Of a DNA stretch of 54,168 bases, positions 1-54,168 are shown in pieces. Under the pieces are notes generated by a model. It worked only from the letters and a program-made list of their open reading frames with translations, was not told the origin of the DNA and searched no databases. The DNA comes from Flavobacteriaceae bacterium (GTDB lineage: Bacteria > Bacteroidota > Bacteroidia > Flavobacteriales > Weeksellaceae): NCBI GenBank assembly GCA_031276535.1, contig JAISMV010000148.1:1-54168 (forward strand). Direction: 5' to 3'. The position numbers were made by a program, and so were the translations under genes. Positions within the stretch are counted from its first letter, which is position 1. Each line of letters starts with the position of its first letter.

Positions 1-114
1 CGTCTTTTTCACTTTTTCTTCTTGATTTAGCCCGCTAAATCTTCAAATAAAAAGCAAAAAATCCATCTCTAAAATAGCATTAAAAAATAATCGCAATAAA
101 ATTTAAACAGGCTC
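1..114. mobile_element. Right part of a 191-bp MITE-like element, truncated by window start
   Basis: Collinear without gaps with 47451-47564 (3 mismatches seen by eye); ends in aataaaatttaaacaggctc, the inverted repeat of gagcctgtttaaattttatt. Confidence 0.85.
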
Positions 115-177
115 TTAAATTTGGCTGGAATTTTGATGTTTAAGAACTATCATACAATAACATATAAATAAAAACTT

Positions 178-471
178 ATGAGTAATTACAAATTGGTTGA
201 TAATGCGGAAAAACATCAATACGAGTTCCACATAGAAGGATTTACGCCTAAAATAGAATACATAAAAGTAAGAGATGAAATTTATTTACCCCATACGGAA
301 GTTCCTCGGGAATTGGAGGGAAGAGGCATAGCTTCCGATCTGGTAGAGCAGGTACTGAAAGATATAGAAGAAAAAGAATTGAAGGTGATTCCTTTATGTC
401 CTTTTGTTGCCGGATATATTCAAAAACATCCTGATTGGAAGCGATTAGTAAAAAAAGGAATTAATATTTAA
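178..471 (+). CDS. GNAT-like N-acetyltransferase, YjdJ family
   Basis: 97 aa; HTEVPRELEGRGIASDLVEQVL and CPFVAGYIQKHPDW are typical of the small YjdJ-type acetyltransferase; next to a YjdI-like gene. Confidence 0.8.
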   Translation: MSNYKLVDNAEKHQYEFHIEGFTPKIEYIKVRDEIYLPHTEVPRELEGRGIASDLVEQVLKDIEEKELKVIPLCPFVAGYIQKHPDWKRLVKKGINI

Positions 472-484
472 AAATTAACCTATC

Positions 485-715
485 ATGAGTATAAAAAAAG
501 AATATTCAAATGGAGAATTAACAATTATCTGGCAACCGGAGATCTGTGAACACTCGGGGATATGTGTGCGCACCTTGCCTCAGGTATACAACCCTAAGGA
601 AAAACCCTGGATTAAGATAGAAAATGCAACTACCGAAGAATTAATTGCACAAATAAAAAAATGTCCTTCAGAAGCATTGAGCTATAGAATGAATGGCAAA
701 GCCGGATTTAAATAA
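485..715 (+). CDS. YjdI-like (4Fe-4S) mono-cluster domain protein
   Basis: 76 aa; EICEHSGICVRTLPQVYNPKEKPWI...CPSEALSY pattern. Confidence 0.8.
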   Translation: MSIKKEYSNGELTIIWQPEICEHSGICVRTLPQVYNPKEKPWIKIENATTEELIAQIKKCPSEALSYRMNGKAGFK

Positions 716-816
716 ATCTAATATAAGTGCTTGATTATGTATTCTTTCTAATTTACATTCAGTTGTTAGAAGAAGGCATTAAGGGTGTTCCACATATGTT
801 GAGGATGAAAACATTA

Positions 817-857
817 GAGCCTGTTTAAATTTTATTTAATAAAATTTAAACAGGCTC
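817..857. repeat. 41-bp perfect palindrome made of two fused MITE terminal inverted repeats
   Basis: gagcctgtttaaattttatt-t-aataaaatttaaacaggctc, flanked by TA on both sides. Confidence 0.9.
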
Positions 858-979
858 TAAGGGTTTACAAAAAAGAAAACCTACAAGATTAATTTTTTTC
901 AAACTAAAAAATGATTTATTTTTATAGCCTGATTATTTCAGATATTTCTGATCCTTTGGAAATTTAATACTATTTAAAT

Positions 980-1912
980 ATGAAACTTACCATTCTGGGT
1001 TTTAACTCGGCAATACCTACCACACGTTCCAACTCAACCTCTCAGTTGCTGGTCGCCCGCAACAAATATTTCCTTATAGATTGCGGAGAAGGAACCCAAA
1101 TTCAGTTGAGAAAAGCTCATGCCAAGTTTTCAAGAATCAATCATATATTTATCTCTCATTTACATGGAGATCATGTTTTCGGATTAGTAGGATTATTGTC
1201 TTCTTTCCGGTTATTAGGCAGAAAAGAGACTATGAATATTTATGGTCCGAAAGGAATAAAAGAGCTGATAGAAACTCAGCTGCGGTTAACGGAGAGTGTT
1301 AGCAATTTTAACCTGAACTTTACAGAATTATCGTCAAAAACAAGCGAACTGATTTATGAAGACGAGAAAATATGCGTGTGGACTATTCCGTTAAAACATC
1401 GGATATATACCAACGGATTTCTGTTTAAGGAAAAAACCCGGTCGAGGAGGCTTAACATGGATATAATTTCTCAATATCCGGAAATAGAAATATGTGATTA
1501 TCAGAACTTAAAATCGGGAAAAGATTTCGTTTGCGGAGATGGAAAAGTTTTAAAAAATGAATATCTGACACTTCCCCCCAAACATTCCTATAGTTATGCC
1601 TTTTGTTCAGACACCTCCTATAATCCGGATATTATTTCCATTATAAAAGAAGTAGACCTTCTATATCATGAAGCCACATTTCTGGACGATTTAAGAGAAT
1701 TAGCTCATAAAACAGGACATACAACAGCCTTGCAGGCAGCAGAAATAGCAAAGGAAGCAAAAGTAAAACATTTGATTTTAGGACATTTTTCCAACAGATA
1801 TACAGATATTTCCGTGTTTGAAAAAGAAGCGGAAACCGTTTTTCCTCACGTAATCTTACCTGAAGAATTTTTAGTCATTGATTTTAAAGATCTGGAAAAA
1901 CAAAACTTTTAA
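980..1912 (+). CDS. rnz: Ribonuclease Z
   Basis: 310 aa; metallo-beta-lactamase motif SHLHGDHVFGL, C-terminal HLILGHFSNRY. Confidence 0.93.
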   Translation: MKLTILGFNSAIPTTRSNSTSQLLVARNKYFLIDCGEGTQIQLRKAHAKFSRINHIFISHLHGDHVFGLVGLLSSFRLLGRKETMNIYGPKGIKELIETQLRLTESVSNFNLNFTELSSKTSELIYEDEKICVWTIPLKHRIYTNGFLFKEKTRSRRLNMDIISQYPEIEICDYQNLKSGKDFVCGDGKVLKNEYLTLPPKHSYSYAFCSDTSYNPDIISIIKEVDLLYHEATFLDDLRELAHKTGHTTALQAAEIAKEAKVKHLILGHFSNRYTDISVFEKEAETVFPHVILPEEFLVIDFKDLEKQNF

Positions 1913-2019
1913 AGCAGTTTTTGCTTTTCCCGGAACTGTTTTCAACTATTCCTGAATTATTTTGATGCTCAATGTATTATACGCTTGAAAGAATATTTAT
2001 TACAGATAAATAAATTTCC

Positions 2020-2445
2020 TTAATCCCTGTTTTTCATCAACATTTCTATTACCACTTTATCAACCGGGAGGGGAATTTTTTCCACGTTCAATTCTTCCAA
2101 AGGAATCCAAAGGATTTCGGCTATTCCCTCATCTATGATTTTTAAGGTTGAAAGATCTTCGCACTCTACCTTATAATAGATTGAGAGCAGCTGGCTATCC
2201 GGTGTCAATCTTGATCGAAGAAAAAAATCCTGTGTATAAAAATGCTCTTTTACTATCACTTTCAGGTTCAACTCTTCCATAAATTCCCGTTCCAAAGTTT
2301 GCTTTGTTCCCTCTCCCAATTCCAGACCTCCTCCGGGTAGTTTCAGTAATTGATTTCCTGCATACATTTCTTTCAGGAATAGCAATTTCTCTTCATGTAT
2401 CAGGAGTGCATACACCCGTACATTCATTCTTCTTATTTCTTCCAT
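2020..2445 (-). CDS. NUDIX hydrolase
   Basis: 141 aa; Nudix box GGGLELGEGTKQTLEREFMEEL. Confidence 0.88.
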   Translation of the reverse strand: MEEIRRMNVRVYALLIHEEKLLFLKEMYAGNQLLKLPGGGLELGEGTKQTLEREFMEELNLKVIVKEHFYTQDFFLRSRLTPDSQLLSIYYKVECEDLSTLKIIDEGIAEILWIPLEELNVEKIPLPVDKVVIEMLMKNRD

Positions 2446-3104
2446 GCATTTACCATTTCTCTTTTGCCTTTAGGTCCTTCCTTTTTTTCTACCTCAAAGC
2501 CGGCGCTCTGCATAGCTCTACGTGCGCTTCCTTTACTGGAGTAAGTAGTTAGTAAAGCTCCTGTTGACATTGTGTTATATACTTGTTTAAATATTTCCTC
2601 CTCCCAGAATTCAGGTTGTACTCTGGCTCCAAAGGCATCATAATATACCAGATCTACATCTGAGATCTGAAGGTTCTTTAATTCGAAAAAGTCTGTTTTA
2701 TATTTTGTCAGCTGAAAATTTTTGTTGATTTCCACCGGCTTGTCCCATTCCGCTTCGTGTAATGAAAGATAGTGCGCCTTCGATTCGTTTTCATCAAATA
2801 ATTCCCAATATTGCAGTTCTTCCCATTCTTCCCGGCTGACGGGATATTTTTCCAGCGTATGATACTTTATCTTTATATCTTTTTCCAAGGCTTTATTCAG
2901 CGTTAAAAAGGCATTTAATCCTGTTCCGAACCCCATTTCCAAAACAGTGATTTCAGGGAAATCCATATTGTTTAATCCATGGTTGATAAATACATGGAAA
3001 GCTTCCTGTAATATTCCGTGCTGCGAATGGTAACATTCATTCCATTCAGGGATCTGTATGGTTTTGGTTCCTTCCGAGGTAGCTATGATGTGTCTTTTTA
3101 ACAT
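2433..3104 (-). CDS. mnmD: tRNA (mnm5s2U34)-methyltransferase MnmD (MnmC-like methyltransferase domain)
   Basis: 223 aa; VLEMGFGTGLNAFLT, DLVYYDAFGARVQPEFW, LLTTYSSKGSARRAMQSAGFEV. Confidence 0.85.
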   Translation of the reverse strand: MLKRHIIATSEGTKTIQIPEWNECYHSQHGILQEAFHVFINHGLNNMDFPEITVLEMGFGTGLNAFLTLNKALEKDIKIKYHTLEKYPVSREEWEELQYWELFDENESKAHYLSLHEAEWDKPVEINKNFQLTKYKTDFFELKNLQISDVDLVYYDAFGARVQPEFWEEEIFKQVYNTMSTGALLTTYSSKGSARRAMQSAGFEVEKKEGPKGKREMVNAWKK

Positions 3105-3202
3105 GAAGTTTGATTATCAACTTCAAAATTACAATAGTTTTTTCATGATTGAGATGAATTATTTAGTAATTTTGGAAAGCTAAACACCAATTATAATAAC
3201 TG

Positions 3203-4276
3203 ATGAGAATAAATAAAATACAACATTCCAGATTAAGTACGGTAGATCCTAATAATTCCGCTTTTGGAGCTAATATTTCCGACCACATGCTGCTATGTGA
3301 ATATGAAAACGGTAAATGGGGAGAGCCGGTTATTGTGCCTTACGGTCCTATGAACTATTCCCCCGCTTTAATGTCCATTCATTACGGACAGGCTATTTTT
3401 GAGGGAATGAAAGCATATAAGGATCAGAATGATGAAGTGTTTTTATTCAGACCGGAAAGAAACTTTGAACGATTTAATAAGTCGGCGGAACGAATGGCTA
3501 TGCCTCAAATTTCCGCGGAAATATTTCTGGACGGTTTATACGCGCTTATTGACCTAGATCGGGGATGGGTTCCCACAAAACCCGGAATATCCCTTTATAT
3601 AAGACCTACTATGTATGCTTCGGAAGAAATGTTTTCGGCAAGAATATCCAATAAATATACTTTTGCCATCATGACTTCTCCTGCAGGCGCTTATTATGAT
3701 AAACCTCTGAAAATAAAAATTGAAGATTATTATACCCGTGCGGTTGACGGTGGAGCAGGTTTTACCAAATGTGCCGGAAATTACGGTGCTTCTTTTTATC
3801 CTACCCTGTTGGCAAATAAGGCAGGATTCGATCAGGTGATCTGGACTGACAGTAAAGAACATAAATATTTTGAGGAATCCGGAACGATGAATGTAATGGT
3901 CAGAATCGGAGATACGCTCTATACCCCTCCTACTTCTACGACTATCTTAAACGGAGTTACCCGTGATAGCTTGATCAATGTCGCTAAATATCATAATATT
4001 GAGGTTAAGGAGGAAAGAATTTCCGTAGACGATGTAGTAAAGGCTTATAAAGACGGAACTTTGAAAGAAGTTTTTGGTTGCGGCACAGCTGTGGTTGTTA
4101 ACCGATATTCTCATGTGGGATATAAAGATGAGATCCTAGAGCTCCCTCAACTATCTGACGAAGAGAGTTATGCTGCATTTTTGAAAAAACAGCTGGTAGG
4201 AATTCAAACGAATCAGTTGGAAGACCCTTTCGGATGGAGAGTAAAGGTAGAAAAACATCAGGTGGAAATCATCTGA
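3203..4276 (+). CDS. ilvE: Branched-chain amino acid aminotransferase
   Basis: 357 aa; class IV aminotransferase motifs QAIFEGMKAYK, KCAGNYGASF, EVFGCGTAVVV. Confidence 0.93.
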   Translation: MRINKIQHSRLSTVDPNNSAFGANISDHMLLCEYENGKWGEPVIVPYGPMNYSPALMSIHYGQAIFEGMKAYKDQNDEVFLFRPERNFERFNKSAERMAMPQISAEIFLDGLYALIDLDRGWVPTKPGISLYIRPTMYASEEMFSARISNKYTFAIMTSPAGAYYDKPLKIKIEDYYTRAVDGGAGFTKCAGNYGASFYPTLLANKAGFDQVIWTDSKEHKYFEESGTMNVMVRIGDTLYTPPTSTTILNGVTRDSLINVAKYHNIEVKEERISVDDVVKAYKDGTLKEVFGCGTAVVVNRYSHVGYKDEILELPQLSDEESYAAFLKKQLVGIQTNQLEDPFGWRVKVEKHQVEII

Positions 4277-4354
4277 TTTATAGGAATGAAATTGTCTGAA
4301 AAGTAGAATCAACTTTTCGGAATTCATCTCGAATATAGAAAAAAGCATAAAAAA

Positions 4355-4383
4355 GAGGGTGTTTCGACTTTTGGGACACCCTC
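4355..4383. terminator. Intrinsic terminator-like hairpin downstream of ilvE
   Basis: gagggtgt...acaccctc stem followed by T-rich tract. Confidence 0.6.
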
Positions 4384-4590
4384 ATAATTTTTACATAGTA
4401 TAGGATACGAGATAAATTTTCATAATTTAGTTTTTTAATCCCCATAGAGGATGATCCATTTATATATTTGATATTTAACCTTTTAAATTCATAAACAGTT
4501 TTCTTGCCCATGCTCATATTCTTTTCATTTCTTAATCCGGATTCAGGGTATTTTAAATTTTAATTAAATTCGCATGAAAAACAAGATATA

Positions 4591-5826
4591 ATGGAATTGA
4601 AAGTATCCGCATCGCATTTAATGGAACTGGAGAATAAGTACGGAGCTCATAATTATCATCCCCTGCCGGTAGTTCTGGAAAAAGGAGAAGGTGTTTTTGT
4701 GTGGGATGTGGAAGGAAAAAAATATTACGATTTTTTATCCGCCTATTCTGCGGTAAATCAAGGTCATTGCCATCCTAAGATTATAAACACATTAATACAA
4801 CAAGCTCAAAAATTAACGCTCACTTCCCGCGCTTTCTATAACAGTAACTTAGGAATATATGAAGAATTTATCACTCAATATTTCGGGTATGAGAAAATAC
4901 TTCCCATGAATACGGGGGCAGAGGCAGTGGAAACAGCACTGAAACTTTGCCGTAAATGGGGGTACGAGAAAAAGGGATTACCGGAAAATCAAGCTCAGAT
5001 CGTAGTCTGCGAAGGCAATTTCCACGGAAGAACCACTACAATAGTTTCTTTTTCCGTAGATAGTGATGCGTATACAAATTACGGACCTTTCACTCCCGGA
5101 TTCATCAAGATTCCCTACAACAACGTACAAGCTTTGAAAGAAGTGTTAGACGAAAACCCCAACATTGCCGGATTTCTGGTAGAACCCATACAGGGTGAGG
5201 CAGGGGCTTATGTACCTGATGAGGGATACCTGAAAACCTGTTATGATCTATGTAAAGCCCGGAATGTACTTTTCATAGCAGATGAAGTGCAAACAGGAAT
5301 TGCCCGCACCGGAAAGCTGCTGGCTTGTGATTATGAAGGGATACATCCGGATATTCTAATTCTAGGCAAAGCTCTATCAGGAGGAGCTTATCCGGTTTCT
5401 GCCGTGCTTTCCGATGCGGAGATCATGAATGTCATTAAACCGGGACAACATGGTTCTACCTTTGGGGGGAACCCTCTGGCTGCGGCAATTGCCGTTTCTG
5501 CTCTGGAGGTAGTAAACGAAGAAGAACTGGCTGAGAAAGCATATCAACTGGGAATTGTCTTTAGAGAAGAACTTTCCGGATTTTGTAAAACCTCTAAAGT
5601 AGCGGAATATGTACGTGGAAAAGGATTGCTGAATGCTTTGGTTATTAATAATTCTTCTTACAAAGACCTGGCCTGGGAGATTTGTTTAAAACTAAAAGAT
5701 AACGGATTGCTGGCAAAACCTACCCATACCAATATTATCCGGTTTGCTCCGCCCTTGGTAATTACCGAAGTCCAACTGAGAGAATGTCTGGAAATAATTA
5801 AAACAACCATTCAAAACTTTGAGTAA
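4591..5826 (+). CDS. rocD: Ornithine--oxo-acid transaminase
   Basis: 411 aa; class III aminotransferase motifs [45 protein letters not shown]. Confidence 0.9.
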
Positions 5827-5832
5827 ACATAA

Positions 5833-6159
5833 ATGAGTCTGAAAGATATACAGAAACAAGTCGATGACTGGATAAAAGAATACGGCGTGCGATACTTCGA
5901 TGAACTTACCAATATGGCTCAGTTAACGGAAGAAGTGGGAGAAGTCGCCCGGATCATTGCCCGCAGATATGGGGAACAATCAGAAAAAGAATCTGATAAA
6001 AACAAAGATCTGGGGGGAGAATTGGCAGATGTTATTTTCGTAATTACCTGTTTGGCAAATCAGACGGGAATAGATCTGGAACAAGCTTTCCAAAAGCGAA
6101 TAGAGGCTAAAACCGACAGAGATAAAGAACGACATAAAAACAACAAAAAGCTGAAATGA
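5833..6159 (+). CDS. MazG-like nucleotide pyrophosphohydrolase
   Basis: 108 aa; LTEEVGEVARIIAR...LGGELADVIFVITCLANQTGID. Confidence 0.88.
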   Translation: MSLKDIQKQVDDWIKEYGVRYFDELTNMAQLTEEVGEVARIIARRYGEQSEKESDKNKDLGGELADVIFVITCLANQTGIDLEQAFQKRIEAKTDRDKERHKNNKKLK

Positions 6160-7349
6160 AAGAAATATCCGTTACTCTTTCGGGGTCTAAAAGTATTACC
6201 AATCGTTTATTGGTTTTGAATGCTTTATTTCATAATTCTCTTACATTAAAAAACCTCTCCCAAAGTCAGGATTCTCGGCTGATGCAAAGGGCGTTGTTTT
6301 CTGCGGAGGAATTAATCGACATACACCATGCGGGGACAGCCATGCGTTTTTTAACCGCTTTTTATTCCATACAAGACGGAAAAAAAACTGTTCTGACCGG
6401 TTCTCATCGCATGAAAGAACGTCCTGTTGAAATTCTGGTAAACTCATTGAGAAATTTGGGCGCTCATATTTCTTATCTCGAAAATGAAGGGTTTCCCCCT
6501 TTGGAAATAAACGGAAAAAAACTTTCGGGTAACTCCGTAAGTCTTTCCGCTGACGTCAGTAGTCAGTACATTACGGCTCTATGTTTAATCGGAAGTAAAC
6601 TGGAAAAAGGATTACGCATTTGTTTAGAAGGAAAAATCACCTCTTTTCCCTACGTTACTATGACTCTTCAAATCTTAAAGGATATAGGAATTTCGGCTTC
6701 TTTCGAAAAAAATACGATTACGATTCCCGCTGTTCCTGAAATTAAAAAACAAGAGTTCGTCATTGAAAGCGACTGGTCTTCCGCATCTTATCATTATTCG
6801 CTCTGCGCTTTAGGAAAAGATTTGAAAATACGGTTAAAATATTTATTTGAAAATTCCTTACAGGCAGATAAAAGAATTGTAGATATTTATCAAACGTATT
6901 TTGGAGTACACAGTTTGTTTACAAACGGAGAAGTGATCTTGTCTAAAAATAGAGATTTTACGTATCCTGATTTTATCGAATTGGATATGAACGATTGTCC
7001 TGATATTGCCCAAACGGTTGCCGTGACGGCTTTTGGACTAAAAATCCCCATAAAGATAACCGGATTGGAAACATTGAAAATTAAGGAAACCGACCGGTTA
7101 CAAGCTCTTAAAAATGAGATTGAAAAATGCGGCGGAAAAATAAAAATCACCGATAGCACATTGGAATCACAACCTTTTAAAAAGTTTATTGAAGGACAAA
7201 CCATTCAAACCTACAATGATCATCGCATGGCTATGAGTTTCACTCCCTTGAAGTTGTTATTTTCTTTGAATATAGATAATCCTGAAGTAGTTGAGAAATC
7301 TTATACGGAATTTTGGGAGGATATGAAATCGTATGGTATCCGAGAATAG
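6156..7349 (+). CDS. aroA: 3-phosphoshikimate 1-carboxyvinyltransferase (EPSP synthase)
   Basis: 397 aa; SGSKSITNRLLVLNAL, HAGTAMRFLTAF, LKIKETDRLQAL, YNDHRMAMSF; ATGA overlap with upstream gene. Confidence 0.9.
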   Translation: MKEISVTLSGSKSITNRLLVLNALFHNSLTLKNLSQSQDSRLMQRALFSAEELIDIHHAGTAMRFLTAFYSIQDGKKTVLTGSHRMKERPVEILVNSLRNLGAHISYLENEGFPPLEINGKKLSGNSVSLSADVSSQYITALCLIGSKLEKGLRICLEGKITSFPYVTMTLQILKDIGISASFEKNTITIPAVPEIKKQEFVIESDWSSASYHYSLCALGKDLKIRLKYLFENSLQADKRIVDIYQTYFGVHSLFTNGEVILSKNRDFTYPDFIELDMNDCPDIAQTVAVTAFGLKIPIKITGLETLKIKETDRLQALKNEIEKCGGKIKITDSTLESQPFKKFIEGQTIQTYNDHRMAMSFTPLKLLFSLNIDNPEVVEKSYTEFWEDMKSYGIRE

Positions 7350-7480
7350 TGGTTCTGTAATTTTTCGGTTTTTGCCGACAGGAGCTTATTGCTAACGGTT
7401 AGACAGGTTAAAAACAACAGGCCTTTCCGTAAAGCATGAATTGTTTTTCAGCTGCTTATGTGAAATCGGAAAATTTCATG

Positions 7481-7488
7481 TAAATTTG
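7481..7488 (+). promoter_or_regulatory. Candidate Bacteroidota -7 promoter element (TAnnTTTG)
   Basis: taaatttg about 20 bp upstream of the 7508 ATG; no convincing -33 element. Confidence 0.35.
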
Positions 7489-7507
7489 TCCTGATTGTAT
7501 ATACCTG

Positions 7508-8473
7508 ATGCTTTATAAAATATCTGTAATAGTACCCGTTTATAATGTAGAGTCTTATCTTCGGAAATGTTTGGATTCTCTTGTACAACAGACATTAAAG
7601 GAAATTGAGATAATTACGGTAAATGATGGTTCTACAGACAACTCTCAAGCAATTATAGATGAATACTCTGCTAAATATCCTCAGATAAAACCGATCATCA
7701 AAGACAATGGAGGTTTAAGTGATGCCCGAAACACCGGGATTTTGCACGCTGAGGGAGAATATGTGGCTTTTGTAGACAGCGATGATTGGGTGAAAAAGGA
7801 AATGATGGAAGAGATGTATGCGTTGGCAAAAAAACATTCTGCGGAAATAGTATTCTGTAATCTTCAGAATATAGATGAAACCGGCAGGGTTTTCAGACAT
7901 TTTCCGCAACTTCCGCAACTTCCGGAAAAAATAATGCTTAATGAGGATTTTACCGTTTTTGGAGAAATGGAATGTTTTGCCTGCAATAAAATATTTAAAA
8001 GAGAGCTTTTTGATACTATAAAATTTCCCAAAGGGCTGCATTTCGAAGACGTGGCTACAATTCCCCGGTTATTTTTAAAGGCAAATATCGTTGCGAAAAC
8101 TGATAAATATTTTTATCAATATTTTAAAAGAACCGGTTCCATTACCAGAAATTACACCTCAAAGGGGTCGGATATGTTTAAGGCAATTGAACTGGTAAAA
8201 AACGATTTCATTAAAAGTCCTTATAAAAAGTATATTCAGGATTGGGAAAAATTTGTCATATTTCAAGGAGTTTATTGTTTTCTGGCATATTATGCTTATG
8301 TAAAAAAAACGGATGTAAAAAAACAAATGTTTCAACAACTTAAATTTTTGACTGAATCGGAAGGCATAAGCAAAAGAAATATTTTGGAATATACCAGACA
8401 CAATAAGAACTATTTATTAAGTCTTACCATGAAAAAAATAGTCTATTATTTAATACAAATAATAAAAATATAA
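7508..8473 (+). CDS. Family 2 glycosyltransferase
   Basis: 321 aa; ISVIVPVYNVESYLRKCLDSLVQQTL, DGSTDNS, LSDARNTG, FVDSDDW. Confidence 0.92.
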   Translation: MLYKISVIVPVYNVESYLRKCLDSLVQQTLKEIEIITVNDGSTDNSQAIIDEYSAKYPQIKPIIKDNGGLSDARNTGILHAEGEYVAFVDSDDWVKKEMMEEMYALAKKHSAEIVFCNLQNIDETGRVFRHFPQLPQLPEKIMLNEDFTVFGEMECFACNKIFKRELFDTIKFPKGLHFEDVATIPRLFLKANIVAKTDKYFYQYFKRTGSITRNYTSKGSDMFKAIELVKNDFIKSPYKKYIQDWEKFVIFQGVYCFLAYYAYVKKTDVKKQMFQQLKFLTESEGISKRNILEYTRHNKNYLLSLTMKKIVYYLIQIIKI

Positions 8474-8474
8474 G

Positions 8475-9620
8475 ATGCTGCACCCTGTTTACTATATTAT
8501 AATGCTTGTTATTACCTTTTATAGTTATGTGGAATTTACCAGCAATGACAGTAACATTAAAGCAAGAATAAAAATTCCTTATATCCTGATAGTATTGGTA
8601 CTTATATTTATGGCAGGAATCAGAGTTGCACAGGGAGCGGATTTCTGGCCTTACTACAGGTTATACATGGGAATTAATAAATACGTAAGATGGAAAGATG
8701 CCTTTGATGCGGGAATAGAGCCTTTTTATGTAATAATATCTAAAGTATTGGGGTACTTCCGTATGCCTTTTTTTACTTTGCTGACAACGTTTGCAATTAT
8801 TTCGGTTTCTTTAAAAACCTCCACATATTTTAAGTACTCTCCTTATCCCATGCTGTCCCTGCTGTTTTTTTTCATGCCTTATTATTTCACGGGGGATTCC
8901 GGACATATAAGACAGACCGCATCGGTAGCCCTTTGTATATTTTCTTACCAATTTATAGAAAGAAGACAACTTTTTAAATTCTTATTATGCATATTTATAG
9001 GGTATTATTTCCATAAAACCGCTATAATTTTCATCCCTGCTTATTGGATAGCAAACATGTATATATCCACAAGAGGTTGTATAATTCTACTGATTATCTC
9101 CATTATCTTAGGGCCTTTTAAAATTTATTTATTGTTCGGAAGCTTATTTTCAAGCATGTCTTCAGATATTTTATCCGAAGCTGTTGGCGGCTATTACTCA
9201 TACCAAGGCATGGAAGGAGGGAATTTTTCCTTAAATGACATAGTGAAAATAATATTCCTGGCTATTATTTTATTTAATGATAATTATATTATCAATACTA
9301 CCAATGACAAGAACTACATGCCAATGCGAAATCTGGTTATATTCTTTTATTTCTTACACTACACTTTAAAAGGAAATATAATCTTTTCTTTAAGACTTCC
9401 TGCCGCATATAATGATTTTTCGATTATACTTATAGCCATGATCATAAAATATTCTCCCAAAAATATGAGTAGAATAATTTATTTTTATATAGTTATTTTT
9501 ATATACTTAATGAGTTGGAGATTTTGGCCTAATTCCGTAGCTTTAGGCTTTGATAAAATGTCTAATATATTCAACTCGGATACTAACTATTTTATTCCTT
9601 ATGAATTCGTTGATGAGTAA
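8475..9620 (+). CDS. EpsG-family membrane protein / putative polysaccharide polymerase
   Basis: 381 aa, many hydrophobic helices; ADFWPYYRLY, EPFYVIISKVL, IRQTASVALCIFSYQFIERRQLFKFLLCIFIGYYFHKTAIIFIP. Confidence 0.7.
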   Translation: MLHPVYYIIMLVITFYSYVEFTSNDSNIKARIKIPYILIVLVLIFMAGIRVAQGADFWPYYRLYMGINKYVRWKDAFDAGIEPFYVIISKVLGYFRMPFFTLLTTFAIISVSLKTSTYFKYSPYPMLSLLFFFMPYYFTGDSGHIRQTASVALCIFSYQFIERRQLFKFLLCIFIGYYFHKTAIIFIPAYWIANMYISTRGCIILLIISIILGPFKIYLLFGSLFSSMSSDILSEAVGGYYSYQGMEGGNFSLNDIVKIIFLAIILFNDNYIINTTNDKNYMPMRNLVIFFYFLHYTLKGNIIFSLRLPAAYNDFSIILIAMIIKYSPKNMSRIIYFYIVIFIYLMSWRFWPNSVALGFDKMSNIFNSDTNYFIPYEFVDE

Positions 9621-9717
9621 CAGAGCTGAAGCTTCTTTTACATAATGATATTTCCCACTATTGTTTCCTTTCAGGGCAATTTATTGTATTTTTACATTTT
9701 AAAAAACACAACTTTAA

Positions 9718-11199
9718 ATGAAAGAAAAAAATAAAGTTATCATCACCATCATAGGAGTAATACTATTCAAATTATTGTACTTATTAACCCGGCATGTACA
9801 AGAAGATGCTTTTATCACATGGAGAGTTGCTAAGAACATAATTGACTACGGCGTTTACGGATTTAACGGTGAAGAGAGAATTTCCTCCTCTACCACGCAT
9901 TTGTATGTTCTGATTTGTGTTTTTTTCAGATTGCTGTTTTCTGATTACTTCATTTACCCCTTGTTGATTTTTAACGGTATTTTATTTACTTTGGGAACTA
10001 AATATCTGGCAGATTTATTACTGAACAATACTACCTCAAAAATACTGTTCATTATTTTTGTCTGTTTGTTGCCTCCCGCTTTGAAAATTTCCATATTGGG
10101 AATGGAATTTGGCATGCTGTTTTTTCTGTATGTGCTCTTTCTGTATTATGCTCTTGTCAAAAGGCAGAAATGGGCTTTTATCATACTTCCCGTTTTAATT
10201 ATCTGGACCCGACTGGATGCAGGTTTGTTTTTAGTTATAACCTTTTTATATGATTGGATAAGACAGAAAAAACTTAATTATCCCTTTATTCTGGGAGGAA
10301 TTCTGGGAGGGCTTACAATAATGAGTTTTAACTATTTTTATTTCGGAGAAATAGTTAACAACACCATTGTAGCCAAAAAAATAGCCTATGAAAGCAACAA
10401 AACTTTCGGAGACCATATCTCAGAGATGATCTCCAACACCAATTTTTATTCGATGCTGAAAATCCCAAGAGAGCTTTGCTCTGTTAATGTATTCTTTATC
10501 ATAACTTTACTATTGTCGATATTTTCTCTGTTTAAAATAAAAAACAAACTGAACAAAACGCAATCTTTTATACTATTTATTATCTATACCTATTCCTGTA
10601 TAAGAATTGCCATATTTGGAATAGTAAACAGCTGGTTCGACTGGTACTATTGGATTCCCCAGATCTTCATGTTTGTTCCCGTAATCTTACTTTTTATAGA
10701 AAATGTTTCCGTTCCCAAGGTTTCAGCCTATATCCTTATATTCTGTATTCCTTTAACTCTCTACCAAACCGTACATTCTATCGCTACAGGAAACGGAGAA
10801 TGGAATTATAACCGAAATGTCGGGATCTACATAGATCGCATAGAGCCCGATAAAAATAAAACCATTTATATGGAATCCGCGGGTTATATATCTTACTTTT
10901 CCAAATTAAAAGTAATTGACTATGTGGGCTTAGTGGATAAAAGAGTCACTCAGGAGTTTATAAAAGACCGAAAAAATGTCACTGAAAACATTTTAAAAGA
11001 TCTCAAACCCAATTACATTCTGGAGTTTAATAACCCTATGTTCAAGGGAGCTGTTGATTCCGCCACCCGCAGTCATTACCAACTGATCAAAGAATTTCAT
11101 ATATCAGATGTCGCAAAATCAGATAATTACATTTTAAACAAAATATACCGCTTAAAACCCTCAGGAACAGATTATTATCTCTATAAAAGAATAGATTGA
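9718..11199 (+). CDS. GT-C-type membrane glycosyltransferase with AftB-like N-terminal motif
   Basis: 493 aa, multi-TM; EDAFITWRVAKNIIDYGVYGFNGEERISSSTT resembles D(D/E)AfItfRYAxNLxxGxGxvfNpGErVeGyTs; C-terminal VIDYVGLVDKRVTQEF. Confidence 0.55.
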   Translation: MKEKNKVIITIIGVILFKLLYLLTRHVQEDAFITWRVAKNIIDYGVYGFNGEERISSSTTHLYVLICVFFRLLFSDYFIYPLLIFNGILFTLGTKYLADLLLNNTTSKILFIIFVCLLPPALKISILGMEFGMLFFLYVLFLYYALVKRQKWAFIILPVLIIWTRLDAGLFLVITFLYDWIRQKKLNYPFILGGILGGLTIMSFNYFYFGEIVNNTIVAKKIAYESNKTFGDHISEMISNTNFYSMLKIPRELCSVNVFFIITLLLSIFSLFKIKNKLNKTQSFILFIIYTYSCIRIAIFGIVNSWFDWYYWIPQIFMFVPVILLFIENVSVPKVSAYILIFCIPLTLYQTVHSIATGNGEWNYNRNVGIYIDRIEPDKNKTIYMESAGYISYFSKLKVIDYVGLVDKRVTQEFIKDRKNVTENILKDLKPNYILEFNNPMFKGAVDSATRSHYQLIKEFHISDVAKSDNYILNKIYRLKPSGTDYYLYKRID

Positions 11200-11227
11200 G
11201 TAAAAAACCCGAATTCAGGTTGAAATA

Positions 11228-12508
11228 TTAGGTCAAGTTATTGATTAATTCTTCTAAAGCCATTCCACGAGAGCCTTTTAGTAAAATATTGTTTGCAGAT
11301 ATTTTATAATTTTCAAGATAATTTTTCATATCTTGCGTAGAGTGAAATTTTTGAATATTGGAACCTTGGGTTACGGTAGAAAAAAAGTTTTCTCCCAGTA
11401 GATAAATAAAGTCAAAACTTAACGATTCTGCCAGATTTACGATCTTTTGGTGTTCCTGAAAAGATTCTTCACCCAATTCAAACATATCACCAATAATAAT
11501 GGCCTTACTGCCCTCAAAAGACGCGAAATTTTTCAGGGAAACTTCCATGCTGCTGGGATTGGCATTGTAAGTATCCAATACCAAAACCACACCCTCTTTC
11601 TCTATTATCTGAGAGCGATGATTTTGAGGTAAATAGCTTTCTATTCCCTGTTTTATTTGTTCCGGGGTAAGTTTAAAATGCAACCCTAAAGAAGCTGCGG
11701 CACAAATGTTAGTGTAGTTGTAGCTTCCGGTTAGAAAAGAATCGATGGTTACGCCTTCATAAATAATGCTGATACGGTGTTTGGAATTCTCGATCAGGGA
11801 GAAAGAGTAAGTTCCTTCTGAACCGAAAGTGATTTTTTCCATATCATGAGTGAGTTCAACCTGTTTGGGGTCATCAGTATTAACCAGAGCAGTTTTGTGG
11901 AACTCTCTAAGATAGGCGTATAATTCGGATTTTCCTTTGATAACTCCTTCCACTCCGCCGAAACCTTCCAAATGGGCTTTCCCGAAGTTAGTGATGTACC
12001 CGATATTCGGCTGGCAGATTCCGGCTAACAACTCAATTTCCTTCTGGTGATTGGCTCCCATTTCGATAATGGCAACTTCATGTTCCGGCTTTATGGAGAG
12101 AACGGTAAGAGGAACTCCGATATGGTTGTTAAGATTTCCCTGAGTATATAAAACCTTGAATTTTTCCTTTAAAACAGAAGCTATCAATTCCTTGGAGGTG
12201 GTTTTTCCATTGCTTCCGGTTAATCCGATAACGGGGATATTCAGTTGTTTCCTATGGTAACGAGCCAAATCCTGAAGAGCAGCCAAACCATCTTCAAAAT
12301 AAAAAATTCCTTTTTCCGGATCGGCAAATTCCGTTTCATCCACTACAGCAGCCAGCGCCCCGTTTTTAACGGCTTTTTCTGCAAAGAGATTTCCATTAAA
12401 ATTTTTACCTTTCAAGGCAAAAAACAAATCTCCTTTTTCCAGTTTTCTGGTGTCGGTATTTACTTTGCCCGACTGGAGATAAATGGAATATAATGCTTGT
12501 ATAGTCAT
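11228..12508 (-). CDS. murF: UDP-N-acetylmuramoyl-tripeptide--D-alanyl-D-alanine ligase
   Basis: 426 aa; DTRKLEKGDLFFALKGKNFNG, GLTGSNGKTTSKELIASVL, IEMGANHQKEIELLA, VLDTYNANPSSM. Confidence 0.93.
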   Translation of the reverse strand: MTIQALYSIYLQSGKVNTDTRKLEKGDLFFALKGKNFNGNLFAEKAVKNGALAAVVDETEFADPEKGIFYFEDGLAALQDLARYHRKQLNIPVIGLTGSNGKTTSKELIASVLKEKFKVLYTQGNLNNHIGVPLTVLSIKPEHEVAIIEMGANHQKEIELLAGICQPNIGYITNFGKAHLEGFGGVEGVIKGKSELYAYLREFHKTALVNTDDPKQVELTHDMEKITFGSEGTYSFSLIENSKHRISIIYEGVTIDSFLTGSYNYTNICAAASLGLHFKLTPEQIKQGIESYLPQNHRSQIIEKEGVVLVLDTYNANPSSMEVSLKNFASFEGSKAIIIGDMFELGEESFQEHQKIVNLAESLSFDFIYLLGENFFSTVTQGSNIQKFHSTQDMKNYLENYKISANNILLKGSRGMALEELINNLT

Positions 12509-12566
12509 GTTCTAACTGATATAGGGGCTAAGGTAAATGATTCGTAACTAAATAGTTACTTAAAAT

Positions 12567-13937
12567 TTACCTGATAAATTTATAGTATCTTGCTCCGGTC
12601 AGAACCGGATTTCCATTCTCAATTTTTTCTAAAATATATTCGTTTTGAGGTTCTACAACGGGTTCTTTTAATTCTTTTTTATGTAGAGCATGATAGGTAT
12701 CAATGTCAATAGGTTTTGCTTTTTCTAAAGTCTCAAACAACTGAAGTTTTTCCGTTTGCAATTTCCAGTTTTCTTCTACGGTGCCTTCAAAAGCTTTCGA
12801 TTTAGAACCGCTTCCATAAGCCAAAAATCCGAATTTCTTACCGGTAAGTTCCGTATTGTTTTTATGATGAAAATACAAAGTGGAAAACAGTCCCATAAAA
12901 ATAGAGCCGGTATACATGTTTCCTATGTCTGAAGAAGCAATTTCGGCAGGTCTGAATTTTTCGTTGGCAAATGTTTTGTATTCTTCGGTTTTTCCTATTT
13001 CCTTTATTTTATTTGCATATTCTTCCTCTCCTTTTGGTAAAGAGTCTTTTATGTCGGAATCCAAAGCATAGATCTCGGAAAACATTCTTCTTCCCTGAAA
13101 AGAATAAGGTAAATGAACAATAATATTTGTCCACTCGGTGTATAGAGAGGTTTCTTTACCTAACAGTTTTTTTAGTTCAAAATAGGAACCTTTTAACCTG
13201 TTCTGATAGCACGTATTAGAGTATTGTCCGTCAAAAACAGGTTGTTCTTTAAACAGGTCAATTTCAGCCTCTAATACTCCGAACCATTCCGGATTATCAT
13301 TCCGTCCGGTTACATCTTTTTTAGATATACTTCTTTTGGGTTTAAAGAAGTCAAAGACTCCTTTGGTGCTTACCCCTATTTTGTTGTCTATGGAAATAAT
13401 TCTTGGATTGGCAGATAATAATAATGCCACGGCACCGGATCCCTGAGTGTATTCTCCGGTTGAATTCAAGTCGTATTTAGCATAATCCGTGCAGATCACG
13501 ATAGCTTTTTTGTCGGGATTTACCCGTATGAAATCCAGTGAATTATGCAGGGCGTCTATTCCCCCGATGCAGGCAAAAGTAAGATCCACCACATCGCAGT
13601 GTTCAAAAGTTCCGTCTCCATAGGTATCTTCCAGTAAAGATACCAGAAAAGACCCTACAGGTTTGGAGGAGTCAATACCACTTTCCGTGCCTACATAAAT
13701 TCGGGCAATGTCCGCAGGTTTTAAATTTTCCTGTTCAAACAATTTTCGTAGTGCATTTGCTGCGAAGACCACCACATCCTGATGAACATCAGGAAAAGCC
13801 ATTTTCAACAATCCCAATCCCTTTTCCAGCTTGGCAGGTTCTATATCCCTCGCAACAGCCAAATCTTTCATAGGTAAATATATCTTAGGTACATCAAAAG
13901 AGAAGGCATCAATGCCTACTTTTATATTTTGGTTCAT
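12567..13937 (-). CDS. Hydroxymethylglutaryl-CoA synthase family protein
   Basis: 456 aa; GIDAFSFDVPKIYLPM, IYVGTESGIDSSKPVGSFL, FEHCDVVDLTFACIGGIDAL, AYGSGSKSKAFEG. Confidence 0.9.
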   Translation of the reverse strand: MNQNIKVGIDAFSFDVPKIYLPMKDLAVARDIEPAKLEKGLGLLKMAFPDVHQDVVVFAANALRKLFEQENLKPADIARIYVGTESGIDSSKPVGSFLVSLLEDTYGDGTFEHCDVVDLTFACIGGIDALHNSLDFIRVNPDKKAIVICTDYAKYDLNSTGEYTQGSGAVALLLSANPRIISIDNKIGVSTKGVFDFFKPKRSISKKDVTGRNDNPEWFGVLEAEIDLFKEQPVFDGQYSNTCYQNRLKGSYFELKKLLGKETSLYTEWTNIIVHLPYSFQGRRMFSEIYALDSDIKDSLPKGEEEYANKIKEIGKTEEYKTFANEKFRPAEIASSDIGNMYTGSIFMGLFSTLYFHHKNNTELTGKKFGFLAYGSGSKSKAFEGTVEENWKLQTEKLQLFETLEKAKPIDIDTYHALHKKELKEPVVEPQNEYILEKIENGNPVLTGARYYKFIR

Positions 13938-14263
13938 AGTTTTTTAAATTTCCGTACAAAAATAGTAAAAACTAAATAAACCCGTAAAGCACTATCTTAT
14001 TAGATTAATTTTTGAGTTATTGATATTTCTGCCGAAAACAGATTTGTTCAGGGATTGATAGGGGGTTAGAGTTGTAATTTTGGTATAACCGACTTACGAT
14101 GAAAATTTCCAAATTCACATAATTCACATAAATTTTTTTCAAAATTAATTTGTAATTTGCTTTCACAATGCTCATTTGTTTAATTAATTGGCAACCAAAT
14201 AAATATATATCTTTTTAGCTGGTTGAGCAACTTTTTTTATAAAGCACTACGGGTTATTATAGT

Positions 14264-14271
14264 TATATTTG
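14264..14271 (+). promoter_or_regulatory. Candidate Bacteroidota -7 promoter element (TAnnTTTG)
   Basis: tatatttg about 19 bp upstream of the 14290 ATG. Confidence 0.35.
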
Positions 14272-14289
14272 TAATGAAAAAGTAATAAT

Positions 14290-14922
14290 ATGGAATTAAC
14301 TCCCGTTTTAGAAAGATACATTGAGCAGAACAGTGAAGACGAACCTGTATTATTAAAAGCGTTAAGGAGGGAGACCTATCAAAAGACGACACAGCCCCAC
14401 ATGGTATCCGGGGTTTTGCAGGGAAGAATATTGAGCTTGTTATCCAGAATAATTTCTCCCCGTTTGATAGTAGAGATAGGAACTTTTACCGGATATGCCA
14501 CCTTATGTTTGGCGGAAGGATTGTCGGAAACAGGGAAAATTATTACCATTGATAAAAATGCAGAGACGGCATATATACCTAAAAAATATTTTAAAGAATC
14601 CGCCTTTTCTGAAAAAATTGATTTTAAAGAAGGAAATGCTTTGGAAATAATACCTTGTATTAATGAACCGGTTGACTTGGTTTTTTTAGATGCAGACAAG
14701 GAAAATTATCTGAAATACGTGGAATTGCTCAAACCCCGGTTGCGGTCGGGAGGGATAATTTTGGCGGACAACATTTTATGGAAAGGAAAAGTGGTGATGG
14801 AGTTGAAGGAAAAAAAAACGGAGGCTATAAAGGAGTTCAACAAGCAAATAAAAGAAGATTCCTCTCTGGAAGTAGTGATTTTACCCATCAGAGATGGCAT
14901 AAGTATTATAAGAAAGAAATAA
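14290..14922 (+). CDS. O-methyltransferase, class I SAM-dependent
   Basis: 210 aa; LIVEIGTFTGYATLCLAEGL, DLVFLDADKENYLKY, LLKPRLRSGGIILADNILWKG. Confidence 0.9.
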   Translation: MELTPVLERYIEQNSEDEPVLLKALRRETYQKTTQPHMVSGVLQGRILSLLSRIISPRLIVEIGTFTGYATLCLAEGLSETGKIITIDKNAETAYIPKKYFKESAFSEKIDFKEGNALEIIPCINEPVDLVFLDADKENYLKYVELLKPRLRSGGIILADNILWKGKVVMELKEKKTEAIKEFNKQIKEDSSLEVVILPIRDGISIIRKK

Positions 14923-14932
14923 ATTTGCAGTT

Positions 14933-15703
14933 ATGAGTAAGTCTATTTGCCAGGTGAGTGTAGCGCCGGTGAGAAAAGAACCTTCAGATGCTTCGGAAAT
15001 GGTTACCCAGCTTTTGTTTGGGGAACTTTGTGAAATCACCGAAGTAAAAAAAAACTGGGTAAAAATAAAGATCGCATTTGACGGATATGAAGGATGGATG
15101 GATTCCAAGCAGGTTTTAATTATCAGCGATATAGAATTTGCCAATTTTTCACAAAAGGTATCTTTTATTTCAGAACCGTTTAGCTTGTTGGTGTCAAATG
15201 ATCTGCCTTTTCCGGTAACAATCGGAGCGGAAATACATCATCTGGATGAGAAAAATATTTTTGAATTGACGCCTAATAATCAGTTCTTAGTTGATGAAAA
15301 TTTGATTACGGGCAAACAAGACAAAAGCCGGATTTTAGAATTGGCATTTAAATACATCAATACCCCGTATTTATGGGGAGGAAAAACCACTTACGGAATT
15401 GATTGCAGCGGTTTGGTTCAGATGGTATATAAAATGGCGGGATACAAGCTTCCCCGGGATACGTATCAACAGGCGGAAGTAGGAGAGGTGTTGAGTTTCA
15501 TTGAAGAGGCGGAACCCGGAGATCTGGCATTTTTCGAAAATCAGGAAGGGAAGATAGTGCATGTGGGTTTTATTCTTTCCAATCAAAAAATTCTTCATGC
15601 ACACGGGAAAGTACGGATAGATAATCTGGATTATACCGGAATTTTCAACTCGGATATAAACAGATATACCCATCAACTGCGGATAATGAGGAGAATTTTT
15701 TAG
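14933..15703 (+). CDS. SH3-domain and NlpC/P60 (C40) cell-wall peptidase
   Basis: 256 aa; YINTPYLWGGKTTYGIDCSGLVQMVYKMAGYKLPRDTYQQAEVG, PGDLAFFENQEGKIVHVGFIL. Confidence 0.9.
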   Translation: MSKSICQVSVAPVRKEPSDASEMVTQLLFGELCEITEVKKNWVKIKIAFDGYEGWMDSKQVLIISDIEFANFSQKVSFISEPFSLLVSNDLPFPVTIGAEIHHLDEKNIFELTPNNQFLVDENLITGKQDKSRILELAFKYINTPYLWGGKTTYGIDCSGLVQMVYKMAGYKLPRDTYQQAEVGEVLSFIEEAEPGDLAFFENQEGKIVHVGFILSNQKILHAHGKVRIDNLDYTGIFNSDINRYTHQLRIMRRIF

Positions 15704-15754
15704 GGAATACCCTAAGAAAAGAGTTCGTTTTCAACGGATAATATCAGATAGTAA

Positions 15755-16351
15755 ATGCAAAAAGGATACTCAAAATATAAATTGGAAGCAGCTTTGGATG
15801 AAGTGGGAAGAGGTTGTCTGGCAGGACCGGTCGTAGCGGCAGCGGTAATACTTCCTCAGGATTTTTTTCATTCGGAAATTAATGATTCCAAACAATTGAG
15901 TGAGAAGAAGAGAAAAGAATTGGACTGTATCATCAGGGAAAATGCTCTTGATTATGCCATAGCGGAAGTTTCTCCTGAAAAGATAGACGAAATTAATATT
16001 CTGAACGCAAGTTTTCTGGCGATGCATAAAGCTCTTGATCAATTAAAGATCATCCCGGAGTTCTTGTTGGTTGACGGTAATCGATTTACCCAATACAAAG
16101 AGATTCCTCATTTTTGTGCAGTTAAGGGAGATGCAAATTTTATGAATATAGCAGCGGCTTCCATTCTGGCTAAAAATTATAGAGATGCTTTGATGGGAAA
16201 ACTACATGAAGAATATCCTCAGTACTTATGGAGTAAAAACAAAGGATATCCTACAAATGCTCATAGAAAGGCTATTGAAGAGTTCGGAACGACCATTTTT
16301 CATAGAAAAACGTTTAAACTTCTTCCGACACAGTTATCTTTGAACCTGTAA
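15755..16351 (+). CDS. rnhB: Ribonuclease HII
   Basis: 198 aa; EAALDEVGRGCLAGPVVAAAVIL, NDSKQLSEKKR, KGDANFMNIAAASILAK. Confidence 0.93.
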   Translation: MQKGYSKYKLEAALDEVGRGCLAGPVVAAAVILPQDFFHSEINDSKQLSEKKRKELDCIIRENALDYAIAEVSPEKIDEINILNASFLAMHKALDQLKIIPEFLLVDGNRFTQYKEIPHFCAVKGDANFMNIAAASILAKNYRDALMGKLHEEYPQYLWSKNKGYPTNAHRKAIEEFGTTIFHRKTFKLLPTQLSLNL

Positions 16352-16391
16352 AAATTAGATAAACAGAGGGCGGTAATTGGCGGAAAAAAAC

Positions 16392-16399
16392 TATATTTG
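16392..16399 (+). promoter_or_regulatory. Candidate -7 promoter element for the DPA-like cassette
   Basis: tatatttg (TAnnTTTG) 24 bp upstream of the GTG start at 16423; no clear -33 element. Confidence 0.4.
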
Positions 16400-16422
16400 A
16401 TGAACTATAATTTTTTCACGAC

Positions 16423-17286
16423 GTGAACTACTTGAAACTGATAAGAATCCAGCAGTGGATTAAAAATGCCTTTGTATTTCTCCCTATTTTTTTCGCAGGG
16501 AAATTACTGGAACCTGATTTATTAATATACTCCGTATTGGTTTTTTTTGCTTTTTCATTCATAGCCAGTTCCATTTATATTATTAATGATTATGTTGACA
16601 TAGAGAGTGATAAAAGTCATCCCGAAAAAAAACACAGACCTCTTGCGAGTGGAAAAATAACGAAAAATCAGGCAAGAGTTGTTTTTTTCTTGCTTTTCCT
16701 TTCGGCTTATTTTGTCTGTTTTTTAATTAATTCTCTGGAAGTAGCGGTTGTTATCACTGCTTATTTTGTGATGAATCTGGCTTATAGCTTTAAATTAAAA
16801 CATGTAACAATTGTAGACGTAATAATTATTGCCATAGGTTTTTTGTTTAGGGTTTATGCGGGAGGATATGCAACCGGTCTTCCTATTTCAATCTGGGCTA
16901 TTCTGCTTACATTCTTTCTGGCTTTAATTATGGCAATAGGAAAAAGAAGAGGAGAACTGGTAAATGCAAGGCTTACCGGGAAAACAAGAAAAGCCCTGGA
17001 CGGATATAATCTGCAATTTACAGATGTAGCAATGACCGTAGTTTCCACATGCGTTATAGTATGTTACATCATGTATACTCTGGATCCGCAAATAAAGAAA
17101 AGTTTACATCCGCATATTGTTTATACCGTGATTTTTGTAATAACAGGAATCCTGAGGTATTTGCAATTAACCTTTGTACATAACAAAACAGAATCACCAA
17201 CTAAAGTAGTCTGTAAAGATCTATTTCTTCAGATAGATATTATATTATGGCTGTTAGTGGTTTTCATACTTAAATATTCAATTTGA
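16423..17286 (+). CDS. UbiA-family prenyltransferase, decaprenyl-phosphate phosphoribosyltransferase (DPPR synthase)-like
   Basis: 287 aa, GTG start; LIRIQQWIKNAFVFLPIFFAG and INDYVDIESDKSHPEKKHRPLASGKI match the NDxxDxxxDxxHPxKxxRPxAsG signature of Rv3806c-type enzymes. Confidence 0.85.
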   Translation: MNYLKLIRIQQWIKNAFVFLPIFFAGKLLEPDLLIYSVLVFFAFSFIASSIYIINDYVDIESDKSHPEKKHRPLASGKITKNQARVVFFLLFLSAYFVCFLINSLEVAVVITAYFVMNLAYSFKLKHVTIVDVIIIAIGFLFRVYAGGYATGLPISIWAILLTFFLALIMAIGKRRGELVNARLTGKTRKALDGYNLQFTDVAMTVVSTCVIVCYIMYTLDPQIKKSLHPHIVYTVIFVITGILRYLQLTFVHNKTESPTKVVCKDLFLQIDIILWLLVVFILKYSI

Positions 17287-17290
17287 AACT

Positions 17291-18613
17291 ATGGAAAGAA
17301 TTGATAATAAACAGAACGTTACAAACTGGGGGAAATATCCGGTAGTTAAAACAAATTTTCATATAACTTCCAATATTGCCAAAATCAGGGAAATAATAGA
17401 GGAAAGTACTTCCATTATAGCCAGAGGAAACGGAAGGTCTTATGGGGATAATTCTTTAAACAAAGAAAATATTCTGTCTACATTAAAGTTAAATAAGTTT
17501 ATTTCTTTTGACAGGGAGAAAGGAATTTTTGAATGTGAATCAGGAGTAATCCTATCAGATATTTTAGACACCATCGTGCCGGAAGGTTTCTTTCTTCCGG
17601 TAACTCCGGGAACCAAATTAATTACTGTAGGCGGAGCTATCGGGTCTGATGTGCATGGAAAGAACAATCACTCCGAAGGATGTTTCGGAGATTACGTACT
17701 TGATTTCACTATAATAACAGAAACAGGAGAAATAAAAAAATGCTCTCCCGAAGAAAATTCCGAATTATTTTGGAACACCATAGGTGGAATGGGGTTAACA
17801 GGAGTCATCATTTCCGCCCGGTTTACATTAAAAAAAATTCAAACAGCTTACATCAAACAAAGAATTTTAAAAGCAGATAACCTGAATGAAATATTTTCCT
17901 ACTTTGATGAATCCGAAGACTGGACATACAGCGTAGCCTGGATTGACTGTCTGCAAAAAGGACCTAAAATAGGAAAGTCCATTCTGATGATCGGAGAGCA
18001 CGCTAACCTGACAGACCTGCCGACAAAATGGAAAGCACATCCCTTGAAACCTAAGAAAAAAAACAAATTGAACGTTCCGTTTGATTTTCCTTCTTTTGTA
18101 TTAAATACATTTACGGTAAAAGCGTTTAATTTCCTTTATTATTTCAAACAAAGAAAAAAAATTGAAAATACGGTTGTAGACTATGATACCTTTTTTTATC
18201 CGTTGGATGCTATTCTCAACTGGAATCGGATCTATGGAAAAAAAGGGTTTATACAGTACCAGTTTATCATTCCGAAAGAGGTAGGAAGAGAAGGAATGAC
18301 CGAAATTTTAAAAACCATAGCAGAAAGTGGTCAGGGATCTTTCCTTGCAGTGTTAAAATTATATAAAAAGGGGAATCCAAATGCCCATAATTCTTTCCCT
18401 ATAGACGGATATAGTTTGGCGTTAGACTTTAAGATTCATAAAAAACTGCCTTTTTTAGTGAAAAAATTGGACGAAATCGTGGAACATTACGGAGGGAGAA
18501 TTTATCTGGCAAAAGATGCCATGTCTAAAAAATCGTTGATCAATTATATAAAAGTTCCGGAAACCGGGAAATTTAATTCCGTTCAACATGAAAGAATTGA
18601 AAATTATATATAA
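17291..18613 (+). CDS. FAD-binding oxidoreductase, decaprenylphosphoryl-ribose 2'-oxidase (DprE1)-like
   Basis: 440 aa; ARGNGRSYGDNSLN, TVGGAIGSDVHGKNNHSEGCFGDYV, GGRIYLAKDAM. Confidence 0.85.
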   Translation: MERIDNKQNVTNWGKYPVVKTNFHITSNIAKIREIIEESTSIIARGNGRSYGDNSLNKENILSTLKLNKFISFDREKGIFECESGVILSDILDTIVPEGFFLPVTPGTKLITVGGAIGSDVHGKNNHSEGCFGDYVLDFTIITETGEIKKCSPEENSELFWNTIGGMGLTGVIISARFTLKKIQTAYIKQRILKADNLNEIFSYFDESEDWTYSVAWIDCLQKGPKIGKSILMIGEHANLTDLPTKWKAHPLKPKKKNKLNVPFDFPSFVLNTFTVKAFNFLYYFKQRKKIENTVVDYDTFFYPLDAILNWNRIYGKKGFIQYQFIIPKEVGREGMTEILKTIAESGQGSFLAVLKLYKKGNPNAHNSFPIDGYSLALDFKIHKKLPFLVKKLDEIVEHYGGRIYLAKDAMSKKSLINYIKVPETGKFNSVQHERIENYI

Positions 18614-18618
18614 GCAGG

Positions 18619-20013
18619 ATGAAAGATACGTATTTGAAATATAAAGCGTTATTTGTTGTCTCTTTGTTGTCTGTCGCAGTCACTCCGTTTTTTTTATCCA
18701 GTGGAGGTACTGCACCGGACTCTCTGTCCTATTTCAAACTGACTGAAGATCTTCCTGAAATTAACGCTAATTTATTTCCAATAGGGTATCCTTTATTATT
18801 GAATCTGCCCAATTATTTTGTTGATGATTATTTCTACAGTTCAAAGATTTTAAATGTATTTGGAATTATTTTCATAGGGATATTTTCTTATTATAAAAAG
18901 TTTTATTTTAGAGAAACCGTTATCCTTTTAACTTTCCGTGTTTTTCTTAACATTTATCCATATTCATATTCAGAAAGTGTTTTTTTAACTTTACTGTACT
19001 TTTTAGTATATTATTTTCATGAATATTTTACAGGAAAAATATACGGTTTACGTTTTATAGTACCTGCTTCCCTACTTGCAATTTATCTGGTTATGATCAG
19101 ATATTCAGGGGTTTACATTTACATTGCCACAGGAATATATTTTTTATTTTTTGTCTTAAGAAATAAGAATATCCCGTCGGTTTTTAAGAAAGATTATTTC
19201 TGTTTTCTGGGGCTTTCAGCCCTAGGTATCGGAGGCTACTTGTTATTTAACTATTATCATTTTGGCGGGTTCTTTGGTGAAAATATAAGATCTAAACCCG
19301 ATATAGATAACTTCTGGCACTTTACCTATGAGAATTTATTAGGAGTGATCAATATCGTGAATCCTATATTCTCATTTAAAATTTTACAGATAAAAAATAT
19401 ATATGCATTATGGATGGAGATCATCATCATTGCGCTTGATCTATTATTCTTAGTATATTTTATTTTCTATTACATTCGGTATTTTAAAAATAAAATTACC
19501 CCTTTCCATCAGCTGCTGTTAACTGTCGGGATCTCTTATATGCTGTTTATGTTTATTTCGGAATATACACAAAGCATAGAATTATTAAATACAAGAATGT
19601 TGTGCGAATCATCTTTTGTGTTATTCTTCTCATTCCTGCTGTTATATTATGAAAACTTCCCCGAAAAAGTCAAAAACATGTTTTTAATAGGGTGTATATC
19701 ATTATTTTGTAACATCGTTTATTTGGTTAAAATTCCAGAGAATTATTTACACAACCGAAGTATGGTGAAAAAGATCTTACAAAACAAAAAAGAAGCCGGA
19801 TATTTTTATGACGACACCAAAAATGAAAAAAAGGTTTCCATTTATAAAATTCCGTTTATAAACAAGACACTGGAATATGCTCATCCATATCTCCAGTCGG
19901 GACAAGTAAATTTAAACATAATAAGAACCCTTAATCCTCATATTCAAGCTATAAAGGATGACGGATTAATTGATGATAAGAGTAAAATTATATATAATTC
20001 AGAAATAAAATGA
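18619..20013 (+). CDS. Multi-TM membrane protein, GT-C-like candidate glycosyltransferase
   Basis: 464 aa, about 10 or more hydrophobic helices; early PDSLSYFKLTEDLPEINANLFPIGYPLLL; tightly packed between dprE1-like and dprE2-like genes. Confidence 0.5.
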   Translation: MKDTYLKYKALFVVSLLSVAVTPFFLSSGGTAPDSLSYFKLTEDLPEINANLFPIGYPLLLNLPNYFVDDYFYSSKILNVFGIIFIGIFSYYKKFYFRETVILLTFRVFLNIYPYSYSESVFLTLLYFLVYYFHEYFTGKIYGLRFIVPASLLAIYLVMIRYSGVYIYIATGIYFLFFVLRNKNIPSVFKKDYFCFLGLSALGIGGYLLFNYYHFGGFFGENIRSKPDIDNFWHFTYENLLGVINIVNPIFSFKILQIKNIYALWMEIIIIALDLLFLVYFIFYYIRYFKNKITPFHQLLLTVGISYMLFMFISEYTQSIELLNTRMLCESSFVLFFSFLLLYYENFPEKVKNMFLIGCISLFCNIVYLVKIPENYLHNRSMVKKILQNKKEAGYFYDDTKNEKKVSIYKIPFINKTLEYAHPYLQSGQVNLNIIRTLNPHIQAIKDDGLIDDKSKIIYNSEIK

Positions 20014-20738
20014 TAGTATTAGGAGCAACCTCGGACATCTCACAAGCTTTTGTTGATAAAGTTTTGTCAGAAAATAAAAATAAATACCCCAAACTATATT
20101 TAGTGACATCCAACCCCGATGAGACGGAAAGATTTGCTAAACATATACAGGTAAAACATAATCAGGAATCTGAAATTATATTCTTTGATGTAACTGAAAA
20201 TTCAGACTACTCCGTGTTCGATACGGTGGAAACAGACCTGTTATTCTGTGCTACGGGTTTTTTAGGAAAAAATACGGAAGAAGGGTTATATAATAATAAG
20301 AATACGGAAAAAATTATAGAAATTAATTACTCAAAACTAGTTCCTTTGATTAACTATTTTGCCCATAAATTTGAGAATAAGAAAAAAGGAACCATCATAG
20401 GATTATCTTCAGTAGCAGGACTGAGAGGAAGACAAAGTAATTTTATTTACGGAAGTTCCAAAGCCGGATTTGCCGTTTATTTAGATGGACTACGAAATTA
20501 CCTCTCCCATAAGAATGTACATGTAATCACCGTTTTACCTGGATTTTTAGACACAAAGATGACCGCAGACCTACAATTACCCAAATTATTGACAGCATCA
20601 CCGCAGAAAGCCGCTAACGTCATTTACAAAGCATATAAGAAAAAAAGAAACAAGATCTATGTAACGGGAATTTGGAGGATTATTATGTTTATAGTGAAAA
20701 ATATTCCCGAATTTATTTTTAAAAGAATGAAAATGTAA
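20010..20738 (+). CDS. Short-chain dehydrogenase, decaprenylphosphoryl-2-keto-ribose reductase (DprE2)-like
   Basis: 242 aa; IVLGATSDISQAF, SSVAGLRGRQSNFIYGSSKAGFAVYLDGLRNYL, VLPGFLDTKMT. Confidence 0.8.
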   Translation: MIVLGATSDISQAFVDKVLSENKNKYPKLYLVTSNPDETERFAKHIQVKHNQESEIIFFDVTENSDYSVFDTVETDLLFCATGFLGKNTEEGLYNNKNTEKIIEINYSKLVPLINYFAHKFENKKKGTIIGLSSVAGLRGRQSNFIYGSSKAGFAVYLDGLRNYLSHKNVHVITVLPGFLDTKMTADLQLPKLLTASPQKAANVIYKAYKKKRNKIYVTGIWRIIMFIVKNIPEFIFKRMKM

Positions 20739-20903
20739 TTACTATAACCCAAACCGATTGTTCATGTAAAAACATCAATTATTATAGACAAGAGATTAAC
20801 CGCTTTTTCTCTGACGGCAGGAGGTAGAAACCTTTTGCAGAAAAGAAAGGATCTATTTCCGGTTTACATCCCGATTCGTATGCAGATTTAAAAATAAAGA
20901 CTT

Positions 20904-21491
20904 ATGAATGATAAACTATATCTCTTTGATTTTGACGGAACTATAACCAACACGGATACCCTGTTTGATTTTTTGCAAGTCTCCTTTCCGGAAAGATATA
21001 AATACGCTTTTATTAAATTCATTCTCTTATTCTTGTTGGTTAAATTTAAAATAGTAAGTGCAGGAAAAGTCAAGCAAAAATTTGTTTCCTGTTTTTTGAA
21101 AGGAAAAAGCAGAAAAGAAATAGAAAGCCTGACTCAGCATTATTTTGAGGTAAGAAAAAAAAATATACTTAGACCGAAAGCACTGGAATATATAAAAAAC
21201 TTAGCTCATGAGCCCAATAAATATATAGTAACCGCCTCGCTGGATATATGGGTCGAACCTTTTGCAAAACACTTGGGACTCCGTTTAATCTCCACCGAGT
21301 CCGGTTTTGATAATGATATTTTTACGGGGAAATTCACTACTCCCAATTGTAATTATAAAGAAAAAGTAGTACGAATTGTAAAAGAAATTCAGTTAGCGCG
21401 ATTTAAAGAGATCCATGCCTTTGGCGATAGCAAAGGTGATAAACATATGCTGGAACTCGCTACGGAAGCCCATTTTCGTTATTTCGAATAG
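20904..21491 (+). CDS. HAD-IB-type hydrolase/phosphatase
   Basis: 195 aa; LFDFDGTITNTDTLFDFL, YIVTASLDIWVEPFAKHLGL, FGDSKGDKHMLELA. Confidence 0.85.
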   Translation: MNDKLYLFDFDGTITNTDTLFDFLQVSFPERYKYAFIKFILLFLLVKFKIVSAGKVKQKFVSCFLKGKSRKEIESLTQHYFEVRKKNILRPKALEYIKNLAHEPNKYIVTASLDIWVEPFAKHLGLRLISTESGFDNDIFTGKFTTPNCNYKEKVVRIVKEIQLARFKEIHAFGDSKGDKHMLELATEAHFRYFE

Positions 21492-21573
21492 AGAATATCG
21501 AGACCGTCGCAAAACTTGTTATATCAAAACATAGGTTTGCCGGAAATTAAAATAAGCAGGTAAATTTACACTT

Positions 21574-22239
21574 TTATTTATTTTTAACTAATACCAGATA
21601 AGCCAGTGCTGCCAACGGTATCAACATGATTAGCAAATATAAAGGTTGAAAAGACAGAGCCGGATGATACGGAAAGAGAAACGCGAATCCCACAGCGCAG
21701 ATAATTCCTATGACAGCACCTCCCAAATGGGCGTCATGACCGATATTCCCCAGTTGGGACTTCATTCCATAGACTGAATATGCCAGATAGATAATTCCAA
21801 AAATCCATCCCGGTATGGAAAATGGAAGTGGGAAAATTCCTATCGATATCTGTGAATTGAGGATAATGGCTGCAAACAAAATTCCCGACACCCCTCCGGA
21901 AGCCCCTATGGCGCTGTAATACGGATTATTCCGGTGCATCAGAAGCGCTAGAAAATTACCTCCCAGAATAGCCCCTAAATAGGTTATAAAGAAGAATAAA
22001 GTTCCAAAATTCAATATAAAAGTGGAGAAGAAATAGAAGGTATACATATTAAAAAACAGATGTACCATGTCTCCATGTAAAAACGCAGAGGCAAGCATTC
22101 TGTCCCATTGTTTTTCTTTCAGGATTGCTCTTACATTAAATTTATACCGATCAAAAAATATTTGGTCGTTAAATCCTTTAAAACTAAATATTGCCGTAAT
22201 TGCAATAATTCCTATTACTATAATGTTTATATGTTCCAT
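21574..22239 (-). CDS. Rhomboid family intramembrane serine protease
   Basis: 221 aa; ASAFLHGDMVHLFFNMYTF, SAIGASGGVSGILFAAIIL, GHDAHLGGAVIG. Confidence 0.92.
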   Translation of the reverse strand: MEHINIIVIGIIAITAIFSFKGFNDQIFFDRYKFNVRAILKEKQWDRMLASAFLHGDMVHLFFNMYTFYFFSTFILNFGTLFFFITYLGAILGGNFLALLMHRNNPYYSAIGASGGVSGILFAAIILNSQISIGIFPLPFSIPGWIFGIIYLAYSVYGMKSQLGNIGHDAHLGGAVIGIICAVGFAFLFPYHPALSFQPLYLLIMLIPLAALAYLVLVKNK

Positions 22240-23280
22240 TTAATTAAATCTTTTTATATCTACTTCGGATTGTAATTCTACTGAATTTTCCATATGTTCA
22301 TACAATTCTCCTGCCATGGTTGGAGCCAACATAACTCCTCTGCTTCCCAAACCGTTCAATATGTATACGTTTTCTTTTTCAGGGTGGCGCCCCAGCAGAG
22401 GTCTTCGGTCTACCACCGTAGGGCGGATGCCTGCAAATGGTTTAATGATCGTATATTCTTTTTTTAGAAATTTATTCAAATTCTCTACCAGTTCTCCCTG
22501 ACCTTCTTCTGAAATTTCATCGTCTACTTCCCGATAGTAATATGTTGCGCCTACATAGTAATAATCTTTCTCCATAGGCATAATAAACACCTTAGACTTC
22601 ACAATATCCGTAAGCCCCAACCCGGGAGCATGTATTACCATAGTTTCTCCTTTAACTCCTTCCATGGGGAGATAACTGAAGTATGGGTTTGCCTTTAATG
22701 CGTACCCGTCACAAAAAATTACTTTTTTCGCCCGGATTCCTTTGTATTCTATTTCATTCACTTTTATATTTAATGAGTTAAAGTCGAATACATCATCTAT
22801 CAGAATATTATTTGCAATCAGATATTTTCTAAATTCTCTCAGCAATTCCCGTACAAATATTTTCCCGCACTGCAAGACTTTTCCCATGCCAAAATCGGCT
22901 TTTATGTAAGGATTGACGGATTCATAGATTCGGGAGTCTAAGAAGGGTTTTAAATTTTCGTTTCTTTCAGACTTTTTTATCCAGGTTTTTACTTCGTCTT
23001 CGTTGGCAAAAATGCGGTATAGATCAGAAGGGTATACTAATTTAACCTGTAATAATCTTTCAAATTCTAAAAAATATTCAATCAGTGTGTTTATTTCTTT
23101 TTGGGCATTCCACACCGGGGTAAATCTTTTCAATACAACCGGATTATACATTCCTGAGGAAACGAAAGAAGCCGAGTTGGAAACAATATCTATAATTTTA
23201 AATGATTTTTCTTCCTTATTAAGTCTGTGTGCCAGACAAGAACCTGCCAAACCCTGCCCAATAATAAGATAATCCAACAT
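22240..23280 (-). CDS. FAD-dependent oxidoreductase (DAO fold)
   Basis: 346 aa; DYLIIGQGLAGSCLAHRL, GATYYYREVDDEISEEG, RPTVVDRRPLLGRHPEKENVYILNGLGSRGVMLAP. Confidence 0.88.
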   Translation of the reverse strand: MLDYLIIGQGLAGSCLAHRLNKEEKSFKIIDIVSNSASFVSSGMYNPVVLKRFTPVWNAQKEINTLIEYFLEFERLLQVKLVYPSDLYRIFANEDEVKTWIKKSERNENLKPFLDSRIYESVNPYIKADFGMGKVLQCGKIFVRELLREFRKYLIANNILIDDVFDFNSLNIKVNEIEYKGIRAKKVIFCDGYALKANPYFSYLPMEGVKGETMVIHAPGLGLTDIVKSKVFIMPMEKDYYYVGATYYYREVDDEISEEGQGELVENLNKFLKKEYTIIKPFAGIRPTVVDRRPLLGRHPEKENVYILNGLGSRGVMLAPTMAGELYEHMENSVELQSEVDIKRFN

Positions 23281-23324
23281 GTTGTTATTTTATAATAAAG
23301 ATACGTTCCATAGAAATATTTATA

Positions 23325-23360
23325 AAAAAAGTCCTAAATCAAATGATTCAGGACTTTTTT
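23325..23360 (-). terminator. Terminator of the gldKLMN operon
   Basis: aaaaaagtcctaaatcaaatgattcaggactttttt hairpin just past the gldN stop. Confidence 0.75.
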
Positions 23361-23374
23361 GTAAGTAGTAATTT

Positions 23375-24310
23375 TTAATAATTCCACATATTATTTTCTT
23401 TTTGCAGAATTTCATTTTTGATTCTGATACTTTCTTCCAGTTGAGATTTTGCATCTCCCGGAATGTAATTGGAAATCTCTCCGTCTCCGTATTCCGATTG
23501 TGACCGGTAAATAATGGAACTGAATCTTCTTGCATTCAGCACATCATCATACGTAATGGATGAAGAACCATTTTTAGGGTTAAATACGGTATAGCTGGAC
23601 AATACTTCTCTGGCGTCTGGATAGAAGATCCAGAACAAGTCGATCAGTTCATCGTCGCCTTCATATCCCAGCATGGTTGCATCGGTTAGTCCCAAAACCT
23701 GAGGGTCTGGTCCCATAGGAGCTATTCCCAGTAAACGATACTTCATTTGTCCTAATCGTCTGTCAACATACCACATTCCTTTAATTTTTATTAATTTTAC
23801 GCTTTTGGTATCTGTTTTGAAATTGTCGGTTCCTTCCAGAACATCCTGTTCGGTAATTTCTTCTCCTGCATCTCTTTTATCTCTCAACCAGTCAGATTCT
23901 CTTACAGCCTGAATTTTAGATTGAATATTTTCCGGGGCTATTTTTGCTGTAAAATTATCATCATCATATACTTCTGTTATTTTTCCGGAGTTTATTCCTT
24001 CAAATAAAGCATCATATAAGGATAAGTATGTAGCTGTTATTTCATCGTGAGAATAATAATACGGCTGATTTAATTTTTCATTTAAATCTATGATTTCCCA
24101 TACTACTTTTGACCATAGAATATCTTTATCTTCTATATATCCGTATGGCAATATGGTAGGTGCTGTGGATATGGTGTCTGTTCCATTAACTATATCATAC
24201 TTTTCCTGCCTCATTTTCCTTAATTCTTCCGGAGACTTTGAATTTAATACATTTTGTGCAAAGGCTCCTGTGCTGATTAAGACCGATAAACAAACTATTA
24301 GATATTTCAT
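23375..24310 (-). CDS. gldN: Gliding motility / T9SS protein GldN
   Basis: 311 aa with signal peptide; IDLNEKLNQPYYYSHDEI, YRLLGIAPMGPD, DLFWIFYPDAREVL; follows gldM. Confidence 0.92.
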   Translation of the reverse strand: MKYLIVCLSVLISTGAFAQNVLNSKSPEELRKMRQEKYDIVNGTDTISTAPTILPYGYIEDKDILWSKVVWEIIDLNEKLNQPYYYSHDEITATYLSLYDALFEGINSGKITEVYDDDNFTAKIAPENIQSKIQAVRESDWLRDKRDAGEEITEQDVLEGTDNFKTDTKSVKLIKIKGMWYVDRRLGQMKYRLLGIAPMGPDPQVLGLTDATMLGYEGDDELIDLFWIFYPDAREVLSSYTVFNPKNGSSSITYDDVLNARRFSSIIYRSQSEYGDGEISNYIPGDAKSQLEESIRIKNEILQKENNMWNY

Positions 24311-24340
24311 GGTAAAATAGTATTTAAAGTTGTTTCTTTT

Positions 24341-25879
24341 TTATTGTACATTTATCACAATAGGTGATATATTTTGTTGTGATATTCCCGAAGCAACCGC
24401 AGAGATATCAAATATTAACACCTGATCTCCTGCTCTTGCTTTAGCCAAAGCTCCGGCAGCTGCTCTCAACGAGCTTCCTGATACGGTTGTTGTCGGCTGT
24501 CCGGTTACTTTTACCTTAAATCCTGTGACAGAGAACGAAACCGGGAATTCAAAATCAGGAATTCCTGCACTTACTGTCTGATTAGGTAAGGAAGAAGCCG
24601 GTATGCTCAATACATTGGTTCCTCGTATCTGTCCTTGCGCTTTAGGAATATTTTTTATTCTAAAGGTTACTGCATTGCTAACTGTTTTTCCTGAATTTGT
24701 TGTTCCGGAAATTGTAAACGTTGTACTGGTTCCTGCTCCGGGTCTGTATATCCATCCTCTTCCGGATCTTGACAGGTTTCCGCTTCCGCTGGAGATTCTC
24801 AAGCTGATGGTAGAGGCGTCTACTCCTGTTACGGAACCGCTCATCGGGTTGTCTACTCCTCTATACACTACGTTCATCTTATCAGCTACTACGGTACCTC
24901 CTACCGGCAGTTCTTTGGTTATATCCTGAGCAACTTCATAAGATTCACTGAATGGTACTGTTTTTTGTGCACCACTAGGAGTTTCGTATGTAATGGATCC
25001 GCTCAGGGTTTGTTTTCCTACTCCTGAGGCCACTACGCTGACTATTGCTTTTCCTCCGTCCAAAGGAACCGAACGTCCGCTTAGGTTAATAGAGCCTTTC
25101 AATGTGTTGTCGTAAGCTCCAAAGCCTATTGTTACATCAAATTTTTCTCCTACTCTTACATATTTAGGGGCGGATACTATTGGAACAAATGCTTTTAGTT
25201 CTATTTCGTCTTTAAGTTTGTTAGACAGTAAATCCCTTACCCTGTTTCCTTCTTCCGTTCTGATATTGGATTCTAATTTGGTCAGGTTTGTCAATGCTGC
25301 AATCAGAGGTTGGTCATAGAACTGATCTACTAACCAGGATTTCCCCCCTTTACCTGAAAGGTCAAATAACTTGGCTATCCGTTTTTCTGTTCTGCCATCA
25401 ACTCCTGTCTGCATAAACTTAGTATAATTTTGAATCTTACTGATCATATCTTTAACTTCCGGTGTGGGTTTATTATCACTCACAAAGAAAATTCTGTTTA
25501 CGACATCTGTTTTCTGCAACGAACTATAATTGATTTCTTCGTCTCCTTTTGTTTCCGTGTATTCGGCTGCCAATACCAAAGCACGCTTCACGGCATCTAT
25601 AGCTTTAATAACGTCTTCCGTTTGACCTTTCACAATTTTTGCTTTTCGTGAAATGTCAATATACCCTTCATCTCCTTCATCTTTTTTCTTTTCTATTTGT
25701 TCATAAAAGGTAATGTTGTTTTCTTTAGTAAGGTTTGTAGATAGTTCCAAAGATTTATTTACGCCTTCAAAAGACCGTAATACTTCCCTGTCTACATTCA
25801 TAGCCATCATTGCGATAAACACTAAATACATAAGGTTTATCATCTTCTGACGTGGTGTTTGTGATCCTCCTGCTGCCAT
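24341..25879 (-). CDS. gldM: Gliding motility / T9SS protein GldM
   Basis: 512 aa; MAAGGSQTPRQKMINLMYLVFIAMMAMNVDREVLRSFEGVNKSL. Confidence 0.95.
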   Translation of the reverse strand: MAAGGSQTPRQKMINLMYLVFIAMMAMNVDREVLRSFEGVNKSLELSTNLTKENNITFYEQIEKKKDEGDEGYIDISRKAKIVKGQTEDVIKAIDAVKRALVLAAEYTETKGDEEINYSSLQKTDVVNRIFFVSDNKPTPEVKDMISKIQNYTKFMQTGVDGRTEKRIAKLFDLSGKGGKSWLVDQFYDQPLIAALTNLTKLESNIRTEEGNRVRDLLSNKLKDEIELKAFVPIVSAPKYVRVGEKFDVTIGFGAYDNTLKGSINLSGRSVPLDGGKAIVSVVASGVGKQTLSGSITYETPSGAQKTVPFSESYEVAQDITKELPVGGTVVADKMNVVYRGVDNPMSGSVTGVDASTISLRISSGSGNLSRSGRGWIYRPGAGTSTTFTISGTTNSGKTVSNAVTFRIKNIPKAQGQIRGTNVLSIPASSLPNQTVSAGIPDFEFPVSFSVTGFKVKVTGQPTTTVSGSSLRAAAGALAKARAGDQVLIFDISAVASGISQQNISPIVINVQ

Positions 25880-25912
25880 TTTACTTAGGTAATTTTTATA
25901 TTTTTAAAATTA

Positions 25913-26746
25913 TTAAGCTTTCATGGCATTAAGCATACCACCATATACTTTATTTAAATTATTTAAGTTGGCTGTTAACTCAGCTAGTTGTTGCTGGAAG
26001 GATATTGTACTTTCTTCCGATTTAGATAAATCATCTACGTATTTTTGGTTAGCTTCCACATATTTTTTCCCGTTATCCAACTGTAATTGATACAGAGAAT
26101 TTAAGTTTTCCAAATGAGAAGAAGCCAGATGTAATTGTTTTTGGAAAGACGCTGCACCTTCTTCCGATCTAGATAGATCATCCACGTATTTTTGGCTGGC
26201 TTCCACATATTTTTTCCCATTATCCAACTGTAATTGATATAGGGCATTTAAGTTTTCCAAATGGGAGGAAGCTATGTATAATTGATCTTTGTAATTGTCT
26301 GTAGCTGCATGCGCTTCTACGGTTTTATTGATACCGTCTACTGCTGCACCGAAGTTTTCAATTCCTTTTCTTAGTTTTTCTAATACATTTACATCTAATT
26401 TTGCAGTAGAAAGCATTTCATCCAATTTTGCCGATAGGGAAACTTCCGCTTCTTTTATTTCTTTTTCCGGCTGGATTTTTACTTCTTTTTTTACGGGCGC
26501 AGAACTTTCATCCAACAACTGGGGATATACATTCTCCCATTCATATTCTCCTTTTGGAGGGTCAAAGGCAAAAACAACGAAGATAAAAGCTTCTACTATA
26601 AGCCCGGCTCCCAACACTATACTACCATCAATTCCGAATAGAGATAAGTGGTTAATTTTGAATAGTGCACCTAAAATAACTACTGCTGCACCTAAAGAGT
26701 ACACCATGTTTAATGTCTTGTCTTTTGATTTTGCTTTTACCGCCAT
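25913..26746 (-). CDS. gldL: Gliding motility / T9SS motor protein GldL with duplicated C-terminal segment
   Basis: 277 aa; MVYSLGAAVVILGALFKINH then a second TM helix; C-terminal LNNLNKVYGGMLNAM. Confidence 0.95.
   Translation of the reverse strand: MAVKAKSKDKTLNMVYSLGAAVVILGALFKINHLSLFGIDGSIVLGAGLIVEAFIFVVFAFDPPKGEYEWENVYPQLLDESSAPVKKEVKIQPEKEIKEAEVSLSAKLDEMLSTAKLDVNVLEKLRKGIENFGAAVDGINKTVEAHAATDNYKDQLYIASSHLENLNALYQLQLDNGKKYVEASQKYVDDLSRSEEGAASFQKQLHLASSHLENLNSLYQLQLDNGKKYVEANQKYVDDLSKSEESTISFQQQLAELTANLNNLNKVYGGMLNAMKA
26014..26307. repeat. Tandem duplication inside gldL, period 147 bp (49 codons)
   Basis: cttccgattta...caaatgagaag at 26014 onward recurs at 26161 onward; encodes two near-identical (S)SHLENLN(A/S)LYQLQLDNGKKYVEA(S/N)QKYVDDLS(R/K)SEE units. 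Confidence 0.9.
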
Positions 26747-26802
26747 TTTTTTTCTGTTTTTATTAAATTAGTTAAATATTATTATTAGTTTAGTTTATTT
26801 TT

Positions 26803-28209
26803 TTATTGATGTTTCTGTACTTTCGGGAATTTCTCTTTAGCTCCTTCAGGGATGGTTTGCACTCTTCTAAATCCTATAAAACTTCTTGCGGAATCTTTAT
26901 GCTCCCAGTCTCTTTCGCTAACCATCAACATGTATCCTATGTCTTTCCAGGAACCTCCTTTGACTACTTTTCTCGGGTCTTCTATTCTGTTTCCCAAATA
27001 AGGATTTAATGTGGATGAAATTATATAGGAACTGTTATTGTAGGCTGATACCGTCCACTCGGAAACATTTCCTGCCATGTCATACAGCCCGAATCCATTT
27101 TTATGAAATGATTTTACGGGGGCAGTCCACAAGAATCCTTTATCGCCTTCTATGTAATCTCCTCTTTTGGGTTTAAAATTTGCCAGATAGCAGCCTCTGT
27201 CGTCTATTAGATAGGGACCTCCCCAAGGATACGGAGCATTTTCCAATCCTCCTCGGGCTGCATATTCCCATTCTACTTCCGAAGGTAATCTGTATGGGAA
27301 AATTTTATCTATTTTTTTCTTACGGCTTTGGTTAAAATCATTTTTCGCTTTGGTACTGTATGCGCAAAATGCTCTTGCCTGATCCCAGGTAACTCCTACT
27401 ACCGGATAACTGGAATACGCTTTATGCCAGAAATATTGTTCAAATAAAGGCTCGTTGAATGAATAATTGAAATCTCTCAGCCATACGGTGGTATCCGGAT
27501 AAATGGCAATTTCTTCTTTTTTCAGGAAGTTTTCGCCTCTGCCTTTTTTCTTTACGGCGTCTAACTGATCTATCCATGAAAACTGATAAACCAACTTTCT
27601 GGGGTCTAAAACCCTCTCGTCGTTAAATCGTTCTTCCGGTGGGTAATATAAGGATTCCAACACTTCTGCGTATGCAACATCCGGATAACGGGCGGTTTTC
27701 CATTCTAAAGGAACAGACCAGTCTAACTTTTTGTTTTCATTATATCCTTCTCTATCTCCTTTTTCTTCCAGAAATTGTTGATATGCCGTTTGTTCTGCCT
27801 CTGATTTTTTATTATAATAGGCATATCTTCCTATTCCTTCTTCTCCTCCTCCTTCATCTCCGGCTTTTTCCGCTAAAAGGCTGCGAACGATGGAATCTCT
27901 AACGTATTTTACGAATTCTCTATATTCCGAGTTAGTGATTTCTGTATCATCCATGTAGAAAGAAGAAACGGTGACGGTTGTCAAAGGGGCTTTGGTTTCT
28001 GTTCCTGTGAAATCCAGATCGGATTGTCCTAAAACAAAAGCTCCTCCAGGAATTGGAACCATACCAAAAGGTCTTTTACTGTTCCATTGCTGGTTCTTTT
28101 GTGTTACCACAATCTCCCCTTGCACTACCGGCTTGCCTTTCCCTCTTTTAGAGGATTTACAGGAAACTACCGTTGTTGCTGCCAATAAGAATAACAATAC
28201 TTTTCTCAT
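26803..28209 (-). CDS. gldK: Gliding motility / T9SS lipoprotein GldK (FGE-sulfatase domain)
   Basis: 468 aa; lipobox-like VVSCKSS; IPGGAFVLGQSDLDF, LPSEVEWEYAARGG, YDMAGNVSEWTVSAY, VVKGGSWKD. Confidence 0.95.
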   Translation of the reverse strand: MRKVLLFLLAATTVVSCKSSKRGKGKPVVQGEIVVTQKNQQWNSKRPFGMVPIPGGAFVLGQSDLDFTGTETKAPLTTVTVSSFYMDDTEITNSEYREFVKYVRDSIVRSLLAEKAGDEGGGEEGIGRYAYYNKKSEAEQTAYQQFLEEKGDREGYNENKKLDWSVPLEWKTARYPDVAYAEVLESLYYPPEERFNDERVLDPRKLVYQFSWIDQLDAVKKKGRGENFLKKEEIAIYPDTTVWLRDFNYSFNEPLFEQYFWHKAYSSYPVVGVTWDQARAFCAYSTKAKNDFNQSRKKKIDKIFPYRLPSEVEWEYAARGGLENAPYPWGGPYLIDDRGCYLANFKPKRGDYIEGDKGFLWTAPVKSFHKNGFGLYDMAGNVSEWTVSAYNNSSYIISSTLNPYLGNRIEDPRKVVKGGSWKDIGYMLMVSERDWEHKDSARSFIGFRRVQTIPEGAKEKFPKVQKHQ

Positions 28210-28329
28210 TATAACAAAATGTTTCTTTTAAAAAAGTGTAAAACTACTGTTTTTTTAGTTTACTAAAAAATTTTTGTTCCTTAAATAACGAACTTATTAC
28301 TTATTATATTATGCTTTCCCCGACTTTTT

Positions 28330-29448
28330 TTACAAAAATCGTTTAAAGGTCTTCCAATATTTTTCCGGAACATTCCCTTCTAATGCATCCTTGTAATCTT
28401 TTTTTGAACAAGGAACCAGGAATGTTGATAGATCTCCGGAGTCAAAATTAATCGCCAGCCACCATTTTTCCACATGTTTGTCTTTCAAAAATACCAACTC
28501 TTTGTCTTCATGCAAAACTATATATTTTATATATTCTTCATTTTCATAATATTGTTGTTGGTTTTTTCCATCGACCAGATACCATAACAATTGTGAAACT
28601 AACTTTTCATTCATTTTATTGTATGAACCTCCTAAAAAATTATAAATTCCCGTTACTTTTACCTGTTTGGATAAACCAATGTATCTTGCCAAGGCACAAA
28701 TTTCCCTGTTGGTAAATCCATTTGCCGTGCTTCCTACAGAGAGGGTTCCGTCATACGATTCTACGGAATCCAGATTTATTCCGACAAAATCAGAACTTCT
28801 GAAAATCGGTTCGGATTCTTTTAGATTCTCGGTTATATTCCCTAATCTGACCCCCTCGAAATCCAGTTTGTCAAATATTCTCAAAACCGATTTCGGAACG
28901 AAATAACTTTGGTATCCTATGTTGGTAAAGTTAAACAGAAGATTGGGTTCTTCTACTATCATTCTGGAAATATAATTTTTTTCCATTAACGGCTCTCCGG
29001 CATTTCCCATTTCTATTTTGGTATCTATAGCCGTAAAATTAAGAGGCTTATCCAGCTTGTATAATGCTTTGTATACGGCGTAATTCAACCCCATGTTCCC
29101 TCCTAAAATTATGGGATGAACTTTCATCTCCAATAATTCTTCTATTATTTTTTTTAGTACAAAATAGGTGTCTTCTATTTCATTTCCCGGTATAATGTCT
29201 CCTAAGTCATATAAGGTAAAGTTCCAGTCGTTCCATACTAATCGGTAAAATTCTTCTCTGATTACTTTTATATCGGAAAACTTATTGGCATGTCCACTAC
29301 CTCTCAAATCAGGACAACCTATAATAGCCACGCTATTTTCTTCAAGCTTGTCATCCCAATAGAACTGTATCTTGCTTCCTATGGAATCGGGTTGGGAATA
29401 TAGCAGTGATTCATCCACCGGTTGTAAAAAATCTTCTAAGGTTCCCAC
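28330..29448 (-). CDS. Arginase/formimidoylglutamase-fold protein with degenerate metal site
   Basis: 372 aa; VHPIILGGNMGLNYAVY, AIDTKIEMG, VGINLDSVESYDG correspond to the arginase GGDH / DAHxD / DxD regions but with altered residues. Confidence 0.75.
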   Translation of the reverse strand: MGTLEDFLQPVDESLLYSQPDSIGSKIQFYWDDKLEENSVAIIGCPDLRGSGHANKFSDIKVIREEFYRLVWNDWNFTLYDLGDIIPGNEIEDTYFVLKKIIEELLEMKVHPIILGGNMGLNYAVYKALYKLDKPLNFTAIDTKIEMGNAGEPLMEKNYISRMIVEEPNLLFNFTNIGYQSYFVPKSVLRIFDKLDFEGVRLGNITENLKESEPIFRSSDFVGINLDSVESYDGTLSVGSTANGFTNREICALARYIGLSKQVKVTGIYNFLGGSYNKMNEKLVSQLLWYLVDGKNQQQYYENEEYIKYIVLHEDKELVFLKDKHVEKWWLAINFDSGDLSTFLVPCSKKDYKDALEGNVPEKYWKTFKRFL

Positions 29449-31766
29449 TACTTTTTCTTTGTTTTAGTCTTTGTTTTTGTTCCTGCTTCCGAAATAATTT
29501 TTTTAACCTCTTCCAGCGTTAATTTTTCAGCTTCAGTGCCTTTAGGTATCTTATAGTTTTCCTTTCCTTGTTTAAGGTAAGGTCCCCAACGACCGTTTAG
29601 TATTTCTATAACAGGTTCTTCCGTATCAAAAGCTTTGATATATTTATTTCTATCCGCTTCTCTTTTGGCTTCTATCAGTTCTACAGCCCTTTCTAAGGTT
29701 ATAGTTGATATTTCATCTCCTTCTTTGGGTTTTAACGACACAAATTTACTGTCATGTTTCACATAGGGACCAAACCTTCCTGTATTCACTTCTACTTTCT
29801 TTCCTTCATACTCTCCTAAATGTTTGGGTAGTTCAAACAGTTTAAGGGCATCTTCCAAAGTAAGGGAGCTGATTTGCTGTCCTTTCAGTAACCCTGCAAA
29901 TCTGGGTTTTTCTTCATCATCGGATTCTCCTATTTGTACCATAGGACCGAAACGTCCGATCCTTGCATATACGTTCTTTCCGCTTTGAGGATCTTTTCCT
30001 AATAATCTTTCTCCCGTTGCTCTTTCTGCAGTCTCTTTGACTTTTTCCACATGGGGATGAAAATCGTCATAAAAACCGGTCAGCATTTCTTTCCAGTTTT
30101 CATTTCCTTCCGCTATACTATCAAAATCTTCTTCTACTTTTGCCGTAAATCCATAATCCAGAATTGAAGGAAAATGTCCGGTCAAAAATTCATTTACTAC
30201 TACTCCTATGTCTGTAGGGATTAATTTTCTTCTATCTGCGCCGTAATTTTCTATTTCTACCGATTCTTTAATTGCCTCTCCTTTGAGAATGATCTTTCTG
30301 ATATTTCTTTGTTTGGGTTCTAAGTCGGAAATTTCCACATATTGCCGTTTTTGAATGGTGGAAATGGTGGGAGCGTAAGTAGAAGGGCGTCCTATTCCCA
30401 GCTCTTCGAGCTTTCTCACCAAAGAAGCTTCATTGTATCTGGCAGGAGGACGACTAAATCTTTCTTCTCCTGTTATCTGCTTCAGCTGTACTATTTCTCC
30501 TTTTTCCACTTTAGGCAACAATCCTTCATTTTCTTCTTCATTGGAATCTTCATCATTTTGAATCTGATATAATTTCAGGAAACCGTCAAAGAGGATTACT
30601 TCTCCCCGGGCGATAAATTTCTCTTTTAATTCCGGATTGGAAATATCGATCGTTGTTCTTTCCAGTTTTGCATCTGCCATCTGAGAAGCCAGCGTTCTCC
30701 TCCAGATGAGATGGTATAATTTTTTCTGTGCATCATCCGAACCTGCAACCTGAACCGCCAGATTAGTCGGGCGAATGGCTTCGTGTGCTTCCTGCGCCGA
30801 TTTACTTTTAGTTACGTATTGTCTTGTTTGTGAATATTCTTTTCCAAATTGTTCCGTTACAACTTTTACGGCGGAATTAAGTGCTTCTTCCGATAGATTC
30901 ACGCTGTCCGTTCTCATGTACGTGATATGTCCGGCTTCATACAGCTGTTGAGCCAGCCTCATGGTTCGGCTTACTGAGAATCCTAACCGGGAAGCTTCCT
31001 GTTGTAATGTAGAGGTCGTAAAAGGGGCAGATGGTGTTCTTTTTCCCGGTTTGGTTTCTATGCCGGAGACTGAGAATACTTTCCCTTTTGCTCTTTGAAT
31101 AAAATCAAGCGCTTGTACATATTCCTTAAAATCGACATTGAGTTTGCTTTTCAGGAGGTTTTGTGTTTTATTGTAAAAGTCTGCCGCTACTTTATAGACA
31201 GGAACAGGAATGAATTTTTCAATTTCCTTTTCTCTTTCACAAATCAAGCGTACAGCTACGGACTGAACTCTTCCTGCAGACAATCCTGCTTTTACTTTTG
31301 ACCAAAGAATGGGAGACATTTCAAAGCCTACCAATCTGTCTAAAACTCTTCGTGCCTGCTGCGCATTGACCAAATTAACATCTATGTCTCTCGGGTTTTG
31401 AATGGCATTTTGGATGGCGTGTTTGGTAATCTCATGGAAAACAATCCGTTTGGTGCTTTCCGGTTTCAATTTTAACTCATTATATAAATGCCATGCAATT
31501 GCTTCTCCTTCACGGTCTTCATCGGAAGCAAGCCATACTATATCAGCTTTTTTTGCTAATGATTTTAACTTTTTAACTACTTCTTTTTTTTCGGGTGAAA
31601 CCTGGTAAATGGGTTCTAAAGTTTTCATATCAACCCCCATGTCTTTTTTAGCCAAATCGGTTATATGTCCATAACTTGATTCAACCTCAAAATCTTTCCC
31701 TAGAAATTTTTTTATTGTTTTCGCCTTTGCAGGCGACTCCACTATTACCAAATTCATATTCGCCAA
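29448..31766 (-). CDS. topA: DNA topoisomerase I
   Basis: 772 aa; LVIVESPAKAKTIKKFLG, SDEDREGEAIAWHL, ITYMRTDSVNLS. Confidence 0.97.
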   Translation of the reverse strand: MANMNLVIVESPAKAKTIKKFLGKDFEVESSYGHITDLAKKDMGVDMKTLEPIYQVSPEKKEVVKKLKSLAKKADIVWLASDEDREGEAIAWHLYNELKLKPESTKRIVFHEITKHAIQNAIQNPRDIDVNLVNAQQARRVLDRLVGFEMSPILWSKVKAGLSAGRVQSVAVRLICEREKEIEKFIPVPVYKVAADFYNKTQNLLKSKLNVDFKEYVQALDFIQRAKGKVFSVSGIETKPGKRTPSAPFTTSTLQQEASRLGFSVSRTMRLAQQLYEAGHITYMRTDSVNLSEEALNSAVKVVTEQFGKEYSQTRQYVTKSKSAQEAHEAIRPTNLAVQVAGSDDAQKKLYHLIWRRTLASQMADAKLERTTIDISNPELKEKFIARGEVILFDGFLKLYQIQNDEDSNEEENEGLLPKVEKGEIVQLKQITGEERFSRPPARYNEASLVRKLEELGIGRPSTYAPTISTIQKRQYVEISDLEPKQRNIRKIILKGEAIKESVEIENYGADRRKLIPTDIGVVVNEFLTGHFPSILDYGFTAKVEEDFDSIAEGNENWKEMLTGFYDDFHPHVEKVKETAERATGERLLGKDPQSGKNVYARIGRFGPMVQIGESDDEEKPRFAGLLKGQQISSLTLEDALKLFELPKHLGEYEGKKVEVNTGRFGPYVKHDSKFVSLKPKEGDEISTITLERAVELIEAKREADRNKYIKAFDTEEPVIEILNGRWGPYLKQGKENYKIPKGTEAEKLTLEEVKKIISEAGTKTKTKTKKK

Positions 31767-31991
31767 AAATTTTTTGCGAAATTATAAATTTTTTCTTAAT
31801 AGTTCATCGGTTATTTTACTTTCTTAATGTTAAATAACCGATTATTAATGTTAAAGTAATAGGAATTCGGTTTAAATATAAGCTAAAAATAGTGGTTCAT
31901 CATAAACTTTTTCAACATTTAAAATCTTTGAGCATAAACAATATGAGAAAATACGAACCATTATGAAGGCATCTTCAAAGCGATGGGGGCT

Positions 31992-32069
31992 CAATATTAA
32001 AGCGCACTCTTTGCCTGAAAGGCGGGACTAAACAATATTAAAGCGTTCCCTTTGCCTGAAAGGATTTTA
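31992..32069. repeat. Two imperfect tandem copies with 41-bp period
   Basis: caatattaaagcgcactctttgcctgaaaggcggg... and caatattaaagcgttccctttgcctgaaaggattt... Confidence 0.75.
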
Positions 32070-32154
32070 TTATCCTTTTATGCAATTTTTTTCATTTTTT
32101 TAACCGATTGAATCAAACTCGGGTTAGTACGGGAAAGGGTGATATTAACAAAAG

Positions 32155-32183
32155 AAAAAACCAGACTCTACGTCTGGTTTTTT
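32155..32183 (-). terminator. Terminator downstream of the rpoBC-DUF3467 transcription unit
   Basis: aaaaaaccagactctacgtctggtttttt hairpin. Confidence 0.75.
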
Positions 32184-32217
32184 GTATTAATCTAAAAAGT
32201 AATAAATGTTAAATTTG

Positions 32218-32514
32218 TCATGCCTGTCCTTTAGGACCGAAGTTTAAAAGGAAGGAATCGTCTTTAACCGCGCCAAACTGCTGTTCATATTTTTGAATAT
32301 TATCAGTCAGGGCAGTCAGCAGTCTTTTAGCATGTTCCGGCGTAAGGATAATTCTGGATTTCACCTTTGCTTTGGGAACTCCCGGCATTATCTGGATAAA
32401 ATCCACAACGAATTCCGTAGGGGAATGGTTTATCAATGCAAGGTTTGAAAAAACCCCTGAAGCAACGTCATCAGGAAGCTCGATATTTAAATCCTGTTGG
32501 TTTTCGTTTTCCAT
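32218..32514 (-). CDS. DUF3467 domain protein
   Basis: 98 aa; FSNLALINHSPTEFVVDFIQIMPGVPKAKVKSRIILTPEHAKRLLTALTDNI. Confidence 0.88.
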   Translation of the reverse strand: MENENQQDLNIELPDDVASGVFSNLALINHSPTEFVVDFIQIMPGVPKAKVKSRIILTPEHAKRLLTALTDNIQKYEQQFGAVKDDSFLLNFGPKGQA

Positions 32515-32521
32515 GGCAAAA

Positions 32522-35500
32522 TTATATTTTTTCAGTTATCAGTTCTTCGAACTCTTTATTAGAGCCTACAATAACATTTTGATATTCTGCTAAACCTGTA
32601 CCTGCAGGAATTCTGTGTCCTACAATTACGTTTTCTTTTAATCCGTTCAGATAATCAATCTTACCTGCTACAGCGGCTTCATTTAATACTTTGGTAGTTT
32701 CCTGGAAGGAAGCGGCAGAGATAAATGATTTGGTCTGCAATGAAGCTCTGGTAATACCTTGCAACACCGGGCTGGCAGTTGCAGGTAAAGCTTCTCTTGC
32801 TTCTACCAGTTTTTTATCTTCTCGTATTAATTTAGAATTTTCGTCTCGTAAATCTCTTGCAGAAATAATCTGACCTGCTTTCAGTTCTTCACTGTCTCCC
32901 GGGTCGGTAATTACTTTCATTCCGAAAATTCTGTCGTTTTCTTCTATAAAGTCGATCTTATGTTCTAAATTTCCTTCTAAGAATTTTGTATCTCCGGCAT
33001 CTACAATTTCTACTTTGGTCATCATCTGACGAACAATGATCTCAAAGTGTTTGTCGTCAATTTTTACCCCCTGCAAACGATATACTTCCTGAATTTCATT
33101 TACCAGATATTCCTGTACGGCAGTAGGTCCTTTGATATTTAAGATATCATTCGGGGTGATGGCTCCGTCGGACAGGGCGTCTCCTGCATGGACAAAGTCA
33201 TTTTCCTGAACCAGTATCTGGTTTGATAATTTAACCAAATATCTCTTGATCTCTCCACTCTTAGATTCAATAATAATCTCCCGGTTACCTCTTTTTATTT
33301 TACCATAACTTACTACTCCGTCTATTTCGGAAACAACCGCAGGGTTTGAAGGATTTCTGGCTTCGAATAATTCGGTTACCCGTGGAAGACCTCCTGTGAT
33401 GTCTCCGGCTTTTGCCGATCTTCTCGGAATTTTCACTAAAATTCTTCCGGCCTTGATCTTCTCTCCGTCATTTACAATCAGGTGAGCGCCTACGGGCAGG
33501 TTTATAGATTTTAATTCGTTGCCTTTTGTATCAAGGATCTTCAAGGTAGGAATCAGTTTTTTATTTCTGGATTCGGAAATTACTTTTTCTTCAAATCCGG
33601 TTTGTTCATCTATTTCCAGTTGGTAGGTAGAACCTTGTTCTATCTGTTCGTACTCGATTTTACCTGCTGTTTCGGAAAGGATAATGGCATTATATGGATC
33701 CCATTTGCAAATGATGTCTCCTTTATTCACTTCCTGACCTTGTTGAACCAATAAGGTAGAGCCGTAAGGGATGTTCGTAAGCATTTGGATGTTGCCTTCG
33801 GAATTTAGTAATTTGAATTCGGTAGAACGAGAAACAACGATCACTATTTTATTTCCGTTTTCGTCTTCACTTTCTACGGTTCTGATGTCATCGAATTCTA
33901 CTTTTCCGTCTCTTTTAGCAACAATGTTGCTTACTTCGGCAATATTTCCTGCCGTACCACCTACGTGGAAAGTTCTTAACGTCAACTGAGTTCCCGGTTC
34001 TCCGATAGATTGTGCGGCAATTACACCAACGGCTTCTCCTTTGTTGATCAGCTTGTTGGTGGACAGGTTTACACCGTAACATTTCGCACAAATACCTTTT
34101 TTGGATTCACAAGTCAGCGGAGAACGAACTTCTACAGCTTCAATACCGGATTTTTCAATTAATTTTGCTAATTCCGAAGTAATTAATTGATCAGCTTCTA
34201 CTAAAAGTTCATCCGTATCGGGGTGGTATATGTCATGAAGGGATACTCGTCCTAATATTCTTTCTGATAAAGGTTCTACAATTTCGTCATTCTTTTTCAA
34301 AGGAGTAATTTCGATACCGCGTAGTGTTCCGCAATCTTTTTCATTGATGATGACATCCTGCGCAACGTCTACCAGACGACGGGTCAGATAACCCGCATCG
34401 GCTGTTTTTAAGGCGGTATCTGCCAATCCTTTACGAGCTCCGTGGGTAGAAATGAAATATTCCAGAATGGAAAGTCCTTCACGGAAATTGGAGATGATCG
34501 GGTTTTCGATGATTTCTCCTCCGGAGGAACCGGCTTTCTGAGGCTTAGCCATCAATCCCCGCATTCCCGCCAGCTGGCGAATTTGCTCTTTAGAACCCCG
34601 CGCTCCGGAATCAAGCATCATATATACTGAATTGAATCCTCCTTTATCGGTTTTCATCCTCTGCATGATCAAATCGGTCAATCGGGCGTTGGTATTAGTC
34701 CAGACGTCAATTACCTGATTATATCGTTCGTTATTGGTGATCAACCCCATGTTATAATTAGACCTGATGGCATCTACCTGTTCATTGGCTTCCTGAATCA
34801 TGGTTTTCTTTTCTTCCGGAGTTTTAATGTCTCCCAGGCTGAAAGAAAGTCCTCCTCTGAATGCGGTAGCATATCCCAGAGTTTTCATATCATCCAGGAA
34901 TTTTGCAGTCGTAGGGAAGTCCGTTTTTTGTAAGATAGCACCAATGATGTTACGTAATGACTTTTTGGTTAATACTTCATTGATGAACCCTACTTTTTCA
35001 GGTACTATTTTATTGAATAATACTCTACCTACCGTAGTTTCAATCATTTTCTCCACCAATTCTTCACCTTCGGCAACTTTTGCTTTTACTTTGATGACAG
35101 CGTTTAAGTCCACCGCTTTTTCATTATAGGCAATTTCTATTTCTTCGGCGGAATAGAAATAGGAACCGTGTCCTTTTACCTTTATTTCATCGGTTGGTAT
35201 TAAAGGTTTGGTCATATAGTACAGCCCCAGAACCATGTCCTGAGAAGGTACCTGAATAGGAGATCCGTTAGCCGGATTTAATATGTTTTGAGAAGCTAAC
35301 ATTAATAGTTGAGCTTCCAGAATAGCTTCAGGTCCTAAAGGTAAGTGAACCGCCATTTGGTCTCCGTCAAAGTCCGCGTTGAATGCAGTACATACCAACG
35401 GATGGAGACGAATCGCTTTTCCTTCAATCATTCTTGGCTGGAATGCCTGAATACCTAAACGGTGCAGGGTAGGAGCCCGGTTTAGTAACACCGGATGTCC

Positions 35501-36796
35501 TTTCATTACGTTTTCAAGAATATCGTAAACTACAGGTTCTTTTCTTTCAATGATTCGTTTTGCCGATTTTACGGTTTTCACGATTCCTCTTTCAATGAGT
35601 TTACGGATGATAAAAGGCTTGTAAAGTTCGGCTGCCATATCTTTAGGCAAACCGCATTCGTGCAGTTGCAGGGAAGGTCCTACAACAATAACGGAACGAG
35701 CTGAATAATCCACCCGTTTTCCTAATAAGTTTTGACGGAAACGTCCTTGTTTTCCTTTTAGTGAATCCGATAAGGATTTCAAAGGTCTGTTAGACTCGGA
35801 TTTTACAGCGGATGATTTCCTTGTATTATCGAAAAGGGAATCCACGGCTTCCTGAAGCATACGTTTTTCATTACGTAGGATCACTTCCGGCGCTTTGATT
35901 TCAATCAGCCTTTTCAGACGATTATTTCTAATGATAACCCGACGGTATAGATCATTCAGGTCAGAGGTAGCAAAACGTCCTCCATCCAGCGGAACCAAAG
36001 GACGAAGATCCGGAGGAATAACGGGAATAACCCGCATGATCATCCATTCCGGACGATTGATTCTTCCGTTGGAATTGGCTTCTCTGAAAGATTCAACTAC
36101 TTGCAGCCTTTTCAGGGCTTCGGTTCGTCTTTGTTTGGATGATTCGGTATTTGCTTTATGTCTTAGCTCATAAGACAGAGCATTTAGATCAATTCTTTTA
36201 AGTAGTTCTTCTAAACATTCCGCTCCCATTTTGGCAACGAACTTGTTTGGATCGGAATCATCTAAATGTTGATTTTCAATAGGAAGAGTTTCCAGAATAT
36301 CCAGATATTCTTCTTCGGTTAAAAATTCAAGGGGTTCCAGTTCTTCACCGTTTAGTTTTTTGGCAATTCCTGCCTGAATAACTACAAACCGTTCGTTGTA
36401 GATAATCATGTCCAACTTTTTGGAAGGGATTCCCAACAGATATCCTATTTTGTTGGGGAGTGAACGGAAATACCATATATGAGCCACAGGAACCACCAAA
36501 TTGATATGTCCTATTCTTTCCCGTCTGACTTTTTTCTCGGTCACTTCCACTCCACATCGGTCACACACGATTCCTTTGTAACGGATCCTTTTATATTTAC
36601 CGCAAGCACATTCATAGTCTTTTACAGGCCCAAATATTCTTTCACAGAAAAGCCCGTCACGTTCAGGTTTATGTGTACGGTAATTGATAGTTTCAGGTTT
36701 TAAAACTTCTCCTCTGGATTGTTGCAAAATGCTTTCCGGAGAGGCTAATCCTATTGTGATCTTACTAAATTTGCTAGTTCTTTGTTTAACTGCCAT
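32522..36796 (-). CDS. rpoC: DNA-directed RNA polymerase subunit beta'
   Basis: 1424 aa; [15 protein letters not shown], zinc-binding [23 protein letters not shown]. Confidence 0.98.
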
Positions 36797-36853
36797 TATT
36801 TTGTAATCAATTAAATTGAAAAATTTTTATTTTACAGGGATCAGAAAGATTTA

Positions 36854-39800
36854 TTATTCTTCTAATCTAACGTCTAATCCCAAGCCTTGTAATTCATGTA
36901 AAAATACATTGAATGATTCAGGAATTCCCGGTTCCGGCATAGGTTCACCTTTAACTATGGATTCATAGGTTTTGGCTCTTCCTATTACGTCATCGGATTT
37001 AACGGTGATGATTTCTCTCAGGATGTTGGATGCACCGAAAGCTTCCAGCGCCCAAACCTCCATCTCACCGAATCTTTGTCCTCCGAATTGTGCTTTACCT
37101 CCTAATGGTTGTTGGGTAATCAGGGAATAAGGTCCGATAGAACGTGCATGCATTTTATCATCTACCATGTGTCCTAATTTTAACATGTAAATGACACCTA
37201 CCGTAGCTTTCTGTTCAAAACGTTCTCCTGTTCCGCCGTCATATAGATAGGTAGTTCCCCATTGAGGTACTCCGGCTTCTCTTGTTAGTTCGTCAATCTG
37301 CTCAGAAGTAGCTCCGTCAAAGATTGGAGTAGCATATTTTTTACCTAATTTTTTACCGCACCATCCTAAAATAGTCTCGTAGATCTGTCCGATATTCATA
37401 CGGGAAGGTACTCCTAATGGATTTAATACGATGTCTACAGGAGTTCCGTCTTCTAAGAACGGCATATCTTCATCCCGAACGATTCGGGCAACGATCCCCT
37501 TGTTTCCGTGGCGACCTGCCATTTTATCTCCTACATTTAGTTTACGTTTTTTAGCTATATATACTTTAGCTAATTTTACAATTCCTGTAGGCAGTTCATC
37601 TCCTACAGAGATGGTGTGTCTCTCCCGATTTAAAGCTCCCAGTAAATCGTTATGTTTTATTTTATAATTATGAAGTAATTCTCTTATAGCATTGTTTTTG
37701 CTTTCATCAATAGTCCAGCTGCCTCCGGTAAGGTTGAAGTAATCATCGATACTGGATAATAATTTTTGGGTGAATTTCACTCCTTTTGGAATTACTTCCT
37801 CATTTAGATCATTGTAAATACCCTGGGAGGTTTTTCCGTTGAGAAGGACATAAAGCTTATCTAATAATTGATTTTTCAGGTTACTGAATTTAATTTTAAA
37901 TTCAGATTCTAATTGTTCAATTTTTAGTTTTTCATCCCCTCTTTTACGTTTGTCTTTGATATTTCGGGTAAATAATTTTTTATCGATCACGACACCTTTA
38001 AGAGACGGTTCCGCTTTTAGAGAAGCATCTTTTACATCTCCCGCCTTGTCACCGAATATAGCTCGAAGTAGTTTTTCTTCCGGAGTAGGATCGGATTCTC
38101 CTTTTGGAGTGATCTTTCCTACTAAAATATCTCCGGCTTTAACTTCCGCTCCGATTCGGATCATACCGTTTTCGTCCAAATCCTTAGTAGCTTCTTCACT
38201 TACGTTGGGAATATCGGAAGTAAGTTCTTCCATACCTAATTTAGTATCCCGAACTTCCAACGAATATTCGTCTATGTGAATGGAAGTAAACCAGTCTTCG
38301 CTTACAGCTCTTTGGTTAATTACGATGGCATCTTCGAAGTTATATCCTTTCCATGGCATAAATGCAACCAAAAGGTTTCTTCCCAGAGCCAATTCTCCGT
38401 CTTCAGTAGCATATCCTTCCGTCAGTACCTGTCCTTTGGTTACTCTGTCTCCGGCTTTAACAATAGGTTTCAGAGTAATGGAAGTACTTTGGTTGGTTTT
38501 TCTGAATTTGGTTAATTTGTATGTTTTACTTGCGGAATCGAAACTTACCAGTTCTTCCTCTTCCGTTCTGTCGTATTTGATGATAATTTTATCGGCGTCT
38601 ACGTATTCAACTACTCCTTCTCCTTCGGCATTAATCAGAATACGAGAGTCTTTAGCTACTTGAAATTCCAGTCCTGTTCCTACAATCGGAGCTTCAGGTT
38701 TAAGCAGAGGCACTGCCTGACGCATCATGTTGGATCCCATCAATGCCCGGTTTGCATCATCATGTTCCAAGAACGGAATCAGAGATGCGGAAATACCTGT
38801 AATCTGGTTAGGGGCTACATCAATCAGGTCGACTTTGTCCGGTTCTACAACAGGATAGTCGGCTTCTTCCCGGGCAACGATTCGTTCATCCAGGATTTTT
38901 CCGTCGTCGTCCATGTTAACATTAGCCTGAGCAATGATCTTTTCTTCTTCTTCAGCGGTTAAATACTGAGGAGGAGAAACCAAGTCAACTTTTCCATTAA
39001 CAACCTTTCTGTACGGGGTTTCCATGAATCCCAGTTCGTTGATTCTGGCATAACAGCCTAAAGAGGAAATCAACCCGATGTTGGGTCCTTCCGGAGTTTC
39101 AATAGGGCAGATACGTCCGTAATGGGTGTAGTGAACGTCCCGTACTTCAAATCCGGCTCTTTCTCTGGACAGACCGCCGGGTCCTAATGCGGACATACGT
39201 CTTTTATGGGTTACCTCGGAAAGCGGATTGGTTTGATCCATAAACTGAGATAACTGGTTGGTTCCGAAGAAAGAATTAATAACGGAAGTAAGTGTTTTGG
39301 CATTGATCAGATCAATAGGAGTGAAGACTTCATTGTCCCGCACATTCATTCTTTCTTTGATGGTACGTGCCATACGAGCCAATCCTACTCCGAACTGACC
39401 GGCTAACTGTTCTCCTACGGTTTTTACCCTACGGTTAGACAAGTGGTCAATGTCGTCTACTTCGGCTTTTGAATTGATGAGTTCTATCAGGTATTTTACG
39501 ATGGCGATAATGTCGTCTTTGGTAAGAACCTGAATATTTTCAGGGATGGTTAATCCTAATTTTTTATTGATTCTGTAACGCCCTACTTCTCCTAATGAAT
39601 AACGAGCATCAGAGAAGAACAATTTATCAATGATTCCTCTTGCAGTTTCTTCATCCGGTGGGTCGGCGTTTCTTAATTGACGGTATATGTATTCTACCGC
39701 TTCTTTTTCGGAATTGGTGGAATCTTTTTGCAGGGTATTGTGAATAATGGAGAACTCATTGCTGTTTTCTTTGTGGATAAGGATGGTTTTAATTCCCGAA

Positions 39801-40675
39801 TCAATAATTAAGTCAATGTGTTCTTTTTCTAAAACAGTTTCACGATCCAGAATGATTTCATTTCTTTCGATGGAAACTACTTCCCCGGTATCTTCGTCTA
39901 CAAAGTCTTCGAACCAAGTGTTTAATACTCTTGCGACTAAGGTCCTTCCCAACATTTTTTTCAGGTTGGATTTGTTCACCTTGATTTCTTCTGCAAGGTC
40001 GAAAATTTCTAATATGTCTTTATCGCTCTGATAACCGATTGCACGAAGCAGGGTAGTCATCGGAAGTTTTTTCTTCCTGTCGATATAAGCATACATCACG
40101 CCGTTAATATCAGTGGCAAATTCCATCCAGGATCCTTTGAAAGGAATGATTCGGGAAGAATATAATTTAGCACCATTGGCATGATATGATTGTCCAAAAA
40201 ATACACCGGGTGAGCGATGTAATTGGGATACCACTACTCTTTCCGCTCCGTTGATAATAAAGGAACCGCTAGGGGTCATATAGGGAATAGGTCCCAAATA
40301 GACATCCTGAACTACGGTTTCGAAATCTTCATGTTCCGGGTCTGTACAATATAGTTTAAGACGGGCTTTGAGTGGTACGCTGTAGGTCAGACCTCTTTCA
40401 ATACATTCTTCGATAGAATATTTGGGAGGATCGACAAAATAATCTAAAAATTCTAAAACGAACTGATTTCTTGTATCTGAAATAGGAAAATTTTCAGTAA
40501 ACGTTTTAAAAAGTCCTTCATTTTTTCTTTGGTCAGGACGGGTTTCCAACTGAAAGAAATCCTGAAAAGATTTCACCTGGATGTCCAGAAAATCAGGGAA
40601 TTCAATTTGTCCTTTAGAGTGTGAGAAACTAAATCTCTTAGGGTTTTGAGTTTTTGAGGCCAATGATTTATTCAT
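36854..40675 (-). CDS. rpoB: DNA-directed RNA polymerase subunit beta
   Basis: 1273 aa; [63 protein letters not shown]. Confidence 0.98.
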
Positions 40676-40707
40676 ATAATAAATTAAAATCTTTTTAAAA
40701 CATAAAT

Positions 40708-40752
40708 AGGCTTAGACCTCACCAATGCTAAATTGGAGGCCTAAACCTTTAT
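40708..40752 (-). terminator. Hairpin/attenuator in the rplL-rpoB intergenic region
   Basis: ggcttagacctc...gaggcctaaacc stem with G-U pairs and flanking T-rich tract. Confidence 0.5.
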
Positions 40753-40769
40753 TTTTAGGTTAGGTTGAA

Positions 40770-41150
40770 TTATTTTAATTCAACTTCAGCTCCAGCTTCT
40801 TCCAGTTGCTTTTTAAGGCTTTCCGCTTCATCTTTGGAGACTGCTTCTTTGATTGCAGTAGGAGCTGAGTCAACAGCTTCTTTAGCCTCTTTAAGCCCTT
40901 TACCTGTAAGATCTTTAACTAGTTTAACAACAGCTAGTTTGCTAGCTCCGGCTGCTTTAAGAATAACATCAAATTCTGTTTTTTCTTCAGCAGCGCCTGC
41001 GTCTTCAGCAGCGGCAGGACCAGCAGCAACAGCAACAGCTGCAGCAGCAGGTTCTATTCCATATTCTTCTTTTAATATTTCTGCTAATTCGTTAACTTCT
41101 TTTACTGTTAAATTTACTAGAGTTTCAGCTAATTGTTTTAAATCTGCCAT
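40770..41150 (-). CDS. rplL: 50S ribosomal protein L7/L12
   Basis: 126 aa; [39 protein letters not shown]. Confidence 0.97.
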
Positions 41151-41205
41151 TTTTGATTTTTTTTAAATTTTTGTTTAACAATTATTTTTTATTATGAGTG
41201 CGTGA

Positions 41206-41730
41206 TTATTCCGCTTTTTCAGATAGGGTTTTTACCAGCCCTGCGATGGTGTTTCCGCCGGATTTAAGAGCAGAAACAACATTTTTAATAGGAGATTGTA
41301 ATAATCCGATGATTTCTCCGACAAGTTCTTCTTTGGATTTAAGGTTTGCCAGAGTTTCCAATTGGGTGTCTCCCAAAAATACGGCTGAATCAACCCAAGC
41401 AGCTTTTAATAGCGGCTTTTCTGATTTTTTTCTAAAGGTTTGAATTAGTTTTGCCGGAGCATTTCCTTTTTCAGCGATGAAAATGGTAGAATTTCCTTTC
41501 AGGCTTTCAAAAAGTCCTGAAAAATCTTTATCTTCCACGTTTTGCATTGCTTTTTTCAATAAAGTATTTTTCACTACTTTCATGGAAATTTCTCCTTTGA
41601 AACAAGCTCTTCTCAAATCTGAAGTTTGTTGTGCATTTAATCCGTCAGTATCAGCTATATATAATACATTCGTACCTTTAAGTACTTCTTGTAATTCTTC
41701 TATTACCTGTGTTTTTTCTTGTTTTGTCAT
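41206..41730 (-). CDS. rplJ: 50S ribosomal protein L10
   Basis: 174 aa; N-terminal MTKQEKTQVIEELQEVLKG; position between rplA and rplL. Confidence 0.95.
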   Translation of the reverse strand: MTKQEKTQVIEELQEVLKGTNVLYIADTDGLNAQQTSDLRRACFKGEISMKVVKNTLLKKAMQNVEDKDFSGLFESLKGNSTIFIAEKGNAPAKLIQTFRKKSEKPLLKAAWVDSAVFLGDTQLETLANLKSKEELVGEIIGLLQSPIKNVVSALKSGGNTIAGLVKTLSEKAE

Positions 41731-41747
41731 AATTTTAGTAAAATTAA

Positions 41748-42440
41748 TTAGTTAACACCTTTAGGATCAATAGCTATTCCCGGGCTCATGGTAGAGGACA
41801 GGTAAATACTTTTCACATAAACTCCTTTAGCCGCCTGAGGTTTTAATTTTATTAAAGTAGAGATGATCTCCTGTGCATTCTCCTGAATTTGTTTGGGATC
41901 AAAAGATACTTTTCCGATTGCAGCGTGTACAATACCGTATTTGTCTACTTTAAAGTCAATTTTACCTGCTTTTACTTCAGCCACTGCTTTTCCTATTTCC
42001 ATAGTTACAGTACCGGTTTTAGGGTTAGGCATCAATCCTCTTGGTCCTAAAATACGACCTAAAGGTCCTAATTTCCCCATTACCTGTGGTTGTGTAATGA
42101 TGACATCCACATCCGTCCATCCGTCTTTTATTTTTTGAAGATAGTCGTCCAGACCTATGTAATCGGCTCCGGCATCTTTTGCTTCCTGTTCTTTATCGGG
42201 AGTGACCAATGCTAATACTCGTGTTTCTTTTCCTGTTCCGTGAGGTAAGGAAACGACTCCACGTACCATTTGGTTTGCTTTGCGGGGATCAACCCCCAGG
42301 CGCACTGCGATATCAACGGAGGCATCAAATTTGGTGTAGCTTATTTCTTTTACTAAACCGGATGCTTCTTCCAATGTATAAAGTTTGGTTTTATCTACTT
42401 TAGCAACAACTGCTTTTTGTTTTTTCGTTAATACTGCCAT
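41748..42440 (-). CDS. rplA: 50S ribosomal protein L1
   Basis: 230 aa; [30 protein letters not shown]. Confidence 0.97.
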
Positions 42441-42445
42441 AATTT

Positions 42446-42895
42446 TTACGATTGATTGTTAAACGGACTTTGTCCGGTTACTCTAATACCCATTGATCTT
42501 GCAGTACCTGCAACCATACTTACGGCTGATTCTATTGTAAAACAATTTAAGTCAACCATTTTATCTTCAGCAATTTTTTGTATTTGACTCCAGGTCACTG
42601 CTGCCACCTTATCTCTGTTTGGTTCTCCGGAACCTTTTTTAGCTTTGGAAGCTGCTAAAAGTTGTACGGTTACGGGAGGGGTCTTAACTACAAAGTCAAA
42701 AGACTTGTCCTCATATACAGTGATAATAACCGGTAGCACCTGTCCTTGTTTCTCCTGTGTACGGGCATTAAATTGTTTACAAAACTCCATGATGTTTACC
42801 CCCGCAGCTCCTAATGCCGGACCTACTGGTGGAGAAGGATTTGCTTGTCCTCCTTTTACCTGGAGTTTTACCATTTTAAAAATTTTCTTTGCCAT
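42446..42895 (-). CDS. rplK: 50S ribosomal protein L11
   Basis: 149 aa; [36 protein letters not shown]. Confidence 0.97.
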
Positions 42896-42942
42896 TTTAA
42901 TTTTTAGTTAAAAATGATTTATTTATAATCTGTGGAAGCAGC

Positions 42943-43488
42943 CTATATTTTTTCTACTTGTGAAAAACTTAATTCGATTGGTGTTTTTCTTCCGAAAATC
43001 AGCACCATAACGTCCAGTTTTCTTTTTTCTTCATTGATCTTCTCAATGGTTCCGTTGAATCCGTTGAAAGGGCCGTCTATAACTTTGACGGTTTCTCCGA
43101 ACTCAAACGGGATGTTTACGGTATCTTCTGATTCAGACAGTTCATCCATTTTCCCAAACATTCTGCTAACTTCACTTTTTCTCATGGGAAGAGGGTCACC
43201 GCCTTTGGTTGCACTCAGAAAACTAATCACTCCTGGAATATTTTTTATGGTATGAGGAAGTTCTCCGATAAGGTTTGCTTCGATCATAACATAACCGGGA
43301 TAATACACTTTTTCTTTTCGTATTTTTTTTCCGTTTCTGATTTGTACTACTTTTTCCATGGGAACAACTATTTGTCCAAGATTGCTTTTAAGGTATTCCG
43401 TTCTTAAAACTTCGTTTTCGATATACGTTTTTACCTTAGATTCTTGTCCACTAATTGTTTTCAGTACATACCATTTCATATCATCCAT
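42943..43488 (-). CDS. nusG: Transcription termination/antitermination protein NusG
   Basis: 181 aa; KWYVLKTISGQESKV, YYPGYVMIEANL, GETVKVIDGPFNGFNGTIEKI. Confidence 0.96.
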   Translation of the reverse strand: MDDMKWYVLKTISGQESKVKTYIENEVLRTEYLKSNLGQIVVPMEKVVQIRNGKKIRKEKVYYPGYVMIEANLIGELPHTIKNIPGVISFLSATKGGDPLPMRKSEVSRMFGKMDELSESEDTVNIPFEFGETVKVIDGPFNGFNGTIEKINEEKRKLDVMVLIFGRKTPIELSFSQVEKI

Positions 43489-43504
43489 TACTCCAGAGTT
43501 TTTC

Positions 43505-43711
43505 TTAAGATTTTAATCCTATTAGAATTGAATAAATATTTTGAAGAGCTTTAGCAAAAACCCAATCAACTCCAAAACAGAAAGCTGACAGAATGATAGA
43601 CGCTATAGCCACTACCGTAGTCGAAGACTGAAGGTCTGACCATTTAGGCCATTCCACGTGGTCTTTGAATTCTTTTACCGAACCTTTAAGGTAGTTAATG
43701 AATCCGTTCAT
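43505..43711 (-). CDS. secE: Preprotein translocase subunit SecE
   Basis: 68 aa, single TM; KEFKDHVEWPKWSDLQSSTTVV; between nusG and tRNA-Trp. Confidence 0.92.
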   Translation of the reverse strand: MNGFINYLKGSVKEFKDHVEWPKWSDLQSSTTVVAIASIILSAFCFGVDWVFAKALQNIYSILIGLKS

Positions 43712-43725
43712 TTATTTAATTTTTG

Positions 43726-43798
43726 CGCGGGCGGAAAGATTCGAACTCTCGACCCTCGGTTTTGGAGACCGATGCTCTACCAGCTGAGCTACACCCGC
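43726..43798 (-). tRNA. tRNA-Trp (CCA)
   Basis: Minus strand gcgggtgtagctcagctggtagagcatcggtctccaaaaccgaggg...; cloverleaf with loop ctccaaa. Confidence 0.95.
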
Positions 43799-43799
43799 T

Positions 43800-43838
43800 T
43801 AAAAAAGAAAGAACCCGAGAAAGGTCTTTCTTTTTAGT
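43800..43838 (-). terminator. Hairpin after tuf
   Basis: aaaaaagaaagaacccgagaaaggtctttcttttt stem-loop between tuf and tRNA-Trp. Confidence 0.55.
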
Positions 43839-43852
43839 ATGGTTTAGTAATT

Positions 43853-45088
43853 TTAATCCAAGATTTCAGTTACCTGTCCGGCACCTACAGTTCTACCACC
43901 TTCGCGTATAGCGAAACGTAAACCGCTGTTAAGTGCGATTGGTTGGTGTAGTTCAACGGTAATAGTCAAGTTATCTCCCGGCATAACCATTTCTGTTCCC
44001 TCAGGTAGAGAGATAGTTCCGGTTACGTCAGTAGTTCTTACGTAAAATTGTGGACGGTAGTTGTTATGAAACGGGGTGTGACGTCCTCCTTCCTCTTTTG
44101 TCAGGATATATACTTCCGCTTTGAATTTTTTATGTGGAGTTACTGAACCCGGTTTAGCGATAACCATACCACGACGGATATCGTTTTTCTCGATACCTCT
44201 TAGTAGTAAACCTACGTTATCTCCGGCTTCACCTCTATCTAATATTTTTCTGAACATTTCAACACCTGTTACGGTTGAAGTTAGTTTTTCGTCTCCCATA
44301 CCTACGATGTCAACACCTTCTCCGGAGTTGATAACACCTGCTTCGATACGTCCTGTTGCTACAGTACCACGTCCGGTAATGGAGAATACGTCTTCGATCG
44401 GCATAAGGAACGGTTTGTCCTGATCACGAACCGGAAGTTCAATCCAAGAATCTACTGCATCCATCAGTTGTTCAACAGTTTCTACCCATTTAGCTTCACC
44501 GTTTAAAGCTCCTAATGCGGAACCTTGAATTACAGGGGTATTGTCTCCGTCGTATTCGTAAGTGGACAATAGGTCTCTTACTTCAATTTCCACTAGTTCT
44601 AATAGTTCAGGGTCGTCTACCATATCTACTTTGTTCATAAAAACAACGATTCTAGGTACGTTTACCTGACGACATAGAAGGATGTGTTCTCTGGTTTGAG
44701 GCATAGGTCCATCAGTAGCAGCAACTACGAGGATAGCACCATCCATTTGAGCAGCACCTGTAACCATGTTTTTCACATAATCTGCGTGACCCGGACAGTC
44801 AACGTGTGCATAGTGACGGCTATTTGTTTGATATTCTACGTGTGCTGTATTAATAGTAATACCTCTTTCTTTTTCTTCAGGGGCAGCATCGATTGAAGAG
44901 AAATCTCTTTTTTCCGCTAATCCTTTTTCTGCCAAAACCTTAGTGATTGCAGCTGTTAAAGTTGTTTTACCGTGGTCTACGTGACCGATTGTACCTATAT
45001 TAAGATGTGGTTTGGTACGCTGAAAAGTTTCTTTTGCCATGATAATATGTTTGTTTGTATTTCCAAAAATGAGTGCAAATATACTCAA
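43853..45088 (-). CDS. tuf: Elongation factor Tu (true start probably [17 protein letters not shown], about 16 codons inside the ORF)
   Basis: [54 protein letters not shown]. Confidence 0.98.
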
Positions 45089-45219
45089 TTATTTTAAAAT
45101 AACAACAACTTATAAAATATATTTATTTTTTATAAGTTGTATACTATTGATTATAAAAAGTTAAGACTGCTTATTAGGGGGATATTAAAGTTAAAATTTG
45201 ATTTAAATTAAAAACTAAG

Positions 45220-45291
45220 AGCCAATGACGGGAATTGAACCCGTGACCTCGTCCTTACCAAGGAAGCGCTCTACCCCTGAGCTACATCGGC
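45220..45291 (-). tRNA. tRNA-Thr (GGT)
   Basis: Minus strand gccgatgtagctcaggggtagagcgcttccttggtaaggacgagg...; loop ttggtaa. Confidence 0.93.
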
Positions 45292-45304
45292 TGAAAAAAA
45301 ATTG

Positions 45305-45377
45305 AGCGGAAGACGAGGTTCGAACTCGCGACATTCAGCTTGGAAGGCTGACGCTCTACCAACTGAGCTACTTCCGC
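45305..45377 (-). tRNA. tRNA-Gly (TCC)
   Basis: Minus strand gcggaagtagctcagttggtagagcgtcagccttccaagctgaatg...; loop cttccaa. Confidence 0.94.
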
Positions 45378-45456
45378 TTAATGTTTTTTACCTTTGTAAT
45401 TCGACAGCAAAATTAAAATAATTTTTTGAATTACAAAATTTATATTTAATTTTTTG

Positions 45457-45539
45457 TGGGGAGAGGAGGATTCGAACCTCCGAAGGTGAATACCAACAGA
45501 TTTACAGTCTGTCCTCGTTGGCCGCTTGAGTATCTCCCC
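45457..45539 (-). tRNA. tRNA-Tyr (GTA)
   Basis: Minus strand ggggagatactcaagcggccaacgaggacagactgtaaatctgttgg..., long variable arm. Confidence 0.94.
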
Positions 45540-45546
45540 CTTCAGG

Positions 45547-45620
45547 AGCCGGTAGAGGGATTCGAACCCACGACCCCGAGATTACAAATCACGTGCTCTG
45601 GCCAACTGAGCTATACCGGC
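45547..45620 (-). tRNA. tRNA-Thr (TGT)
   Basis: Minus strand gccggtatagctcagttggccagagcacgtgatttgtaatctcggg...; loop ttgtaat. Confidence 0.93.
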
Positions 45621-45745
45621 AAAATTAAATCTATTTCAAAGATACAATCCGTTAATAAAGTATGATACTTTGTTTAACGGATTGCAAAGGTATATAAATT
45701 TTTAATATCTCCAAATTTTATGGCGAAAAAAAAATCTTATTTTTG

Positions 45746-46042
45746 TCACACTTTTTCTTTCTTTTTGATAATCATTTTTTTAAGTGCATCACAAGCCAGA
45801 TCAATGCTTTCTTCAAATGAGGCGGAGGTTTTTTTGGCGACCAAATCATCTCCCGGAACCTCTAAAATGATTTCAACGGTTTTATTTTCTTTGTCTGTAG
45901 CGTTTTCTAGTTTCATGTAAACATTGGCTCCTACAATTCTATCATAAAATTGGTTTAATTTTGATAGTTTCTTGTTTAAAAACTCTAATAATGCGTCTTG
46001 TGCATTAAAATTTACTGCTTGTACTTTAATTTTCATTTTCAT
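45746..46042 (-). CDS. hpf: Ribosome hibernation-promoting factor / RaiA family
   Basis: 98 aa; KIKVQAVNFNAQDALLEFLNKKLSKLNQFYDRIVGANVYMKLEN. Confidence 0.9.
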   Translation of the reverse strand: MKMKIKVQAVNFNAQDALLEFLNKKLSKLNQFYDRIVGANVYMKLENATDKENKTVEIILEVPGDDLVAKKTSASFEESIDLACDALKKMIIKKKEKV

Positions 46043-46946
46043 TTTGTTTTTTACGCCCGAAAGGATGGGACTGGTTAAACACTTTTTTTAAGTCTTCAAT
46101 GTTGTTATGGGTGTAAACTTGTGTAGCTGCCAAACTGCTATGTCCAAGTATTTCTTTTATGGAGTTTAATTCTGCTCCGTTATGTAACAAGTGACTGGCA
46201 AATGTATGACGTAACATATGCGGGCTCTTTTTTTGTTTAGTTGTTACAGCACTAAGGTATTTATTTATTAGGTTATAAACAAATTTTTCTTTTAAAACCT
46301 GACCTTTATTATCAACAAAAAAATAATCATTGGAAATTAGGTTTGATTTTTGTCTGATATTCAGGTAGTTTTTTATTTTCATTGATAATTCTCCGGTAAT
46401 GGGAATGAGCCTTTCTTTGTTTCTTTTCCCGATAATACGTATCGTTTTATTGGTTAGATCAATTTTAGATGTTTTCAATTGTATTAGTTCGATCCTTCTG
46501 ATTCCCGTCTGATAGAATAATTCAAAGATAAGTTGATTTCGTGTTTTTTCAAACTCGTTTTCGGTATTTTTTTCCAGTTCTGTTATTATAAGGTTTTCCA
46601 ATAGCTGGATTTCTTCTTCGGCATAGGGGACAAGAACTTTCTTTTTGAGTTTCAGGTTTTGTAAGTTTGCAGCCGGATTTAGGGTTATTTCTTCGGTTTT
46701 GAGTAAAAATTTAAAGAAACTTCTAATGGATGAGATTTTTCTGTTGATGGTTCTTTCTGAAAGATCTTTCAGTGAGAGTGAAATGATGAAATTCCGTAAT
46801 TGTTTTTTATCGGCGTCTTTTATTTCCGAGATTCCTTCTCTTTGTAAGAGGAATTTTTCCAAATCGCGCAAATCTTTCTCATAACTTTCGACAGTGAGGG
46901 GAGAATAACGTTTTGATTTTAGATGATTCAGGAATCCTTGCAACAT
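46026..46946 (-). CDS. xerC: Tyrosine recombinase XerC
   Basis: 306 aa; LFYQTGIRRIELIQLK, PHMLRHTFASHLLHNGAELNSIKEILGHSSLAATQVYTH. Confidence 0.92.
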   Translation of the reverse strand: MLQGFLNHLKSKRYSPLTVESYEKDLRDLEKFLLQREGISEIKDADKKQLRNFIISLSLKDLSERTINRKISSIRSFFKFLLKTEEITLNPAANLQNLKLKKKVLVPYAEEEIQLLENLIITELEKNTENEFEKTRNQLIFELFYQTGIRRIELIQLKTSKIDLTNKTIRIIGKRNKERLIPITGELSMKIKNYLNIRQKSNLISNDYFFVDNKGQVLKEKFVYNLINKYLSAVTTKQKKSPHMLRHTFASHLLHNGAELNSIKEILGHSSLAATQVYTHNNIEDLKKVFNQSHPFGRKKQNENEN

Positions 46947-47016
46947 AAAAAAAGCCTATCTTCAAAGTTACTAAAATTTTAAAGAGTAGGCTAATATTTT
47001 TTTACAGAAAGAATTT

Positions 47017-47211
47017 TTATGCTTCTTCCTGACTTTGCAATCTTTGCTTGTAGGTAGCTCTGATCACAGTCTGCCTTTTGGTAACAGAGGGTTTTATGAA
47101 TTGTTGTCTTCTTCTCAATTCTTTTACAACTCCTGTTTTGTCGTATTTTCTTTTATATTTTTTTAGAGCTTTGTCTATTGACTCTCCATCTTTTACTGGA
47201 ATAATTAACAT
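47017..47211 (-). CDS. rpsU: 30S ribosomal protein S21
   Basis: 64 aa; VKDGESIDKALKKYKRKYDKTGVVKELRRRQQFIKPSVTKR. Confidence 0.94.
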   Translation of the reverse strand: MLIIPVKDGESIDKALKKYKRKYDKTGVVKELRRRQQFIKPSVTKRQTVIRATYKQRLQSQEEA

Positions 47212-47373
47212 ATTAACATCTCTTTTTTTTGTTCAAAAATTTCAAAATAGGTTGCAAATATAGGAAGATAATTTGCATACACAAAATTTATTTTTAAATC
47301 AAAATGAATCAAAAATGAATTTGCGGTAAAGGAAAATGTGTTTTACATGGGTTTAATTATCTCCCGGATCTTA

Positions 47374-47564
47374 GAGCCTGTTTAAATTTTATTCAAATAT
47401 TTATTTTTAGGTTCAAATTATATTTTGCATTCTTTTTAAGCTCTTTTGAGCGTCTTTTTCACTTTTTCTTTTTGATTTAACCCGCTAAATCTTCAAATAA
47501 AAAGCAAAAAATCCATCTCTAAAATAGCAATAAAAAATAATCGCAATAAAATTTAAACAGGCTC
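47374..47564. mobile_element. Complete 191-bp MITE-like element with 20-bp terminal inverted repeats and TA flanks
   Basis: gagcctgtttaaattttatt ... aataaaatttaaacaggctc; TA immediately outside both ends; no coding capacity; near-identical partial copies at 1-114 and 53988-54168. Confidence 0.88.
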
Positions 47565-47656
47565 TAAATTTTTACCGCTTTTTTGATGCGGATTCTTGCA
47601 CTTTCCAATGGAATTTGAGTACGAATTCAGGTTGGGAATACGCTTTTTCAGAGAAA

Positions 47657-48301
47657 TCAAAAAATACTTTTCCCCTCGTTCAGGTTATAAATTTCCATGA
47701 TCTCTTTCAATATTTTCTTGAAATTAATTTTCATATCAATCAATTTCCCCGAGCGGATGTCAAATATCCACCCGTGAACCCTGAGATCCCGTTCAATGAA
47801 CGCTTTTTGAACGGCTGCGGTTTTGATTAAATTGATGCATTGTTCTTCCACATTCAGCTCCGCCAGCCGGTTGTATTTTTCGTCAGGATTTTTTAACAGA
47901 TCCAATTCTTCCTTATGTATTCTGTATACGTCCCGTATATTACGAAGCCAGGGATTTAACAGTCCTAAATCTTTGGCTTCCATGGCAGCTTTTACTCCGC
48001 TGCAATAATAATGCCCGCAGACGATAATCTGTTTTACTTTTAAATGTTCCACGGCATAAGTGATCACAGACATCACATTTAAATCTATGCTGATGACCAT
48101 ATTGGCAATATTCCGGTGTACGAAGACTTCTCCGGGTTTTGCTCCCAATAATTCTTCTGTCGATACTCTGCTGTCGGAACAACCTATGTATAAAACTTCC
48201 GGTTTCTGACCTTCGGATAACTTATTAAAATAGTTTTTGTCAACAGATAGCTTTTCCGCTATCCATGCTTCATTATGGGAAAATATTTTTTCAAAATCCA
48301 T
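47657..48301 (-). CDS. Beta-class carbonic anhydrase
   Basis: 214 aa; YIGCSDSRVSTEELLGAKPGEVFVHRNIANMV, IIVCGHYYCSGVKAAM. Confidence 0.92.
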   Translation of the reverse strand: MDFEKIFSHNEAWIAEKLSVDKNYFNKLSEGQKPEVLYIGCSDSRVSTEELLGAKPGEVFVHRNIANMVISIDLNVMSVITYAVEHLKVKQIIVCGHYYCSGVKAAMEAKDLGLLNPWLRNIRDVYRIHKEELDLLKNPDEKYNRLAELNVEEQCINLIKTAAVQKAFIERDLRVHGWIFDIRSGKLIDMKINFKKILKEIMEIYNLNEGKSIF

Positions 48302-48374
48302 ACATTCACCTTAATTTTAGGTAAATGTAGTGAAAAAATAAGTTTATGAAAAGTTACAAAACAGTATTTTTGCC

Positions 48375-48788
48375 TTATGCAAAAATTCCGTTCTTTCCTT
48401 TGTATACGGAATATTTTCCTGATCCTAAAAAGAATAGTGCCAAAGAGGTTAATAAGTAAAACAAATTAAGTTCCGCTCCTAATCCTCCTTTATCCGTAAT
48501 GTGGAATGTTCCTAATTGATGAACCAAAAATATTGTCATGATCATAGTGAACGCTACCAACAAAGAAGATATTCTTGTAAATACCCCTAACAGAATACAT
48601 ATAGGCGCCACTATTTCTCCGATAGGAACTCCTAACCAGATAAACTCCGGAAGTCCTTTTTTCGCCAGCATTACCCGGATAAAATCATGTCCGTGAATTA
48701 ATTTTGCTATCCCATGAGGAATCATCAATCCACCCACGGATATTCGTAATAATAATTTTCCTAAATCAGGGTTTAGTTCTTTTGCCAT
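48375..48788 (-). CDS. DoxX family membrane protein
   Basis: 137 aa; LLLRISVGGLMIPHGIAKLIHG, EIVAPICILLGVFTRISSLLVAFTMIM. Confidence 0.88.
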   Translation of the reverse strand: MAKELNPDLGKLLLRISVGGLMIPHGIAKLIHGHDFIRVMLAKKGLPEFIWLGVPIGEIVAPICILLGVFTRISSLLVAFTMIMTIFLVHQLGTFHITDKGGLGAELNLFYLLTSLALFFLGSGKYSVYKGKNGIFA

Positions 48789-48903
48789 AATTTCAGTTTT
48801 AATTTATTGAATGTAAAAATAAAGTTTTTTAATTTCTTATAATGATTTTTATTAGTTAAATTTTGTATTATGCTATAATAAAATTCTATACCATTGAATT
48901 TTA

Positions 48904-48920
48904 GAGCCTGTTTAACTTTA
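48904..48920. repeat. Solo MITE/IS terminal-repeat-like sequence
   Basis: gagcctgtttaacttta; shares its first 12 nt with the MITE TIR. Confidence 0.6.
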
Positions 48921-48949
48921 TCCGGACAATAATTTTATAACAATGATTT

Positions 48950-49717
48950 TCAGGATAGTTTAACTATTTTGTCAAAACGGCTATCCATACAACAGCTAAC
49001 GTCGGTTGTTACAAACTTTCCGTTATAGAAAAGGCTGAATACTGTGCCCGGACTAGGGCATAATTGTGCTTTCTCTAAAGAATCTAATTTAACTATTTTA
49101 ACATCTAAATTTCTATTCTTTGTACTTTCGACCAGGGAATGATTCACATGAAGTTCTGTAAAAGGGCAGCGATTTGAATAATATGCTACCAACCCCTGAT
49201 CTTTATTGTATTTTTCCTTTTTTGCACATTCATTAAAGCTGGGAGTTTCGGCATTTGGGTCAAGCTTATATACTAATAAACAAAAACCCGAAGGAGTGGT
49301 ATCTACACTCTCAAATCCCTGCTTAAGAAACCATTTAGAATCACTCATAAAGTGAAACTTCTTGATGCCAGCAACTGTTACCAATCCATTTTTTTTCTGC
49401 TTTTTTGCATCATCGATAGCATTCTCAAGTAATGATTTTGCATAGCCTTTACCTTTATATTGTCCTGATACCCAAAAGCAATTTATAAATAAGTAATTGG
49501 GAGCATGAACAGGCGACCATGCGTATTCGGCAGGGCCATATTCCATAAAGACTTTGGCTCTATCATCTATTCTACGGAATACATATCCGTTTTCAAATTG
49601 CTTTTTTAACCATTCCTTCTTTAGCCTTGTACCTTCTTCACATTTTTTGTCAGAAATAGCACAACAAATATGTTCATTTGCAATATTGGATTCGTTAAGG
49701 GTAATAAAACTTTTCAT
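48950..49717 (-). CDS. GNAT N-acetyltransferase with C-terminal YoaP-like domain
   Basis: 255 aa; FINCFWVSGQYKGKGYAKSLLENAIDDAKKQKKNGLVTVAG, GLVAYYSNRCPFTELHV, VFSLFYNGKFVTTDVSCCMDSRFDKIV. Confidence 0.85.
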   Translation of the reverse strand: MKSFITLNESNIANEHICCAISDKKCEEGTRLKKEWLKKQFENGYVFRRIDDRAKVFMEYGPAEYAWSPVHAPNYLFINCFWVSGQYKGKGYAKSLLENAIDDAKKQKKNGLVTVAGIKKFHFMSDSKWFLKQGFESVDTTPSGFCLLVYKLDPNAETPSFNECAKKEKYNKDQGLVAYYSNRCPFTELHVNHSLVESTKNRNLDVKIVKLDSLEKAQLCPSPGTVFSLFYNGKFVTTDVSCCMDSRFDKIVKLS

Positions 49718-49725
49718 GGATATAA

Positions 49726-50071
49726 GAGCCTGTTTAAAAATTAAATTTTAGAAAATGTTTATGAGGACATTTTTTCTTTAAAAAACACAATATAAAAAAT
49801 GATTGTCAGTTGTTTTTGTTATTTATTCCACATAACTTATTGGTTTTTAAATCAATTAAGTTGTATATGAAAAGATATTCCACAAACATTACTGACAATA
49901 CAATGGCAATTTATAAAAAATACTTTAGAATTAGATGATAGGAAGCGAAAATATGATTTACGGCGTATTTGGGATGCGATCATGTATTTGGTGAAAACAG
50001 GCTGCCAGTGGCGACTGCTTTTTTTTGGCATGTCTTTGTTGAATTTTGTATACATACTCGAAATAAATTAG
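49726..50071 (+). pseudogene. IS5-like transposase remnant with intact left terminal repeat
   Basis: Left end gagcctgtttaaaaattaaatttt; frame gives IQWQFIKNTLELDDRKRKYDLRRIWDAIMYLVKTGCQWRLL, the DUF4096-type N-terminus of IS5-family transposases, then truncated; no right end or DDE domain found. Confidence 0.75.
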
Positions 50072-50216
50072 ATTATCTATGTAGAATCTGCTATTTTTAC
50101 AACTTACAGATATGATTAATCTCTCAATTAAAAAACACGTAATTACGGATTAATTCGGATAAACACCTTAAAAAACCATTAATTTATTATGTGTTTGCGC
50201 TGGAAAAAACATAAGA

Positions 50217-50675
50217 TCAGATTCCGATGCTGCAATTAATCCATTCACCGTCAAAATCGGCATTATATTTTTTATAGAACCTTTTCGCCGGTTCATTCCA
50301 TTCCAATACCTGCCAAGCCATTCCTGAGAACTTTTTATTTTTAGCTTCTTCCACCAAAGCATCAAATAACAAACCTCCTACACCTTTTCCCCTCCATTTT
50401 TCAGTCACGATAATATCTTCCAGATACAGTCGTTGTCCTTTCCATGTAGAATACCGAATGTAATATAAAGCAAATCCCACAATTGTTTTATTCTCGGTAT
50501 CGTCAGCTACAAACGCCCACCAAACCGGATTTTCCCCAAATCCGCTTTCTTCAAAATGTTCCAAACTTACGGTAACCTGTTCCGGCGCTTTTTCATATTC
50601 CGCCAATTCATGAACCAGCTCCATTAATCTTTTACAGTCTTGTCTGACGGCTCTTCGTATGTGTATATTTTTCAT
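50217..50675 (-). CDS. GNAT acetyltransferase, diamine/thialysine acetyltransferase-like
   Basis: 152 aa; LYLEDIIVTEKWRGKGVGGLLFDALVEEAKNKKFSGMAWQVLEWNEPAKRFYKKYNA. Confidence 0.85.
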   Translation of the reverse strand: MKNIHIRRAVRQDCKRLMELVHELAEYEKAPEQVTVSLEHFEESGFGENPVWWAFVADDTENKTIVGFALYYIRYSTWKGQRLYLEDIIVTEKWRGKGVGGLLFDALVEEAKNKKFSGMAWQVLEWNEPAKRFYKKYNADFDGEWINCSIGI

Positions 50676-51008
50676 TATTTGCTATGCTGTTGTTTTACTG
50701 TGTTCTTCTCATCTTAAAAACTTCCTTACCGGAAATCAAATCATTGCTATTTCGTTCCAATTCATTCTCCGTATTTCTTTCTTTTTTCTAAAATTCTTAC
50801 CCTGAAAATATCCTATTTTGGATATTTCCCGATTTATTTGAATTTATCAACCCTGTCAGAATAACATTAACAACCCAAATTTACGTTTTTTTATTTTATC
50901 GCCGATAACTTAATTACCAAAGAAAAACCGACATTTTGTCATTATGCTTTTATTGGTATTTTTTTTGAATTTCATGTAACCGTAAAATTTGAAATAAAAA
51001 ATTTAATT

Positions 51009-52892
51009 ATGGCAAAAGGTACTATCAATGTATCAGTAGAGAATATTTTTCCTCTGATTAAGAAGTTTTTATACAGCGATCATGAAATTTTTTTGCGGGA
51101 ATTAGTTTCCAATGCTACCGATGCAACCCTTAAACTAAAACACTTAACCAATATAGGGGAAGCCAAAACAGAATACGGCAACCCTGTAATTGAGATAAAG
51201 ATAGACGAGAAAAACAAAACCCTGCATATAATAGATCAGGGAATAGGAATGACGGAAGAAGAAGTAATAAAATACATCAATGAAGTTGCTTTTTCCGGGG
51301 CGGAAGATTTTATATCTAAACATAAAGATGCTGAAAAAGAAGGTATTATCGGTCATTTCGGACTTGGATTCTACTCTTCTTTCATGGTAGCGGATAAAGT
51401 AGAGATCATAACCAAATCGTATACGGATGCTCCGGCAGTTCATTGGATTTGTGACGGAAGTCCGAATTTTGAATTAAGTCCGGCAGATAAAAAGGAGCGG
51501 GGAACAGAAATTATTTTACATATTTCCGAAGATTCTGCAGAATTCTTAGAAAATTATAAAATCCGGGAATTATTATTAAAATATAACCGTTTTATGCCTA
51601 TTCCGATTAAATTCGGAACCAAGGAAGAAACTTTGCCATTACCCGAAGGAGCGGATAAAGACGCCAAACCGGAAAAAATAACCGTTGACAACATCATCAA
51701 TAATCCCAATCCGGCATGGACCAAAGCTCCTTCCGAATTAAAAGATGAAGACTATAAGAGTTTTTATCATGAGTTGTATCCTATGCAATTTGAGGAACCG
51801 CTTTTCTATATTCATTTAAATGTGGATTATCCGTTCCATTTAACCGGAATTTTATTTTTTCCGAAACTGGGCAACAATCTGAATTTGGATAAAGATAAAA
51901 TACAATTATACCAAAATCAGGTGTTTGTTACCGATGAGGTGAAAGGAATCGTTCCCGATTTTCTTATGTTGCTAAGAGGAGTTATTGATTCTCCGGATAT
52001 TCCGCTGAACGTGTCCCGATCCTACTTACAGGCAGACGGAGCTGTAAAGAAGATCTCTTCTTACATCACCAAAAAAGTGGCAGACAAAATGGCTTCTCTG
52101 ATAAACGAAAATCGTGAAGATTACGAGAAGAAATGGAACGACATCAAAATCGTCATCGAATACGGAATGATTTCAGAAGATAAGTTTTATGAAAAATCCG
52201 ATAAGTTTGCTTTATATCCTACTGTTGACGAAAAGTACTACACCTTTGACGAGTTCAAAGATAAAATCAAAGATAACCAAACCGATAAAGACGGGAAATT
52301 AGTTATTCTGTATGCCTCCAACATAAACGAACAGGATCAATACATACAAGCCGCAAAAGATAAAGGATATGAAGTATTATTATTAGACTCTCCGGTGGTT
52401 CCTCACTTAATTCAGAAACTGGAAACCTCTAAAGAAAACCTTTCTTTTGTACGGGTGGATGCCGATCATGTCAATAATCTGATCAAAAAAGAGGAAAACA
52501 CCGTTTCCATTCTTTCCGATGAGGAAAAAGAAAATCTGAAAAAAGAGCTTGAAGAAAATATCGATTCCAAAACGTATACCGTTGTACTGGAAAATCTAAG
52601 CAAAGATGATTTCCCGTTCATACTCACTCAACCGGAATTTATGCGCAGAATGAAAGATATGCAGCAAATAGGCGGAGGAATGTTTGGAATGATGGGTAAT
52701 TTCCCGGAGACGTATAATCTGGTGGTAAATACCAATAGTCCGTTAGCTTCGGAAATTGTAGCAAAAGAAGATAAAGAGGCTAAATCCAAAATTATAAAAC
52801 AAGCGCTGGATTTAGCAAAACTTTCTCAAAATATATTGAAAGGAAAGGAATTGACCGATTTTATCAAACGTAGTTTCGAGTTGATCAAATGA
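51009..52892 (+). CDS. htpG: Molecular chaperone HtpG (Hsp90)
   Basis: 627 aa; FLRELVSNATDATLKLKHL, IDQGIGMTEEEVIKYINEVAFSGAEDF, GHFGLGFYSSFMVADKVEI. Confidence 0.97.
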   Translation: MAKGTINVSVENIFPLIKKFLYSDHEIFLRELVSNATDATLKLKHLTNIGEAKTEYGNPVIEIKIDEKNKTLHIIDQGIGMTEEEVIKYINEVAFSGAEDFISKHKDAEKEGIIGHFGLGFYSSFMVADKVEIITKSYTDAPAVHWICDGSPNFELSPADKKERGTEIILHISEDSAEFLENYKIRELLLKYNRFMPIPIKFGTKEETLPLPEGADKDAKPEKITVDNIINNPNPAWTKAPSELKDEDYKSFYHELYPMQFEEPLFYIHLNVDYPFHLTGILFFPKLGNNLNLDKDKIQLYQNQVFVTDEVKGIVPDFLMLLRGVIDSPDIPLNVSRSYLQADGAVKKISSYITKKVADKMASLINENREDYEKKWNDIKIVIEYGMISEDKFYEKSDKFALYPTVDEKYYTFDEFKDKIKDNQTDKDGKLVILYASNINEQDQYIQAAKDKGYEVLLLDSPVVPHLIQKLETSKENLSFVRVDADHVNNLIKKEENTVSILSDEEKENLKKELEENIDSKTYTVVLENLSKDDFPFILTQPEFMRRMKDMQQIGGGMFGMMGNFPETYNLVVNTNSPLASEIVAKEDKEAKSKIIKQALDLAKLSQNILKGKELTDFIKRSFELIK

Positions 52893-52983
52893 TCCCGTTA
52901 ACTACCCGATTGATTAATTTAAAGAAGAGTAATCATAGGGGATATATTCAAATTTGGATTGTAAATTTCTTTCAAAACTTAAT

Positions 52984-53010
52984 AAAGGCTTACTTTAGTA
53001 AGCCTTTTTT
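52984..53010 (+). terminator. Intrinsic terminator downstream of htpG
   Basis: aaaggcttactttagtaagcctttttt hairpin. Confidence 0.8.
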
Positions 53011-53095
53011 TATAACTTAAAATTAAAGTTTTTAATTTTTTCGCGCAGGTTAGAAAGGAGTCTTTTTGTAATTTTTCGCATTCTAATTGAAATTG

Positions 53096-53719
53096 TCATT
53101 GATTACCCGACTCAGACGGAGAATCAATGAGTTTTTTCCAACTAAAATAACCTAAAATACCCACCACCAATAAAAACATTGTTAATAATGAGTACAAGAA
53201 TAATCCTTTGTAGATAAGCAACGGTATGGATATTATATTGCTTACGGTAAGAAACAGCCAATTCTCTAACCTTCGCTTAGCCAACAGCCACATTCCCGCC
53301 CAGGCAAAAGCGCTTACCGAAGAATCCCAGAAAGGAACATCGGAATTGGTGAAATACTTCAAAAATACATACAAAGAAAAATAGGAAACTATGACAATTC
53401 CTATGGAAGTCATCCATTCCTTAGGGGTAGAATAGCCAACGCTAAGCTTTGCCGTTCCTCTTTTTAGCCAGATAAACCATCCATATACACTCATTACAAA
53501 ATAGTATGCATACAATAAAATCTCGGCATACAACCGCTTATCAAGATATAAATAAATTGTAATGCAGATACTTATCAACCCACAGGGATATAACCATATC
53601 TTGTTGCGTTTTGCAAACAGAACTTCTGCTACTCCAAAACAAACCCCGATGCCTTCCAGCCACGAAGTCTGATTATATTGTTCCCGAATTACCAGTAACC
53701 ATTCTTTTAATACATCCAT
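53096..53719 (-). CDS. PnuC-family vitamin transporter, probably thiamine-specific (PnuT-like)
   Basis: 207 aa, multi-TM; WLLAKRRLENWLFLTVSNIISIPLLIYKGLFLYSLLTMFLLVVGILGYFSW; preceded by a TPP riboswitch. Confidence 0.85.
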   Translation of the reverse strand: MDVLKEWLLVIREQYNQTSWLEGIGVCFGVAEVLFAKRNKIWLYPCGLISICITIYLYLDKRLYAEILLYAYYFVMSVYGWFIWLKRGTAKLSVGYSTPKEWMTSIGIVIVSYFSLYVFLKYFTNSDVPFWDSSVSAFAWAGMWLLAKRRLENWLFLTVSNIISIPLLIYKGLFLYSLLTMFLLVVGILGYFSWKKLIDSPSESGNQ

Positions 53720-53784
53720 AATTTATAACCGGTTAAGTTATGTCATTATGGGTACTTACATAAAAAATACAGCTAAATACACAA

Positions 53785-53880
53785 CTCCCTACGTCGGCAT
53801 TACCCGAATCAGGTTCTTAGGGTATAATCTCAGCTCATTAGTTATATTTATAAACAAATTGTTTATAATCAAGCACCCCT
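53785..53880 (-). promoter_or_regulatory. TPP (THI-box) riboswitch
   Basis: Minus strand aggggtgc...ctgagattataccctaagaacctgattcgggtaatgccgacgtaggga: canonical GGGGUGC, CUGAGA, GAACCUGAuyCGGGUAAUGCCGgCGUAGGGA elements. Confidence 0.95.
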
Positions 53881-53987
53881 TTATACGATTTATTACGGAC
53901 AAAAATACTAAATAAATCATTACATTCCTTATCTCACTGCATTTCTTTTATCAGATAATCGTATTTTTCTTTCACCGGCTATATATA

Positions 53988-54168
53988 GAGCCTGTTTAAA
54001 TTTTATTCAACTATTTATTTTTAGGTTCTAATTATATTTTGCATTCTTTTTAAGCTCTTTTGAGCGTCTTTTTTACTTTTTCTTCTTGATTTAGCCCGCT
54101 AAATCTTCAAATAAAAAGCAAAAAATCCATCTCAAAAATAGCAATAAAAAATAATCGCAATAAAATTT
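53988..54168. mobile_element. 191-bp MITE-like element, last 10 bp cut off by window end
   Basis: gagcctgtttaaattttattcaactattt...aataaaattt; gap-free match to 47374-47554. Confidence 0.88.

Follow-up and report, generated by a model that had tools for sequence, protein, structure and literature searches.

Mycobacteria and related bacteria are the best-known source of D-arabinofuranose (D-Araf), and in them the pathway generating its donor is a drug target. The question raised by the locus considered here is whether a Gram-negative bacterium encodes a comparable route and, if so, which glycan would receive the sugar. The window, i.e., the whole 54,168-nucleotide stretch of DNA that was analysed, comes from contig JAISMV010000148.1 (assembly GCA_031276535.1) of a Flavobacteriaceae bacterium related to Apibacter, a genus of the bee gut. 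A sequence-only reading had described five consecutive genes encoding UbiA, DprE1-like, GT-C-like, DprE2-like and HAD proteins, and had assigned them to the synthesis of a polyprenyl-phosphate-linked pentose destined for an acceptor that it called unknown.

The cassette and its conservation

All five genes are indeed present on the plus strand, within positions 16423-21491 of the window (Table 1), with intergenic spacings, in order, of 4, 5, -4 and 165 bp. The order UbiA-DprE1-SDR-HAD was found at 38 of 65 homologous loci, from which it follows that the grouping of these genes is not due to chance; at some of the 65 loci, DprE1 is encoded with no SDR or UbiA gene close by. The earlier five-gene description holds, with the correction that the GT-C gene, unlike the four others, is no conserved member of the set.

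Table 1. Features assigned in the window.
Feature	Position	Strand	Evidence
UbiA-type polyprenyl-phosphate 5-phosphoribosyltransferase (DPPR synthase)	16423..17286	+	NF008977, PDB 8j8j, motifs
DprE1-like FAD oxidase, 2'-oxidation of polyprenyl-P-ribose (predicted)	17291..18613	+	NF053785, PDB DprE1, pocket residues
GT-C-fold membrane protein, putative accessory glycosyltransferase between dprE1 and dprE2	18619..20013	+	AF2, Foldseek
DprE2-like SDR 2-ulose reductase (predicted)	20010..20738	+	PDB DprE2, catalytic residues
HAD-IB phosphatase, proposed polyprenyl-P-ribose-5-phosphate phosphatase	20904..21491	+	TIGR01490, motifs, linkage
AftB-like GT-C arabinofuranosyltransferase candidate	9718..11199	+	Family profile vs PDB, residues, gene context
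GT2 glycosyltransferase, probable acceptor glycan	7508..8473	+	PF00535
EpsG/Wzy-like polysaccharide polymerase, probable acceptor glycan	8475..9620	+	PF14897 137 bits

Enzymes predicted to generate the lipid-linked donor

The UbiA protein scored above the curated cut-offs of two NCBIfam families, namely, NF008977 (decaprenyl-phosphate phosphoribosyltransferase; 240.9 bits, cut-off 234) and NF008978 (217.6 bits, cut-off 207). Its top PDB match was the phosphoribosyltransferase 8j8j (E 2.6e-39) and its closest solved relative is Rv3806c. The NDxxDxxxDxxHPxK and GKRxxE motifs are retained; two further UbiA paralogues in the genome contain them only partly. Across 56 aligned rows, the active-site N, D, D, D, K and R are invariant, with the final residue of GKRxxE being Glu in 36 rows and Asp in 19 (Glu in the window protein). 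These findings bear out the assignment as a DPPR synthase, and the enzyme is predicted to transfer ribose-5-phosphate from PRPP onto polyprenyl phosphate, giving polyprenyl-P-ribose-5-phosphate. The HAD protein likewise passed the cut-off of the family to which it was assigned (TIGR01490; 106.7 bits, cut-off 98.3) and contains DFDGT and GDSKGD motifs, its gene following dprE2 at 38/65 loci. This enzyme would remove the 5'-phosphate to yield polyprenyl-P-ribofuranose (Ribf).

The oxidase matched NCBIfam NF053785 with 401.6 bits (next family, 54 bits), which is below the equivalog cut-off of 500, a value passed by none of 120 family genomes and none of 247 class genomes. Its top PDB match was DprE1 (4aut; E 1.7e-84). 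The DprE1 pocket residues Y60, H132, W230, Q334, Q336, K367, Y415 and K418 are all retained in the window protein and each in at least 62 of the 65 homologues; substitutions were seen at C387 (Ala), N385 (Ser) and Y314 (Phe), with position 387 being Ala and position 385 being Thr or Ser in 64/65 homologues each. Variants of mycobacterial DprE1 at C387 remain active, and given the Ala found here, insensitivity to benzothiazinones is to be expected. In a quick tree, limited by a split outgroup and one row corresponding to a mis-called ORF, Mycobacterium tuberculosis DprE1 fell among the DprE1 homologues on long branches. As far as can be told from sequence, then, neither the UbiA protein nor the oxidase lies outside the DPPR synthase and DprE1 groups, and the latter, with DprE1 as its closest solved family and nearly all of the checked residues retained, would oxidize polyprenyl-P-Ribf to the 2'-keto sugar.

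The SDR also appears to be DprE2-like, as had been proposed. DprE2 (21gq_C) is its nearest solved relative (91.6 bits; runner-up, 38.8 bits) and the catalytic Ser, Tyr and Lys are retained, with Tyr and Lys being invariant across 54 homologues. The protein fell short of the NCBIfam DprE2 cut-off (NF053786; 149.8 bits, cut-off 250) and scored better against PRK07102 (236 bits, cut-off 267). Reduction of the 2'-keto sugar by this enzyme would give polyprenyl-P-Araf. Together, the family and PDB matches and the retained active sites favor the earlier proposal of a polyprenyl-P-pentose donor.

The GT-C protein encoded within the cassette

No Pfam or NCBIfam family matched the membrane protein encoded between dprE1 and dprE2. 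Its AF2 model (pLDDT 87.8) returned GT-C enzymes (PglB, AftB, Pmt4 and AftA) as the best PDB folds in Foldseek, so that the GT-C-like label is upheld at the level of the model; D34, E119, R161, E221 and R224 are invariant. The cassettes of Apibacter and its near relatives were the only ones in which a GT-C gene was seen, and in some of these genomes it is disrupted, replaced or missing, being frame-disrupted or a remnant in two of them. Because other genera have no GT-C between dprE1 and dprE2, and because of these losses in Apibacter, a role for this protein in a core step was ruled out. Rather, it is a variable add-on, a predicted accessory glycosyltransferase that may transfer Araf to a further site or glycan that varies between strains.

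An AftB-like GT-C protein outside the cassette

The window encodes another GT-C protein, which lies outside the interval 16423-21491 and was overlooked in the first reading. The GT-C fold proposed earlier for the cassette protein stands, but the better-conserved transferase candidate is this AftB-like protein. When the profile of its family was compared with all PDB chains, AftB was the single, albeit weak, match (E 7.7e-5); no PDB chain was matched when the query was the single protein or a c37 relative. NF041481 was matched weakly by 11 of 20 members (best E 0.0016, with scores far below the cut-off). The structural model is that of a GT-C protein, and its Foldseek matches include AftB and AftD, with ALG12 ranked above AftB. 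AftB residues D62, T91, E172, R221 and T274 are catalytic or donor-contacting, with E172 and T274 touching the Araf ring (PMC12041299). All five lie within the aligned region (R372 being outside the alignment) and are identical in all 17 AftB-like orthologues, in which D30, T59, E130, R165 and T216 are invariant; where AftB has DD, the family has ED, with D62 retained. By contrast, the c37 GT-Cs of Apibacter muscae and Apibacter adventoris contain D62, T91 and R221 but not E172 or T274, and the donor argument was, as such, not extended to them.

Those same residues bear on the identity of the donor. The final product could be polyprenyl-P-Ribf or a different epimer of the pentose, with some other oxidation and reduction being catalyzed by the DprE1/DprE2-like pair, given that UbiA, HAD and GT-C proteins suffice for Ribf (PMC11127046), that some loci encode DprE1 with neither partner nearby, and that both proteins score below equivalog cut-offs. 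Nearly all DprE1 substrate-pocket residues are, however, retained, as are the ring-contacting E172 and T274 in the AftB-like family, making this reading very improbable.

Co-occurrence was considered across 120 family genomes, 93 with and 27 without the cassette. The AftB-like family was found in 61/93 cassette-positive genomes vs. 1/27 negative genomes, the cassette GT-C family in 54/93 vs. 0/27, and either one in 84/93 vs. 1/27 (Fisher p 1e-17, uncorrected for relatedness), leaving nine cassette-positive genomes with neither. Counted by genus, the AftB-like family was present in 19/24 cassette-positive vs. 1/9 negative genera (p 7e-4), and in one genus (g21), the two genomes without the cassette also have no AftB-like gene. 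At the class level, the AftB-like family is nearly confined to the bacterial family of the host, the cassette being more widespread. In two other genera, the AftB-like gene immediately follows the HAD gene and leads on to a polysaccharide cluster of the EpsG type; the copy in the window is 5.2 kb from the cassette, with two opposite-strand genes and three others in between.

It could be argued that, although the Araf donor is the product of the four enzymes, the AftB-like protein uses some other polyprenyl-P-sugar, its co-occurrence with the cassette reflecting shared ancestry, since the AftB match is weak, the fold is generic, with ALG12 ranking higher, and the co-occurrence test is inflated by relatedness. 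Such a reading is rather improbable given the adjacency to the HAD gene in two genera, the identity at five of five aligned functional residues and the joint absence in genus g21.

The probable acceptor glycan and predicted export of the donor

In the window, the GT2, EpsG and AftB-like genes are grouped, with the AftB-like gene last, and GT2 and EpsG homologues lie close to the AftB-like gene in six other genomes, several EpsG-context loci continuing with WecA-, Wza- or Wzc-like genes. Genomes G099 and G028 present the order UbiA-DprE1-SDR-HAD-AftB-like, followed within a few genes by GT4, hexapeptide transferase, GT2, EpsG, GT2 and WecA-like genes, with a Wza-like gene after the WecA-like end of the cluster in G099. 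In the host genome, WecA-, Wza- and Wzc-like genes are found on contig C64. For the acceptor that the earlier reading had left open, this context makes a surface polysaccharide of the EpsG type the leading candidate.

At nine loci from several genera, the AftB-like gene instead adjoins a gene encoding a TMEM260-like GT-C annotated as a protein O-mannosyltransferase, such that the acceptor there may differ or be a protein. Polyprenyl-P-Araf might thus serve a protein O-glycan, or else the lipid A/LPS core, in place of an EpsG-type polysaccharide. General protein O-glycosylation exists in Bacteroidota (PMC12871550), and O-arabinosylation of Pseudomonas pilin offers a precedent (cited in PMC11127046). 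Nonetheless, a text search of PMC12871550 returned no mention of arabinose or pentose, and with the GT2 and EpsG neighbors in the window and six other genomes, such an acceptor is considered unlikely, if less so than the alternatives raised above.

Given the AftB donor-binding residues and the location of the AftB-like gene in a sugar-coat gene group, this Gram-negative family probably places D-arabinose on a surface sugar. In the favored scheme, a putative flippase would move the lipid-linked Araf across the membrane, where the AftB-like protein would add Araf to the repeat units that EpsG polymerizes into an exopolysaccharide or capsule, in a beta linkage if the likeness to AftB holds. The cassette contains no flippase gene and no dedicated flippase was found. 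The one GtrA homologue (contig C140) was not accepted as such, since it is found in 80/93 cassette-positive but also in 10/27 negative genomes and is absent from the genera with the fullest operons. Overall, from enzyme families, active sites, gene order and co-occurrence, it is fairly likely that the cassette makes polyprenyl-phosphoryl-beta-D-arabinofuranose and that GT-C enzymes, acting outside the inner membrane, attach Araf to a glycan of the cell surface.

Relation to known pathways and significance

The predicted pathway is best read as a Bacteroidota variant of known pentofuranose pathways. With the mycobacterial and corynebacterial DPA pathway (Rv3806c, Rv3807c, DprE1, DprE2 and AftB) it shares the UbiA phosphoribosyltransferase, the DprE1-like oxidase and the DprE2-like reductase, as well as a GT-C protein with the catalytic and donor-contacting residues of AftB. 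It differs in that the phosphatase is of the HAD and not the Rv3807c type, in the Ala at DprE1 position C387, and in its Gram-negative host, with no Emb-type arabinan-building enzyme found among the genes examined.

In Pseudomonas aeruginosa, the GT-C enzyme transferring D-Araf to pilin is TfpW. That system shares with the present one a Gram-negative DPPR synthase homologue serving an Araf donor (cited in PMC11127046), although no pilin context exists here; its phosphatase is said to belong to a different structural family (PMC11127046). The three-component systems of Citrobacter youngae O1/O2 (Kelly et al., 2024; PMC11127046) likewise comprise UbiA and HAD proteins, an optional epimerase and a GT-C transferase, with the UbiA and HAD route to polyprenyl-P-Ribf shown biochemically, and in the accompanying survey, Araf-containing glycans go together with DprE1/E2 homologues. 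Here, a UbiA protein above cut-off and a HAD-IB gene (TIGR01490) are found in conserved linkage. The Citrobacter system differs in that UbiA and HAD are encoded here by separate genes and in having a linked MATE flippase; its GT-C belongs to GT136, and the GT-C candidate here is likened to AftB. A literature search covering few subscription journals found no report of D-Araf or DPA genes in Bacteroidota.

It is possible, at somewhat less than an even chance, that throughout the Weeksellaceae (the family name given by the matched records, with Chryseobacterium, Bergeyella and Apibacter among its members) D-Araf is added to a surface polysaccharide by a retaining GT-C of the AftB type, that a HAD phosphatase is dedicated to this route and that exchangeable accessory GT-Cs diversify the coat between Apibacter strains. 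Were this so, the Araf donor of mycobacteria would also be made in a Gram-negative group counting insect-gut symbionts and animal-associated species among its members, by enzymes that include a DprE1-like oxidase naturally carrying Ala at the site targeted by benzothiazinones and a HAD protein that carries out the dephosphorylation. Such bacteria would offer further hosts for studying DprE1/DprE2 and AftB-type enzymes, and a previously unreported sugar would be predicted in the glycans on their surface.

The cassette and its distribution

The five genes in which the sequence-only reading saw a route to a lipid-linked pentose were found where it had placed them, all on the forward strand, with successive intergenic gaps of 4, 5, -4 and 165 bp. 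Its assignment of the UbiA protein as a DPPR synthase (polyprenyl-phosphate 5-phosphoribosyltransferase, Rv3806c type) was borne out by scores above both of two curated DPPR-synthase cut-offs, the top solved relative being the mycobacterial phosphoribosyltransferase 8j8j. The oxidase, likewise taken to be DprE1-like, scored 401.6 bits against the DprE1 model, as compared to 54 bits for the next family; the model cut-off of 500 was reached neither by this protein nor by any genome searched in the family or class. DprE2 was, by a wide margin, the top solved relative of the SDR, as its description as DprE2-like had implied, although a general SDR model outscored the DprE2 model. The final gene encodes a HAD-IB phosphatase, with a score above the cut-off, in line with the proposed HAD phosphatase.

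Features of the window (contig C73)
Feature	Position	Strand
GT2	7508-8473	
EpsG/Wzy-like	8475-9620	
AftB-like	9718-11199	+
UbiA	16423-17286	+
DprE1-like	17291-18613	+
GT-C	18619-20013	+
DprE2-like SDR	20010-20738	+
HAD	20904-21491	+
Four downstream genes resembling, by sequence, gliding-motility/type 9 secretion GldN, GldM, GldL and GldK	23375-28209	-
Two very long ORFs (1424 and 1273 aa)	32522-40675	-

Comparison with a fragment of Mtb DprE1 revealed Y60, H132, W230, Q334, Q336, K367, Y415 and K418 to be conserved in the window oxidase. Among 65 homologues outside Actinobacteria (the window protein and those of 64 loci), C387, the benzothiazinone-reactive target cysteine of DprE1, is replaced by Ala in 64, while N385 is replaced by Thr or Ser in 64. 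The N/D/D/D and K/R residues of the UbiA motif are invariant (56 rows), as are the SDR Tyr and Lys (n = 54).

In one collection scan, the order UbiA-DprE1-SDR-HAD was seen in 38 of 65 loci, the other 27 presenting partial or different orders, some interrupted by contig ends. Strong DprE1 matches were found in 93/120 genomes of the bacterial family and 35/247 of the class. Because the closest DprE1 relatives of the window (81-84% identity) come from Apibacter and Flavobacteriaceae MAGs, the source organism (genome of 2.29 Mb, 93.5% complete) is taken, on this sequence likeness, to be an Apibacter-like bacterium within the Weeksellaceae.

Candidate transferases

The AF2 model of the cassette GT-C (pLDDT 87.8, pTM 0.89) resembles GT-C enzymes such as PglB, AftB, Pmt4 and AftA with modest TM-scores (~0.4-0.5), in support of its earlier description as a GT-C-like membrane protein. 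Within the cassette, this gene occurs only in Apibacter and its close relatives, and it varies there: the window and genomes G102, G041 and G090 carry it intact, G058 and G071 have a disrupted copy or a remnant, G016 has another GT-C (group c37) in its place, and G081 and G097 lack it. It is read as an exchangeable accessory transferase. In Apibacter loci L152 (G016), L008, L156 (G058), L154 (G071) and L158 (G081), two slots, one between dprE1 and dprE2 and one after dprE2, hold differing GT-C-like genes, remnants or nothing, as if the transferase had been exchanged between strains.

A second GT-C candidate, the AftB-like gene, lies outside the cassette. It has no Pfam match, and a profile of this ORF and 19 relatives searched against the PDB up to E 10 returned a single match, the mycobacterial beta-arabinofuranosyltransferase AftB (E 7.7e-5); the NCBIfam terminal beta-(1->2)-arabinofuranosyltransferase model weakly matched 11 of the 20 members. 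The AF2 model (pLDDT 79.7) adopts a GT-C fold; its 13 Foldseek matches at E <= 0.001 include AftB and AftD, although ALG12 ranked first. In AftB, D62 is catalytic, R221 and R372 are essential, and T91, E172 and T274 contact the donor (PMC12041299). Within the aligned region, which leaves R372 outside, D62, T91, E172, R221 and T274 correspond to identical residues in the window protein (D30, T59, E130, R165 and T216) and are identical in 17/17 orthologues. In locus L029 (7707-9097), an AftB-like gene directly upstream of UbiA comprises two overlapping frames with the middle partly missing, reflecting either a broken gene or an assembly error.

Across the family, the AftB-like gene was present in 61/93 cassette-positive and 1/27 cassette-negative genomes (by genus, 19/24 versus 1/9, p 7e-4), the cassette GT-C family in 54/93 versus 0/27, counting weak homologues, and either family in 84/93 versus 1/27 (Fisher p 1e-17, uncorrected for relatedness). 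The sole cassette-negative genome counted with either GT-C family is 79% complete; the partial AftB-like match of G013, incomplete and cassette-negative, fell below the counting score and was excluded.

Candidate acceptor

The window itself has GT2, EpsG and AftB-like genes in that order, and WecA-like, DegT, Polysacc_synt_2, Wza-like and Wzc-like genes are found on contig C64 of the same genome. In genus g21 and genome G028, the AftB-like gene immediately follows HAD; in G099 and G028, the cassette runs on into GT4, hexapeptide transferase, GT2, EpsG, GT2 and WecA-like genes, and in G099 on into a Wza-like gene. In genomes of genera g2 and g26, the AftB-like gene is close to GT2, EpsG and WecA-like genes, with Wza-like and Wzc-like genes coming next in g26. 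At loci L134-L139, L169, L173 and L174, from other genera, it instead adjoins a TMEM260-like GT-C gene (PF11028), a possible link to protein glycosylation, and in other Apibacter it adjoins neither. As these neighbourhoods differ, a polysaccharide is the leading, rather than a proven, acceptor candidate.

Proposed pathway

Each kind of enzyme considered here is already known, and DprE1/DprE2 with pentofuranose GT-C systems have been published outside Actinobacteria. No report was found in the literature searched of the system in Bacteroidota, of an operon in which HAD is a gene of its own, or of an EpsG-type cluster linked to an AftB-like transferase. Rv3806c transfers ribose-5-phosphate from PRPP to decaprenyl phosphate, with DprE1/DprE2 performing epimerization; in Citrobacter, polyprenyl-P-Ribf made by a UbiA-HAD protein is transferred by a GT-C (PMC11127046). 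No gene is assigned as the flippase, since the single GtrA homologue shows only loose co-occurrence. All reactions of the cassette and GT-C enzymes are proposed by analogy, whereby the cassette enzymes would generate polyprenyl-P-Araf, from which the GT-C enzymes would transfer Araf.
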